Source: Bacteroidota bacterium
Lineage (GTDB): Bacteria; Bacteroidota; Bacteroidia; UKL13-3
Length of the DNA: 44,809 nucleotides
Assembly (NCBI GenBank): GCA_947507965.1
Contig: CANNQU010000023.1
Location: 1 to 44,809 of the forward strand
Reading direction: 5' to 3'
Shown here: in pieces, positions 1-44,809 of the stretch
Numbering within the stretch: the stretch's first letter is position 1
Layout of the letters: every line of letters starts with the position of its first letter
The notes under the pieces: model-generated
Databases searched by the model: none
What the model saw: only the letters and a program-made list of their open reading frames with translations
Told to the model about the DNA's origin: nothing
Program-made: the position numbers and the translations under genes

Positions 1-1050
1 GAAATAATACATGCTGCCGGAGGCATGGCGGTAGGCGTTTTTGGTGGCGGCGACATCAAGCAGATCATTAAAGGTGATGCCTACTATCAATCGTATATCT
101 GTCATATTCCACGCAGTATCATGGAGCTCGCCCTCGATAAACACATGGACCATTTTGATGGCTTCATCTTCCCTTCCATTTGCGATGTCATCCGTAACTT
201 ATCGGGCATTTTCAAACAAAAGAAAATAGGGAAATTTGTAAAATACATGGATTTTCCTCAAAATTTTCTGCCGCAAATTGGTGGGGTATTTTATCAGCAA
301 GAGATGCAGCATGTGTTAAAATATATCAAGGAAATTAATGGGGTAGAAGTTACCACGGAGGCCTTAAATCATTCGATCGACCTGTATAATAAAAACCGTC
401 AGATGATTGATTTTATCTATAAAATTCGTCAGGATTTCCCTTGGAGACTCAGTATAATTGATGTTTACCATATTATACGAGCCGGAACCGTAATTACTGT
501 AGAAGAGCATAATGAAATTTTAGAACAGGTATGTGAGCATATTAAAAAGGATATTGGCGTTCGTCAAGACAAAATCAAAATTGTAATCTCAGGGGCATTT
601 TGTGAGCAACCGGCAATGGGATTAATAAAAGCCATTGAAGATGCCGGATGTTATGTAGTGGATGATGATTATATGCTAGGGTCCAGGATGATTTTAGGGG
701 ATGTGGATGCCACAAGTGCGAATCCGTTAGAAGCAATTTCAAACTCGTATATCAAACAAAGTCAATACTCCTCTTCTATTTATGATATTGACAACCCAAA
801 AGAGTATCGTTTGGCTAAAATTGTAAAAGATCGTGGAGCTAACGGCGTCATCTTTGCCTCCGCCAGTTTCTGCGACCCGAGCTTATTAGATGCTCCTATT
901 TTCCAAAATGCATTTAATAAAATGGGTATCCGATACATTGCCTTCCAGTATAGTGAAAACATCAATCAATATAAAGTAATTAAAGAACAAGTAGGAGCCT
1001 TCGCCGATTCCATCAAGTTATGGGATGATGAACCAGTACTTGCTCTTTAA
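1..1050 (+). CDS. bcrC: Benzoyl-CoA reductase subunit C (5' end outside window)
   Basis: This is one of the two catalytic, FeS-binding subunits of ATP-dependent benzoyl-CoA reductase, which in the cytoplasm reduces benzoyl-CoA to cyclohexa-1,5-diene-1-carbonyl-CoA. The reading frame is open from base 1, upstream of the ATG at 25, so the start lies before the window. About 349 codons are visible, against roughly 380 in known BcrC. The fold is the 2-hydroxyglutaryl-CoA dehydratase D-component family. Cysteines in SICDVIRN (residue 53 counted from ATG 25), SGAFCEQP (193) and SFCDPS (283) are candidate cluster ligands. It is followed after 35 bp by bcrB, in the order C-B-A-D known from Thauera. 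The family is certain; the subunit letter rests on size, order and resemblance. Confidence 0.9.
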   Translation, partial: EIIHAAGGMAVGVFGGGDIKQIIKGDAYYQSYICHIPRSIMELALDKHMDHFDGFIFPSICDVIRNLSGIFKQKKIGKFVKYMDFPQNFLPQIGGVFYQQEMQHVLKYIKEINGVEVTTEALNHSIDLYNKNRQMIDFIYKIRQDFPWRLSIIDVYHIIRAGTVITVEEHNEILEQVCEHIKKDIGVRQDKIKIVISGAFCEQPAMGLIKAIEDAGCYVVDDDYMLGSRMILGDVDATSANPLEAISNSYIKQSQYSSSIYDIDNPKEYRLAKIVKDRGANGVIFASASFCDPSLLDAPIFQNAFNKMGIRYIAFQYSENINQYKVIKEQVGAFADSIKLWDDEPVLAL

Positions 1051-1085
1051 TAAAAAAATCTATAAACAATTATTAAATCGAAAAT

Positions 1086-2375
1086 ATGGCACAAGAAGCA
1101 CAAAAAGAAAGAAGCATGATTCTCCAAAAGGAGATGATTGACGGCCTTTTCAATGATTTGGCAAAGGCGAAAGAAACAGGCAAAAAAGTATGTTATACCT
1201 TCATTCCCGGTAATCTCTCGGAATTAATTCGAACCTTTGATATGTTGCCGGTTTATCCGGAAATCAATGCATTGCAGAGTGCCATGCGTAAAAAGTCGGC
1301 AGCCTATATTAAGGAAGCCGAGAAGAATGCTCACTCGGAAGATGTATGTACCTACGTAAAATGCGACGTCGGGATGATGATGAAAGGAAACATTGGCCCA
1401 ACGGGTTTAAAAATTCCGGAGCCCGATATCTTGCTTTTAAGCTATACCGGCTGCTTTACTTTCTTAAAATGGTTTGAAACCTTAAAGAGAGAATATCCCA
1501 ATGCGAAAGTGATTATGGTGCATACCCCCTATCAGGAAAATGCGCAAATGACACCGGAGATGACGCAATACATGGTGAAACAGTTTAAAGAGGAAGTGAT
1601 CCCTCAGATGGAAGCGGTGACAGGCATTAAGTATGATGAAGAGAAACTAAAAAGGCATTTGGTATTGGCGAAAGAGGCGCAGGACTTGATTACCAAGATA
1701 TTCGATACCACCAAGCACCGTCCGTCACCTATCGACGCATACTTTGCCGGCGTGTATTATATAGGTCCTATCAATATTGGCTTTCGAGGCACACAAGAAG
1801 CCGTTGATTATTATAAAGAGTTATACAGCGAAATTCAGGAAAGAATTCGTTTAGGACTCGGCCCCATCACACCTGAAGGGGAGATGAAAGAAGAGAAATA
1901 CCGACTGGTAGTGGAAGGCCCTCCCAACTGGACCAGCTTCCGGGAGTTCTGGAAAATATTTTATGATATGGGGGCGGTTATTGTAGCCTCTTCATACACC
2001 AAAGTAGGTGGGGTTTATGATATGGGCTGGCGACACGATTCCACCAGACCCTTGGAGTCGTTGGCCGAATACTGTATGAATTGCTATACCAATTTAAGCA
2101 TCCCGCAACGCATCGACTTGATATCAAAATGTATTACAGAATACCATGCCGATGGCTATGTTACCAATTCGATTAAGAGCTGTAACTCCTTCTCGGCAGG
2201 GCAGTTGGGTATGATGCGAGAAATTGAAGACCGTCTGGAAGTACCCGTAGGGTTTATAGAATCGGATTTGGTTGATCCGAGATATTTCTCCTATTCAAAT
2301 ATAAAAAACAGGTTAGAGTCGTACTTTCAAATGTTAGAACAAAGAAGAATAATTAAAGAAACTGAAGTCGTATAA
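1086..2375 (+). CDS. bcrB: Benzoyl-CoA reductase subunit B
   Basis: This 429-residue protein is the second catalytic subunit of class I benzoyl-CoA reductase. With BcrC it forms the heterodimer that binds benzoyl-CoA and [4Fe-4S] clusters. It belongs to the 2-hydroxyacyl-CoA dehydratase D-component family, and its length matches Thauera BcrB. Likely cluster ligands are C88 (DVCTYVKC), C123 (YTGCFTF) and C366 (IKSCNSF). The motif GYVTNSIKSCNSFSAGQ near the C terminus is typical. It lies 35 bp after bcrC and 18 bp before bcrA, so it is clearly co-transcribed. A 2-hydroxyacyl-CoA dehydratase is the alternative, but dch, had and oah on the same strand settle the assignment. Confidence 0.93.
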   Translation: MAQEAQKERSMILQKEMIDGLFNDLAKAKETGKKVCYTFIPGNLSELIRTFDMLPVYPEINALQSAMRKKSAAYIKEAEKNAHSEDVCTYVKCDVGMMMKGNIGPTGLKIPEPDILLLSYTGCFTFLKWFETLKREYPNAKVIMVHTPYQENAQMTPEMTQYMVKQFKEEVIPQMEAVTGIKYDEEKLKRHLVLAKEAQDLITKIFDTTKHRPSPIDAYFAGVYYIGPINIGFRGTQEAVDYYKELYSEIQERIRLGLGPITPEGEMKEEKYRLVVEGPPNWTSFREFWKIFYDMGAVIVASSYTKVGGVYDMGWRHDSTRPLESLAEYCMNCYTNLSIPQRIDLISKCITEYHADGYVTNSIKSCNSFSAGQLGMMREIEDRLEVPVGFIESDLVDPRYFSYSNIKNRLESYFQMLEQRRIIKETEVV

Positions 2376-2393
2376 AATTTACAAATCACAAAA

Positions 2394-3812
2394 ATGGAAA
2401 AATATTATTTAGGAATAGATTTAGGCTCTACCACCTCCAAAGCTGTTATCATTAACTCAAGCGATAAAATTATTGGAAGAGGTATTACCAATACTCGTGC
2501 AAATTACAAGGTAGCCGCCGACATTGCAAGGGAAGAAGCCATTTACGATGCGCGCTTTACCCTACTCGCCAACAAAATAAAGGCTGATATGGAATCGAAG
2601 CCCGAATTTAAGAAATATATGGAAGACGTGAGAACGGTGTTCCAATATCAGCAGTTCAAACGAAGGATGGAAAGTTTGGAGAAGATGTTACGTAAAACAG
2701 TGTCGGAGTTTACGCATGCCAACAAAGATGCCGTCGCCGAAAAACTAAGTGCCTTACTGGAAAATATTCGTCCTCAAATTAGAAACGAGTTTGTATATGG
2801 TAATTTAGGCTCGAAAAATCAGTTCTTCCGAGATATTGTAAGCGAAAAATACAATATAGAAGTAGCCCTTGTCGGTAAAGAATTTTATGAGCCACTCATG
2901 CTTGCTTTCGATAAAAGCATTACTCCTGTAGAAAATGAGATGGTTCAATATAATTTCAAAGAATTGGTACTCGAGTCGATGACGCTATTAGAGGAAAAAT
3001 ATCAAGGCTTAGCCGAACAACAAGAAGATGGGAGCAAAGAAGATTGGTATTATGCAGAACTGAATGCCTTAAAAAACAACTATAAAAATGTAGAGATTTC
3101 ACTTCGCGGGCATATCGAAGCCATTGCCAGTGATGAAATAAATATTGCAAAAATGGTAGGTACCGGCTACGGAAGGGCCTTGTTACCTTTTCCAGAAGAC
3201 TGCATAAAATCAGAAATCTTATGTCATGCCTTCGGTGCTCACGCACTTTTTCCGAACACGCGGACCGTGCTCGATATTGGAGGGCAAGATACCAAAGCAA
3301 TACAAGTAGATAGCCATGGATTGGTAACCAGCTTTCACATGAACGACCGATGTGCGGCTGGTTGTGGGCGCTATTTAGGATATATCGCCGACGAATTTGG
3401 AATCTCCCTCAACGAACTGGGCCCTGAAGCCAATAAGGCGACCAAGGAAACCGTAATTTGTTCTACCTGCACCGTATTTGCCGGGGCTGAAGTAAAAGAA
3501 CTTTTACATAGTGGGGAAGAACGGCCTAACATCTTAGCCGGCCTCCACAAAGCCATTGTTCAACGTGCCATGTCGTTAATAGCTCGTTCGGGTGGTGTTA
3601 AAAACGAATTCACCTTTACGGGAGGTGTTGCTCGTAATGAGGCCGTTTTAAGATACGTAAAACAAATGGTGGTTGATTCGTATGGGGAAGTGACCATGAA
3701 TATCCACACCGATTCCATTTTTATGGGAGCCTTAGGAGGCGCCATGTTTGCCAGAAGAAACATCAGTGCAGACTTACCTATTGCTAAGAAAACAAAAGAA
3801 GTAGAAGTATAA
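2394..3812 (+). CDS. bcrA: Benzoyl-CoA reductase ATPase subunit A
   Basis: This is the larger of the two ATP-hydrolysing electron-activation subunits. It takes electrons from reduced ferredoxin and, driven by ATP, passes them to BcrBC. It is an ASKHA-fold ATPase with phosphate-1 motif LGIDLGSTTSK (about residues 6-16), DIGGQDTK near residue 293, and Cys in NDRCAAGCGRY (C320) and ICSTCTVF (C356/C359). These hold the [4Fe-4S] cluster shared with BcrD. At 472 residues it carries a long insertion between the phosphate-1 and DIGG motifs, which BcrD lacks. Large BcrA/BadF proteins of the Thauera/Rhodopseudomonas type have this insertion; the Azoarcus BzdP/BzdQ pair does not. That makes this a Bcr-type rather than Bzd-type enzyme. 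Confidence 0.93.
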   Translation: MEKYYLGIDLGSTTSKAVIINSSDKIIGRGITNTRANYKVAADIAREEAIYDARFTLLANKIKADMESKPEFKKYMEDVRTVFQYQQFKRRMESLEKMLRKTVSEFTHANKDAVAEKLSALLENIRPQIRNEFVYGNLGSKNQFFRDIVSEKYNIEVALVGKEFYEPLMLAFDKSITPVENEMVQYNFKELVLESMTLLEEKYQGLAEQQEDGSKEDWYYAELNALKNNYKNVEISLRGHIEAIASDEINIAKMVGTGYGRALLPFPEDCIKSEILCHAFGAHALFPNTRTVLDIGGQDTKAIQVDSHGLVTSFHMNDRCAAGCGRYLGYIADEFGISLNELGPEANKATKETVICSTCTVFAGAEVKELLHSGEERPNILAGLHKAIVQRAMSLIARSGGVKNEFTFTGGVARNEAVLRYVKQMVVDSYGEVTMNIHTDSIFMGALGGAMFARRNISADLPIAKKTKEVEV

Positions 3813-3844
3813 TTTATAAATAAAATTAATCAAAAAAGTACACC

Positions 3845-4702
3845 ATGGGAAACACAATATATACAATGGGCGTTGATGTTGGCGGAAGCTATGTAAAAGC
3901 GGTGCTAATGACGTATGATAAAGCAACCGGAGATCATAAATTAATCGACAAACAAACCGAGAAGATACGAAAACGAAATCCTAAAGATGTGGTTGTAGAG
4001 GCGGTGGACACCCTCTTAGAACGAAATAATTTAGACTACGATAACGATATCGCCTATCTTGCTTCAACGGGCGAAGGAGAAATGGTAGAGCGGAAAACAG
4101 GACATTTCTATAGTATGACCTCACATGCACGGGGAGGGATTTTCTTTGTACCACAAGCTAAAACTGTGGTAGATATGGGTGGGCTTTATGTGCGAGCCAT
4201 CAAGGTTGATTCGAGAGGGAAAGTGTTAGATTACAAGATGACCGGACAGTGTGCCTCCGGCTCAGGGCAGTTCATTGAAAACATTTCAAGGTACCTAGGT
4301 TTAGCTATCGATGAAGTGGGAGCCATCTCCCTCAAAGCTGATAATCCTGAAGTGCCCTCTGGCATTTGTGCCGTGTTGGCTGAAACGGATGTTATCAACC
4401 TCGTTTCAAAAGGACTCTCCACTCCAAATATTGTAAAGGGAATAAATATCTCCATCTCGCAACGCATCATAAAATTATTAGGCTCCCTTCGAACCGAATC
4501 GCCGGTGGCACTGGTGGGTGGAATGGGGATGAATTCGGGAATGATACAGGCTATTGAAGAACTGGCCACCGAAAACAAGAAAGGAGAATTGGAATTTATA
4601 TCTCACCCCGATGCCATTTACTCGGGAGCCATTGGCGCCGCACTTTGGGGAGGTTTTAGATATTATAAATTAAAAGAGAAGGAGGTAGAAGCTGTTGCTT
4701 AG
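3845..4702 (+). CDS. bcrD: Benzoyl-CoA reductase ATPase subunit D
   Basis: This is the smaller ATPase subunit (285 residues; known BcrD is about 280). It pairs with BcrA around a shared [4Fe-4S] cluster in ATP-driven electron transfer to BcrBC. ASKHA motifs are MGVDVGGSYVK at the N terminus, DMGGLYVRAI in place of DIGGQDTK, TGQCASGSGQF (C136) and SGICAVLAETD (C175). The missing acidic/Gln residue in DMGGLYVR is usual for BcrD-type subunits and not a sign of decay. It lies 32 bp downstream of bcrA and closes the bcrCBAD set. A 78-bp gap follows before the acyl-CoA synthetase. Confidence 0.93.
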   Translation: MGNTIYTMGVDVGGSYVKAVLMTYDKATGDHKLIDKQTEKIRKRNPKDVVVEAVDTLLERNNLDYDNDIAYLASTGEGEMVERKTGHFYSMTSHARGGIFFVPQAKTVVDMGGLYVRAIKVDSRGKVLDYKMTGQCASGSGQFIENISRYLGLAIDEVGAISLKADNPEVPSGICAVLAETDVINLVSKGLSTPNIVKGINISISQRIIKLLGSLRTESPVALVGGMGMNSGMIQAIEELATENKKGELEFISHPDAIYSGAIGAALWGGFRYYKLKEKEVEAVA

Positions 4703-4780
4703 CATCACCTTGATTTTTATTTCTGCTGAAGAATTAAAACAAAAAACACTCGTTTTGTTACGCCATAAATAATACCCATA

Positions 4781-6955
4781 ATGAATTCTCAAACCTCGAC
4801 AGGCACGATGCTAGATAATACGAAGGCACATGAACTAGATTCGCTTTTTAAGCCCCGGTCTATTGCCATCATAGGAGCATCATCCAAAGAATTATCGATA
4901 GGAAACGTCATTATTAAAAACTTGGTTCATTATAATTATACCGGTAAAATTTACCCCATCAACTTAAAAGAACCTGAAATCAGGAACATCAAAGCGTATC
5001 CTACCATCTTTGATGTTCCGGATGAGATAGATCTTGCTCATATTATTATCCCCAGCAAATTTGTACCACAAATCATTGAAGACTGTGGAAAAAAGGGGAT
5101 CAAATCGGTAATTATTAATTCAGCCGGATTTAGTGAAATGGGTGAAGAAGGCATGGCCTTACAAGATGCGTTTTTGGCGAAAGCGAAAGAATATGGTGTA
5201 CGAATCTTCGGCCCTAATTGCCAAGGAATCATCAATGCTGACCCACAATTCAATGCCTATTGCGATTTCACCTTTACCTTTCCAAAGCCAGGCTCCATAT
5301 CCATCGTCGCATTAAGTGGCGGGGTGGGTGCCTTTATCATGCAAAGCTTATTTGACCTTGACATTGGCATGAGAATGTATGCATCGAATGGTAATGCCTG
5401 CGACATTTCTATTTCAGAGGTGGTTACCTATTATGGTGAAGATGAAGGCACCAAGGCCATAATTTTATATACAGAAGGGTTTCGTAACCCAAGAGAATTT
5501 ATGGACGTAGCCCAAAAGGTTGCAAAGCAAAAGCCAATACTCGCCATGAAATCGGGGCGAACAGAGGAAGGGGCTAAAGCTGCGGCTTCACATACCGGAT
5601 CGCTTGCCGGAGTGGATATCGCTACCGAATTAATATTTGAAAAAATAGGAATACTCTCTTTTGATAATGAAGAGGAAATGTGTCAGGCCGCCATGGCTTT
5701 TTCTACTCAACCCATTCCAAGAGGCAACAAAGTAGGTATCATTACCAATACCGGAGGGCCGGCTGTAATAGCCACCGATGAGTTAATTCGTTGCGGCTTG
5801 CAACTACCCACCCTGTCGGCAAGAGCAATTCAAACACTCAAAGAAACACAACTTCCCGAGGCCTCCATAGGAAACCCGATTGATGTTGTTGCTACGGGAG
5901 GCGCCATTCATTTTAAGAGCGCATTGGATGTATTGATGGATGAAGAACAAATAGATTGCATCTATATCAATTTTGTAACAGCCCCATTCACCGATACCGA
6001 TGAGGTAGCTCGCGCTATTGTAGCGGTAAATAACATGAAACGCAAACCGATCGTTTGTAATTTTATGACCAACATGAGCATGGAGCGCTATCAAGCCACC
6101 GCCAAAATATTGAAAGACGGAGGAGTGCCTTGTTATAGCTTTCCAACCACGGCGGCGAAAGCCTTGGGGTCATTATATAAGTTTCATAAAATTCAATCGC
6201 GAAACATTGGCGAGACAAAAATATTTCCAGATATAGACAGAGCAAAAGTTGAAGAAATAATAGCAAGAACCGGAATAAATAAACACGATACCAATGGAAA
6301 TCTTTCTTCCAGTGGAGATGGAGCCTTCCTGCCATCGGCTGATGTTTATGAAATACTTGCTGCCTATGGCATCGCGGTAGCCGATTGGCGAATAGTAAGC
6401 ACCACCGATGAAGCGCTGAAAGCTGCTGTGGAAATAGGATTCCCGGTGGTAATAAAAGCAGAAGCAAAAGCCATCGTACATAAAAGTGATATGGGTGGTG
6501 TGGCGATCAACTTAAAAAATGAGGAGGAGGTAACTGCTGCTATTGGCAAGATGAAGTTAAAATTGAGTTCTTCTACAGACCTTCAGTTTTTAGTTCAAAA
6601 GTTTTTACCGGGAGGTAGAGAATTAATTGTAGGTGTGGCAGCACAACCCGACTTGGAACCCCTGATCATGTTCGGACTTGGGGGAGTATTTGTAGAGGTT
6701 TTAAAAGATGTGGTATTTAAACTATCTCCCCTTACCGAGCTAGAGGCCAATGAAATGTTAACCTCTATTAAATCTTCAAAATTATTAGATGGGGTAAGAG
6801 GCCAAAAAGGAGTAAATAAAGCGAGTGTGATTGATATTATTTTACGCGTTTCGCAGTTGGTGAACGACTTCCCTCAAATACAAGAAATGGATTTAAACCC
6901 CATCATGGCCTTTGAAGATAGAACCATTGCGGTAGATGCCCGAATTAAAATTTAA
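4781..6955 (+). CDS. ADP-forming acyl-CoA synthetase (acetate-CoA ligase, ADP-forming type)
   Basis: This 724-residue protein has the alpha-beta fused layout of NDP-forming acyl-CoA synthetases. A CoA-binding Rossmann domain starts at FKPRSIAIIGAS, then come succinyl-CoA-ligase-like domains, with an ATP-grasp domain over about the last 220 residues. The phospho-histidine loop AASHTGSLAG is present (H271), as is the ATP-grasp motif VHKSDMGGVAINL. The family interconverts acyl-CoA + ADP + Pi and acid + CoA + ATP. Its place between bcrD and the second BcrB-like gene suggests a substrate from the benzoyl-CoA pathway. It could recover ATP from a short-chain or dicarboxylic acyl-CoA, or activate an aromatic acid at the cost of one ATP to ADP. 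The substrate cannot be read from the sequence. No AMP-forming benzoate-CoA ligase is in the window. Confidence 0.88.
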   Translation: MNSQTSTGTMLDNTKAHELDSLFKPRSIAIIGASSKELSIGNVIIKNLVHYNYTGKIYPINLKEPEIRNIKAYPTIFDVPDEIDLAHIIIPSKFVPQIIEDCGKKGIKSVIINSAGFSEMGEEGMALQDAFLAKAKEYGVRIFGPNCQGIINADPQFNAYCDFTFTFPKPGSISIVALSGGVGAFIMQSLFDLDIGMRMYASNGNACDISISEVVTYYGEDEGTKAIILYTEGFRNPREFMDVAQKVAKQKPILAMKSGRTEEGAKAAASHTGSLAGVDIATELIFEKIGILSFDNEEEMCQAAMAFSTQPIPRGNKVGIITNTGGPAVIATDELIRCGLQLPTLSARAIQTLKETQLPEASIGNPIDVVATGGAIHFKSALDVLMDEEQIDCIYINFVTAPFTDTDEVARAIVAVNNMKRKPIVCNFMTNMSMERYQATAKILKDGGVPCYSFPTTAAKALGSLYKFHKIQSRNIGETKIFPDIDRAKVEEIIARTGINKHDTNGNLSSSGDGAFLPSADVYEILAAYGIAVADWRIVSTTDEALKAAVEIGFPVVIKAEAKAIVHKSDMGGVAINLKNEEEVTAAIGKMKLKLSSSTDLQFLVQKFLPGGRELIVGVAAQPDLEPLIMFGLGGVFVEVLKDVVFKLSPLTELEANEMLTSIKSSKLLDGVRGQKGVNKASVIDIILRVSQLVNDFPQIQEMDLNPIMAFEDRTIAVDARIKI

Positions 6956-6965
6956 TTATTGAATA

Positions 6966-8183
6966 ATGTATAAGATACAAAGTGCGAAATTAATGAAGGA
7001 GGTAATGGGGAATTACTTTCTTGGAATGAAAGATACTTCCAAAAAGATAGCTTGGTGCACCAGTGTTGGCCCGGCCGAGTTGTTACGTTCCTTTGGCTTT
7101 GAAGTTCATTTCCCTGAAAATCACGGAGCCCTATTAGGTGCAACGCGCACTGCCGGAGACTTAATACCGGAGTCGGCCAAGTTGGGGTACTCTAATGATA
7201 TCTGTTCTTACCTAACGGCGGATATCGGTTCTTATCTTAAAAACGAAACCCCGTTAAGAGAGCACTACGGATTAAACGGTGCGCCAAAACCCGATTTAAT
7301 AGTTTATAACACCAATCAATGCCGTGAAGTTCAGGACTGGTTTACCTACTTCGCAAGAGAATTAAACTGCCCTGTTTTTGGGATCATGCCTCCGCGTCAT
7401 CTGGATGAAATAACCCAAGAAGCGATCGATGATGTGGCCACACAGTTTAAGAATTTGATCCCCCTTTGTGAGCAAGTAACGGGAATAAAATTTGATTTGG
7501 GTCGTTTTGCTGAGACACTAAAATTAAGCAAAGAAGCCACCGACCTATGGAAAAAAGTATTATGGACGGCCAGCTCATCGCCGGCACCGCTTAGCTTTTT
7601 TGATGCCACCATTCACATGGGACCTATCGTGGTATTGCGTGGCACCCAGATAGCGAAAGATTATTATACCACACTCTTAAAAGAACTCGAACAAAACGTT
7701 GCCAACAAAATTGGTTTTTTAGAAAAAGAAAAATGCCGTCTTTATTGGGATGGAATGCCCATTTGGGGTAAATTAAGATCCTTATCCGACTTATTCATTC
7801 AAAATAATGCCGCTGTGGTGGCTTCCACCTATTGCAATAGCTGGGTGTTTGATGCCTTCGACGAAAACCATCCCTTTGAATCGTCGGCAAAAGCCTATAC
7901 CGAAATATTTATCAACCGAAGCGAAGAAGCGAAACAACGATTATTGACCGATTTAGTTCACTTATTTAGAATCGATGGAGTAATATTTCACGATGCGAAA
8001 ACATGTGCCAATAATTCGAATTCGCGTTTTGGCATGCCCCAAAGAATCACTGAAACCTTAGGTATTCCTACCTTAGTGATTGAAGGCGACCTATGCGATT
8101 TACGGTTTTATTCGGAAGGCCAAAGTATCACTAAAATTGAAACTTTTATAGAGCAAATTGAAAGTGCAAAGGTAGCATGCTAA
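6966..8183 (+). CDS. Second BcrB/HgdB-like subunit (2-hydroxyacyl-CoA dehydratase D-component family)
   Basis: This 405-residue protein is from the same family as BcrB and BcrC but is a separate paralogue. The N-terminal half reads like a BcrB/BzdO/HgdB subunit (PAELLRSFGFEVHFPENHG, GYSNDICSYLTADIG, YNTNQCREVQDW). C80, C119 and C347 (KTCANNSNS) are likely [4Fe-4S] ligands; C31, C135 and C377 are further cysteines. No second D-component gene lies beside it, whereas known enzymes use two. It would have to homodimerise, borrow BcrB or BcrC, or use an unlinked partner. It starts 11 bp after the acyl-CoA synthetase and precedes the small Cys protein and the ATPase fusion. The reaction is unknown: an ATP-dependent reduction or dehydration of an acyl-CoA is the family expectation. 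Confidence 0.85.
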   Translation: MYKIQSAKLMKEVMGNYFLGMKDTSKKIAWCTSVGPAELLRSFGFEVHFPENHGALLGATRTAGDLIPESAKLGYSNDICSYLTADIGSYLKNETPLREHYGLNGAPKPDLIVYNTNQCREVQDWFTYFARELNCPVFGIMPPRHLDEITQEAIDDVATQFKNLIPLCEQVTGIKFDLGRFAETLKLSKEATDLWKKVLWTASSSPAPLSFFDATIHMGPIVVLRGTQIAKDYYTTLLKELEQNVANKIGFLEKEKCRLYWDGMPIWGKLRSLSDLFIQNNAAVVASTYCNSWVFDAFDENHPFESSAKAYTEIFINRSEEAKQRLLTDLVHLFRIDGVIFHDAKTCANNSNSRFGMPQRITETLGIPTLVIEGDLCDLRFYSEGQSITKIETFIEQIESAKVAC

Positions 8184-8196
8184 AAAATAATATACT

Positions 8197-8670
8197 ATGA
8201 GTACAAACCAGATCGTTGAAAATAAAATATATAAACTCTCTACAGGAGAGGAAGTAGCTGCTGAAGCTTTGGAAGGCTTAATTGAAAAAACCTGCCACTA
8301 TATTCGACACGCGGTGGTTGGACAAAATCACGACGATACACCTGTTGCGTTTATCTTTCCCAACAGACAGCTTTTTACACACCCCGATTACCAAGTAACC
8401 CCAATGGAAGGATGCTTTTGCCCTAGAAGTTTAGATGAATTGGGCCGATGTCTTAGCGGATGTTTGAAACTAGTAAACCTTCAAATGGATCAAGAGACCG
8501 ACGGAATCAAAGAGGCTGCCATTCTCAACACCGAGAATCACGATACGGAAAAACCAAAACTATCATACCAGGAAATCATTGAAAAATACAGAACATTGCT
8601 CCATCACACCTTTGGAAATACGGTACCTGATGAAGAAGACATCTATTATGTAAAAGGGCTCAACCACTAA
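8197..8670 (+). CDS. Small Cys-containing protein of unknown function
   Basis: I do not recognise a family for this 157-residue protein. The central block VAFIFPNRQLF is followed by CFCPRSLDELGRCLSGC, which places C73, C75, C85 and C89 close together; C33 is further upstream. The four clustered cysteines could bind metal or an FeS cluster, but the spacing is no standard ferredoxin motif. There is no signal peptide or membrane segment, so it should be cytoplasmic. It lies 13 bp after the BcrB-like gene and 22 bp before the dehydrogenase-ATPase fusion, so it is very likely co-expressed with both. A partner or electron-transfer subunit is inference only. Confidence 0.75.
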   Translation: MSTNQIVENKIYKLSTGEEVAAEALEGLIEKTCHYIRHAVVGQNHDDTPVAFIFPNRQLFTHPDYQVTPMEGCFCPRSLDELGRCLSGCLKLVNLQMDQETDGIKEAAILNTENHDTEKPKLSYQEIIEKYRTLLHHTFGNTVPDEEDIYYVKGLNH

Positions 8671-8692
8671 AATAATATATCGAAAAAAAAGT

Positions 8693-10543
8693 ATGGAAAG
8701 TCAAAAAAAAATAAAGGTTGGCGTTGTCGGCATGGGGCCGGTAGGCATGATTTTGGCCGTCAAGTTGAAAGAGGCGGGATGCGAAGTGGCCATTTGCGAT
8801 AAAGATGATTTCAAACTCAAGAAAATAAAAGAGAAAGGCATCGTGCTGGAAAACATGTTTGAATCAACGACTACCTTTGAAAATGTATTTGATTCCATTG
8901 TGGACATGCGGAATCTGGATTTAGATTATCTTATCTTCTCATTAAAATCATACCAAACACTCGGAGCGGTAAAAGAAGCAGAAGTTATTAACTCGGATAA
9001 ATTAATACTGGTGGCCGCACAAAATGGCATCGATACCGAGGGAATCATCTCTTCGGTATTTGGTGAGTCGAAGACCTTACGTATGGTAATTAATTATGCA
9101 GGTAATATGGCTTCGCCTAATACCGTTAAAGTGTCTTTCTTCACACCTCCTAATTATATTGGCTCCATCGACGATAATCGAACAAAAGAAGCTCAAAAAC
9201 TTGCCGACGTATTAAACCGTATTGGCTTTTTAACAACAAAACTCGATTCGTTTGAATTGGTGAAAAGTGTTTGGGAAAAAACGATACTGAATTCTTCCTT
9301 GAGTGCCCTATGTGGGGTTGGCCGGTTAACCATGGCAGAGGCTATGGCCGATGAAGAAACCATTGAATTAATAGAACAAATTATCAATGAAGGAATAAAA
9401 GTAGCTGAAAAAGAAAAGATTCGTTTTCCGGATGATTTCGTTAGGAAGTGTTTGCAGTATCTAAAAAAAGGAGGTGATCACTTTCCTTCCTTAGCCGTCG
9501 ATTTAATGAGTAGCCGACAAACGGAAATAGATTATTTTAATGGGAAGATCGTTCAGTATGGGAAAAAACATTATGTGAAAACGTCGTTGAATTTGGCCTT
9601 CACCAACATGGTAAAAGCCATGACCAATAAAACCGTAATGAATAGATACGTTGGCCCTGAAGGGGAGCTCACGAAACGAATTTTAAACAAAGGACTCATT
9701 GACAAAAACCGCTCTTCCATATTCTACAAAGAGCAGGATTACTTTCTAGGCATCGATTTAGGATCGGCATTTACGAAGTTCATTATTATCGACGATGGCG
9801 GGGTGGTTGTATTTCGTTACATTCTACAAACCATGAATAAAGATCGTCATGCCATGAAAAATATCCTTCAAGCCATTCGTGCAACCTTTAATATAAAATT
9901 CAGCTGCGCTACCGGGTATGGACGAAAACACTTCACCGAGACCGATATTATAAAGACGGAGATAAATTGCGCAGCAGCGGGTGTTGCCGTGTTTTTTGAT
10001 GGAGAGAAAAACATTATTGATATTGGAGGGGAGGACATAAAAATAATCCATAGTAATAGCGATAATCAGGTCGCTAATTTTTATATGAATGATAAATGTG
10101 CTGCCGGAACCGGAGCCTTTTTAGAGGAGATTTCGGAACGTGCGGAAATAAATATTTCCGATATGAGTAGCCTCGCTGCTCATTCCGAATTTGACAAAGA
10201 GCTCAATAGCTTCTGTACCGTTTTTGCAAAAACAGAAATCATGAGCTGGGTATTCGATGGCATGCCTAAACCCGATATCGCTAGAGGAATATATATATCA
10301 ATAGCAAATAAAGTAGCCAAAATGCGTTTGTTTCCTGAAATTCCTACGCTGATGATTGGTGGCGTTATTGCACATCACCCTTACTTAAGTGTTATCCTCA
10401 GTCAGAAATTTAAAAAAGAAATAAAAACCATCGACCACCCTCAATATATTGTTTCTTATGGTGCCTCCATGATTGCGAAGCAACAATGGGAATTACAAAA
10501 CCCAAAAGAAGTAATTATTAAAGAACTCATACATTCAGCTTAA
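8693..10543 (+). CDS. Fusion: ketopantoate-reductase-like dehydrogenase + BcrD/HgdC-type ATPase activator
   Basis: This is one 616-residue chain with two complete domains. Residues 1 to about 310 resemble the ApbA/PanE ketopantoate reductase family. They contain the nucleotide motif GMGPVG (13-18), an acidic CDKDD after the second strand (suggesting NAD(H) rather than NADP(H)), W194-E-K196 with N200 matching the catalytic Lys/Asn, and TEIDYFNG (277-284). Residues from about 350 are an ASKHA activator: GIDLGSAFTK (353 on), DIGGEDIKII (443 on), NDKCAAGTG (C469) and FCTVFAKTE (C508). Both cysteines needed for the dimer-bridging [4Fe-4S] cluster are kept. The frame is continuous with no internal start needed. 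It would couple a hydride-transfer module to ATP-driven one-electron activation, presumably serving the BcrB-like protein upstream. Function is inferred. Confidence 0.9.
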   Translation: MESQKKIKVGVVGMGPVGMILAVKLKEAGCEVAICDKDDFKLKKIKEKGIVLENMFESTTTFENVFDSIVDMRNLDLDYLIFSLKSYQTLGAVKEAEVINSDKLILVAAQNGIDTEGIISSVFGESKTLRMVINYAGNMASPNTVKVSFFTPPNYIGSIDDNRTKEAQKLADVLNRIGFLTTKLDSFELVKSVWEKTILNSSLSALCGVGRLTMAEAMADEETIELIEQIINEGIKVAEKEKIRFPDDFVRKCLQYLKKGGDHFPSLAVDLMSSRQTEIDYFNGKIVQYGKKHYVKTSLNLAFTNMVKAMTNKTVMNRYVGPEGELTKRILNKGLIDKNRSSIFYKEQDYFLGIDLGSAFTKFIIIDDGGVVVFRYILQTMNKDRHAMKNILQAIRATFNIKFSCATGYGRKHFTETDIIKTEINCAAAGVAVFFDGEKNIIDIGGEDIKIIHSNSDNQVANFYMNDKCAAGTGAFLEEISERAEINISDMSSLAAHSEFDKELNSFCTVFAKTEIMSWVFDGMPKPDIARGIYISIANKVAKMRLFPEIPTLMIGGVIAHHPYLSVILSQKFKKEIKTIDHPQYIVSYGASMIAKQQWELQNPKEVIIKELIHSA

Positions 10544-10545
10544 AA

Positions 10546-11808
10546 ATGAAATCATACCATAATAAAGAAAAAGGAATAGGAATATTGTTCGACGATATAT
10601 ACGTAGTAAACGGAGCACGCACCCCTTTTGGGAAATTTTGTGGCACGTTAGCTAACGTGTCACCTACCGATTTAGGCATATTTTCAAGTCGGGCAGCATT
10701 ACTTAAAGCCGGCGTTTCTGCCCTAGATATTGACCAGGCCATTATTGCCAATATTGGTCAAGCATCTGGTGACGCTTATTTTTTACCACGGCATATTGCC
10801 TTATACGCTGGCTTACCTACAACCGTGCCTTCGTTGATGGTGCAAAGAATATGTGCATCCGGTTTTGAAACGATGATTACGGCATCCGAGCAAATTACGC
10901 TTGGCAAAGCCGGCCTGGTTTTATGCTGTGGAACAGAAAATATGACCCTTGCACCAACCGTTAGCTTTGGCAACCGAATGGGATATGCGCTGGGACGACC
11001 GGTGTTTAAAGATATGTTATGGGAAGCCTTAGATGATACCGCTGCCGGCTACCCGATGGGATTCACGGCAGAAAATGTGGCCAAAAAACATAATCTCACC
11101 CGAGCCCAATGTGATGAATTTGCACTTACTTCATTTACACGGGCCGTGAATGCAAGAAATAACGAGGTTTTTAAAGAAGAGATAACACCTATTAATTCAA
11201 CCGTATTTGAAGCCGAAGGTTTAAAGCCCAGAAAAGTTAGACTATCGGGCGGGGTGAAAGATTTTATGGTAGATGAGCAGATACGCGAAACAACTATAGC
11301 GTCGCTGGGTAAATTAGCCACCGTGTTTTCTGAAGTGGGCGTACTCACTGCCGGTAACTGTAGCGGTATTGTTGATGGTTCGGCAGCAGCCATTATCGCT
11401 GATAAAAACACGATTGAATCGAAAAATTTGAAACCAATTGCAAAAATAATCGGCGGTGCTACCTGCGGAATCGACCCTAAATTGATGGGGTTGGGACCTG
11501 TGCCTGCCATTAAACTACTCCTTGAAATGACCGGATTAAGTATCGCCGATATTGGATTATTTGAAATTAATGAGGCCTTCTCGGCACAGGTTATCGGTTG
11601 CGAAATTGAGTTGGGAATCGATAGAGAAAAATTGAATGTAAATGGTGGCGCCATCGCTATTGGGCACCCACTTGCGGCAAGTGGACTACGATTGTCGTTA
11701 ACGATGATTAGAGAGATGAATTTGAGAAAAATAAAATATGGTATTGCTTCTGCGTGCATCGGTGGCGGACAGGGAACGGCCATTTTATTTGAAAATATAA
11801 ACCTATAA
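10546..11808 (+). CDS. Thiolase (acetyl-CoA C-acyltransferase)
   Basis: This is a thiolase-superfamily enzyme of 420 residues with all catalytic residues: C103 in QRICASGFE, NEAFSAQ, H374 in AIGHPLAASG and C404 in SACIGGGQG. It cleaves a 3-oxoacyl-CoA with CoA to release acetyl-CoA. In this setting the likely substrate is an intermediate below ring opening, such as 3-oxopimeloyl-CoA, but the sequence does not prove this. The ATG is 2 bp after the stop of the fusion gene. The roughly 15 residues ahead of the conserved VVNGARTPFG start are slightly longer than usual; no later start codon is available. Confidence 0.92.
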   Translation: MKSYHNKEKGIGILFDDIYVVNGARTPFGKFCGTLANVSPTDLGIFSSRAALLKAGVSALDIDQAIIANIGQASGDAYFLPRHIALYAGLPTTVPSLMVQRICASGFETMITASEQITLGKAGLVLCCGTENMTLAPTVSFGNRMGYALGRPVFKDMLWEALDDTAAGYPMGFTAENVAKKHNLTRAQCDEFALTSFTRAVNARNNEVFKEEITPINSTVFEAEGLKPRKVRLSGGVKDFMVDEQIRETTIASLGKLATVFSEVGVLTAGNCSGIVDGSAAAIIADKNTIESKNLKPIAKIIGGATCGIDPKLMGLGPVPAIKLLLEMTGLSIADIGLFEINEAFSAQVIGCEIELGIDREKLNVNGGAIAIGHPLAASGLRLSLTMIREMNLRKIKYGIASACIGGGQGTAILFENINL

Positions 11809-11822
11809 ATTAAACCATTAGA

Positions 11823-12878
11823 ATGAGCAAAATGCAACAATGGCAGATGACAGAATTAAAAACTGATTTCATATTGGTTGAATCTGAAATTCCAAAAATA
11901 AAAGAACATGAAGCACTGGTAAAAATTGCCGGTTGTGGGGTGTGCCATACCGATTTAAGTTTTTGGCACGATGGCGTGCGTACGAAGAAAGAGCTCCCTC
12001 TAACCTTAGGACATGAAATTAGTGGAACCGTAATAGAAGGCCCCGTAAATCTCATCGGCAAAAATGTAATTATTCCTGCCGTATTGCCTTGCGGCAATTG
12101 TGAGCTATGCGACAAAGGAAGAGGGAATATCTGTCAAAATCAACTCATGCCCGGAAACGATTTTCATGGAGGTTTCGCCTCTCATATCGTCGTGCCTTTT
12201 GAACACTTATGTGTAGTGCCCGATGCGGTGCTAACGAAATATTCCCTAGAACAACTTTCGGTTATTGCTGATGCCATTTCTACACCCTATCAGGTGATAA
12301 AAAAATCGGAAATAGAGCCAGGCGATTTAGCTATCGTTATTGGTGTTGGAGGCGTAGGCGTTTACGGTGCCTTAATCGCTAAAATAATGGGTGCAAAGGT
12401 TCTTGCCATCGATATCAGTGATGAGAAATTGAAGCTTGCTAAAAAGAATGGTATCGATGCCACCCTCAATTCAAAAGGATTGGATAGTAAAGAAATCAAG
12501 AGCCGAGTGAGAGAAATAGCGAAAGAATTAGGCGCACCAAAATTTGGTTGGAAGATATTTGAATTTTCGGGAACAGCACCCGGACAGGAACTAGCCTTTA
12601 ATTTAATCACCTTTACATCTACCTTGAGTATCGTTGGTTTCACGATGAATAAACTGGAAATACGATTAAGTAACCTCATGGCCTTCGATGCGAAACTTAT
12701 TGGTACTTGGGGCTGTAAGCCTGAATTGTATCCGGAAGTGATTGAATTAATAGCACGTGGTGAGTTAAAAATCCACGACTTTATCCAAACCTTTCCCATG
12801 TCGAAAATAAATGAGGTATTCAAAAATACCTTAGAGCATAAATACGACAAACGCTCCGTACTTGTATTCGATTTTTAA
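11823..12878 (+). CDS. had: 6-hydroxycyclohex-1-ene-1-carbonyl-CoA dehydrogenase
   Basis: This zinc-dependent medium-chain alcohol dehydrogenase oxidises 6-hydroxycyclohex-1-ene-1-carbonyl-CoA to the 6-oxo compound, the step after Dch. It has 351 residues. Catalytic zinc ligands are seen in GCGVCHTD (C41) and LGHEISG (H64); the structural zinc set is CGNCELCDKGRGNIC (C90, C93, C96, C104). The NAD site is GVGGVGVYG. The general ADH call is certain. The specific role follows from close resemblance to known Had enzymes and from lying 21 bp upstream of oah. Confidence 0.92.
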   Translation: MSKMQQWQMTELKTDFILVESEIPKIKEHEALVKIAGCGVCHTDLSFWHDGVRTKKELPLTLGHEISGTVIEGPVNLIGKNVIIPAVLPCGNCELCDKGRGNICQNQLMPGNDFHGGFASHIVVPFEHLCVVPDAVLTKYSLEQLSVIADAISTPYQVIKKSEIEPGDLAIVIGVGGVGVYGALIAKIMGAKVLAIDISDEKLKLAKKNGIDATLNSKGLDSKEIKSRVREIAKELGAPKFGWKIFEFSGTAPGQELAFNLITFTSTLSIVGFTMNKLEIRLSNLMAFDAKLIGTWGCKPELYPEVIELIARGELKIHDFIQTFPMSKINEVFKNTLEHKYDKRSVLVFDF

Positions 12879-12899
12879 TCTCACGCTAAAAAAAATATC

Positions 12900-14000
12900 A
12901 TGACAACATTAGTAAATCATAACCTCGTAGAACACCAATACACGGATATCTTGTTTGAAAAACGACCGTGTTTAAATTTTGATGGGGCACCCGTAGCCGA
13001 TCTATATAACGCCTGGATCATCCTGAATAATCCGAAACAATACAACTCCTACACCACTCAGGCAGTGAAAGAAATCATTCTTGCTTTTGGGGAGGCCTCG
13101 AATGACAGAAGTGTTGTTGCCGTAGTGTTTACCGGGGTGGAAGACAAAGCCTTCTGCACCGGAGGCAACACCAAAGAATATGCCGAATACTATGCAGGAA
13201 ATCCACAGGAATATTCGCAATACATGCGCTTGTTTAACGATATGGTAAGTGCCATTTTAAAATGTGAGAAACCCGTGATTTCACGAGTGAATGGAATGCG
13301 TATTGGCGGTGGACAAGAAATAGGAATGGCTTGCGATTTCACCGTAGCCTCCGATTTGGCACGCTTCGGACAGGCGGGGCCAAAACATGGAAGCGCTGCC
13401 ATTGGTGGTTCTACCGATTTCCTTCATCTTTATGTAGGTATCGAAAGGGCCATGAGTTCACTAACGCTCTGCGAACCCTGGACCGCCCATCAAGCCCTTC
13501 AGGTAGGTTTGATTACCGATATTGCACCGGCACTTAAAGTAGATGGTAAATTTATTCCCAATCCATTGGTGAATATCGCTACCTACGCAGATGCGTATGG
13601 GAGGATCATTTTTGGTGCGATGAAAACAGGTGAAGAACTTATCAAAGGAAAAGAGCTAATGGCTAAGGGAGAAGTCGATTTATCTAAATTAGACGACCTG
13701 GTGAATAAGCTAATTGCGAAATTATTACACACGTTCCCCAATTGTTTATCGAAGACCTTGACAGAGGTACGTAAGAAAAAACTGGAACATTGGGATAAAA
13801 ACAAAGAAAGCAGCAGAGAGTGGTTGGCTCTTAATATGACCACAGAAGCTAAAGCCGGATTCAAAGCCTTTAACGACGGGCCTAAAAACGACAGAGAAAT
13901 CGATTTCATTAAGCTTCGTCAACTTTTAGCTGATGGGAAAGAGTGGAATGACGAAATGCATCAGGCCATCTCGCCTCAATATAAAACTAAAACTCCTTAA
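12900..14000 (+). CDS. oah: 6-oxocyclohex-1-ene-1-carbonyl-CoA hydrolase (ring opening)
   Basis: This crotonase-superfamily hydrolase adds two waters to 6-oxocyclohex-1-ene-1-carbonyl-CoA and opens the ring to 3-hydroxypimeloyl-CoA. It is the product of the gene also called bamA, used as a functional marker for anaerobic aromatic degradation. At 366 residues it has the long form typical of Oah, longer than ordinary enoyl-CoA hydratases. Recognisable blocks are DLYNAWIILNNPKQYNSYTT, FCTGGNTKEYAEYYAGNP and NGMRIGGGQEIGMACDF. It is the last gene before a 110-bp break that separates the bcr-had-oah genes from the kor genes. Confidence 0.95.
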   Translation: MTTLVNHNLVEHQYTDILFEKRPCLNFDGAPVADLYNAWIILNNPKQYNSYTTQAVKEIILAFGEASNDRSVVAVVFTGVEDKAFCTGGNTKEYAEYYAGNPQEYSQYMRLFNDMVSAILKCEKPVISRVNGMRIGGGQEIGMACDFTVASDLARFGQAGPKHGSAAIGGSTDFLHLYVGIERAMSSLTLCEPWTAHQALQVGLITDIAPALKVDGKFIPNPLVNIATYADAYGRIIFGAMKTGEELIKGKELMAKGEVDLSKLDDLVNKLIAKLLHTFPNCLSKTLTEVRKKKLEHWDKNKESSREWLALNMTTEAKAGFKAFNDGPKNDREIDFIKLRQLLADGKEWNDEMHQAISPQYKTKTP

Positions 14001-14007
14001 TAAAAAC

Positions 14008-14055
14008 GATTCAATCAATAGCTGATATGGAACATCTAAGAATATGATTTGAATC
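14008..14055 (+). terminator. Possible rho-independent terminator after oah
   Basis: GATTCAATCA at 14008-14017 can pair with TGATTTGAATC at 14045-14055, with one bulged base and a 27-nt loop, and a short T run (AGTTTTT) follows. It sits in the 110-bp gap after oah. The long loop makes it weak. Confidence 0.35.
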
Positions 14056-14057
14056 AG

Positions 14058-14087
14058 TTTTTAAGGGCAAAAATTATCGTAATCTTG
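14058..14087 (+). promoter_or_regulatory. Candidate promoter for the kor-dch genes
   Basis: TAATCTTG at 14080-14087 differs by one base from the Bacteroidota -7 box TAnnTTTG. A T-rich stretch at 14058-14062 lies at about the right distance for the -33 region. The ferredoxin gene begins 23 bp later. This is weak evidence that the kor genes have their own promoter in addition to read-through. Confidence 0.35.
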
Positions 14088-14110
14088 TACTAAAAATAAT
14101 ATTCAACGCC

Positions 14111-14350
14111 ATGGCAAAAGTAAAAGGTGAAATAGTAATCAACTCCGAGCGCTGTAAGGGATGCGAACTATGTGTTCCTGTGTGTCAACAGCAAACCATT
14201 GCCATGTCGGATAAATTAAACAGTAAAGGCTATCATTACGCCATGTCGATTAACGACGAATGTAATGGATGCATCAACTGTGCGCTCGTTTGCCCTGATG
14301 GGGTCATTTCGGTGTATCGTGTAAAGTTAAAAGATGCAGCGGTAGCCTAA
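14111..14350 (+). CDS. korD: 2-oxoacid:ferredoxin oxidoreductase delta subunit (2[4Fe-4S] ferredoxin)
   Basis: This 79-residue protein has two classical CxxCxxCxxxC clusters: C15, C18, C21, C25 and C51, C54, C57, C61. Note that the first motif ends in CQ, not the usual CP. Such delta subunits of 2-oxoacid oxidoreductases carry electrons to free ferredoxin. Because it stands at the head of the kor genes it could equally act as the soluble ferredoxin that donates to benzoyl-CoA reductase; the Thauera cluster also carries a ferredoxin gene. It lies 33 bp before korA. Confidence 0.88.
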   Translation: MAKVKGEIVINSERCKGCELCVPVCQQQTIAMSDKLNSKGYHYAMSINDECNGCINCALVCPDGVISVYRVKLKDAAVA

Positions 14351-14383
14351 AAATCTTAAAATAAATTTAAAATAAATTTCCTG

Positions 14384-15490
14384 ATGGAAGATATAAAGTT
14401 AATGAAGGGCAACGAAGCCATCGCTGAAGGGGTTATACGTGCCGGGTGCGACGGTTATTTCGGTTATCCTATAACGCCGCAGTCGGAAGTACTCGAGTAC
14501 TTAATGATGGCTCGAACGGAAGAACGAACAGGCATGGTAGTGCTGCAAGCCGAAAGTGAAATTGCCTCCATCCACATGGTATATGGTGGAGCCGCTTGTG
14601 GCAAGCGGGTAATGACCTCATCTTCGAGTCCAGGAATAAGTTTAATGCAAGAAGGAATATCATTTATGGCTGGAACCGAACTTCCTTGTTTGCTATTAAA
14701 TGTGGTGCGCGGTGGACCGGGCTTAGGCACCATCCAACCCTCTCAATCCGATTATTTTCAGGCCGTAAAAGGGGGTGGTCATGGCGATTATAAATTAATT
14801 GTTTTGGCTCCTGCCTCCGTTCAGGAAATGTACGACTTCGCAAAACTTGGTTTTGACCTTGCCTTCAAATACCGCATTCAGGTGATGGTATTATCTGATG
14901 GTGCCATAGGCCAAATGATGGAAAAAGTAGTACTCGACGAGCAGATACCTAGGCAAACGAACGAAGAGATCATAAAAAATCATCCTTGGGCAACTTCCGG
15001 AAAAACGCCCGACAGAGAACGCAATATTATTACTTCTCTTGACCTTGACCCGGTGAAACAGGAAAAAATAAATATTCATCTACAGGAAAAATTTAAACGA
15101 ATTACAGAGAATGAAGTACGTTTCGAAACGTTGATGTGTGATGATGTAGAGTACTTATTCGTGGCCTATGGGTCGAGTGCACGTGTATGCCAAAAGGCAA
15201 TACAGCTAGGAAGAGAAAAAGGACTAAAAGTTGGACTTCTTCGACCGATTACCCTATTCCCTTTCCCTTATGATGAAGTTGCTAAATTGGCGAAACAGGT
15301 GAAAGGCATTTTATGTGTGGAAATGAGTGCCGGACAAATGATCGAAGATGTACGCCTCGGTGCAAACGGCGCCGTAAAAGTAGAACACTTCGGAAGATTG
15401 GGCGGCATTATACCGGCACCCGATGAAGTGTTAAATAGAATGGAAGAAATTTTTATCAGCAAAAACAATTATGGAAGAGGAACTAACTAG
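14384..15490 (+). CDS. korA: 2-oxoglutarate (2-oxoacid):ferredoxin oxidoreductase alpha subunit
   Basis: This alpha (pyrimidine-binding plus domain II) subunit of a 2-oxoacid:ferredoxin oxidoreductase has 368 residues. The start LMKGNEAIAEGVIRAGCDGYFGYPITPQ-type block and the LLRPITLFPFPYDEV block near residue 285 are typical. It oxidises a 2-oxoacid with CoA to acyl-CoA + CO2 and reduces ferredoxin. In Thauera the KorAB enzyme next to bcr uses 2-oxoglutarate to recharge the ferredoxin for benzoyl-CoA reductase. Substrate choice among 2-oxoglutarate, pyruvate and branched 2-oxoacids cannot be fixed from sequence alone. The last 20 bp overlap korB. Confidence 0.88.
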   Translation: MEDIKLMKGNEAIAEGVIRAGCDGYFGYPITPQSEVLEYLMMARTEERTGMVVLQAESEIASIHMVYGGAACGKRVMTSSSSPGISLMQEGISFMAGTELPCLLLNVVRGGPGLGTIQPSQSDYFQAVKGGGHGDYKLIVLAPASVQEMYDFAKLGFDLAFKYRIQVMVLSDGAIGQMMEKVVLDEQIPRQTNEEIIKNHPWATSGKTPDRERNIITSLDLDPVKQEKINIHLQEKFKRITENEVRFETLMCDDVEYLFVAYGSSARVCQKAIQLGREKGLKVGLLRPITLFPFPYDEVAKLAKQVKGILCVEMSAGQMIEDVRLGANGAVKVEHFGRLGGIIPAPDEVLNRMEEIFISKNNYGRGTN

Positions 15491-16250
15491 AGAAAGTATT
15501 TGCCAGCAAGAGAATCTTGTTTATTCGAGAACTCCGTTGATGACCCCAAAGGCACTATCCTATTGCCCCGGATGTGGTCATGGCACTGCTCACCGGCTCA
15601 TTATGGAGGTGATTGAAGAAATGAATCTTCAATCGCAAACCATTGGTGTTGCACCAGTAGGGTGCTCCGTATTGGCCTACGATTTTTTAGATATCGATAT
15701 GCAACAGGCTGCACACGGAAGAGCTCCGGCAGTAGCCACAGGCATAAAACGATTACTACCCGATAAATTTGTGTTCACCTATCAAGGTGATGGCGACCTC
15801 GCTGCCATAGGCACCGGCGAAACCATACATGCTTGTAACCGTGGCGAAAATATTTGCATCTTCTTCGTAAATAATGGAATATATGGAATGACCGGTGGAC
15901 AGATGGCACCCACCACCCTGCCTAATATGAAAACGGCAACCTCGCCGTATGGAAGAGATGTGGTATCGATGGGCTATCCATTAAAAATTACGGAGATGAT
16001 TGCCATGCTTCCAGGCACTTGTTTTGTAACCCGCCAAAGTGTGCATACACCTGCTAATGTGCGCAAAACAAAAAAAGCAATTCAAAAAGCGGTACAGTGC
16101 CAGCTCGACAAAAAAGGATTGTCGTTTGTAGAGATTGTTTCCAACTGCAATTCGGGATGGAAAATGACACCGCTCGAATCGAATAAATGGATGGAAGAAA
16201 ATATGTTTCCTGTTTTCCCTCTCGGTGATATAAAAGTGCCTAAACCATAA
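15471..16250 (+). CDS. korB: 2-oxoacid:ferredoxin oxidoreductase beta subunit (TPP-binding)
   Basis: This is the thiamine-diphosphate subunit, 259 residues. It has YCPGCGHGTAHR near residue 30, GDGDLAAIGTGE and the Mg-binding NNGIYGMTGGQ. It partners KorA. The ATG at 15471 lies inside korA, giving a 20-bp overlap consistent with translational coupling. A 79-bp gap with a hairpin separates it from korC. Confidence 0.9.
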   Translation: MEEELTRESICQQENLVYSRTPLMTPKALSYCPGCGHGTAHRLIMEVIEEMNLQSQTIGVAPVGCSVLAYDFLDIDMQQAAHGRAPAVATGIKRLLPDKFVFTYQGDGDLAAIGTGETIHACNRGENICIFFVNNGIYGMTGGQMAPTTLPNMKTATSPYGRDVVSMGYPLKITEMIAMLPGTCFVTRQSVHTPANVRKTKKAIQKAVQCQLDKKGLSFVEIVSNCNSGWKMTPLESNKWMEENMFPVFPLGDIKVPKP

Positions 16251-16256
16251 AATATG

Positions 16257-16271
16257 GCGTAAAAATTACGC
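16257..16271. repeat. Short perfect hairpin between korB and korC
   Basis: GCGTAA, a 3-base loop and TTACGC form a perfect 6-bp stem 6 bp after the korB stop. The right arm TTACG can alternatively pair with CGTAA at about 16284-16288, so two mutually exclusive hairpins are possible. There is no T run, so it is not a classic terminator. Confidence 0.4.
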
Positions 16272-16329
16272 TACGAAACAGTACGTAAATAAATCATCAC
16301 CTAATTATTGAACTCATAAATTAAAAGAA

Positions 16330-16896
16330 ATGACTGAAGAAATAATCATCGCCGGATTTGGAGGACAAGGCGTTTTATCGATGGGAAAAATTCTCGCCTA
16401 TGCAGGCATGATGCAAAACAAGGAAGTGAGCTGGATGCCCTCCTATGGCCCTGAAATGCGTGGTGGCACAGCAAATGTAACCGTAATACTAAGCGATGAA
16501 CGAATTAGCTCCCCTATTTTAAATAAATTCGATACGGCTATCATTTTAAACCAGCAGTCGTTGGACAAATTTGAGAATTCAGTAAAAAAAGGAGGAATCA
16601 TGATTTACGATCCGAGTGGAATTACAAGTCATCCTACAAGAACTGATATTAATATTTATACCGTTGAAGCGGCCGATGAAGCAGCGAAACAAAATTTTAA
16701 GAAAGGTTTTAACATGTATATCCTAGGTGCTTTCCTCAAACTAAAGCCCGTAATTGAACCCGCCTTTATGCGCAAAGGACTTGAAAAGTCATTACCATCG
16801 AGGCATCATCATTTAATACCTGAAAATGAGAAAGCCATCGAACGTGGCAAAGAAATACTAAAAGCTAAATATATTATTTCAACCCCTCTGAACTAA
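16330..16896 (+). CDS. korC: 2-oxoacid:ferredoxin oxidoreductase gamma subunit
   Basis: This 188-residue protein is the gamma-domain subunit of four-subunit 2-oxoacid:ferredoxin oxidoreductases, opening with IIIAGFGGQGVLSMGKIL and containing the SYGPEMRGGTANVTV block. With korD, korA and korB it completes the enzyme expected to provide low-potential ferredoxin for the ATP-dependent reductase. It ends 2 bp before dch. Confidence 0.9.
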   Translation: MTEEIIIAGFGGQGVLSMGKILAYAGMMQNKEVSWMPSYGPEMRGGTANVTVILSDERISSPILNKFDTAIILNQQSLDKFENSVKKGGIMIYDPSGITSHPTRTDINIYTVEAADEAAKQNFKKGFNMYILGAFLKLKPVIEPAFMRKGLEKSLPSRHHHLIPENEKAIERGKEILKAKYIISTPLN

Positions 16897-16898
16897 GC

Positions 16899-17669
16899 AT
16901 GGCAAAAATAAATATTGAATACCTCTACAACGAAACGGTTGCTCGAATACTACTTGACGACGGCAAAGGCAATGTACTCGATCATCTGATGATGGAGGAG
17001 TTGCAAACCCTTTTAACCTCTTTTAAAAACCAACACAAAATAAAACTGATAACCTTTGAAGGCGAAGGCAAGCACTACTCTTTCGGAGCCAGTGTGGAAG
17101 AACATCAGAAAGATAGTGCCGGTGCGATGCTCCATAGTTTTCACAAATTATTTTACACTCTTAGAGATTTGGCTATTCCTACCTTATCAAAAATATCGGG
17201 TCAATGCCTTGGAGGAGGAATGGAGCTAGCCATCATGTGTAATTTTCTTTTTGCCGATAAGACGGCAAAATTAGGTCAGCCTGAAATTATTTTAGGCGTA
17301 TTCCCCCCGCCGGCTTCCATTATTTTACCCGAAAAAATTGGCCTGGCCCGTGCCGAAGACCTTTTATTAACTGGTCGAACCATCACTGCTGAGGAAGGTA
17401 AAACGATGGGGTTGCTAAATGAAGTTTTTGACGACAAAGAAGCCCTGGAAAAAGGAACACTAGAATGGATAGAAAAAAATATTATACCTAAAAGTGCATC
17501 TTCTCTTCGCTTTGGTGTGAGAGCCTCGCGAATGAAATTCAATCATATCCTCACCAGCTTTTTACCTCAGCTGGAAAGCTTGTATGTAAACCAGTTGATG
17601 GCAACCAAAGATGCCAATGAAGGGATCAACTCCTTTCTTGAGAAACGAAAGCCCGTGTGGGGAAGTTAA
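16899..17669 (+). CDS. dch: Cyclohexa-1,5-diene-1-carbonyl-CoA hydratase
   Basis: This 256-residue crotonase-family enzyme adds water to the dienoyl-CoA made by benzoyl-CoA reductase, giving 6-hydroxycyclohex-1-ene-1-carbonyl-CoA for Had. Characteristic blocks are HYSFGASVEEH (around residue 60), SGQCLGGGMELAIMCNF and LGQPEIILGVFPPPAS. Ordinary enoyl-CoA hydratases differ in the first of these. It sits 2 bp after korC, away from had and oah but on the same strand. It is the last gene of the catabolic block. Confidence 0.9.
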   Translation: MAKINIEYLYNETVARILLDDGKGNVLDHLMMEELQTLLTSFKNQHKIKLITFEGEGKHYSFGASVEEHQKDSAGAMLHSFHKLFYTLRDLAIPTLSKISGQCLGGGMELAIMCNFLFADKTAKLGQPEIILGVFPPPASIILPEKIGLARAEDLLLTGRTITAEEGKTMGLLNEVFDDKEALEKGTLEWIEKNIIPKSASSLRFGVRASRMKFNHILTSFLPQLESLYVNQLMATKDANEGINSFLEKRKPVWGS

Positions 17670-17864
17670 TTTAACTTATTAATCTTTTTACATTGCCTTA
17701 CTCCTCGGGCTCTTGAATGTCGTTTTCTTTTTCAGATACTGAATAAATTATTAGTGATGGATTTATCGATCAAGGATAAGGCAAGCAAAAGGCATTGGCT
17801 AATTTTCATTTAAAAAACTTTCTTTGCATTCCTTTGAACTAACAGTACATCAGGATTATAATTC

Positions 17865-17897
17865 GTCTGAATCACGGATTTAGAAGATTAAAGGATT
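17865..17897. repeat. Left 33-bp inverted repeat flanking GxxExxxY remnant
   Basis: Its reverse complement matches 18168-18200 at 27 of 33 positions and shares the core GTGATTC. It lies 8 bp outside the end of the decayed GxxExxxY frame. Confidence 0.65.
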
Positions 17898-17905
17898 CCA
17901 CAAAT

Positions 17906-18147
17906 TTACTTATTGATCCCATAAAACAACTCTTTTAAAGCTCGAGTACCGATAGGCTCAGGAAGATTTTATAATAAATATCTTGCGCTATTTCTCTGGC
18001 CTATTCTAATCCTGCTTGTTTCATATCCCAAGCCAATGCCCTTTGATCAATGACTTCCTGAAAACCGTTACCAAAAACTTTTTCTACTTCAAAAGAAACA
18101 CCTCTACTTTTTTCTTTTATCTCCATATATTTCAAGTCTGTAACCAT
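17906..18147 (-). pseudogene. Decayed GxxExxxY-family gene
   Basis: On the - strand an ATG at 18147 opens a 48-codon frame with GVSFEVEKVFGNGFQEVIDQ, the signature region of GxxExxxY proteins (small nuclease-fold-like proteins, common in Bacteroidota). A stop at 18001-18003 ends it. Similarity resumes directly after the stop (AREIAQDIYYK) and then in another frame (PEPIGTRALKELF, ending at 17906). With a stop, at least one frameshift and roughly half the normal length lost, it is a remnant. It lies between 33-bp inverted repeats. The rest of 17670-18406 shows no gene I can support. Confidence 0.7.
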
Positions 18148-18167
18148 TTTAATTTTTTAATCCGTGT

Positions 18168-18200
18168 AATCATTCAATCTGTTAAATCTGTGATTCCGAC
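18168..18200. repeat. Right 33-bp inverted repeat flanking GxxExxxY remnant
   Basis: Partner of 17865-17897 in opposite orientation, 27 of 33 bases identical, lying 20 bp outside the start of the remnant. Together the arms bound a 336-bp unit. Confidence 0.65.
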
Positions 18201-18406
18201 ATCATCGCAAAGTTTTAAAAAACGGGTTACTGGAAAATTGCCAACTGATGTTGGAATAAATGCTTTGTTGTATCGTATTAGTCCTCCAATTTTAAATTGA
18301 ATTCGAAATACAAATTTTTTAATACTTGAAATACACTTTCAAAAGCATTACCAATTTAGCTTCCCATGGTTCGATTGAAATTCCAATTAATTATTTCTCT
18401 TCCCAC

Positions 18407-19060
18407 TCATTTCACAACAAAACAAAACATTCCATTCTTTTGAAATTCACTTACTGAGATCGTTTTAAAGAAGTTATCATTTGAATAAGATGTTAAATGG
18501 AAATTATTCTCAGTGGTATCTTTATTATTCATTGCGCCTTGGATATAAATATTTCCATCGCATTTTGTTTCAATCTTTTCAATTCTCCGATCCAACTTTG
18601 AAGAGCTATACATCGCGGTATAAAGCCCTCTTTCCTTAGGTATAAAACCCAATTTCAATTTGTAATTTACGGTGCCTTCGTATTTTATTTCATAACTACC
18701 TCCCTTACCTAAGGTATAGTTCGTATCGTTACTGAAGAAACTTAAGGTTGCAGAACCTATAATATTAATCAAGGTGAACTTTTCATTTAGGAACCTCATT
18801 TTAGAACCTAAAATTTCGCCGAATATCAAACTACTTTGAAAATCAATATTATTAAAGGTGCAAACTTCTCCTGTTTTATTATCTGTTAATTGAGGCCAAA
18901 AATCGGCTGTAATCCAAATGGTATCACCAATACAAATGGTATCGTTCAATAAAGTATGATTATAGGGCACATCAAAAATATACTCTTGTACGCATTTGCT
19001 TTTATGGCAATCCATATTTACAAATACGAGAAAAACGAAGATGTAAAATATATTTTTCAT
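18407..19060 (-). CDS. Small exported protein, tandem copy 1 of 3
   Basis: This 217-residue protein has no family I recognise. The start is placed at the ATG ending at 19060, because all three copies begin MKxIF/MKLIF there. A longer frame upstream adds about 35 residues that are not conserved. A hydrophobic signal segment ends in MDCHKSKC; Asp before Cys makes it a non-canonical lipobox, so a lipoprotein is possible but unsure. The mature part is conserved with copies 2 and 3 (GDTIWITADF, NKTGEVCTFN, YTLGKGGSYEI, a C-terminal FxxxGMFCFVVK). It is the last gene of a - strand array behind a metalloprotease-like gene. Confidence 0.8.
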   Translation of the reverse strand: MKNIFYIFVFLVFVNMDCHKSKCVQEYIFDVPYNHTLLNDTICIGDTIWITADFWPQLTDNKTGEVCTFNNIDFQSSLIFGEILGSKMRFLNEKFTLINIIGSATLSFFSNDTNYTLGKGGSYEIKYEGTVNYKLKLGFIPKERGLYTAMYSSSKLDRRIEKIETKCDGNIYIQGAMNNKDTTENNFHLTSYSNDNFFKTISVSEFQKNGMFCFVVK

Positions 19061-19146
19061 TTTTATATATGCTTTGATGCAGTACGAGAAACTGTTTTGT
19101 TTTTTTTGAAATGCATCGATTGAAATTCCATCTAATTGCATCTCAC

Positions 19147-19800
19147 TCACTTCACGACAAAACAAAACTTCCCATCTTTCTGAAATTCACTAACAGAAAT
19201 TGACTTATAAAAACTATCACTCGAATAAGAAGTTAAATGAAAATTATTCACAGTGGTATCCTTATTATTCATTGCCCCTAATATGTAGATATCTCCATTG
19301 CATTCAGTTTCAACAAAATTCATTCTACGATCCAGCCTGGGAAAGCCATAACTCGCAGTGTAAAGCCCTTTCTCTTTTGCAATAAATCCTAATTTCAACT
19401 TGTAGTTAGATGTTCCTTCGTAATTTATACTATAACTACCTCCCTTGCCTAAGGTATAATTCGTATCGTTACTAAAGAAATTCAAGGTTGCCGAACCAAC
19501 AATATTAATCAAATTAAACTTCTCATTTACATACCTTGGTTTAGGGCCTGAAATTTCACTAAAAATTAAAAAGCTGATAAAATCAATCTTATTAAAAGTG
19601 CAAACCTCTCCTGTTTTATTATCACTAAGTTGAGGGCCAAAATCGGCTGTAATCCAAATGGTATCACCAATACTGATGGTATCATTCAACAAAGAATGAG
19701 TATATGGCAAATCAAATACATACTCTTGTACGCATTTGCTTTTATGGCAATCCATATTTACAAATACGAGAAAAACGAAGATGTAAAATATGTTTTTCAT
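19147..19800 (-). CDS. Small exported protein, tandem copy 2 of 3
   Basis: This 217-residue paralogue is closest to copy 1. The first 25 residues of the two are nearly identical and the rest is strongly alike (GDTIWITADFGPQL, ATLNFFSNDTNYTLGKGG). It has the same signal segment and the same CHKSKC after it. Stop-to-stop distance to copy 1 is 740 bp. The stretch around the stop and just below it also matches (TCAC..AACAAAACAAAAC on the + strand), so the duplication included flanking DNA. Function unknown. Confidence 0.82.
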   Translation of the reverse strand: MKNIFYIFVFLVFVNMDCHKSKCVQEYVFDLPYTHSLLNDTISIGDTIWITADFGPQLSDNKTGEVCTFNKIDFISFLIFSEISGPKPRYVNEKFNLINIVGSATLNFFSNDTNYTLGKGGSYSINYEGTSNYKLKLGFIAKEKGLYTASYGFPRLDRRMNFVETECNGDIYILGAMNNKDTTVNNFHLTSYSSDSFYKSISVSEFQKDGKFCFVVK

Positions 19801-19898
19801 TTATTTATATAAGCAATCCATATAAAGATTGAAACTCTTTTGCTTTTACTGCTTCGATTAAGTTTGCCTGAATTATCTTTTTTTGCTTCTGATTTTTA

Positions 19899-20552
19899 TC
19901 ACTTCACTACAAAACAAAACATTCCTTCATTCTGAAATTCATTAACAGAGATTGTCTTATAGAAATTATTATTTGAATAAGAAGTTAAGTGGAAATTATT
20001 CGATGCGGTATCTTTATCATTCATAGCACCTTGAATGTAAATCTCTCCATCGCATTTTGTATCAACTTTCTCAATCTTACGATTTAAAAAACGAGAGGTA
20101 TAATTTGCAGAATAAAGACCTTTTTCTTGTGCGACAAAACCTAATTTCAATTTGTAATTTAACTTTCCTTCATAGATAATGTCATAGCTACCTCCCTTAC
20201 CCAAGGTGTAAATTGTATCCGTACTAAAATAATTCAATGTTGCTGAGCCAATTATATTTATCAAGGTAAACTTTTCATTTATGTATCTAGGTTTTGTTCC
20301 TGAAATTTCGCCGAATATCAGATTACTTTGAAAATTTATATTATTAAATGTGCATACTTCTCCTGAGGAATTATCAATTAGTTGTGGGCCAAAATCAGCT
20401 GTAACCCAAATTGTGTCACCTACGCTAATGGTATCGTTTAGTAAGGAATGATGGTATGGAATATCAAATAAATAAGGATGGGCGCATTTGCTTTTATGGC
20501 AATCCAGGTTTACAAAAACGAAGAATACTAGAATTAAAAAAATTAATTTCAT
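19899..20552 (-). CDS. Small exported protein, tandem copy 3 of 3
   Basis: This 217-residue copy is the most divergent of the three and lies nearest the metalloprotease-like gene. It has the same layout: signal segment, NLDCHKSKC, GDTIWVTADFGPQL, YTLGKGGSYDI, GMFCFVVK. The ATG ending at 20552 is chosen because it lines up with the other copies. It begins 1 bp after the stop of the upstream gene, so the two are probably translated from one message. Stop-to-stop distance to copy 2 is 752 bp. Confidence 0.82.
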   Translation of the reverse strand: MKLIFLILVFFVFVNLDCHKSKCAHPYLFDIPYHHSLLNDTISVGDTIWVTADFGPQLIDNSSGEVCTFNNINFQSNLIFGEISGTKPRYINEKFTLINIIGSATLNYFSTDTIYTLGKGGSYDIIYEGKLNYKLKLGFVAQEKGLYSANYTSRFLNRKIEKVDTKCDGEIYIQGAMNDKDTASNNFHLTSYSNNNFYKTISVNEFQNEGMFCFVVK

Positions 20553-20553
20553 T

Positions 20554-22571
20554 TTACAAACCATACTTTGTCATTAATATATTATAATTATTTAAATTAG
20601 AATTTGACACAAATCCATTTTGTATTGCATTCTTTAATTGTGCTGGACTTTGCATATTATGATCCATTAAACTCAAAATATCAACTGGTGTAATACCTCC
20701 AAAGTTCTCAAATCCAACCAAATCACCATTCTCATATGGATCTCCAGTTGGATTAATATCCCAAAGGTCTCGATACAATCCAACTCTAATATAAAATCCA
20801 TCAACTGTAGAGTTAGTCGAATAAAACATGCTCTTTTCATTTGTGTTTTTCCATCGAGTTAGCTGAATATCAAGAATATTTGAAGATTGAGTACCGCTAT
20901 GTTTTAAGTCGTATGCTTCATCTGCAACTGCAGGGCCTATGAAATATGCCCAATTCTCATTAATACTAACTCGTTTTCCCCTTGAAGTATTAGGATCTGT
21001 ACCATATCCTGGGTCCATTACAAATAAAGGAAGATCAATGGTCCAGTAATCGGCTGCGTTTGGCAACATTCGTGTGTAGTGACTTACATGTGCGTATTCA
21101 TGATACATTATTTCTTTTGCATTATCGCTTTTATAGCTTGAAACATTATAATTAATTACAACATCAGGTGAAAAGTGATTTAAATAGGCTTCTAAACCAA
21201 CAAGTGGAATTCCAAATGGCAATTGGGCAGTTTGTTGCTTTAACCCTAGCACAAAAAATCCCCAATCATTAATTGGAAGATTTGGCCATTTGTTTTCGTC
21301 ATTAATTTTATCAAACATTGGGGCAGCAGAGCCTTCAATATCAAAAGTAGTATTAAGCACTTGTAAATCAGAAACTGGCAATGTTACATTTTGGAGAGCA
21401 CACCAATCTCGATATTCGAATAAAGCATTATTAGTAGTTGCTGCCATCCAATAACGATGTTGAAGGGTTTCAGTAGCATCATCTCTATCGATGCAATCTT
21501 CCATATTGTTGAAAATAGGACCTCCAGCAAAAATCCACCCCTTATGCACTGGGAACATATACCAAAAAATATCTTTGCCAATTTGGTGATTTAGTCCTTT
21601 ACAAGTTATCCAATCATTAGTAAATTTAATTGTTCTCCAACTTCTTCCATAAAACTTTAAATTAGAAAAAAACCAACATCCTCCATCATTGGAATGAGTA
21701 CTATGAAAAAAGAACCAGTTGTCACGAACCGTTACTTTGGCACGTCTCACACCAACATATGTGTTACATTGTCCTGTGGTAGAAAACTGTGTGTCGTCAA
21801 GTTTATACAACCTGCCGGATTTCGTGTATCAGTGCTTGCCTTACAGGCACAATTGGCACTTTTAATTAGACCACTTCCCGTAATTGTTTGGGTAAAATTA
21901 CTTCCTGTACCACCTCCACCTCCAGTCCATTCTCCATCGGTTCCCCAAGGATTCTCTTCTTTTTTGGCCATTTTAGTAGGCAGATCATTTGTGGCATCAC
22001 CAGAAATATCCCTAATGGCGTATCCCTCTGTGTCCGGATTGTAGCCTTTTAGTTCCAAAGCCTTTCGTACCACAGTTTCTTCATTATTATACAGATTTAA
22101 ATTGGCAAGAACGGTATATGGAACATTCGGTTTTGTTTCATTCGGAGCTATAACAGCGTAATAATAGGTAGGATTTCCTTCCGCTCTGGAAGGGTCATGA
22201 TAATAATCACCCATAGTTATTACTTCATAATCTAGTGGATAATCAAACAAGGTAAGATTCGACTCTACTAATAATTTCACTTGAGATACATTTGTAGGTG
22301 CAAATCTTAAATATTGATCTGTAGTAGGCAAACTGCCTATGGTTGTTCCATGGACAAAATTATAGGCGGCAGTAACGTTCTCTACTGTATAAGGATTTTC
22401 TCGTTGCTGCCCTAAAACGGTTAAAGTAATTTCGCTCGATTCCATACTTTCAGGAGTAATGGTGTAATCAGTTGTGGTGGTTTTAGAAACAACTTTACTT
22501 TTTTTGCAACTGATAATAATGGTAAAAATAATAGCAAAAATAAACACAGAAATTTTGGCGAGATTTTTCAT
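20554..22571 (-). pseudogene. Lipoprotein with zinc-metalloprotease-like domain, frameshifted
   Basis: The N-terminal frame (start at 22571) encodes a signal peptide with a good lipobox (IIISC) and about 245 sensible residues up to NPAGCIN near 21800. It then runs out of frame to a stop at 21747. The adjoining frame continues as KLDDTQFSTTGQCN and runs 418 codons to 20554 without a usable ATG. A single -1 shift near 21795-21810 joins them into one protein of roughly 670 residues. The C-terminal part has HEYAH (21088-21102), an HExxH zinc-peptidase motif. No canonical slippery heptamer is present, so a mutation or sequence error is likelier than programmed shifting. The protease call rests on the motif alone. 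Confidence 0.7.
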
Positions 22572-22609
22572 AATAATTAAGTATTAAATTTTTAATTTAG
22601 TTTATATTT

Positions 22610-22617
22610 CAAAGTTA
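22610..22617 (-). promoter_or_regulatory. -7 box upstream of the metalloprotease-like gene
   Basis: On the - strand TAACTTTG is an exact match to the Bacteroidota -7 consensus TAnnTTTG, about 40 bp before the start at 22571. A TTG lies 17 bp upstream. The rest of the 22572-22923 gap shows no gene I can support. Confidence 0.5.
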
Positions 22618-22923
22618 ATAAAAAAAATCAAATTCAAGAACACTAATATCACCTAAATATTATACTTGCATTTGCCCTCCAATTTTAAAATGAATGTAAG
22701 CGCCTAGCGAAGTACATATTGCGAATAGAATAAATGTCTATGAAATTTACCAGATGAAAAATACCTCATCAGAAGAGACGGCAAAACTTTGCGTGTCGGG
22801 GCAAAAAGATAAGTACCATTTGTGCTTCTGGCCCATATTGTTTTTAGAAAAGTGAGTGGGGAATAAAAAACATCGGGTTGGATGGTGGTTCGGCTTACCT
22901 ACTATCCCGTTTTGTATTATACG

Positions 22924-23865
22924 CTAAGCCAAACGCCCCTGCCAGGTATTTAATTCCTTCAATTTATGCTCTACTAAAGTAGCAAATTGATAATTTTTTA
23001 TGCCTTTCCAATGCGGCGCAATAAGCAACGCTTTGGGCGATTCGGAAATAAAACGCTGTACTACGATATCCGGACGTAGGTTTTCTAAAAACTCGATGAT
23101 GAGTGAAAGATACTCTTGTGAATCATAAAAAGTAAACGCTTCTTTATTTAGGTTATATTCTTTGGCAAGCTGCGTATGCTCCAGAATTTGCAGATGATGT
23201 ATCTTAAGAAACTTCAAGGGTAGAAGAGAAATATTTTGAGCGTGCGAAATTAAGTCGGACCTGCTTTCCCATGGAAAACCAAGAATGAGATGCCCGCCTA
23301 CAAGCAGGTTGTTTTTAGCTAGCCGCTCCACGGCTTCGATGGTTTCTGCATACGTATGGCAACGATTAATTTTTTGAAGTGTTACATCATTCGTCGATTC
23401 GATACCTAACTCTACAGATACATATTTTGTTTTTGAAATTTGATGCAGGTACTCCACTATTTCGTTAGAAATGCAATCGGGGCGAGTTCCAATAACTAAA
23501 CCTATCACATCCGGGAAACTCAAGGCTTCTTCGTAGGTTCTTATTAACTCTTCGTTATTGCTATAGGTATTGGTGTACGATTGAAAATAGGCCAGGTATT
23601 TTAAAGAAGTGTATTTTTTAGAGAAGAAATCAATTCCTTCTTTCAGTTGCTCTGTGACACTTTTTTTAGCATTGGCATAATCCGGCTTGATGGAGTTTAT
23701 ATTGCAGTAGGTGCAGCCTCCAAGGCCTTTGGTACCATCTCGGTTAGGGCAAGAATAACCGGTGTTGATGGATATTTTCTGAACCCGTTCGCCAAACGCA
23801 CTTCGAATGTACGTCGAATAACTATTGTATGCCGGCCGTGTTTCAATCAGTGGCTTATTCTTCAC
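22924..23865 (-). CDS. yhcC: YhcC-type radical SAM protein (TIGR01212 family)
   Basis: This 313-residue radical SAM protein resembles E. coli YhcC, whose reaction is poorly defined. The cluster region is GYSCPNRDGTKGLGGCTYC, with the CxxC end typical of this subfamily. FQSYTNTY, SVELGIES and GGHLILGFPWE are further family blocks. It overlaps the hemerythrin gene by 4 bp and is the last gene of the 4-hydroxybenzoyl-CoA reductase operon. Family members usually stand alone, so its role here is unclear. Confidence 0.87.
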   Translation of the reverse strand: MKNKPLIETRPAYNSYSTYIRSAFGERVQKISINTGYSCPNRDGTKGLGGCTYCNINSIKPDYANAKKSVTEQLKEGIDFFSKKYTSLKYLAYFQSYTNTYSNNEELIRTYEEALSFPDVIGLVIGTRPDCISNEIVEYLHQISKTKYVSVELGIESTNDVTLQKINRCHTYAETIEAVERLAKNNLLVGGHLILGFPWESRSDLISHAQNISLLPLKFLKIHHLQILEHTQLAKEYNLNKEAFTFYDSQEYLSLIIEFLENLRPDIVVQRFISESPKALLIAPHWKGIKNYQFATLVEHKLKELNTWQGRLA

Positions 23866-24395
23866 AAACTATCTCTCAGCTCCTGAGGAATTTTTTCGAG
23901 TTCTTTTTTAAAGGCTTCACCTAGTTCCAAGTCGATATCTTTAAATTGATAAAAGAGTTTTTCGTAATGACTTTCGCTGAACAAGTTCTCTGCCATGCTA
24001 AACAACTCATCATCTTCCACGGCGATATGATCTAATAAATCGTTGATATACTTTTTCAAAATACCATGTGCCTTTTCAAATTGACGGTTCTCTATCGCCT
24101 CCTTTATTTCACGAGTATATTCACGAAACATTTTATGATGCTCTTCCAACTCGTCAATAATCTCATGTAGCGTAAAGTTAGGGTGACTTCGCATTTCGGG
24201 GAACAATACATTTTCTTCTTTATAGTGATGGAACCGGTCGCTATATTCCTTGAAAAAGTACAGCATTCTTGCAACCAGGGATTGATATTTTTCCGGGTCT
24301 TTCTCCCATAATAAATCCATTGCATAGATGGTACCTTCTACCGTCTTAATAATTTCATGCTCGTTAAGAAGCATCTTTGAAGTGTTGCTTTCCAT
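23862..24395 (-). CDS. Hemerythrin-domain protein
   Basis: This protein of about 177 residues is all-helical with a HHE/hemerythrin-like ligand set: NEHEIIK, HHYKEENVLFPEM, EEHHKMF and DHIAVEDDELF. Such proteins bind a di-iron centre and sense or scavenge O2, NO or related species. The ATG ending at 24395 is chosen; it comes directly after the hcrB stop. It overlaps yhcC by 4 bp. Its place inside an operon for an oxygen-sensitive molybdenum enzyme suggests protection or sensing, which is inference. Confidence 0.85.
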   Translation of the reverse strand: MESNTSKMLLNEHEIIKTVEGTIYAMDLLWEKDPEKYQSLVARMLYFFKEYSDRFHHYKEENVLFPEMRSHPNFTLHEIIDELEEHHKMFREYTREIKEAIENRQFEKAHGILKKYINDLLDHIAVEDDELFSMAENLFSESHYEKLFYQFKDIDLELGEAFKKELEKIPQELRDSL

Positions 24396-24396
24396 T

Positions 24397-25332
24397 TTAT
24401 ATATCAATTTGTTTAAAACAATTATTTAAAAATACACGTATCATATCTCTTCTATAGCTTCTGGAGAACATATCATTCTCTACCGCCCTAGCTCCTTTAA
24501 TGGCTTTTACAATAAGCACCTCTTTATCATCACCTAATTTCCCTTCTATCAATACAGGTTTTGGGTCGACGCCTGCCAATACAATCCTGATAATATCATG
24601 CTTATTAATAGATACAGCCGTTGTTAAGGAAGTAAATTCTAAGGTTTCACGTAATCTTAATTTTTTAAATGCACATCGATACTTTTGCGAACGAGGTAAG
24701 AGTATTTCTTTTAGGATCGACGTATTCTTAATGGTTTTGGGGTTCACACCATCGCCCGTGTATAATGCTTCTAAGGCAATCACGCGTTCGCCTTCGGGCT
24801 CTATAAGCCTTACCTGAGCATTCATGCTGATGAGTGCCGGTGCGGTATCGGAGATGAACTCCGAAAAACAAGCTTTTTTACCACCGGTGGCAATACAAAC
24901 ATTGCCGCTACATTTTAAACAATAGCCAACGGCCTCTCTCCACCACTCCGACTGATTGTAAAAGATACAACGATTCTCGCAAAGAATATTTCCACCAAGA
25001 GTTGCTGTTTTTCTTATTAAGGGAGAGCCAACGGCATGTGCCGCTTCAATTAACACAGGAAATTCTTCGTTTATCTCTCTCGACTTTTTCAAGTCGTCCA
25101 AGCGGGTGAGTGCCCCAATAACAATATAATTATCATTTACATGAATTCCGTTAAGCGCCACTATCCCGGTGATATCAATAAAATGATGTGTTAAATCATT
25201 GCCTTGATATTTGTTTGCCATGATATCGGTACCCCCGGCAATAAACTTAAAATTATCACCATATTGAGAAACGAGTTGAATCGTTTCTTCCAGGGTAGCA
25301 GGCTTCGTATACGTGTTTTCTGAAACCATCAT
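24397..25332 (-). CDS. hcrB: 4-hydroxybenzoyl-CoA reductase beta subunit (FAD, extra [4Fe-4S])
   Basis: This FAD-binding subunit of a xanthine-oxidase-family enzyme has 311 residues. It has the FAD motif KFIAGGTDIM (about 29-38) and TATLGGNI (109-116). The loop after it, with NQSEWWREAVGYCLKC, carries C122, C138, C146 and C155. These match the four ligands of the extra [4Fe-4S] cluster found only in 4-hydroxybenzoyl-CoA reductases, which makes the assignment specific. The enzyme removes the phenolic hydroxyl of 4-hydroxybenzoyl-CoA to yield benzoyl-CoA, using reduced ferredoxin. It overlaps the upstream subunit gene by 4 bp. Confidence 0.92.
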   Translation of the reverse strand: MMVSENTYTKPATLEETIQLVSQYGDNFKFIAGGTDIMANKYQGNDLTHHFIDITGIVALNGIHVNDNYIVIGALTRLDDLKKSREINEEFPVLIEAAHAVGSPLIRKTATLGGNILCENRCIFYNQSEWWREAVGYCLKCSGNVCIATGGKKACFSEFISDTAPALISMNAQVRLIEPEGERVIALEALYTGDGVNPKTIKNTSILKEILLPRSQKYRCAFKKLRLRETLEFTSLTTAVSINKHDIIRIVLAGVDPKPVLIEGKLGDDKEVLIVKAIKGARAVENDMFSRSYRRDMIRVFLNNCFKQIDI

Positions 25333-28112
25333 AGTATGTTATTGTTTTTTTCTTTCAATTTTGCTAATACCTCTTCCGGCCTTATTGGAAGCGAGGTGAT
25401 TCGTATTCCTACTGCATCATAAACAGCATTTGCGATAGCCGGTAATGAAGGATGCAAGGCACCCTCACCTGTTTCTTTCGCTCCAAAAGGCCCTTCCGGA
25501 TCAATCGTTTCAATGATATTTGAATAAATGGGTGGCGTATCGAGGGAAGTAGGGATTTTGTAATCGAGTAAATTGGCATTGAGAAGCAACCCTTTAGTGT
25601 ACCTCATTTCTTCACTCACCGCCTGCCCAAGGCCCATGTGCCACGAGCCCTCCAATTGCCCTTCGACAGCCAACGGATTTAATGCTTTGCCGCAGTCGTG
25701 TGCACCCCACATGTTGATTACTTTTACAAACCCTGTTTCTGTATCCACGGTAACTTCAGCTACCAAAGCTCCAAAGGTATAGGATGGACTCAGGCCGGCG
25801 CCCGCGCCTTTAAAATCGCCACCTAATTTGGGTGAATTATAAAAGCCACTAGTATTTAATGCACCCACAAACCGTGTTCCCATCTCTACGGCTTCTTTCC
25901 ATGTTAAATTCACTTTCAAATCATTTGAAAAAACCCGTTCATTGCCAATATTTAATTCCGCTATTTCTGTTTCCGTATATTTAGCCACCGCTTCAAGAAT
26001 TTTCTCACGAAGGTTTTCGGCGGCCATCTTCGCGGCATTGCCCGCCATAAAAGTTACTCTACTCGAGTAGCTCCCTAAATCAATGGGGGTAAGCAACGTA
26101 TCTCCGGCTACCACATATAAATTGTCCATACTTAAACCCAGTATTTCACCCACGATGATTGCTAGCATGGTATCGCTCCCTTGCCCAATATCGCTCGCTC
26201 CGGAGGTAATCAACACTCTGCCATCCATATCTACTTTAAGATGTACTACCGATTGAGGATATTCATTCCAATGAATAGGCAAGGCACTACCGCTAATAAA
26301 AAAGCCACAAGCTACACCATAACCATGACCGTAGGGAAGTTTGGAGAATTTATTTCCCCAATCCGATTGCTCCATCACTTTTCGTAAACTAAGAGAGCTT
26401 CCATTGGACGTAATTCGATACTGACCAACGGTTAAAGTATCCGAATCGAGGAAATTTTTAAATCGCAATTCACATGGGTCAATATTTAGTTTTCTGGCCA
26501 TCACATCCAACATCGACTCTACTGCAAAACGAGAGTTCACTGCTCCATGACCCCGCATGGCACCACATTGTGGTTTGTTCGTATAAACTCTCAGCGTTTT
26601 AAAACCAAAATTATTTATTTTATACGGAGCTTGTAATAGCACCCCGTTATAATAGGTAGTAACTACACCAAAGCTACCGTAAGCGCCACCATCAATAACA
26701 ATATCGGCATCGAGCACCTCAATAATGCCATTATTGCTCATACCTAATTCTAATTTCATTTTAGATGGATGCCTTCCGTGATTGGTAAGAAATACTTCCT
26801 CACGATTAAAGCGCATCTTCACCGGACGCCCCGTTATTTTTGAGAGATATGAGATGATCATCTCATGTGGAAAGGGATCGCTTTTGCCACCAAAGCCACC
26901 GCCTACATAAGGTTTTATAACCCGAATTCTATTCATAGGCGTTTCCAATACCTTGGCCAGAAATCGATGCAGATAATGTGGAACCTGAGTGGCGGTAATA
27001 ATCGTCAAACCATTTTCATCCCACCAGGCGGTAGCGGCATGAGGCTCAGTAAAGCCATGATTGATACCCTGAAAGTTAAACTCCATTGCAATCCGGTGAT
27101 CCGCTTCTTCCAAGCCTTTTTGTTGCTCACCAAAACGTAATTCTGCTTTCTTCTGAATATTATTATTAAACTTCGTGAAGGCATGAATTTTTTCGTTTTC
27201 GCCAATATCCGAAACCGATTCTTCCATTTCAAAAAAAGGTTTGTAGGGAGTATAATCAATTTTTATAAGCCTGCAAGCCTGCTCTGCTATTTCCGCTGTT
27301 TCGGCAGCAATAGCAACTACAATTTCACCTAAGTACCTGGTTTTGTCAACCGCAAGTGCTGTTTCATCCTGTGATATGGGCAATACCCCAAAAGAAATAG
27401 GTAGCTCCTTGCCGGTAAGAACAGCCTTCACTCCTTCCAACTTTTTAGCTTCAGAAGTATGAATCGCATCAATTCGAGCATGCGCGTGGGTGCTTCTTAC
27501 AAACTTACAAAAGAGTGCATTTTTGATTTTTATATCATCGGCATAATCTGCTTTTCCCGAAACTTTCTTTGCTGCTTCGATATAGGGTCTTCCGTGGCCT
27601 ACCATGGCAAATTTCGATGCATCATCCTTAAATTTAAAATCGGAAGAAATGTTTGAATCTTTGACATAGGAGACTACTGCATCAATAATCTTCTTATATC
27701 CTGTACATCTACATAAATTCCCGGAGAGTGCTTCCTGTATTTCCTCACGTGATGGTTGAGGATTTTCTTTGAGGAAAGCTATTGAGGTCATGACCATTCC
27801 GGGGGTGCAATAGCCACACTGAATGGCGCCATGTTCCACCAATTTCTCTTGAAGTTTATTGGGCTTGTCTTTGTCGGCCACACCCTCGATGGTGAGGATA
27901 CTGCTTCCATCCATGCGCAGGGCTGGAGTAATACAACTCAACACCGGTATGCCATCGGCAAGTACCGTACAGGCTCCACAACTTCCTTGCTCACAACCAA
28001 TTTTTGTGCCTGTAAGATTAATTTTTTCACGAATCACTTTCGAAAGCGTATCATGCTCATTTACCAATACCTGATGCTTGGTACCATTTACGTTTAATGT
28101 TAAAATCCGCAT
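25329..28112 (-). CDS. hcrA: 4-hydroxybenzoyl-CoA reductase, fused gamma-alpha subunit (HcrC-HcrA)
   Basis: One 927-residue chain joins two subunits that are separate in Thauera. Residues 1 to about 155 are the HcrC-like ferredoxin part with two [2Fe-2S] sites: C40, C45, C48, C60 and C99, C102, C134, C136. From about residue 165 follows the molybdopterin-cytosine-dinucleotide-binding catalytic part, with GHGRPYIEAAKKVSGKADYA, GGGFGGK, GAMRGHG and, near the C terminus, GPFGAKETGEGALHP containing the expected catalytic Glu. With HcrB it forms 4-hydroxybenzoyl-CoA reductase. The domain order C-then-A is like other fused members of the family. It overlaps xdhC by 13 bp and hcrB by 4 bp. Confidence 0.92.
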   Translation of the reverse strand: MRILTLNVNGTKHQVLVNEHDTLSKVIREKINLTGTKIGCEQGSCGACTVLADGIPVLSCITPALRMDGSSILTIEGVADKDKPNKLQEKLVEHGAIQCGYCTPGMVMTSIAFLKENPQPSREEIQEALSGNLCRCTGYKKIIDAVVSYVKDSNISSDFKFKDDASKFAMVGHGRPYIEAAKKVSGKADYADDIKIKNALFCKFVRSTHAHARIDAIHTSEAKKLEGVKAVLTGKELPISFGVLPISQDETALAVDKTRYLGEIVVAIAAETAEIAEQACRLIKIDYTPYKPFFEMEESVSDIGENEKIHAFTKFNNNIQKKAELRFGEQQKGLEEADHRIAMEFNFQGINHGFTEPHAATAWWDENGLTIITATQVPHYLHRFLAKVLETPMNRIRVIKPYVGGGFGGKSDPFPHEMIISYLSKITGRPVKMRFNREEVFLTNHGRHPSKMKLELGMSNNGIIEVLDADIVIDGGAYGSFGVVTTYYNGVLLQAPYKINNFGFKTLRVYTNKPQCGAMRGHGAVNSRFAVESMLDVMARKLNIDPCELRFKNFLDSDTLTVGQYRITSNGSSLSLRKVMEQSDWGNKFSKLPYGHGYGVACGFFISGSALPIHWNEYPQSVVHLKVDMDGRVLITSGASDIGQGSDTMLAIIVGEILGLSMDNLYVVAGDTLLTPIDLGSYSSRVTFMAGNAAKMAAENLREKILEAVAKYTETEIAELNIGNERVFSNDLKVNLTWKEAVEMGTRFVGALNTSGFYNSPKLGGDFKGAGAGLSPSYTFGALVAEVTVDTETGFVKVINMWGAHDCGKALNPLAVEGQLEGSWHMGLGQAVSEEMRYTKGLLLNANLLDYKIPTSLDTPPIYSNIIETIDPEGPFGAKETGEGALHPSLPAIANAVYDAVGIRITSLPIRPEEVLAKLKEKNNNIL

Positions 28113-28927
28113 TCTGCTAAGGTGCTATTATGTTCTGAATTACTATACTCGGATATCTGAGGTGCTTTTTTCGTGTTCTTCACTTCAATAATTTTAGCCA
28201 AAATACTAATGGCAATTTCTTCGGGACTAGTCCCTTTTATATCAAATCCCATCGGCATATCCACCTTTGCCATTTCATCCGCATGGCATGTTTGATTTGA
28301 CAAAAACATTTTGCGTGTTACTTCTACCTTTCTACGACTCCCGATCATTCCTAAATAAGCCACCTCTTTTTTTATGCAGGAAGCCAAAATAGCTCGGTCT
28401 ATTTTATGGTCGTAAGTCATAATAGCGATATAGGTATGTGCATCGAATATAATACTTGAAAAACTTTCAGCATACCCCGAGGTAATTTTATGGACTGCGC
28501 TATTTTCTAATTTATCCATTTCCTCTTTTCGGTCGTCAACAACATAAACATCAAATGCTAATGATGTTGCATAATTAGAAAGCGCACGGCCTACATGCCC
28601 GGCTCCATAAATAATTAATTTTTCTGGTGGCATAATCGATTCAATATATACATTCACTGTACCCCCACAACACATCCCATGTTCTTGCAACAGGTGATGC
28701 TGAAATAGTTTTGGGGCACTGGTTTCCATCACTTCCAAGGCATCTTCAATAACCTTCTTTTCAAGGCTTCCACCACCAATGGTACCCACAATTTTACCAT
28801 TGGCCAAAACAAGCATCTTCGATCCTGCTTTTAGAGGCGTAGAACCTTTAGTGGATACAACGATACACAGTGCCGTATGGTTCCCAATGGCCTTTTCTTG
28901 TGCTACTATTTTAAAGATGTCGATCAC
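28100..28927 (-). CDS. xdhC: XdhC-family molybdenum cofactor insertion protein
   Basis: This 275-residue XdhC/CoxI-family protein sulfurates or inserts the molybdenum cofactor into xanthine-dehydrogenase-type enzymes. It has STKGSTPLKAGSKMLV, GTIGGGSLE, EHGMCCGGTV and a Rossmann-type YGAGHVGRAL. The cofactor-handling partner is evidently the Hcr enzyme encoded directly downstream with a 13-bp overlap. The 3' 40 codons are poorly conserved and may be free tail. Confidence 0.9.
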   Translation of the reverse strand: MIDIFKIVAQEKAIGNHTALCIVVSTKGSTPLKAGSKMLVLANGKIVGTIGGGSLEKKVIEDALEVMETSAPKLFQHHLLQEHGMCCGGTVNVYIESIMPPEKLIIYGAGHVGRALSNYATSLAFDVYVVDDRKEEMDKLENSAVHKITSGYAESFSSIIFDAHTYIAIMTYDHKIDRAILASCIKKEVAYLGMIGSRRKVEVTRKMFLSNQTCHADEMAKVDMPMGFDIKGTSPEEIAISILAKIIEVKNTKKAPQISEYSNSEHNSTLAECGF

Positions 28928-29517
28928 TTTTGGACTAAATACTTATTATATTCTTCAGGGGTATCAATATCAACGGTTATTAATTCGTTGGTTACCGGTA
29001 TATTCAACCTTGTTTTCGATTTTAGCTCCTCCTTTAACACCGCATCGGATGGCCGGCTTAGTAAATATGCTAAGGTCGATTTATTTACTAAAATAGGATG
29101 TCCTCCTTGGTTGTTAAAGGCTGGGCAGATATAATCTGCCTTATCTTTATTTGAACCTAATAATTCCAAGGTCGAAACATCGAAAAAAGGGCAATCTACA
29201 TTATGAATAAAACTGAACTCCACATCCCCCAGGGCTTTTATACCTAATTGTAAGGAATAAAATCGTTCGTATTCGGGATTATTATTGACAACAAATAGTG
29301 GCCTTGCTTTATTATTACAAAATAACGTTTCCAATACTTCTAAATATTTAGCCTGAATAACAATAACGATGTTTCGTATTCCATACGCATAAAAACGGTC
29401 GATGCAATTTTCTAAAAATGATTTGCCATTGGTCATCTGCAAAAAAATCTTCCCCTGTCCCATTCTACTTGAGTTGCCTGCTGCCAGAATAACCACACCA
29501 ATATTACTTTTCATCAT
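28924..29517 (-). CDS. MocA/MobA-like molybdopterin nucleotidyltransferase
   Basis: This 197-residue NTP-transferase has the motif VVILAAGNSSRMGQGKIF at the N terminus and HNVDCPFFDVSTL mid-chain. Members beside XdhC and xanthine-oxidase-type enzymes usually add CMP to molybdopterin (MocA role), which suits the MCD cofactor of HcrA. Sugar-nucleotide transferases share the fold, so the substrate comes from context. Likely first gene of the six-gene hcr operon; it overlaps xdhC by 4 bp. Two adjacent ATGs are possible starts. Confidence 0.82.
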   Translation of the reverse strand: MMKSNIGVVILAAGNSSRMGQGKIFLQMTNGKSFLENCIDRFYAYGIRNIVIVIQAKYLEVLETLFCNNKARPLFVVNNNPEYERFYSLQLGIKALGDVEFSFIHNVDCPFFDVSTLELLGSNKDKADYICPAFNNQGGHPILVNKSTLAYLLSRPSDAVLKEELKSKTRLNIPVTNELITVDIDTPEEYNKYLVQK

Positions 29518-29718
29518 CGAGACACATCATATTTCGGGCCTGCTGTGCTACTTTTCGCTCCTATTGCAACCCACAAAAGCAATACGAATAGTGATTATAA
29601 AAACAGTATGCCCTTAATGTTTGTAAAGTTATATTATTTTGTTCCTAAACTTGTGTGATTCTAATCATAATATTAGATCGTGCATACGTGTCGATTCCAA
29701 TGTTTTCCATGGGGGGGA

Positions 29719-31917
29719 TCATCGACTTATCATTACTTCTTTAGTTATCGTTTTTCCGTTTTCCAATGCCATAACCATGAAATACATCCCATTGGATAAA
29801 TCACTTACGTCTAGTTTCATTTCATGGGTGGTAACCGATTGAAGGAGAAGCAATTTGCCAGACAGGTCTCTTATTTCTATTTTAGAATTGGGAAGACGAC
29901 CATTCGAAAACGAGATCGATAAAGAATTATTTGCAGGAACAGGGTAGACACTGAAACTCATTTTGGGTTCTTCTTCCATTACCCCAGAAGCATTGCTAAT
30001 AACTTCTATCGCATTAGCATTGGTAAACGTAAATTTTCCGCTATTGTCGATGGCCTTCACTAAAATACCTACAATGCCTAATTTTACCGGTATCCAGGTT
30101 ATTGAATAAGGAGCTATACTATCCACACCCATGAGCGTTGATCCTATAAAAAATTCTACTTTTTTTACCGTTCCATCCACATCGGTGGCCGTGGCTGAGA
30201 TGGTAACAGAGGAGTTGGCGACGACTTTTGTATTATTGGCAGGAGCTGTGAGTGCTACTGCTGGTGTGTTCCCACACATTCCCGTAAGAACACATAAAGC
30301 ATCGTATTTGGGTGCATTGGATAAATTTTGCAAATAGTTCAAATCTTCGGTAGCTCCCCAACAACCATACCTGCTTACGTTACCGCTCATCACGAAGTAG
30401 TTAGCCAAGTCGTTGGTTCCAATAGGTGCTGTTCCGTTGGCGCTGGCGGAGAACCAATTGTCTTTGTAATTATGAATTACCGCTGTCTTCATTTCAGGAA
30501 GTCGATTGGCCGTAATACGGTTGCCTATATTGGTAGTACTGCCACCCCCATTATCGGGGCCGCCCTCATATTGCAAATGTTTAATTTGCCATTGATAGGC
30601 ATATTGGGCTACCGTTTTCACACTCGTCACATTACTATCGCTACTCACCGTCATAGCGGCTATTAGTTGCAGTGGCGTGGCGGTAGAGGAGGCGTTAGCC
30701 TCCCCAAAATAAGGGGCAGAGGCGAGGCCGTAAATGAAGTTTTTTGGAGCACCATATGTCGTGTTAATCCAATTAAGTACATCATCATACCAGGTTAGGT
30801 AGCCTCCTATTTGCCAGGCAAAAACAGGACGTATTTTGGTTCTGGAAGCGACGGTGACACCCATGATGTTTTCAAAAATCTTCCCGAATTTTATCACTTG
30901 CTTCGCCACTCTTCTGGCTCTTCTTCTGTCGTCCCAGGGTGTGCTTGCTCTAATGTCAGCATCTTCAGCTGATTGTATTACTGCATTATCGTTGTATTTG
31001 AATTGTGTGAATGAACCATTCCAAACTTCGTTGCTGTATTCGATATAAATAGCAATCTCTTGCCGAAGGCTCGTATTCATTAGCTTAGCCAGTTCAACGA
31101 CATACATGCTGTCGGCATCTATAGGAATATTAATCCAAATATCTTTACCTGTATAATTTGCAAGAGCAATAATGGTTTCCCAAGGAGCCCCTTTAGTAAA
31201 ACGCGCTGCATTGGGTTGTTGCCTATTGGTCCATAATTGCTTATTTGGGTATCCTGCATCAATATCGTTGGTACGTACATAGTCCATAAAACGAAGAGTA
31301 CTAAATGGGCTCAATGAATTAAGATACGATGTTCTAAAAAGTTGTGGGGTATTATGCTGATAACCTGGGCGAATAAGACGTATTTCTTTTACGCCTTTTA
31401 TCCCGGTTGAATAATTGGTTTGCGTAAAGTTAACCATCAAAAATCCATAGTTGCCAAGGAGCGTGGCGTTGGCTCCTCCTCCTGGAGGGAAAACAAGATC
31501 AACTGTTGTACTATTTAAAAGCGCATTATACGCTTGGTTTTGGAACATAATAGGGGCATCGCTCCAGGAAGTCAGGGTAGCCTGTCCTTTAAATGAAAGT
31601 GAATAGGTTCCACTTTGATCGACAACATATTTCTGTGGATCATCCGGCACATTGTTCCAGGCATTGGTTGGCCGATGGTCGAAAAACACGACTCGAAAAT
31701 CTTCGGTTGGCCACCCTTGTGCATCTTGGGTTGCGTTGGCGCCTGAGTTGGCGATACTCTGCCATGCAGAAGCCGTAAATATAACATTTGGAAACGCTAA
31801 TGCCGTGCCACCAATACCTTCTAAATTCACTCCAATTTTACCGGGAAATGGCTGCGCACAAAGAAAGAAGGAAAGCAGGAAAAAAGCACCCGTCAGGAAA
31901 TGTTGTTTTACACGCAT
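29719..31917 (-). CDS. Secreted T9SS-sorted protein with glycosidase-like N-terminal region
   Basis: This protein of about 732 residues starts at the ATG ending at 31917 (MRVKQHFLTG...), which puts a clean signal peptide first and a likely cleavage after FFLCAQ. The longer frame adds 12 non-signal residues. The first 520 residues contain IAIYIEYSNEVWNGSF, reminiscent of TIM-barrel glycoside-hydrolase-like and cellulose-binding-annotated proteins, but I cannot name a family or activity. An Ig-like Big_9-type domain follows (ALTAPANNTKVVANSSVTI...). The last 80 residues are a type IX secretion sorting domain (SVYPVPANNSLSI, LSNGMYFMV, KEVMIS). It is probably released or anchored at the outer membrane. 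Confidence 0.82.
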   Translation of the reverse strand: MRVKQHFLTGAFFLLSFFLCAQPFPGKIGVNLEGIGGTALAFPNVIFTASAWQSIANSGANATQDAQGWPTEDFRVVFFDHRPTNAWNNVPDDPQKYVVDQSGTYSLSFKGQATLTSWSDAPIMFQNQAYNALLNSTTVDLVFPPGGGANATLLGNYGFLMVNFTQTNYSTGIKGVKEIRLIRPGYQHNTPQLFRTSYLNSLSPFSTLRFMDYVRTNDIDAGYPNKQLWTNRQQPNAARFTKGAPWETIIALANYTGKDIWINIPIDADSMYVVELAKLMNTSLRQEIAIYIEYSNEVWNGSFTQFKYNDNAVIQSAEDADIRASTPWDDRRRARRVAKQVIKFGKIFENIMGVTVASRTKIRPVFAWQIGGYLTWYDDVLNWINTTYGAPKNFIYGLASAPYFGEANASSTATPLQLIAAMTVSSDSNVTSVKTVAQYAYQWQIKHLQYEGGPDNGGGSTTNIGNRITANRLPEMKTAVIHNYKDNWFSASANGTAPIGTNDLANYFVMSGNVSRYGCWGATEDLNYLQNLSNAPKYDALCVLTGMCGNTPAVALTAPANNTKVVANSSVTISATATDVDGTVKKVEFFIGSTLMGVDSIAPYSITWIPVKLGIVGILVKAIDNSGKFTFTNANAIEVISNASGVMEEEPKMSFSVYPVPANNSLSISFSNGRLPNSKIEIRDLSGKLLLLQSVTTHEMKLDVSDLSNGMYFMVMALENGKTITKEVMISR

Positions 31918-32135
31918 ACAACCATCTGTTGAATTAAAATTTGAGTTAATCAATAAAACGGAATGGAACCCTTTCCCTGAATTTCACTATAAAACCATCG
32001 CATTGTCCTGATACGCATTTATCAGCGCCAAAATCATAGCCAACTAAAAACCGCCCTATTCGATAATTGAATCGGATAACCCACCTGCCTAAAGTAAATT
32101 AATTACGATAAAGCAAAATCAAAAAAGAGCAAATG

Positions 32136-32591
32136 CTATTTTCTAGACAATTTATAATTGGTACTCTCTACTGTAGTAATACCTCCGTTGGTCGTGGTTT
32201 GGGTAGTGGTCCACTCCTGCTTATCTTTTTCGTTGGTAATAATATCAAAAACGGTGGTCTCAGAAGTAACACCATCGGTAGATACAATCGTTAACTTATC
32301 TTCTGTATTCGTCCAATTTGTAATGGTTTGTATGACCGTCTGTCCTAGAAATGTCATGGTTAGCGTTCCGGTATTTGTTTTATCCCCCCTCACCAATAGA
32401 ACTTCTCCGAAATTGGAGTACGACTCCTTTGAAGCTGGATCAACGATACCGTTCACCCGCTCTTCGTAAGTTACAAGATCCATGTTCCATTTCCCATCCA
32501 ATCTCTTTTCTAGTTTTCCTTGTTTAGAGCATGAAGAGAATACAACTGCGGACAAAATAAAAAGTACTGATAAAAATTTTAGTGATTTCAT
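32136..32591 (-). CDS. Lipocalin-like small lipoprotein
   Basis: This 151-residue lipoprotein has a signal peptide ending in a lipobox (VVFSSCSK) followed by KLEKRLDGKWNMDLVTYEE, the usual opening of lipocalin-like Bacteroidota proteins. The rest is Thr-rich predicted beta strand ending in NYKLSRK. It is probably tethered to the periplasmic or outer membrane. Function unknown. A perfect -7 box lies just upstream. Confidence 0.82.
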   Translation of the reverse strand: MKSLKFLSVLFILSAVVFSSCSKQGKLEKRLDGKWNMDLVTYEERVNGIVDPASKESYSNFGEVLLVRGDKTNTGTLTMTFLGQTVIQTITNWTNTEDKLTIVSTDGVTSETTVFDIITNEKDKQEWTTTQTTTNGGITTVESTNYKLSRK

Positions 32592-32623
32592 TGTAGTAGA
32601 AGATTAATTTTTAGATTTTGCTT

Positions 32624-32631
32624 CAAATGTA
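32624..32631 (-). promoter_or_regulatory. -7 box for the lipocalin-like lipoprotein
   Basis: TACATTTG on the - strand fits TAnnTTTG exactly and lies 33 bp before the start codon at 32591, the usual distance. Confidence 0.55.
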
Positions 32632-32856
32632 GAAATATATTTTAATTGTAAAAAATAAATATAAAATCGCTTATCGTTATTTATGGAGCACTGTGCTTGC
32701 GTTTAGCAACGTAATTTAGTTTTTTCATCCCTTCACCAGTTTAACGATGTTATAAAATTACGAGATTCAAAGGCAACTAATTTACTCCCATTGGGGTGTT
32801 AATAAGGCACTCATTACCACTAAAATTTTAGACCCAAAAATCCGGAATTATCTGCC

Positions 32857-32864
32857 TATCTTTG
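32857..32864 (+). promoter_or_regulatory. -7 box for the DEAD-box helicase
   Basis: TATCTTTG matches TAnnTTTG exactly and ends 15 bp before the TTG start at 32880. If used, the 5' leader would be under about 10 nt, leaving little room for a ribosome binding site. Confidence 0.5.
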
Positions 32865-32879
32865 CTTACTTCTTAACCA

Positions 32880-34085
32880 TTGCAATTCTCAGATTTTAAT
32901 TTCGAAAAAGATATACAGAGCGGCCTTGACGACATGGGTTTTGAAACACCCACTCCCATTCAGGAGCAAGCCATTCCCATGATCACGTCGGGTCACGACC
33001 TGATTGGTTGTGCCCAAACAGGCACCGGCAAAACTGCGGCCTTTTTATTGCCTATTTTAAACAAGCTTGCCTTAGAGCCTAGCGATCATACCGATACACT
33101 CATTATTGTACCAACGCGTGAGTTGGCCTTACAAATTTATCAAGCCTTGCAAGGGTTTTCTTACCATACCTCCATTAACTCACAGGCCATCTATGGGGGA
33201 GGTGACGGTGCTGATTTTGAGCAAGAGAAGAAAGCACTCAAACATGGGGTGAATATTGTGATTGCAACACCCGGAAGACTAATTTCTCATTTGAATATGG
33301 GTAATGTAAAGTTGCAACATCTCAAACATTTAATCCTTGACGAAGCCGATCGCATGCTTGACATGGGTTTTGTGGATGACATCATGAAGGTTATCACTCA
33401 CCTTCCAAAGAAGAGGCAGACACTGATGTTTTCGGCTACCATGCCATCCAAAATACGACAGCTTGCTTCCAAATTATTACACCATCCACAACAGATAAGT
33501 TTAGCCGTGTCGAAGCCGGCAGAAGGCGTTTCACAAAATGCCTACCTCGTTTATAATGCACAAAAAAATGCCTTAACGGTGCAGATATTAAAAGAGAAAA
33601 AATTATCTTCCGTAATCATATTTTCAGGCACCAAGGTAAAGGTGAAGGAGTTGGAACGCGACCTACGTAAAGTTGGAATTGAGGCAAGTGCCATCCATTC
33701 CGACCTAAATCAGCAGGAGAGAGAAGAAGTGTTACGTAATTTTAGAAGCAAAAAACTACCCGTTTTGGTCGCTACCGATGTTTTATCCCGTGGAATTGAT
33801 ATTGAAGATATTGGACTTATCATCAATTATGATGTACCTGGCGATGCCGAAGATTATATTCATCGCATCGGTCGTACGGCAAGGGCAGAAACCACAGGGG
33901 AAGCCATTACGTTTATTAATGAGATGGATCAACGAAAATTTTCTTTGATTGAAACTTTTATTGGTTCTGAAATTGCTAAGCTACCTTTACCTCACGGGCT
34001 ACAAAAAGGACCCGATTATAATCCTTCACAACGAGTGAAAAGCAGTTTCCATCATGGCAAGAAGAAGAATTTTCATAGTAAATGA
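32880..34085 (+). CDS. DEAD-box RNA helicase (RhlE-like)
   Basis: This 401-residue ATP-dependent RNA helicase has all core motifs: Q motif (FETPTPIQEQAIP), AQTGTGKTAA, PTRELALQI, LDEADRMLDMGF, SATMP, ATDVLSRGIDIED and HRIGRTARAE. The tail is short and basic (HHGKKKNFHSK). The conserved N terminus QFSDFNFEKDI begins at a TTG codon with no in-frame ATG upstream, so TTG is taken as the start. It likely acts in ribosome assembly or RNA turnover, as for RhlE relatives. Confidence 0.92.
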   Translation: MQFSDFNFEKDIQSGLDDMGFETPTPIQEQAIPMITSGHDLIGCAQTGTGKTAAFLLPILNKLALEPSDHTDTLIIVPTRELALQIYQALQGFSYHTSINSQAIYGGGDGADFEQEKKALKHGVNIVIATPGRLISHLNMGNVKLQHLKHLILDEADRMLDMGFVDDIMKVITHLPKKRQTLMFSATMPSKIRQLASKLLHHPQQISLAVSKPAEGVSQNAYLVYNAQKNALTVQILKEKKLSSVIIFSGTKVKVKELERDLRKVGIEASAIHSDLNQQEREEVLRNFRSKKLPVLVATDVLSRGIDIEDIGLIINYDVPGDAEDYIHRIGRTARAETTGEAITFINEMDQRKFSLIETFIGSEIAKLPLPHGLQKGPDYNPSQRVKSSFHHGKKKNFHSK

Positions 34086-34283
34086 TTCGGCGGGCATGAA
34101 GTAACGTTACGTGCTAAATTCTTCGAAATCGAACATTTTGTTTTTCACCACCCCACAAAAAACCCCAGAGAATTAAACCCCGGGGCTGTTGGCTTCTTTT
34201 CATCAAGTATTTATTCATTCCTGTGCAATGGATTGCCACCTACAAAATAGAGGAATATAAAAATGGCAGGAGGCAAGCAATTT

Positions 34284-34332
34284 GAATTCGTCGTGTTTTA
34301 AAGTGAATTCGACATGTCTGGCTTTGAATTCG
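34284..34332. repeat. Three GAATTCG boxes at 21-bp spacing
   Basis: GAATTCG occurs at 34284, 34305 and 34326, each preceded by T, with an exact 21-bp period (two helical turns). Flanks are only partly conserved. They lie in the 453-bp gap between the helicase and guaB, about 210 bp before guaB. No gene or convincing terminator was seen in the rest of that gap. Confidence 0.55.
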
Positions 34333-34503
34333 TTTTCTTGTTTTATATGATTCTTGGTAAATCTCCAGATTCTTGATGGTAAAGCACCTGTTTTATTTAC
34401 CCGCTTGGTTGAAAACAATGCAAGGCAAGTTTAAAGAGCTGGCACGGGAAGCATTAAACCATCATGCCAAGTTACTTTATTCTCTCTTTACACTTTTATT
34501 TCG

Positions 34504-34511
34504 TACTTTCG
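34504..34511 (+). promoter_or_regulatory. Candidate -7 box for guaB
   Basis: TACTTTCG is one base off TAnnTTTG and lies 27 bp before the guaB ATG. No clear -33 element was found. Confidence 0.35.
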
Positions 34512-34538
34512 CCCCGCAAATAAGAAAAGTTATTTGCT

Positions 34539-36008
34539 ATGTACTCTTTCGATAACAAATTCACTACAGAAGGTCTAACCTTCGACGATGTATTAGTTCT
34601 TCCCGGTTACTCTGAAGTGCTCCCTCGAGAAACCAACACTGCAACCCATCTCACCAAAAATTTACGAATTAATGTGCCCATCATTTCTGCGGCAATGGAT
34701 ACCGTTACCGAGTATCAATTAGCCATAGCGATGGCGCGTGAAGGTGGCCTAGGTATCATTCATAAAAACATGAGTATTGAGCAACAGGCTCGTCAAATAC
34801 GCAAAGTAAAACGCTCAGAAAGCGGCATGATCCTCGACCCCATCACCTTACTTGAAGATCAGGTTATTGAGGATGCCCTAAAAATTATGCGGGAATTTAA
34901 AATTGGAGGAATACCCGTAATTGATGGAAATGGGAAACTAAAAGGAATAATTACCAATCGTGACCTTCGTTTTGAGAAAGACAATACCAAAAAGATTTTT
35001 GAGGTGATGACCAAAAATAATCTTATTGTAGCACCCGAAAAAACAGACTTTGATACCGCCGAAAAACTATTGCAGCAGTATAAAATTGAAAAGCTACCGG
35101 TGGTTGATAAAGATAATAAATTAGTCGGCCTTATTACGTTCAAGGATATTTTAAAGGTTAAGTCGAACCCTAATTCATGTAAGGACAGTTTTGGTAGGTT
35201 GCGCGTGGGTGCAGCTGTTGGCGTTACTGCCGACACGGAAGAACGTATCGATGCGTTAATTCATGCTGGTGCCGACACTATTATTATTGACACGGCTCAT
35301 GGCCACAGTAAAGGGGTAATTAATGAGCTTAAAAAAGCTAAGCTCCGACATTCTGAATACGATTTTATTGTTGGAAATATTGCCACTTACGATGGTGCAA
35401 AAGCATTGGTTGACGCTGGCGCCAGTGCGGTAAAAGTGGGTGTTGGGCCGGGTTCCATTTGTACCACACGAATTATTGCTGGTATTGGTGTTCCGCAACT
35501 CACCGCCATTAATGAGGCCGCCAAGGCTTGTCAACCTGCTGGTGTTTCGGTTATTGCTGATGGAGGAATACGATATAGCGGTGACATCGTGAAAGCGATT
35601 GTTGCCGGTGCCGATTGTATCATGGCTGGATCGCTATTTGCCGGAGTGGAAGAAAGTCCTGGTGAAACCATCATATTTGATGGAAGAAAAGTAAAATCTT
35701 ATCGTGGTATGGGAAGCATCGAAGCCATGGAAAAGGGAAGCAAAGACCGCTATTTCCAAGATGCGGAGGAAGAAATTTCAAAACTGGTTCCTGAAGGAAT
35801 CGTTGGCCATGTTCCTTTTAAAGGAGAGCTACGTGAAGTTATGTATCAATATATTGGCGGGCTAAGGGCAGGAATGGGTTATTGCGGAGCAAATACAATA
35901 AAAGAATTACAAGCCGCCAAATTCATTCGTATTACCGGTGCTGGGATGAAAGAAAGCCATCCACACGACGTTTTTATTACGAAAGAAGCACCTAACTATT
36001 CACGATAG
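34539..36008 (+). CDS. guaB: IMP dehydrogenase
   Basis: This 489-residue enzyme oxidises IMP to XMP with NAD, the first committed step of GMP synthesis. The start [20 protein letters not shown] is typical. Two CBS domains occupy about residues 95-210. The active-site loop is [15 protein letters not shown] with the catalytic Cys, the flap is [10 protein letters not shown], and KDRYFQ follows. Length is normal. It stands alone, with small genes pointing the other way downstream. Confidence 0.97.
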
Positions 36009-36066
36009 AAAGGTAAAAACGAAGCATCTGATTTCTTCGAATGGGTAATACACCCGTTAATATTTC

Positions 36067-36399
36067 TTAGTCCTTGGGCTTAATCGCTTCGATTTTCTTG
36101 GGTTCCGTCGCTTGGGGTATATCAGCCGATTTCTGCTTCTCCCCTTCCTTCGGCTTATCGGCCTGCCGTGGTTTATCTGCAGCAGCCTGCACTGGCTTAC
36201 ACACCTTACAAGGCACATAGCCTGCCTTCTTTGCATCAGCTATCGTCATTCCTTTTTTACCATTACCAGCAACAGAACAAGTTTTAATATGATACTTCTT
36301 TCCTGTTTCTTGCACGTATACCGTTTGCGAAAATGAGTTCATCGTAATCAAGGTGAAGAGCGCAACCACTCCAATTGCAGTTCTATCAAAATGTTTCAT
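36067..36399 (-). CDS. Small secreted protein with HxxxC/PCxxC motif
   Basis: This protein has about 110 residues from the ATG ending at 36399, chosen because MKHFDRTAIG starts the signal peptide (cleavage probably after NSFSQ). The core YVQETGKKYHIKTCSV...GYVPCKVCKP has two Cys plus a PCxxC pair, a pattern seen in small Ada-like zinc-binding modules of secreted proteins. The C-terminal third is a Lys/Pro/Glu-rich low-complexity tail. Metal binding is inferred. Confidence 0.72.
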   Translation of the reverse strand: MKHFDRTAIGVVALFTLITMNSFSQTVYVQETGKKYHIKTCSVAGNGKKGMTIADAKKAGYVPCKVCKPVQAAADKPRQADKPKEGEKQKSADIPQATEPKKIEAIKPKD

Positions 36400-36417
36400 G
36401 ACAATTTTATTAGATAG

Positions 36418-36425
36418 CAAAATTA
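36418..36425 (-). promoter_or_regulatory. -7 box for the small secreted protein
   Basis: TAATTTTG on the - strand matches TAnnTTTG exactly, about 19 bp before the start at 36399. Confidence 0.45.
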
Positions 36426-36535
36426 AAAAAGCAAATTGTTTTTTGCTGGTCTATGTTGTTAATGTTTCATAGCGTCGCTATTCACCTGGTTTAAATAGGA
36501 CTATTTGGTAGTTTATAGGCAATTAAAAAAAATAG

Positions 36536-36565
36536 TTGTTTTATTGTTTCAAATTGCTAATTTTG
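36536..36565 (+). promoter_or_regulatory. Bacteroidota-type promoter
   Basis: TTG at 36536-36538 and TAATTTTG at 36558-36565 are 19 bp apart, matching the -33/-7 pattern. The ATG at 36586 follows 20 bp later. This supports that start over an upstream in-frame one at 36505. Confidence 0.6.
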
Positions 36566-36585
36566 ACATCGAAACAATTAACATA

Positions 36586-36972
36586 ATGAATATGAGTGCC
36601 AACCAATCGAGTAGAGTCATATTATTGCTCGCCATTTGCTCCCTTGCCATTTTTGTCGTGATGGCTTTTACCAATGAATCTAAGTCTTCTACTGCTGTTA
36701 ATTCCAGTGGGGTACCTATGACTTTTGTTGAGTTTAATGAGGCTAAATCTGCCTGGAGTGTTTCACATCCGGTTGGAGCAACCCTTGGGGGTAATATTTC
36801 TAAATCTGATTTATTGCAAATCATCAATGCTGCTCCGCTCGATAGTAATATTAGCTTTTATTTCGGTAGCGATGCCAAAGGAAAAACGTTTGTCATGTTT
36901 GCTCCAACAGCCGCCAAAATTGAAAGTAAAATTATACGAAACGCAGCGTTTTGCCCTAATTCCTGTGATTAA
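36586..36972 (+). CDS. Small membrane-anchored protein of unknown function
   Basis: This 128-residue protein starts at ATG 36586, as indicated by the promoter just upstream. One hydrophobic segment (ILLLAICSLAIFVVMAF, about residues 10-27) acts as a signal anchor or signal peptide. The remaining 100 residues are predicted soluble and extracytoplasmic, ending in a Cys pair (FCPNSCD). I recognise no family. Confidence 0.6.
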   Translation: MNMSANQSSRVILLLAICSLAIFVVMAFTNESKSSTAVNSSGVPMTFVEFNEAKSAWSVSHPVGATLGGNISKSDLLQIINAAPLDSNISFYFGSDAKGKTFVMFAPTAAKIESKIIRNAAFCPNSCD

Positions 36973-37223
36973 ACAAAAATTGTTTGATCGCCTCAGAAAC
37001 AAGCCGATTGTTCTTTTGTGGGTCATGCAGTCACTTCTCGTTTCCAACCTTAATCCACCGTTTTGCTCAATAAGACCTGGTTTTCGCAGCACTGTATTCT
37101 CCAAAACAATGCACCATGATACTTGGCGTGCCCTCTCGTTTGCCATTCAAACGGGCAACAAATAGATTTTCGAGGTTATTTATTATGTTTTGTTGCAAAA
37201 TATAATTTATTTGCTTTAACAAA

Positions 37224-38243
37224 ATGTCACTCCTCACTCAAATAATATATAAGCTAAGGCTTTATACACTAGCAAAACCATTTTATGGTGGTTGTGGGCA
37301 TATCATAACCCTGCATCGAGTAGTAGAAAAAAAGGACACAAACAGAATCGTGTGGAGCAGTAATTTGGAAGTTACAACAACCTACCTGGACGAAACGTTA
37401 ACCTACTTTACGAGTCACAACTACGATGTTATAAGCCTAGATGAAATGCGACAACGTTTAATGGATGGAAGTTCAAATAAAAAATTCGTTGTTTTTACTT
37501 TTGATGATGGATATGAGGATAATTTTACGTTGGCCTACCCTATTTTTAAAAAGCATAACTTACCTTTTGCTATCTATATCACCAAAGCCTTAATTGAGAA
37601 CAATTTAAAATGCTGGTGGTATGATATTGAAGATGTATTGCTCTGTTACCCAAACATCCATATTGGTGATATGATTTTAGAAACAACCAGTCAAGCTCAA
37701 AAAGAAGAAGCTTATCTAAAAATTCGTGCTCGCATAATACACTCCTCCTTCGAGAGCGGATACACCTTTTACCAAACACTGATAGCAAAATATCCACCTT
37801 GTAAACCTCGTTCACAAAGGAAAGCCATGAGTATCGATCAACTGCTAACGCTGAATGACGATGCGCTGGTAACTCTTGGCGCGCATACGGTTAATCATTA
37901 TTCGTTGAGTATGTTACAGTTGGCCGAAGCCACCTGGGAAGTATTGGAGTGTAAATTATATTTAGAAACCCTTTTACAAAAACCGGTAGAGCATTTTGCC
38001 TACCCTTATGGAAGTATGGATGAGGTGGGCGAGCGAGAGGCGAAAATTGTACAAGAAACAGGGTTTATTACTGGAACAACAACACGTGTAGCCAATATTT
38101 TTAAACAACACAAAAATCATTTTTTTGCCCTGCCCCGCATTCCTTTAATCGAAAGCCCGAAAGAAAAAAGATTTTTCAAGATGAGCCTTTCCGGCTTTTT
38201 GCCCGCTTACTTACACGCAGGTAAACGTGTGGTAACCCTTTAA
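37224..38243 (+). CDS. Polysaccharide deacetylase family protein
   Basis: This 339-residue NodB-type carbohydrate esterase (CE4-like) has VFTFDDGYEDNF with the Asp pair, LGAHTVNHYSL carrying the HxxxH metal ligands, and HFAYPYGSMDEVGE. ITLHRVV near the N terminus is the usual beta-1 motif. It would remove N-acetyl groups from a cell-surface or envelope polysaccharide. There is no cleavable signal peptide, so a cytoplasmic or membrane-associated location is likely. It is convergent with gpsA. Confidence 0.87.
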   Translation: MSLLTQIIYKLRLYTLAKPFYGGCGHIITLHRVVEKKDTNRIVWSSNLEVTTTYLDETLTYFTSHNYDVISLDEMRQRLMDGSSNKKFVVFTFDDGYEDNFTLAYPIFKKHNLPFAIYITKALIENNLKCWWYDIEDVLLCYPNIHIGDMILETTSQAQKEEAYLKIRARIIHSSFESGYTFYQTLIAKYPPCKPRSQRKAMSIDQLLTLNDDALVTLGAHTVNHYSLSMLQLAEATWEVLECKLYLETLLQKPVEHFAYPYGSMDEVGEREAKIVQETGFITGTTTRVANIFKQHKNHFFALPRIPLIESPKEKRFFKMSLSGFLPAYLHAGKRVVTL

Positions 38244-38368
38244 GTAAGTTTCAATAAGGCTACTTGAAATATTCACCCCTTTGGATCTTCTTACTTGAAC
38301 CTTGCTTTATTTGCCCAAAGTGGCTCCATCAACTCGATAAGAACCAGAACAAAAAATATCATTGGTTA

Positions 38369-39376
38369 TTAACTAAGATTCTCGGTGATCTCTTTTATTT
38401 CGAGCCGGGCCGATTTTTTTTGATACAATATATTATAAACGGCCGTCATAATGGGCATATCCACTTTATACCTCTTGTTTATTTCAAACATACATTTGCT
38501 GGCATAATAGCCTTCCGCTATCATATTCATTTCCATTTGTGCAAACTTAACAGAGCAACCCTTTCCAATCATGGTTCCAAACATTCGATTACGGCTATAT
38601 AAGGAGTAAGCCGTTACCAATAAGTCGCCCAGATAGGCGCTCTCTTTTACATCCCGATGAATGGGTTTCACCACATCAATAAATCGTTTCATTTCACGAA
38701 TCGCATTGGCCACTAAAACCGACTGGAAATTATCGCCATAACCTAGTCCGTGGCAAATACCGCTTGCTAAAGCATACACGTTTTTCAATACCGCTCCATA
38801 TTCTGCTCCAACCAAATCTTCATTTATATTGGTTTTTATATAGGTGCATTTTAAATTCCTCTCGATAGCTTCGGCCGCGGGTTTACTGCCTCCACAAAGT
38901 GTTAAATACGATAATCGCTCCAGCGCTACTTCTTCTGCGTGGCATGGTCCTGCGATAGCCGCTTGTTGACTTTCTGCTATACCAAACTGCTTCTTTAAAT
39001 AATCGGCAACCACTAAATTATATTGAGGCACCACCCCTTTTATTGCCGAGACCACTATTTTGTTTTTGAACAGGGTTGAATCACATGCTTTCAAGGTGTC
39101 GTGTAAAAATGCCGATGGCACAGCGAACACAATAATCTGGCTTGACTTTATTGCTTTTAGGATATCGTGTGTCAGGCTAACTTTTTTAAGGTCGAAGGCT
39201 ACATCACTAAGATAATTAGGGTTATGCTTAAACTTTTTTATATGTGCAATGGTTTCCTCTTTACGTAACCACCAGGTAACATTCTTTGGTGATTTGTTAT
39301 CACATAAAATTTTCACTAGAGCCGTGGCCCAACTGCCTCCTCCAATAACGGTTATGTTTTGCTTGCTACTTTTCAT
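38369..39376 (-). CDS. gpsA: Glycerol-3-phosphate dehydrogenase [NAD(P)+]
   Basis: This 335-residue enzyme makes sn-glycerol 3-phosphate from dihydroxyacetone phosphate for phospholipid synthesis. It has the nucleotide motif VIGGGSWATAL, VSAIKGV, AIAGPCHAEEV, and the catalytic Lys region YGAVLKNVYALASGICHGL. Length is normal. It lies 8 bp downstream of the E1 dehydrogenase gene, so the two may be co-transcribed. Confidence 0.95.
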   Translation of the reverse strand: MKSSKQNITVIGGGSWATALVKILCDNKSPKNVTWWLRKEETIAHIKKFKHNPNYLSDVAFDLKKVSLTHDILKAIKSSQIIVFAVPSAFLHDTLKACDSTLFKNKIVVSAIKGVVPQYNLVVADYLKKQFGIAESQQAAIAGPCHAEEVALERLSYLTLCGGSKPAAEAIERNLKCTYIKTNINEDLVGAEYGAVLKNVYALASGICHGLGYGDNFQSVLVANAIREMKRFIDVVKPIHRDVKESAYLGDLLVTAYSLYSRNRMFGTMIGKGCSVKFAQMEMNMIAEGYYASKCMFEINKRYKVDMPIMTAVYNILYQKKSARLEIKEITENLS

Positions 39377-39384
39377 GCTACTTT

Positions 39385-41391
39385 TTAAAAATCCAAAAGT
39401 TTTTTAAGGCTCTCAATGATTCTTTGTTTTGGTAAGAAATTTTGTTCCAACGGTGCACTAAAAGGTACCGGAGTATCCAACGATGCCGTACGTATAACCG
39501 GAGCATCTAAAAATTCGAAGCAATGTTCACTAATCCATGCCGTTATTTCTGCTCCAATTCCACCCGTTAAACAATCTTCATGAAACACAATTACTTTACC
39601 TGTTTTAATTACGGCTGCCCTTACGGCTTCTTTATCCCAAGGCAACAAACTTCTTAAATCTAATATTTCAATGGTAAACGTTGGAAATTTTAACGCGGCT
39701 TCCAGTGCCCAATGTACCGCAGCCCCATACGTAATAATCGTCGCGTCGTTGCCTTCGTTTACGCTATTTGCTTTCCCAATTTCTATTTCATAATAGCCAT
39801 CGGGCACCTTGGTTTCATTGCTTCTATACAAGCCTTTATGTTCGAAAAATAATATGGGATTGGGATCCTTGAAGGAAGCTAATAATAGCCCCTTGGCATC
39901 ATACGCATTACTTGGGTATACTACTTTTAATCCCGGTGTATGCACAAACCAGGCTTCATTGCTTTGGCTGTGAAATGGCCCTGCTGCTGCACCTGCGCCA
40001 GTGGGCATGCGTATCACCACATCGGCACATTGGCCCCAACGATAGTTGTTTTTAGCTAGATTATTTATGATCTGATTAAATCCACAGGTTACAAAATCGG
40101 CAAACTGCATTTCCATCATCGTTTTAAATCCCTTTATACTTAAACCTAAAGAGGCTCCAACGATGGCGCTTTCACATAGAGGCGTATTTCGTACGCGATG
40201 TTTTCCATATTTCTCGGCTAAACCTTGTGTTATTTTAAATGCCCCACCATAATCGGCAATATCCTGCCCCATTAAAATTAAGTTATCCCAGGTGTGCATG
40301 GCAATATCCAACGCATCGCTAAGGGCATCAATAAATCGTTTATTGTTTTCTGTCGGAATGGTTGGGGAGGTGACTACCGGATATTCAAAGATTCCTTTTT
40401 CATAGGTTTTTACAGTTGCATACACATCGGCTATTTCGTGGGCTGTGTTAGGCACAATTTCAGGCATTGCCAATACGTTCTCCACGCCTAATTCAATCTC
40501 ATTTTTTATCTCCTCGCGTATTTCGTGAATCATCCTTTCATGGAGGATGTTTAGGCTAACCAAATACTGTTCATAGTTTTTTAGTGGGTCCTTCTGAGCC
40601 CAAAGATCAAATAACTCCTGAGGTACATACTTCGTACCACTTGCTTCTTCATGTCCGCGCATTCTAAAAGTCATACACTCGAGTAAAACCGGCCTTGGAT
40701 TATTTCTAATATCCTCTGCTATCTTACTCACCGAATGGTACACGTCTAAAATATTATTCCCATCGATTTGTAATGCTTCTATGCCATAACCAATGGCTTT
40801 ATCAACAAAATATTTAAATTTATATTGTTCGTTGGATGGCGTTGATAATCCATAACCATTATTCTCTATCAAAAATAGTACCGGCAAATTCCATACGGAA
40901 GCAACATTAATCGCTTCATGAAAATCGCCTTGACTTGCCCCTCCATCACCACTATAAACCATGGTGACTTTTTTATCTTTGCCTAGTATTGAGCCCAATG
41001 CAATGCCATCGGCCACCCCAAGCATAGCGCCTAGGTGTGAAATCATGCCCACAATATGAAACTCATTAGTGCCAAAATGAAAAGATCGTTCCCTTCCATT
41101 GGAGAATCCTTCTTTTTTGCCCTGCCATTGTGCAAACAGTTTTTCAAACGAAAGATTTCGAGAAGTAAAAACGCCCAGATTTCGATGTAATGGCAATACA
41201 TATTCATCGTCGTGCAAAGCCATGGTAGAACCCACTGCAATAGCTTCTTGCCCAATACCACTGAACCACTTACTTACCCTTCCTTGACGTAAGAGGATGA
41301 GCATCTTCTCTTCGATCATACGTGGTTTAACAAGGCCTTTGTAAAAGTCCAGCAACTGGGTGTCGGATAACTCTTTTCGATCGAAAATCAT
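39385..41391 (-). CDS. 2-oxoacid dehydrogenase E1, fused alpha-beta subunits
   Basis: This 668-residue TPP-dependent E1 component has both subunits in one chain. The alpha part (to about 330) contains the TPP/Mg motif SGDGGASQGDFHEAINVAS and ENNGYGLSTP. The beta part (from about 350) contains DALDIAMHTWDNLILMGQDI, NTPLCESAIVGASLGLS and FADFVTCGFNQIINN. Fused E1s of this kind are frequent in Bacteroidota and are usually called branched-chain 2-oxoacid dehydrogenase. Pyruvate or acetoin dehydrogenase cannot be excluded. No E2 or E3 gene is nearby. Confidence 0.9.
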   Translation of the reverse strand: MIFDRKELSDTQLLDFYKGLVKPRMIEEKMLILLRQGRVSKWFSGIGQEAIAVGSTMALHDDEYVLPLHRNLGVFTSRNLSFEKLFAQWQGKKEGFSNGRERSFHFGTNEFHIVGMISHLGAMLGVADGIALGSILGKDKKVTMVYSGDGGASQGDFHEAINVASVWNLPVLFLIENNGYGLSTPSNEQYKFKYFVDKAIGYGIEALQIDGNNILDVYHSVSKIAEDIRNNPRPVLLECMTFRMRGHEEASGTKYVPQELFDLWAQKDPLKNYEQYLVSLNILHERMIHEIREEIKNEIELGVENVLAMPEIVPNTAHEIADVYATVKTYEKGIFEYPVVTSPTIPTENNKRFIDALSDALDIAMHTWDNLILMGQDIADYGGAFKITQGLAEKYGKHRVRNTPLCESAIVGASLGLSIKGFKTMMEMQFADFVTCGFNQIINNLAKNNYRWGQCADVVIRMPTGAGAAAGPFHSQSNEAWFVHTPGLKVVYPSNAYDAKGLLLASFKDPNPILFFEHKGLYRSNETKVPDGYYEIEIGKANSVNEGNDATIITYGAAVHWALEAALKFPTFTIEILDLRSLLPWDKEAVRAAVIKTGKVIVFHEDCLTGGIGAEITAWISEHCFEFLDAPVIRTASLDTPVPFSAPLEQNFLPKQRIIESLKKLLDF

Positions 41392-41453
41392 TTTGTGCTC
41401 GGTAATCGGTGGTCAATAAATTTATCTTTCGTAATTATTTTATACATTCTCCG

Positions 41454-42461
41454 CTACTCCTTTTGGGCTTCAATTAGATGTGCTTCAGCCAGGTACTCCG
41501 CAATTTGAACTGCATTGGTAGCGGCTCCTTTTCTTAAATTATCACTCACTATCCAAAGGTTCAAGGTTTTGGCTTGGCTTTCATCTCTTCGTATTCGTCC
41601 TACAAAAACATCATCCTTCTCATGAGCGTGAATTGGCATTGGGTATTGGAGCTTTGCGATATCATCTGTTACCTTAACCCCTTTGGTTTTTTGTAAAATA
41701 GCTCTAACCTCATTTAATTCGAATTCAGTTTCAAAAGAAACATTTACACTTTCGCTATGCCCTCCCATTACCGGCACTCTAACACAGGTGGCCGTAACGT
41801 TGATGTTTTCGTCGCCAAATATCTTTTGTGTTTCATGCACCATTTTCATTTCTTCTTTCGTATATCCATTCTCTAAAAAAACATCGATTTGTGGTAATAA
41901 ATTCAAATCGATTTTATGTGGATAAGCCTTCTCACTTTCTATGTTGTTTCGCTCGTCCATGAGTTGTTTTACTGCTTTTATTCCGGTACCGGTTACACTT
42001 TGATACGTGCTCACTACAATTCGATTGATCTTATACCTTTTATGTAAATCGGCCAAGGCCACCACCATTTGAATCGTGCTGCAATTGGGGTTAGCTATTA
42101 TTTTAGAGTTTGGCGTGATAACGAAGGCATTAATCTCTGGAACGACTAATGGGCATTTGTCATTCATGCGCCAAGCCGATGAATTATCAATTACATAGGT
42201 TCCATTGGCTTCAAACTTTTCCGCCCATGCCAGCGATGTGGTGCCTCCGGCTGAAAAAATGGCAATTTGAGGTTTAGCATCTACTGCTGTCTGAACACTG
42301 ACAACCGTATAATTCCTGTTTTTAAATAAAATGGTCTTTCCGATCGACTTCTCGGAGGCTGCAACGATTAATTCAGATACTGGAAAATTACGTTCAGCTA
42401 ACACTTCAAGCATTTTACTGCCCACTAATCCGGTGGCTCCGATAATTGCAACTTTATACAT
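41454..42461 (-). CDS. asd: Aspartate-semialdehyde dehydrogenase
   Basis: This 335-residue enzyme reduces aspartyl phosphate to aspartate semialdehyde for Lys, Met, Thr and diaminopimelate. It has the N-terminal motif VAIIGATGLVGSKML, the catalytic Cys in ANPNCSTIQ, and the RVPVMGGHSESVNV block with the active-site His. Length and start are normal. It is divergent from recR. Confidence 0.96.
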   Translation of the reverse strand: MYKVAIIGATGLVGSKMLEVLAERNFPVSELIVAASEKSIGKTILFKNRNYTVVSVQTAVDAKPQIAIFSAGGTTSLAWAEKFEANGTYVIDNSSAWRMNDKCPLVVPEINAFVITPNSKIIANPNCSTIQMVVALADLHKRYKINRIVVSTYQSVTGTGIKAVKQLMDERNNIESEKAYPHKIDLNLLPQIDVFLENGYTKEEMKMVHETQKIFGDENINVTATCVRVPVMGGHSESVNVSFETEFELNEVRAILQKTKGVKVTDDIAKLQYPMPIHAHEKDDVFVGRIRRDESQAKTLNLWIVSDNLRKGAATNAVQIAEYLAEAHLIEAQKE

Positions 42462-42491
42462 TATTTATACCCTTAACTTTAGTTATTTTTG

Positions 42492-42499
42492 CAAATATA
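42492..42499 (-). promoter_or_regulatory. -7 box for asd
   Basis: TATATTTG on the - strand matches TAnnTTTG exactly, 30 bp before the asd start at 42461. No clear -33 element was seen. Confidence 0.5.
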
Positions 42500-42569
42500 T
42501 ATTTATGTGCTTGTTTTCATTGCATTAATTGTATCCCATTTATTACGAAGCTTTTAATATCTTTATTTT

Positions 42570-43175
42570 TTGAACTATCCATCACAAGTACTAGAACTGG
42601 TTGTAAACGAATTTTCGAAGCTACCCGGCATCGGAAAAAAAACAGCCTTACGATTAGCGTTACATTTAATAAAACGTAAGAAACAGGAGCTGCTTTTTTT
42701 TAGTGATGCGCTGCAAAAACTAGCCAATGATATCCATTATTGTAAGCGTTGTCATAATGTTAGCGATTCGGATCTTTGTGAAATTTGTAGTAGCTTCTCT
42801 CGTAAAAAAGAACAACTTTGCGTGGTTGAAGATTTACGTGATGTAATGGCTATTGAAAACACCCAACAATATTTCGGCGTATATCATGTGCTGGGCGGTG
42901 TTATTGCCCCAATGGAAGGTATTGGGCCCGACACCTTGAATATAGATAGCCTTTTAAAACGGGTGGAAACCAAAGAGGTAAAAGAAATTATTCTAGCCTT
43001 AAATGCCACCTTGGAAGGCGACACCACAGCATTCTATCTCTCTAAAAAACTCCAACCCTATGACGTAAAAATTTCTACTATCTCCCGAGGCATCTCTGTT
43101 GGTGGTGAATTAGAATATGCTGACGAAATTACGCTGGGAAGGGCCATTACGTCAAGGGTAAACTATGGCGACTAA
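42570..43175 (+). CDS. recR: Recombination protein RecR
   Basis: This 201-residue RecR acts with RecFO in loading RecA at gaps. In order it has a helix-hairpin-helix (FSKLPGIGKKTALRLALHL), a four-Cys zinc finger (YCKRCHNVSDSDLCEICSS), and a Toprim domain (LCVVEDLRDVMAIE... ) with the C-terminal Walker-like SRGISVGGELEY. The conserved start NYPSQVLELVV begins at TTG with no in-frame ATG upstream, so TTG is the start. Confidence 0.95.
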   Translation: MNYPSQVLELVVNEFSKLPGIGKKTALRLALHLIKRKKQELLFFSDALQKLANDIHYCKRCHNVSDSDLCEICSSFSRKKEQLCVVEDLRDVMAIENTQQYFGVYHVLGGVIAPMEGIGPDTLNIDSLLKRVETKEVKEIILALNATLEGDTTAFYLSKKLQPYDVKISTISRGISVGGELEYADEITLGRAITSRVNYGD

Positions 43176-43187
43176 ACGTTTCTGCTC

Positions 43188-43832
43188 TTAAAAGGAACGT
43201 ACGGCTCTGAGCGAATATTTATAGCTTTTGTCATTAGCACTTTGGCTACCACTGGTATAAAAGTATTGCACCCAGGCGGTGTTAGGGCCTTTTTCACTCG
43301 AACTCCAGTATCCATCATCGGCAAAGACACCGATAGCGGCTCGGTTTAAGAATACTTTATTTAACTCGGTTAGGCTTGGCAAATACCAGTCGCTATATCC
43401 CCCCAGAACTAAATCGGAACATATTTTAGCTGCGTAGCTTCCAGTGCTTTGAGCACTCACAATGGCGCTGGTGTTTGCGTTTCCTGAGCCAAGGGTAGTA
43501 GCCACCGCTCCGGTAACTACATTAGTACCATTAAACCACTGAATGGTAGGGCCTTGATCCGTAGGGGCCACGATCAGTCCGTGACGTATTTTGGCGTCGT
43601 AACCCGGGTCGCCAGAGACAAGAATATACGCTATTTTACCTCCTTGAAAATTATCGCCGATGCTCATATAACTGCACGAACCATCATCTTCTGTTGCCTT
43701 TGCATTATAATTTGTTGACATCGGATCCATGCATCCTCGGATTTTCTTCTTACAACTATTAAGGGTGAAAGCAGTTACAAGTACAAGGGTAATAATAAAT
43801 ATAAGGGTTCGTTTGTTTGGCTGGGGTGTCAT
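43188..43832 (-). CDS. Lipoprotein with DUF1566/Lcl-like C-terminal domain
   Basis: This 214-residue protein has a signal peptide ending in a lipobox (FTLNSCKKK). A short Cys-containing stretch follows (RGCMDPMSTNYNAKATEDDG), like the repeats often found in Bacteroidota surface proteins. The C-terminal part (GGYSDWYLPSLTELNKVF, GYWSSSE, SLRAVRSF) is the DUF1566/Lcl type. The function of that domain is not well defined. Convergent with recR, 12 bp apart. Confidence 0.85.
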   Translation of the reverse strand: MTPQPNKRTLIFIITLVLVTAFTLNSCKKKIRGCMDPMSTNYNAKATEDDGSCSYMSIGDNFQGGKIAYILVSGDPGYDAKIRHGLIVAPTDQGPTIQWFNGTNVVTGAVATTLGSGNANTSAIVSAQSTGSYAAKICSDLVLGGYSDWYLPSLTELNKVFLNRAAIGVFADDGYWSSSEKGPNTAWVQYFYTSGSQSANDKSYKYSLRAVRSF

Positions 43833-43917
43833 TTTAAAGATTTAATTTTTGGTCAAATAAAGTGAAAAGTATTGGGGGGGAAAAATCAGTTTGTAAATAT
43901 CTTCTATAAAAACTAAA

Positions 43918-43959
43918 ACTCCTCTTCCTTAGTGTGTTAAACAATAGGGGAAGAGGAGT
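43918..43959 (-). terminator. Rho-independent terminator
   Basis: ACTCCTCTTCC (43918-43928) and GGAAGAGGAGT (43949-43959) form a perfect 11-bp stem with a 20-nt loop. On the - strand it is followed by a T-rich run (TTTAGTTTTT). It lies 49 bp after the stop of the truncated T9SS gene, whose message it would end. Confidence 0.72.
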
Positions 43960-44007
43960 GATTTTAGAAAAGGCAAAAAACGTTGCCTTTTAGGTTACGA
44001 GAATGGA

Positions 44008-44304
44008 TTATTCTTTTATCAATCTGGATGTTGAAACGTTGCCACCAATGATTGATTGAACAACATAAATCCCTTTTGGAAGGCTAGCAATATCCAAGAT
44101 TAGAGACAATGCGTTTGGCGTTGATATTAATACTTCCTGTCCTAAAACATTAAACAATGAAACACTAGTGATGCTTTGGCTGGCTTCAATTGTTATGCTG
44201 GTGGTGGTTGGATTTGGATAAATTTTTGTTACACCCTCCTCGGTGGTGTTAATGCCGATAGAAGATTTTCTGAAATATACATTATCAACGTAAACAGTGC
44301 TAGT
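44008..44304 (-). pseudogene. 5'-truncated remnant of a T9SS-sorted protein
   Basis: The - strand frame encodes about 98 residues starting STVYVDNVYFRK and ending with a type IX sorting domain (KIYPNPTTTSITIEASQ, LFNVLGQEV, LPKGIYVVQS, SRLIKE, stop at 44008). A TAA at 44305-44307 stands directly upstream and there is no start codon or signal peptide. A sorting tail is useless without a cargo domain, so this is the leftover of a longer gene. A good terminator still follows it. Confidence 0.72.
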
Positions 44305-44345
44305 TTAGAAGAGGCTACACAAAATTCGAAAAATTCTAACTCACA

Positions 44346-44809
44346 TTAAATATCGAAATTGAATCCTAATTCTTCCAATTGCTGATATCTTTTTTTGTCG
44401 AATTTGTAAAGCTTTGCAGCGCGATGAGAAACTTTTTTCTGCTTCTCTCCTAGCTCTACCAAAAAATCATAACTAAGAATTTTCTTTCTAAAGTTACGTG
44501 TGTCGACTGCAATTTGTAGGATCGACTCATACAAATTTTGTAACTGATGCAATGAAAATTTTTCGGGCAGTAATTCAAAGCCAATCGGTTTGTAACGCAA
44601 CTTTCCTCGCAAGCGCTGTAATGCTTTATCGACAATGATATTATGGTCGAAGGGCAGTTGTGGCAACTGGGAAATGGAAACCCAGGAGGCGCGCTTAGCG
44701 AACGAAATTCGTGGCTCAAGCTTTTGGTTTTTGATTCTTATCAATGAATAATACGCAACGGTAATGACACGCCCCAGTGGATGTCGGTTAATGTCTCCGA
44801 AGGTAAATA
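44346..44809 (-). CDS. NrtR-like Nudix-family regulator (5' end outside window)
   Basis: This is the C-terminal 154 residues of a protein that runs off the window end. The frame is open from 44809 and reads TFGDINRHPLGRVITVAYYS, a block typical of Nudix proteins in this group. It continues into a winged-helix part (LPEKFSLHQLQNLYESIL, VDTRNFRKKIL) characteristic of NrtR-type Nudix transcription regulators. These usually bind ADP-ribose-type ligands and control NAD or sugar metabolism. The catalytic Nudix box would lie outside the window, so an enzyme rather than a regulator cannot be excluded. Confidence 0.8.
   Translation of the reverse strand, partial: FTFGDINRHPLGRVITVAYYSLIRIKNQKLEPRISFAKRASWVSISQLPQLPFDHNIIVDKALQRLRGKLRYKPIGFELLPEKFSLHQLQNLYESILQIAVDTRNFRKKILSYDFLVELGEKQKKVSHRAAKLYKFDKKRYQQLEELGFNFDI

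Follow-up and report, generated by a model that had tools for sequence, protein, structure and literature searches.

A ketopantoate reductase-type dehydrogenase fused to a 2-hydroxyacyl-CoA dehydratase activase in a benzoyl-CoA reductase operon of a Bacteroidota bacterium

The 44,809 bp stretch of Bacteroidota DNA analysed here (the window) carries a benzoyl-CoA reductase operon in which one gene joins a dehydrogenase of the ketopantoate reductase (KPR) type to an activase of 2-hydroxyacyl-CoA dehydratases. The question raised by this gene is what the dehydrogenase does there: does it pass electrons to the activase, or does it make the substrate of the enzyme that the activase energises? The gene and its parts are as follows:

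8693–10543, + strand: gene of the KPR-activase fusion, encodes 616 aa, begins with ATG and is free of internal stops
8714–9628, + strand: N-terminal dehydrogenase half, KPR / D-2-hydroxyacid dehydrogenase type, residues 8–312
9629–9742, + strand: linker, low confidence in the model, residues 313–350
9743–10474, + strand: C-terminal 2-hydroxyacyl-CoA dehydratase activase half, residues 351–594
10097–10099 and 10214–10216, + strand: activase cluster cysteines C469 and C508

A previous sequence-only reading of the window had described a fusion of two complete halves, and its coordinates and layout prove to be exact. Residues 8–312 score 153.9 bits against TIGR00745 (curated cut-off 141.35) and residues 351–594 score 183.6 bits against TIGR00241 (cut-off 125.4), and Pfam ApbA, ApbA_C and BcrAD_BadFG each match above their cut-offs. 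The motifs it had named are all present, namely GxGxxG (G13, G15 and G18), the acidic, NAD(H)-type D36, W194-x-K196...N200 and EIDYFNG (within TEIDYFNG, residues 277–284), and the activase motifs are intact. Relatives of the fusion are encoded in 80 loci (tblastn); full-length relatives occur in 10 of the 58 related genomes searched (the source genome of the window counted), and a further genome with a full-length relative, G113, is a single contig. These loci and the single-contig genome rule out a sequencing or assembly join of two genes, the artefact against which that reading had warned, and the fusion is genuine. Its carriers are mostly uncultured Bacteroidota together with several other phyla; none of 271 matching plasmid records reaches 80% coverage of the fusion at a single site. 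ORF calling skipped the fusion in L071, L073, L075 and L086, all four of which tblastn recovers. In L082 and L083 the relative runs off a contig end and is incomplete, and two of the 80 have one in-frame stop each near the 3' end of the match, L083 (residue 479 of 488) and L086 (513 of 598). L088 and L090 share their genome with G048 and G041, and L119 and L120 are near-identical copies. No published description of such a fusion was found among the matches listed in the open-licence literature, in agreement with the earlier statement that no enzyme with this layout has been described.

Conservation was counted over 81 aligned rows (the window protein and its 80 relatives), each count covering the rows that have a residue at the position. 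In the KPR half N111 is present in 80/80 and K196, N200, S266 and E278 in 81/81, GxGxxG and the catalytic Lys, Asn, Ser and Glu are invariant in the 77–81 rows with a residue there, and residue 36 is D or E in 65/80 and V or I in 15/80. The roles of these catalytic residues are presumably those of their counterparts in E. coli KPR. By sequence the nearest structures are 2ew2, a putative relative of the KPR-family D-2-hydroxyacid dehydrogenases, and 3wfi, and the nearest fold is that of D-mandelate dehydrogenase with NADH (5x20, TMt 0.87). The D-mandelate (D-2-hydroxyacid) dehydrogenases 3wfi, 5x20 and 8wl1 have the fold, the catalytic residues and the acidic NAD-type residue in common with the KPR half, but the solved chains are about 310 aa long, lack an activase and are only about 25% identical to it, as are the closest solved dehydrogenases generally. 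From these likenesses the KPR half is predicted to act on a 2-oxo acid.

The activase half retains both cluster cysteines (C469 in 81/81 rows, C508 in 80/80), and from its family it is predicted to be a homodimeric ATPase with a bridging [4Fe-4S] cluster. It had been called an activator of the benzoyl-CoA reductase type; the activator stands, but the type does not, since it reaches only 91.9 bits against the BcrA model TIGR02259 (cut-off 578) and 62.9 bits against the BcrD model TIGR02261 (cut-off 312.85), its nearest PDB sequences are HgdC (1hux, E 1.5e-37) and HadI (4eht, E 3.3e-37), and BcrA and BcrD are encoded by separate genes of the operon. HgdC and HadI, the activators of (R)-2-hydroxyglutaryl- and 2-hydroxyisocaproyl-CoA dehydratase, have the same ATPase motifs and both cluster cysteines, but as solved they stand alone, whereas the window activase sits behind a dehydrogenase and in a benzoyl-CoA reductase operon. 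The genes of that operon and of a 4-hydroxybenzoyl-CoA-reductase-like enzyme are:

25–1050, + strand: BcrC-like benzoyl-CoA reductase subunit, N-terminus cut by the contig start, TIGR02263 357.4 bits (cut-off 421.15)
1086–2375, + strand: BcrB, TIGR02260 640.8 bits, above cut-off
2394–3812, + strand: BcrA, TIGR02259 412.2 bits, below the cut-off of 578
3845–4702, + strand: BcrD, TIGR02261 310.7 bits, just below the cut-off of 312.85
4781–6955, + strand: ADP-forming acyl-CoA ligase, at the site held by an AMP-forming ligase at other loci
6966–8183, + strand: HadB-like orphan alpha-type dehydratase subunit, 405 aa, PF06050, 3o3m_A E 8e-50
8197–8670, + strand: 157-aa protein that corresponds to a C-terminal domain detached from an AMP-forming CoA ligase
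10546–11808, + strand: thiolase, TIGR01930 above cut-off, begins 2 bases past the fusion stop
11823–12878, + strand: 6-hydroxycyclohex-1-ene-1-carbonyl-CoA dehydrogenase (Had), TIGR03201 above cut-off
12900–14000, + strand: 6-oxocyclohex-1-ene-1-carbonyl-CoA hydrolase (Oah), TIGR03200 above cut-off
14384–15490, 15471–16250 and 16330–16896, + strand: 2-oxoacid:ferredoxin oxidoreductase, three genes, the first above cut-off for subfamily PRK07119
16899–17669, + strand: cyclohexa-1,5-dienecarbonyl-CoA hydratase-like (Dch), TIGR03189 237 bits, below the cut-off of 292.5
24397–25332: FAD-type subunit of a 4-hydroxybenzoyl-CoA-reductase-like enzyme
25329–28112, - strand: Mo enzyme resembling 4-hydroxybenzoyl-CoA reductase, with FeS and Mo subunits in one chain, highest score 808.5 bits against TIGR03194 (below the cut-off of 994.55)

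The TIGR02263 match of the BcrC-like gene begins at profile position 52 and its reading frame stays open as far as the first base of the contig. The class I benzoyl-CoA reductase (BcrCBAD; MbdONPQ; BzdNOPQ) belongs to the same BCR/HAD enzyme family and lies in the same operon, but the fusion and the HadB-like gene come on top of a complete BcrCBAD set. Among the 80 loci the HadB-like gene is present in 77, the ligase C-terminal domain in 73 and BcrD in 67; the corresponding counts for Thl, Oah, Dch and Kor include weak paralogue matches (20–35% identity).

The HadB-like protein is the candidate partner of the activase half. Its C80, C119 and C347, present in 78/78 rows and aligned to the ligand cysteines of HadB, are likely cluster ligands. 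Its VIA Z is 46.8 to 3o3m_C versus 32.1 to the HadC chain 3o3n_B, 43.6 to BzdO and 34.0 to the double-cubane protein; it is not a HadB equivalog, because it scores 211.8 bits against an NCBIfam cut-off of 750. A gene for a beta (HadC) subunit is absent from the window genome, whose three HGD-D proteins are BcrB, BcrC and the HadB-like protein, and exactly three HGD-D matches are found in 20 of 26 genome entries (24 distinct genomes) and in 13 of 15 of a second set. In this the HadB-like protein departs from the alpha/beta heterodimer of 2-hydroxyacyl-CoA dehydratases; it may pair with BcrC instead of a beta subunit. It has in addition two invariant cysteines, C31 and C290, that are missing from the heterodimeric HadB of L117 and from the BcrB rows. 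A single HGD-D-type subunit with an activase is also found in the double-cubane cluster protein system (6eno, 7yyl), and one could imagine that the HadB-like protein and the activase half form an ATP-dependent reductase that uses ATP stoichiometrically and would join benzoyl-CoA reductase and the double-cubane proteins as a third type, with the KPR half acting on a neighbouring 2-oxo acid intermediate. Tight linkage to the ring reduction genes, the missing beta subunit and the extra cysteines beside the three expected ligands fit such a reductase, but HadB is nearest both by sequence and by fold, and the HadB-like protein scores 53.2 bits against the double-cubane model NF040772, far under its cut-off of 350, so we regard it as unlikely.

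Whether the two halves must be joined is answered by other genomes. In 13 loci KPR and activase are encoded by two genes within one operon (adjacent in 8 of these), which rules out any necessity of the covalent linkage. Both cluster cysteines are found in the aligned columns of 14/14 separate activases; one pattern of the residue-pattern test is unmatched in 12 of these 14 because adjoining residues differ. Because other genomes hold them as separate genes in the same operons, the halves are separable enzymes of one pathway and not an electron wire. The sequence-only reading had offered two roles for the dehydrogenase, a new hydride input to the activase or the making of the activated partner's substrate, and the second is the better supported. 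Transfer of electrons from NADH through the KPR half to the activase cluster has only covalent proximity in its favour; KPR enzymes move hydride and hold no one-electron cofactor, and we know of no flavin or metal in the family that would convert hydride into single low-potential electrons. The monomer model of the fusion (pTM 0.54) also gives its two domains no fixed mutual placement: pLDDT is below 50 at residues 313–325, and its mean is 43, 50 and 59 across three blocks of residues 311–340. With the separate-gene versions and the absent cofactor, we reject this electron input, which seems extremely improbable. The low-confidence linker and the fact that fusion is not obligatory would also fit a KPR half that is a regulatory NAD(H) sensor or a mere tether with no catalytic role in the pathway. 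Its catalytic residues, however, are invariant in 80–81 rows, and the separate KPR proteins keep N111, K196, N200 and E278 in 14/14 (S266 is Thr in 3 of the 14), and we give this idea little credence.

The distance between two fixed motifs that flank the linker is 41–54 aa in 80 of 84 aligned fusions and 16 aa in the other four, and one of the two junction types retains a methionine at about the start site of the separate activases. An AU test rejects a single clade of fused proteins (delta lnL 243.9, p-AU 4.5e-47; 17 fused versus 13 split rows). Since the single clade is rejected and the linker lengths differ, the fusion probably arose twice, although one early fusion followed by later fissions may be the history instead; the fused/split state changes three times on each of the HadB, KPR and activase trees, a count that does not tell gain from loss. 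In the 49-row tree L112 is marked split although its short contig shows neither half, and it was left out of the AU test; in L111 and L115 just a single, free-standing half is seen.

We therefore favour, with slightly better than even confidence, a general scheme in which an (R)-2-hydroxy acid made by the KPR half is activated by the ligase, while the activase half energises the HadB-like protein as a dehydratase. The KPR half with NADH would reduce a 2-oxo acid to the (R)-2-hydroxy acid, as its residues and fold suggest, and the adjoining AMP- or ADP-forming CoA ligase would convert this to the 2-hydroxyacyl-CoA. The activase-half homodimer would accept an electron on its bridging [4Fe-4S] cluster from reduced ferredoxin and, by analogy with its family, whose motifs it has, drive it with ATP to the HadB-like protein's [4Fe-4S] cluster. 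The HadB-like protein would then remove water via a ketyl radical to give a 2-enoyl-CoA. The fusion would hold substrate supply and activation together, and no direct electron link between the halves would be needed. The Stickland systems LdhA-HadAIBC and FldABC/FldI work by the same logic, in which a 2-hydroxyacid dehydrogenase and CoA activation are followed by a dehydratase with its activase, but these use a CoA transferase and an alpha/beta dehydratase, whereas the window combines a ligase and benzoyl-CoA genes with a single HGD-D subunit in place of the alpha/beta pair. The 2-hydroxyacyl-CoA dehydratases described in PMC11574389 are alpha/beta. In the stretches from two amino-acid fermenters, Acetoanaerobium and Fusobacterium, the dehydratase genes have no neighbouring ORF that resembles the window's KPR.

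The same genes could in principle run the other way, as a 2-hydroxyglutarate shunt in which the HadB-like protein hydrates the glutaconyl-CoA that ring breakdown yields, the ligase releases the acid, the KPR half oxidises it to 2-oxoglutarate and the 2-oxoacid:ferredoxin oxidoreductase then reduces ferredoxin for benzoyl-CoA reductase. The oxidoreductase at 14384–16896 likely does reduce ferredoxin, and an enzyme of another type occurs in 11 further loci (L090 and L110 being one genome); genes close to the window's own, however, are found in only 3/80. The ligase is ADP-forming in the window and in 30 of the 80 loci, but it is AMP-forming in 41, which would not work in the release direction. 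In addition, the solved dehydrogenases nearest to the KPR half prefer bulky or aromatic side chains. A shunt of this kind is accordingly improbable.

To return to the dehydratase scheme, we suggest, though only tentatively, that it starts from an aromatic 2-oxo acid; phenylpyruvate and 4-hydroxyphenylpyruvate would be the likeliest substrates, leading to (4-hydroxy)benzoyl-CoA. The product would then be cinnamoyl- or coumaroyl-CoA, and from it (4-hydroxy)benzoyl-CoA. A route from phenylpyruvate through phenyllactoyl-CoA and cinnamoyl-CoA to benzoyl-CoA is proposed for another anaerobe in PMC13416013. Nothing in the operon is unique to cinnamoyl-CoA, since benzoyl-CoA breakdown already explains the thiolase and the other genes. 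For the Mo enzyme of the window and its FAD-type subunit, TIGR03195 gives 201.7 bits (cut-off 404.55), and a 4-hydroxybenzoyl-CoA-reductase-like gene scores at least 802 bits in 10 of 11 genomes searched, all selected for having the module, with fragments in the eleventh; none of these 11 has an Hcr-like match at or above the curated cut-off. In L108 and L114 this gene sits between KPR and activase. The family is also matched in 5 of 14 control genomes, and within the stretches fetched an XO-family gene is present in only 16/80 loci (12 of the 44 long ones).

The 157-aa protein encoded just upstream of the fusion has a cysteine motif of C33, C73, C75, C85 and C89. In a set of 87 ligase C-terminal domains, chosen by their match to this protein or to the L108 ligase and so free of unrelated ligases, C33, C73, C85 and C89 are present in 87/87 rows and C75 in 81/87, and the domain with its motif also persists as a stand-alone protein. 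That it universally substitutes for the missing beta subunit is doubtful; HadB-like genes are present at the deep loci L115, L116 and L129, but neither the domain nor the motif is seen in the stretch covered there. A bolder proposal, which we consider possible but far from assured, is that these genes encode a new type of radical acyl-CoA enzyme, ATP-activated and built from one subunit. The HadB-like protein would be a homodimer with two extra cysteines near the active site and an altered cluster that replaces the beta-subunit cluster, and it would be served by the cysteine-rich former ligase domain and by the activase, itself fused to the dehydrogenase that supplies the substrate, on an undescribed route from aromatic 2-oxo acids to benzoyl-CoA.

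The genes described here make up a conserved module of anaerobic aromatic metabolism, for which we found no description; it occurs in Bacteroidota, mostly uncultured ones, and in several other phyla. The conserved cysteine motif of the detached ligase domain is a further oddity of the module. That dehydrogenase and activase became joined, probably more than once, hints at what type of substrate an orphan radical dehydratase uses. Should the HadB-like enzyme function with no beta subunit, it would be a test of how far ATP-driven radical chemistry depends on the BCR/HAD machinery.

The window gene at 8693-10543 (+) is a single open frame of 616 codons. In profile searches its residues 8-312 exceed the curated threshold for the 2-dehydropantoate 2-reductase family (the ketopantoate-reductase-like or KPR half) and residues 351-594 exceed that for the acyl-CoA dehydratase activases, and Pfam is consistent with both assignments. 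The solved sequences nearest to the KPR half are 2ew2 and 3wfi (the latter titled D-mandelate dehydrogenase), and those nearest to the activase half are 1hux (HgdC) and 4eht (HadI). A model built from 37 aligned sequences (mean pLDDT 84.9, pTM 0.54) falls below pLDDT 50 in the linker, residues 313-325; Foldseek ranks 5x20_B, D-mandelate dehydrogenase with NADH, first for the KPR half (TMt 0.87), and returns MbdQ (9gai_D), HadI and HgdC for the activase half (TMt 0.83). Scanning named genome contigs turned up 114 relatives, and the best 80 of these were retained; by record title, where binning errors are possible, these are mostly assemblies of Bacteroidetes or groups within it, the others being Ignavibacteriae, Chlorobiota, Calditrichota, KSB1, Marinimicrobia, Thermoanaerobaculia and one Competibacteraceae. 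Of 58 genomes treated as relatives, a set that contains the window's own, 13 match, 10 of them with a full-length protein. KPR residues N111, K196, N200, S266 and E278 and activase C469 and C508 are invariant wherever present in 81 aligned rows, and 65 of 80 rows carry an acidic residue at position 36. The dehydrogenase-activase fusion that the sequence-only reading proposed exists, as one frame with both halves over their cut-offs and conserved in relatives.

The surrounding genes are as follows.

Start of the window: BcrC, BcrB, BcrA and BcrD, in that order
After BcrD: ADP-forming ligase
6966-8183: HadB-like gene
8197-8670: gene for a 157-amino-acid protein
8693-10543, forward strand: the fusion
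2 bases behind the fusion stop: thiolase
After the thiolase: Had, Oah, three 2-oxoacid:ferredoxin oxidoreductase genes and a Dch-like gene, in that order
22924-23865, reverse strand: tRNA-modification radical SAM protein, MnmL/YtqA family, over cut-off
24397-29517, reverse strand: 4-hydroxybenzoyl-CoA-reductase-like Mo enzyme, FeS and Mo subunits in a single chain, together with the two maturation genes that follow
28100-28927, reverse strand: XdhC-like maturation gene, within this range
28924-29517, reverse strand: MocA-like maturation gene, within this range

The module is defined here by observation, through family membership, residues, gene order, linkage and recurrence. By tblastn in the best 80 of the 114 loci, many of which are cut by contig ends, the neighbours are the HadB-like gene (77), the 157-residue match (73), BcrD (67), BcrA (64), thiolase (64), Oah (63), Had (60), BcrB (58), BcrC (54), Dch (54) and the ADP-forming ligase (30); among the 44 loci that span 21 kb or more, 42 show BcrD. 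The module accompanies different class I reductase types, since locus L095 has an MbdO-type reductase (530.6 bits to 9g87_A) and the module is unchanged there. We note that locus L107 carries at 12723-13922 a HadB-like gene with 65% identity to that of the window, neither the fusion nor benzoyl-CoA genes being present in that stretch, and that contig C42 of genome G041, on which locus L110 also lies, has, besides its Bcr genes, a second HGD-D match pair (35435-39762) followed by two activase-like matches, perhaps a second reductase.

The best structural match of the HadB-like protein model (mean pLDDT 85.1) is 3o3m_C, which we take to be the HadB alpha chain (Z 46.8, rmsd 2.0, 393 aligned), followed by BzdO (Z 43.6), MbdO (40.5), the double-cubane protein (34.0) and HadC (32.1). 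Its C80, C119 and C347 align with HadB cysteines and are conserved in 78 of 78; in BzdO the equivalent cluster is held by three cysteines and water (PMC11971306). Two extra cysteines, C31 (76/76) and C290 (78/78), are invariant and are also found in the split rows examined, whereas the HadB of L117, a locus with a HadC-like neighbour, has valine and threonine at these positions, and BcrB and MbdO-type rows have no cysteine at either. C290 is the clearer mark, because PDB MbdO also aligns a cysteine to C31 in pairwise alignment. The window genome (99.93% complete) has only three HGD-D proteins, BcrB, BcrC and the HadB-like protein, and exactly three matches occur in 20 of 26 genome entries (24 distinct genomes) and in 13 of 15 of a second set; within that second set, score and place suggest that G466 and G561 probably have a different pair as their other two. 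Since genomes typically hold three, a beta subunit is generally absent, barring a shared BcrC.

Among 87 rows matching the 157-residue protein, 33 stand alone, and the other 54 form the C-terminal part of AMP-forming ligases about 580 residues long. C33, C73, C85 and C89 are invariant in all and C75 is present in 81; the motif C-x-C...C-x3-C is seen in window 8197-8670 and in the ligase C-termini of L034, L041, L095 and others, and may form an Fe-S or zinc site. The domain persists as a gene where an ADP-forming ligase has replaced the ligase body, which suggests that it has a function of its own. Searched at E 1e-50 against 247 genomes, the whole ligase gave a single close relative (60%) and three distant matches; the latter stop at residue 467-473 and so leave out most of the domain. 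It was not found within the stretches examined of the deep loci L115, L116 and L129.

In 13 loci KPR and activase are separate genes; these come from genome G348 and from genomes identified by their HadB-like protein (7 of 97 and 14 of 150). The two are adjacent behind HadB in eight, flank 4-hydroxybenzoyl-CoA-reductase-like genes in L108 (from a single-contig genome) and L114, and have other gene orders in L116, L129 and L130. All 14 separate activases keep both cysteines, and all 14 separate KPR proteins keep N111, K196, N200 and E278, with S266 replaced by Thr in three. These separate versions decide between the two earlier readings of the fusion. The KPR half as electron input to the activase is not supported; the KPR half as supplier of the activated partner's substrate is.

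A 49-row HadB tree, with 33 rows labelled fused and 16 labelled split (the labels of L111, L112 and L115 resting on little), requires three changes of label, two of them forced by starred branches; the KPR and activase trees (28 rows) likewise require three. With midpoint rooting the deepest HadB rows are split. A single fused clade was rejected (30 rows; difference in lnL 243.9, p-AU 4.5e-47). The spacing between two fixed motifs is 41-54 residues in 80 of 84 aligned fusions and 16 residues in the other four, whose junctions read KKK-M-G-V (three) or KKK-M-G-Q (one), the methionine lying about where separate activases such as those of L124 and L126 start. A single early fusion with later fissions is the alternative history; we read the trees and junctions as pointing to two fusions of adjoining genes.

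We infer all reactions of the module as follows. The KPR half would be an NADH-dependent 2-oxo acid reductase giving an (R)-2-hydroxy acid, the ligase would convert this to its CoA ester, and the activase half would be the ATP-driven electron gun of the HadB-like dehydratase, in the manner outlined for 2-hydroxyacyl-CoA dehydratase systems (PMC11574389). The 2-oxo acid could be aromatic, a reading favoured by the D-mandelate-dehydrogenase-like fold, by the place beside benzoyl-CoA genes and by a 4-hydroxybenzoyl-CoA-reductase-like gene of at least 802 bits in 10 of 11 genomes searched (the eleventh, G012, has fragments), but benzoyl-CoA breakdown alone accounts for the operon's other genes. 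None of these matches is over the curated cut-off; the gene shares a contig with the fused gene or the separate KPR and activase genes in 8 of the 11, lies within the stretches examined of 16 of the best 80 of 114 loci, and its family also matches in 5 of 14 control genomes. A route from phenylpyruvate through phenyllactoyl-CoA and cinnamoyl-CoA to benzoyl-CoA has been proposed for an anaerobic benzene degrader, the dehydratase being unassigned (PMC13416013).

The fusion is real and conserved, and the orphan subunit of the dehydratase, which has two additional cysteines, together with the detached cysteine-rich ligase domain, may be the more surprising part.
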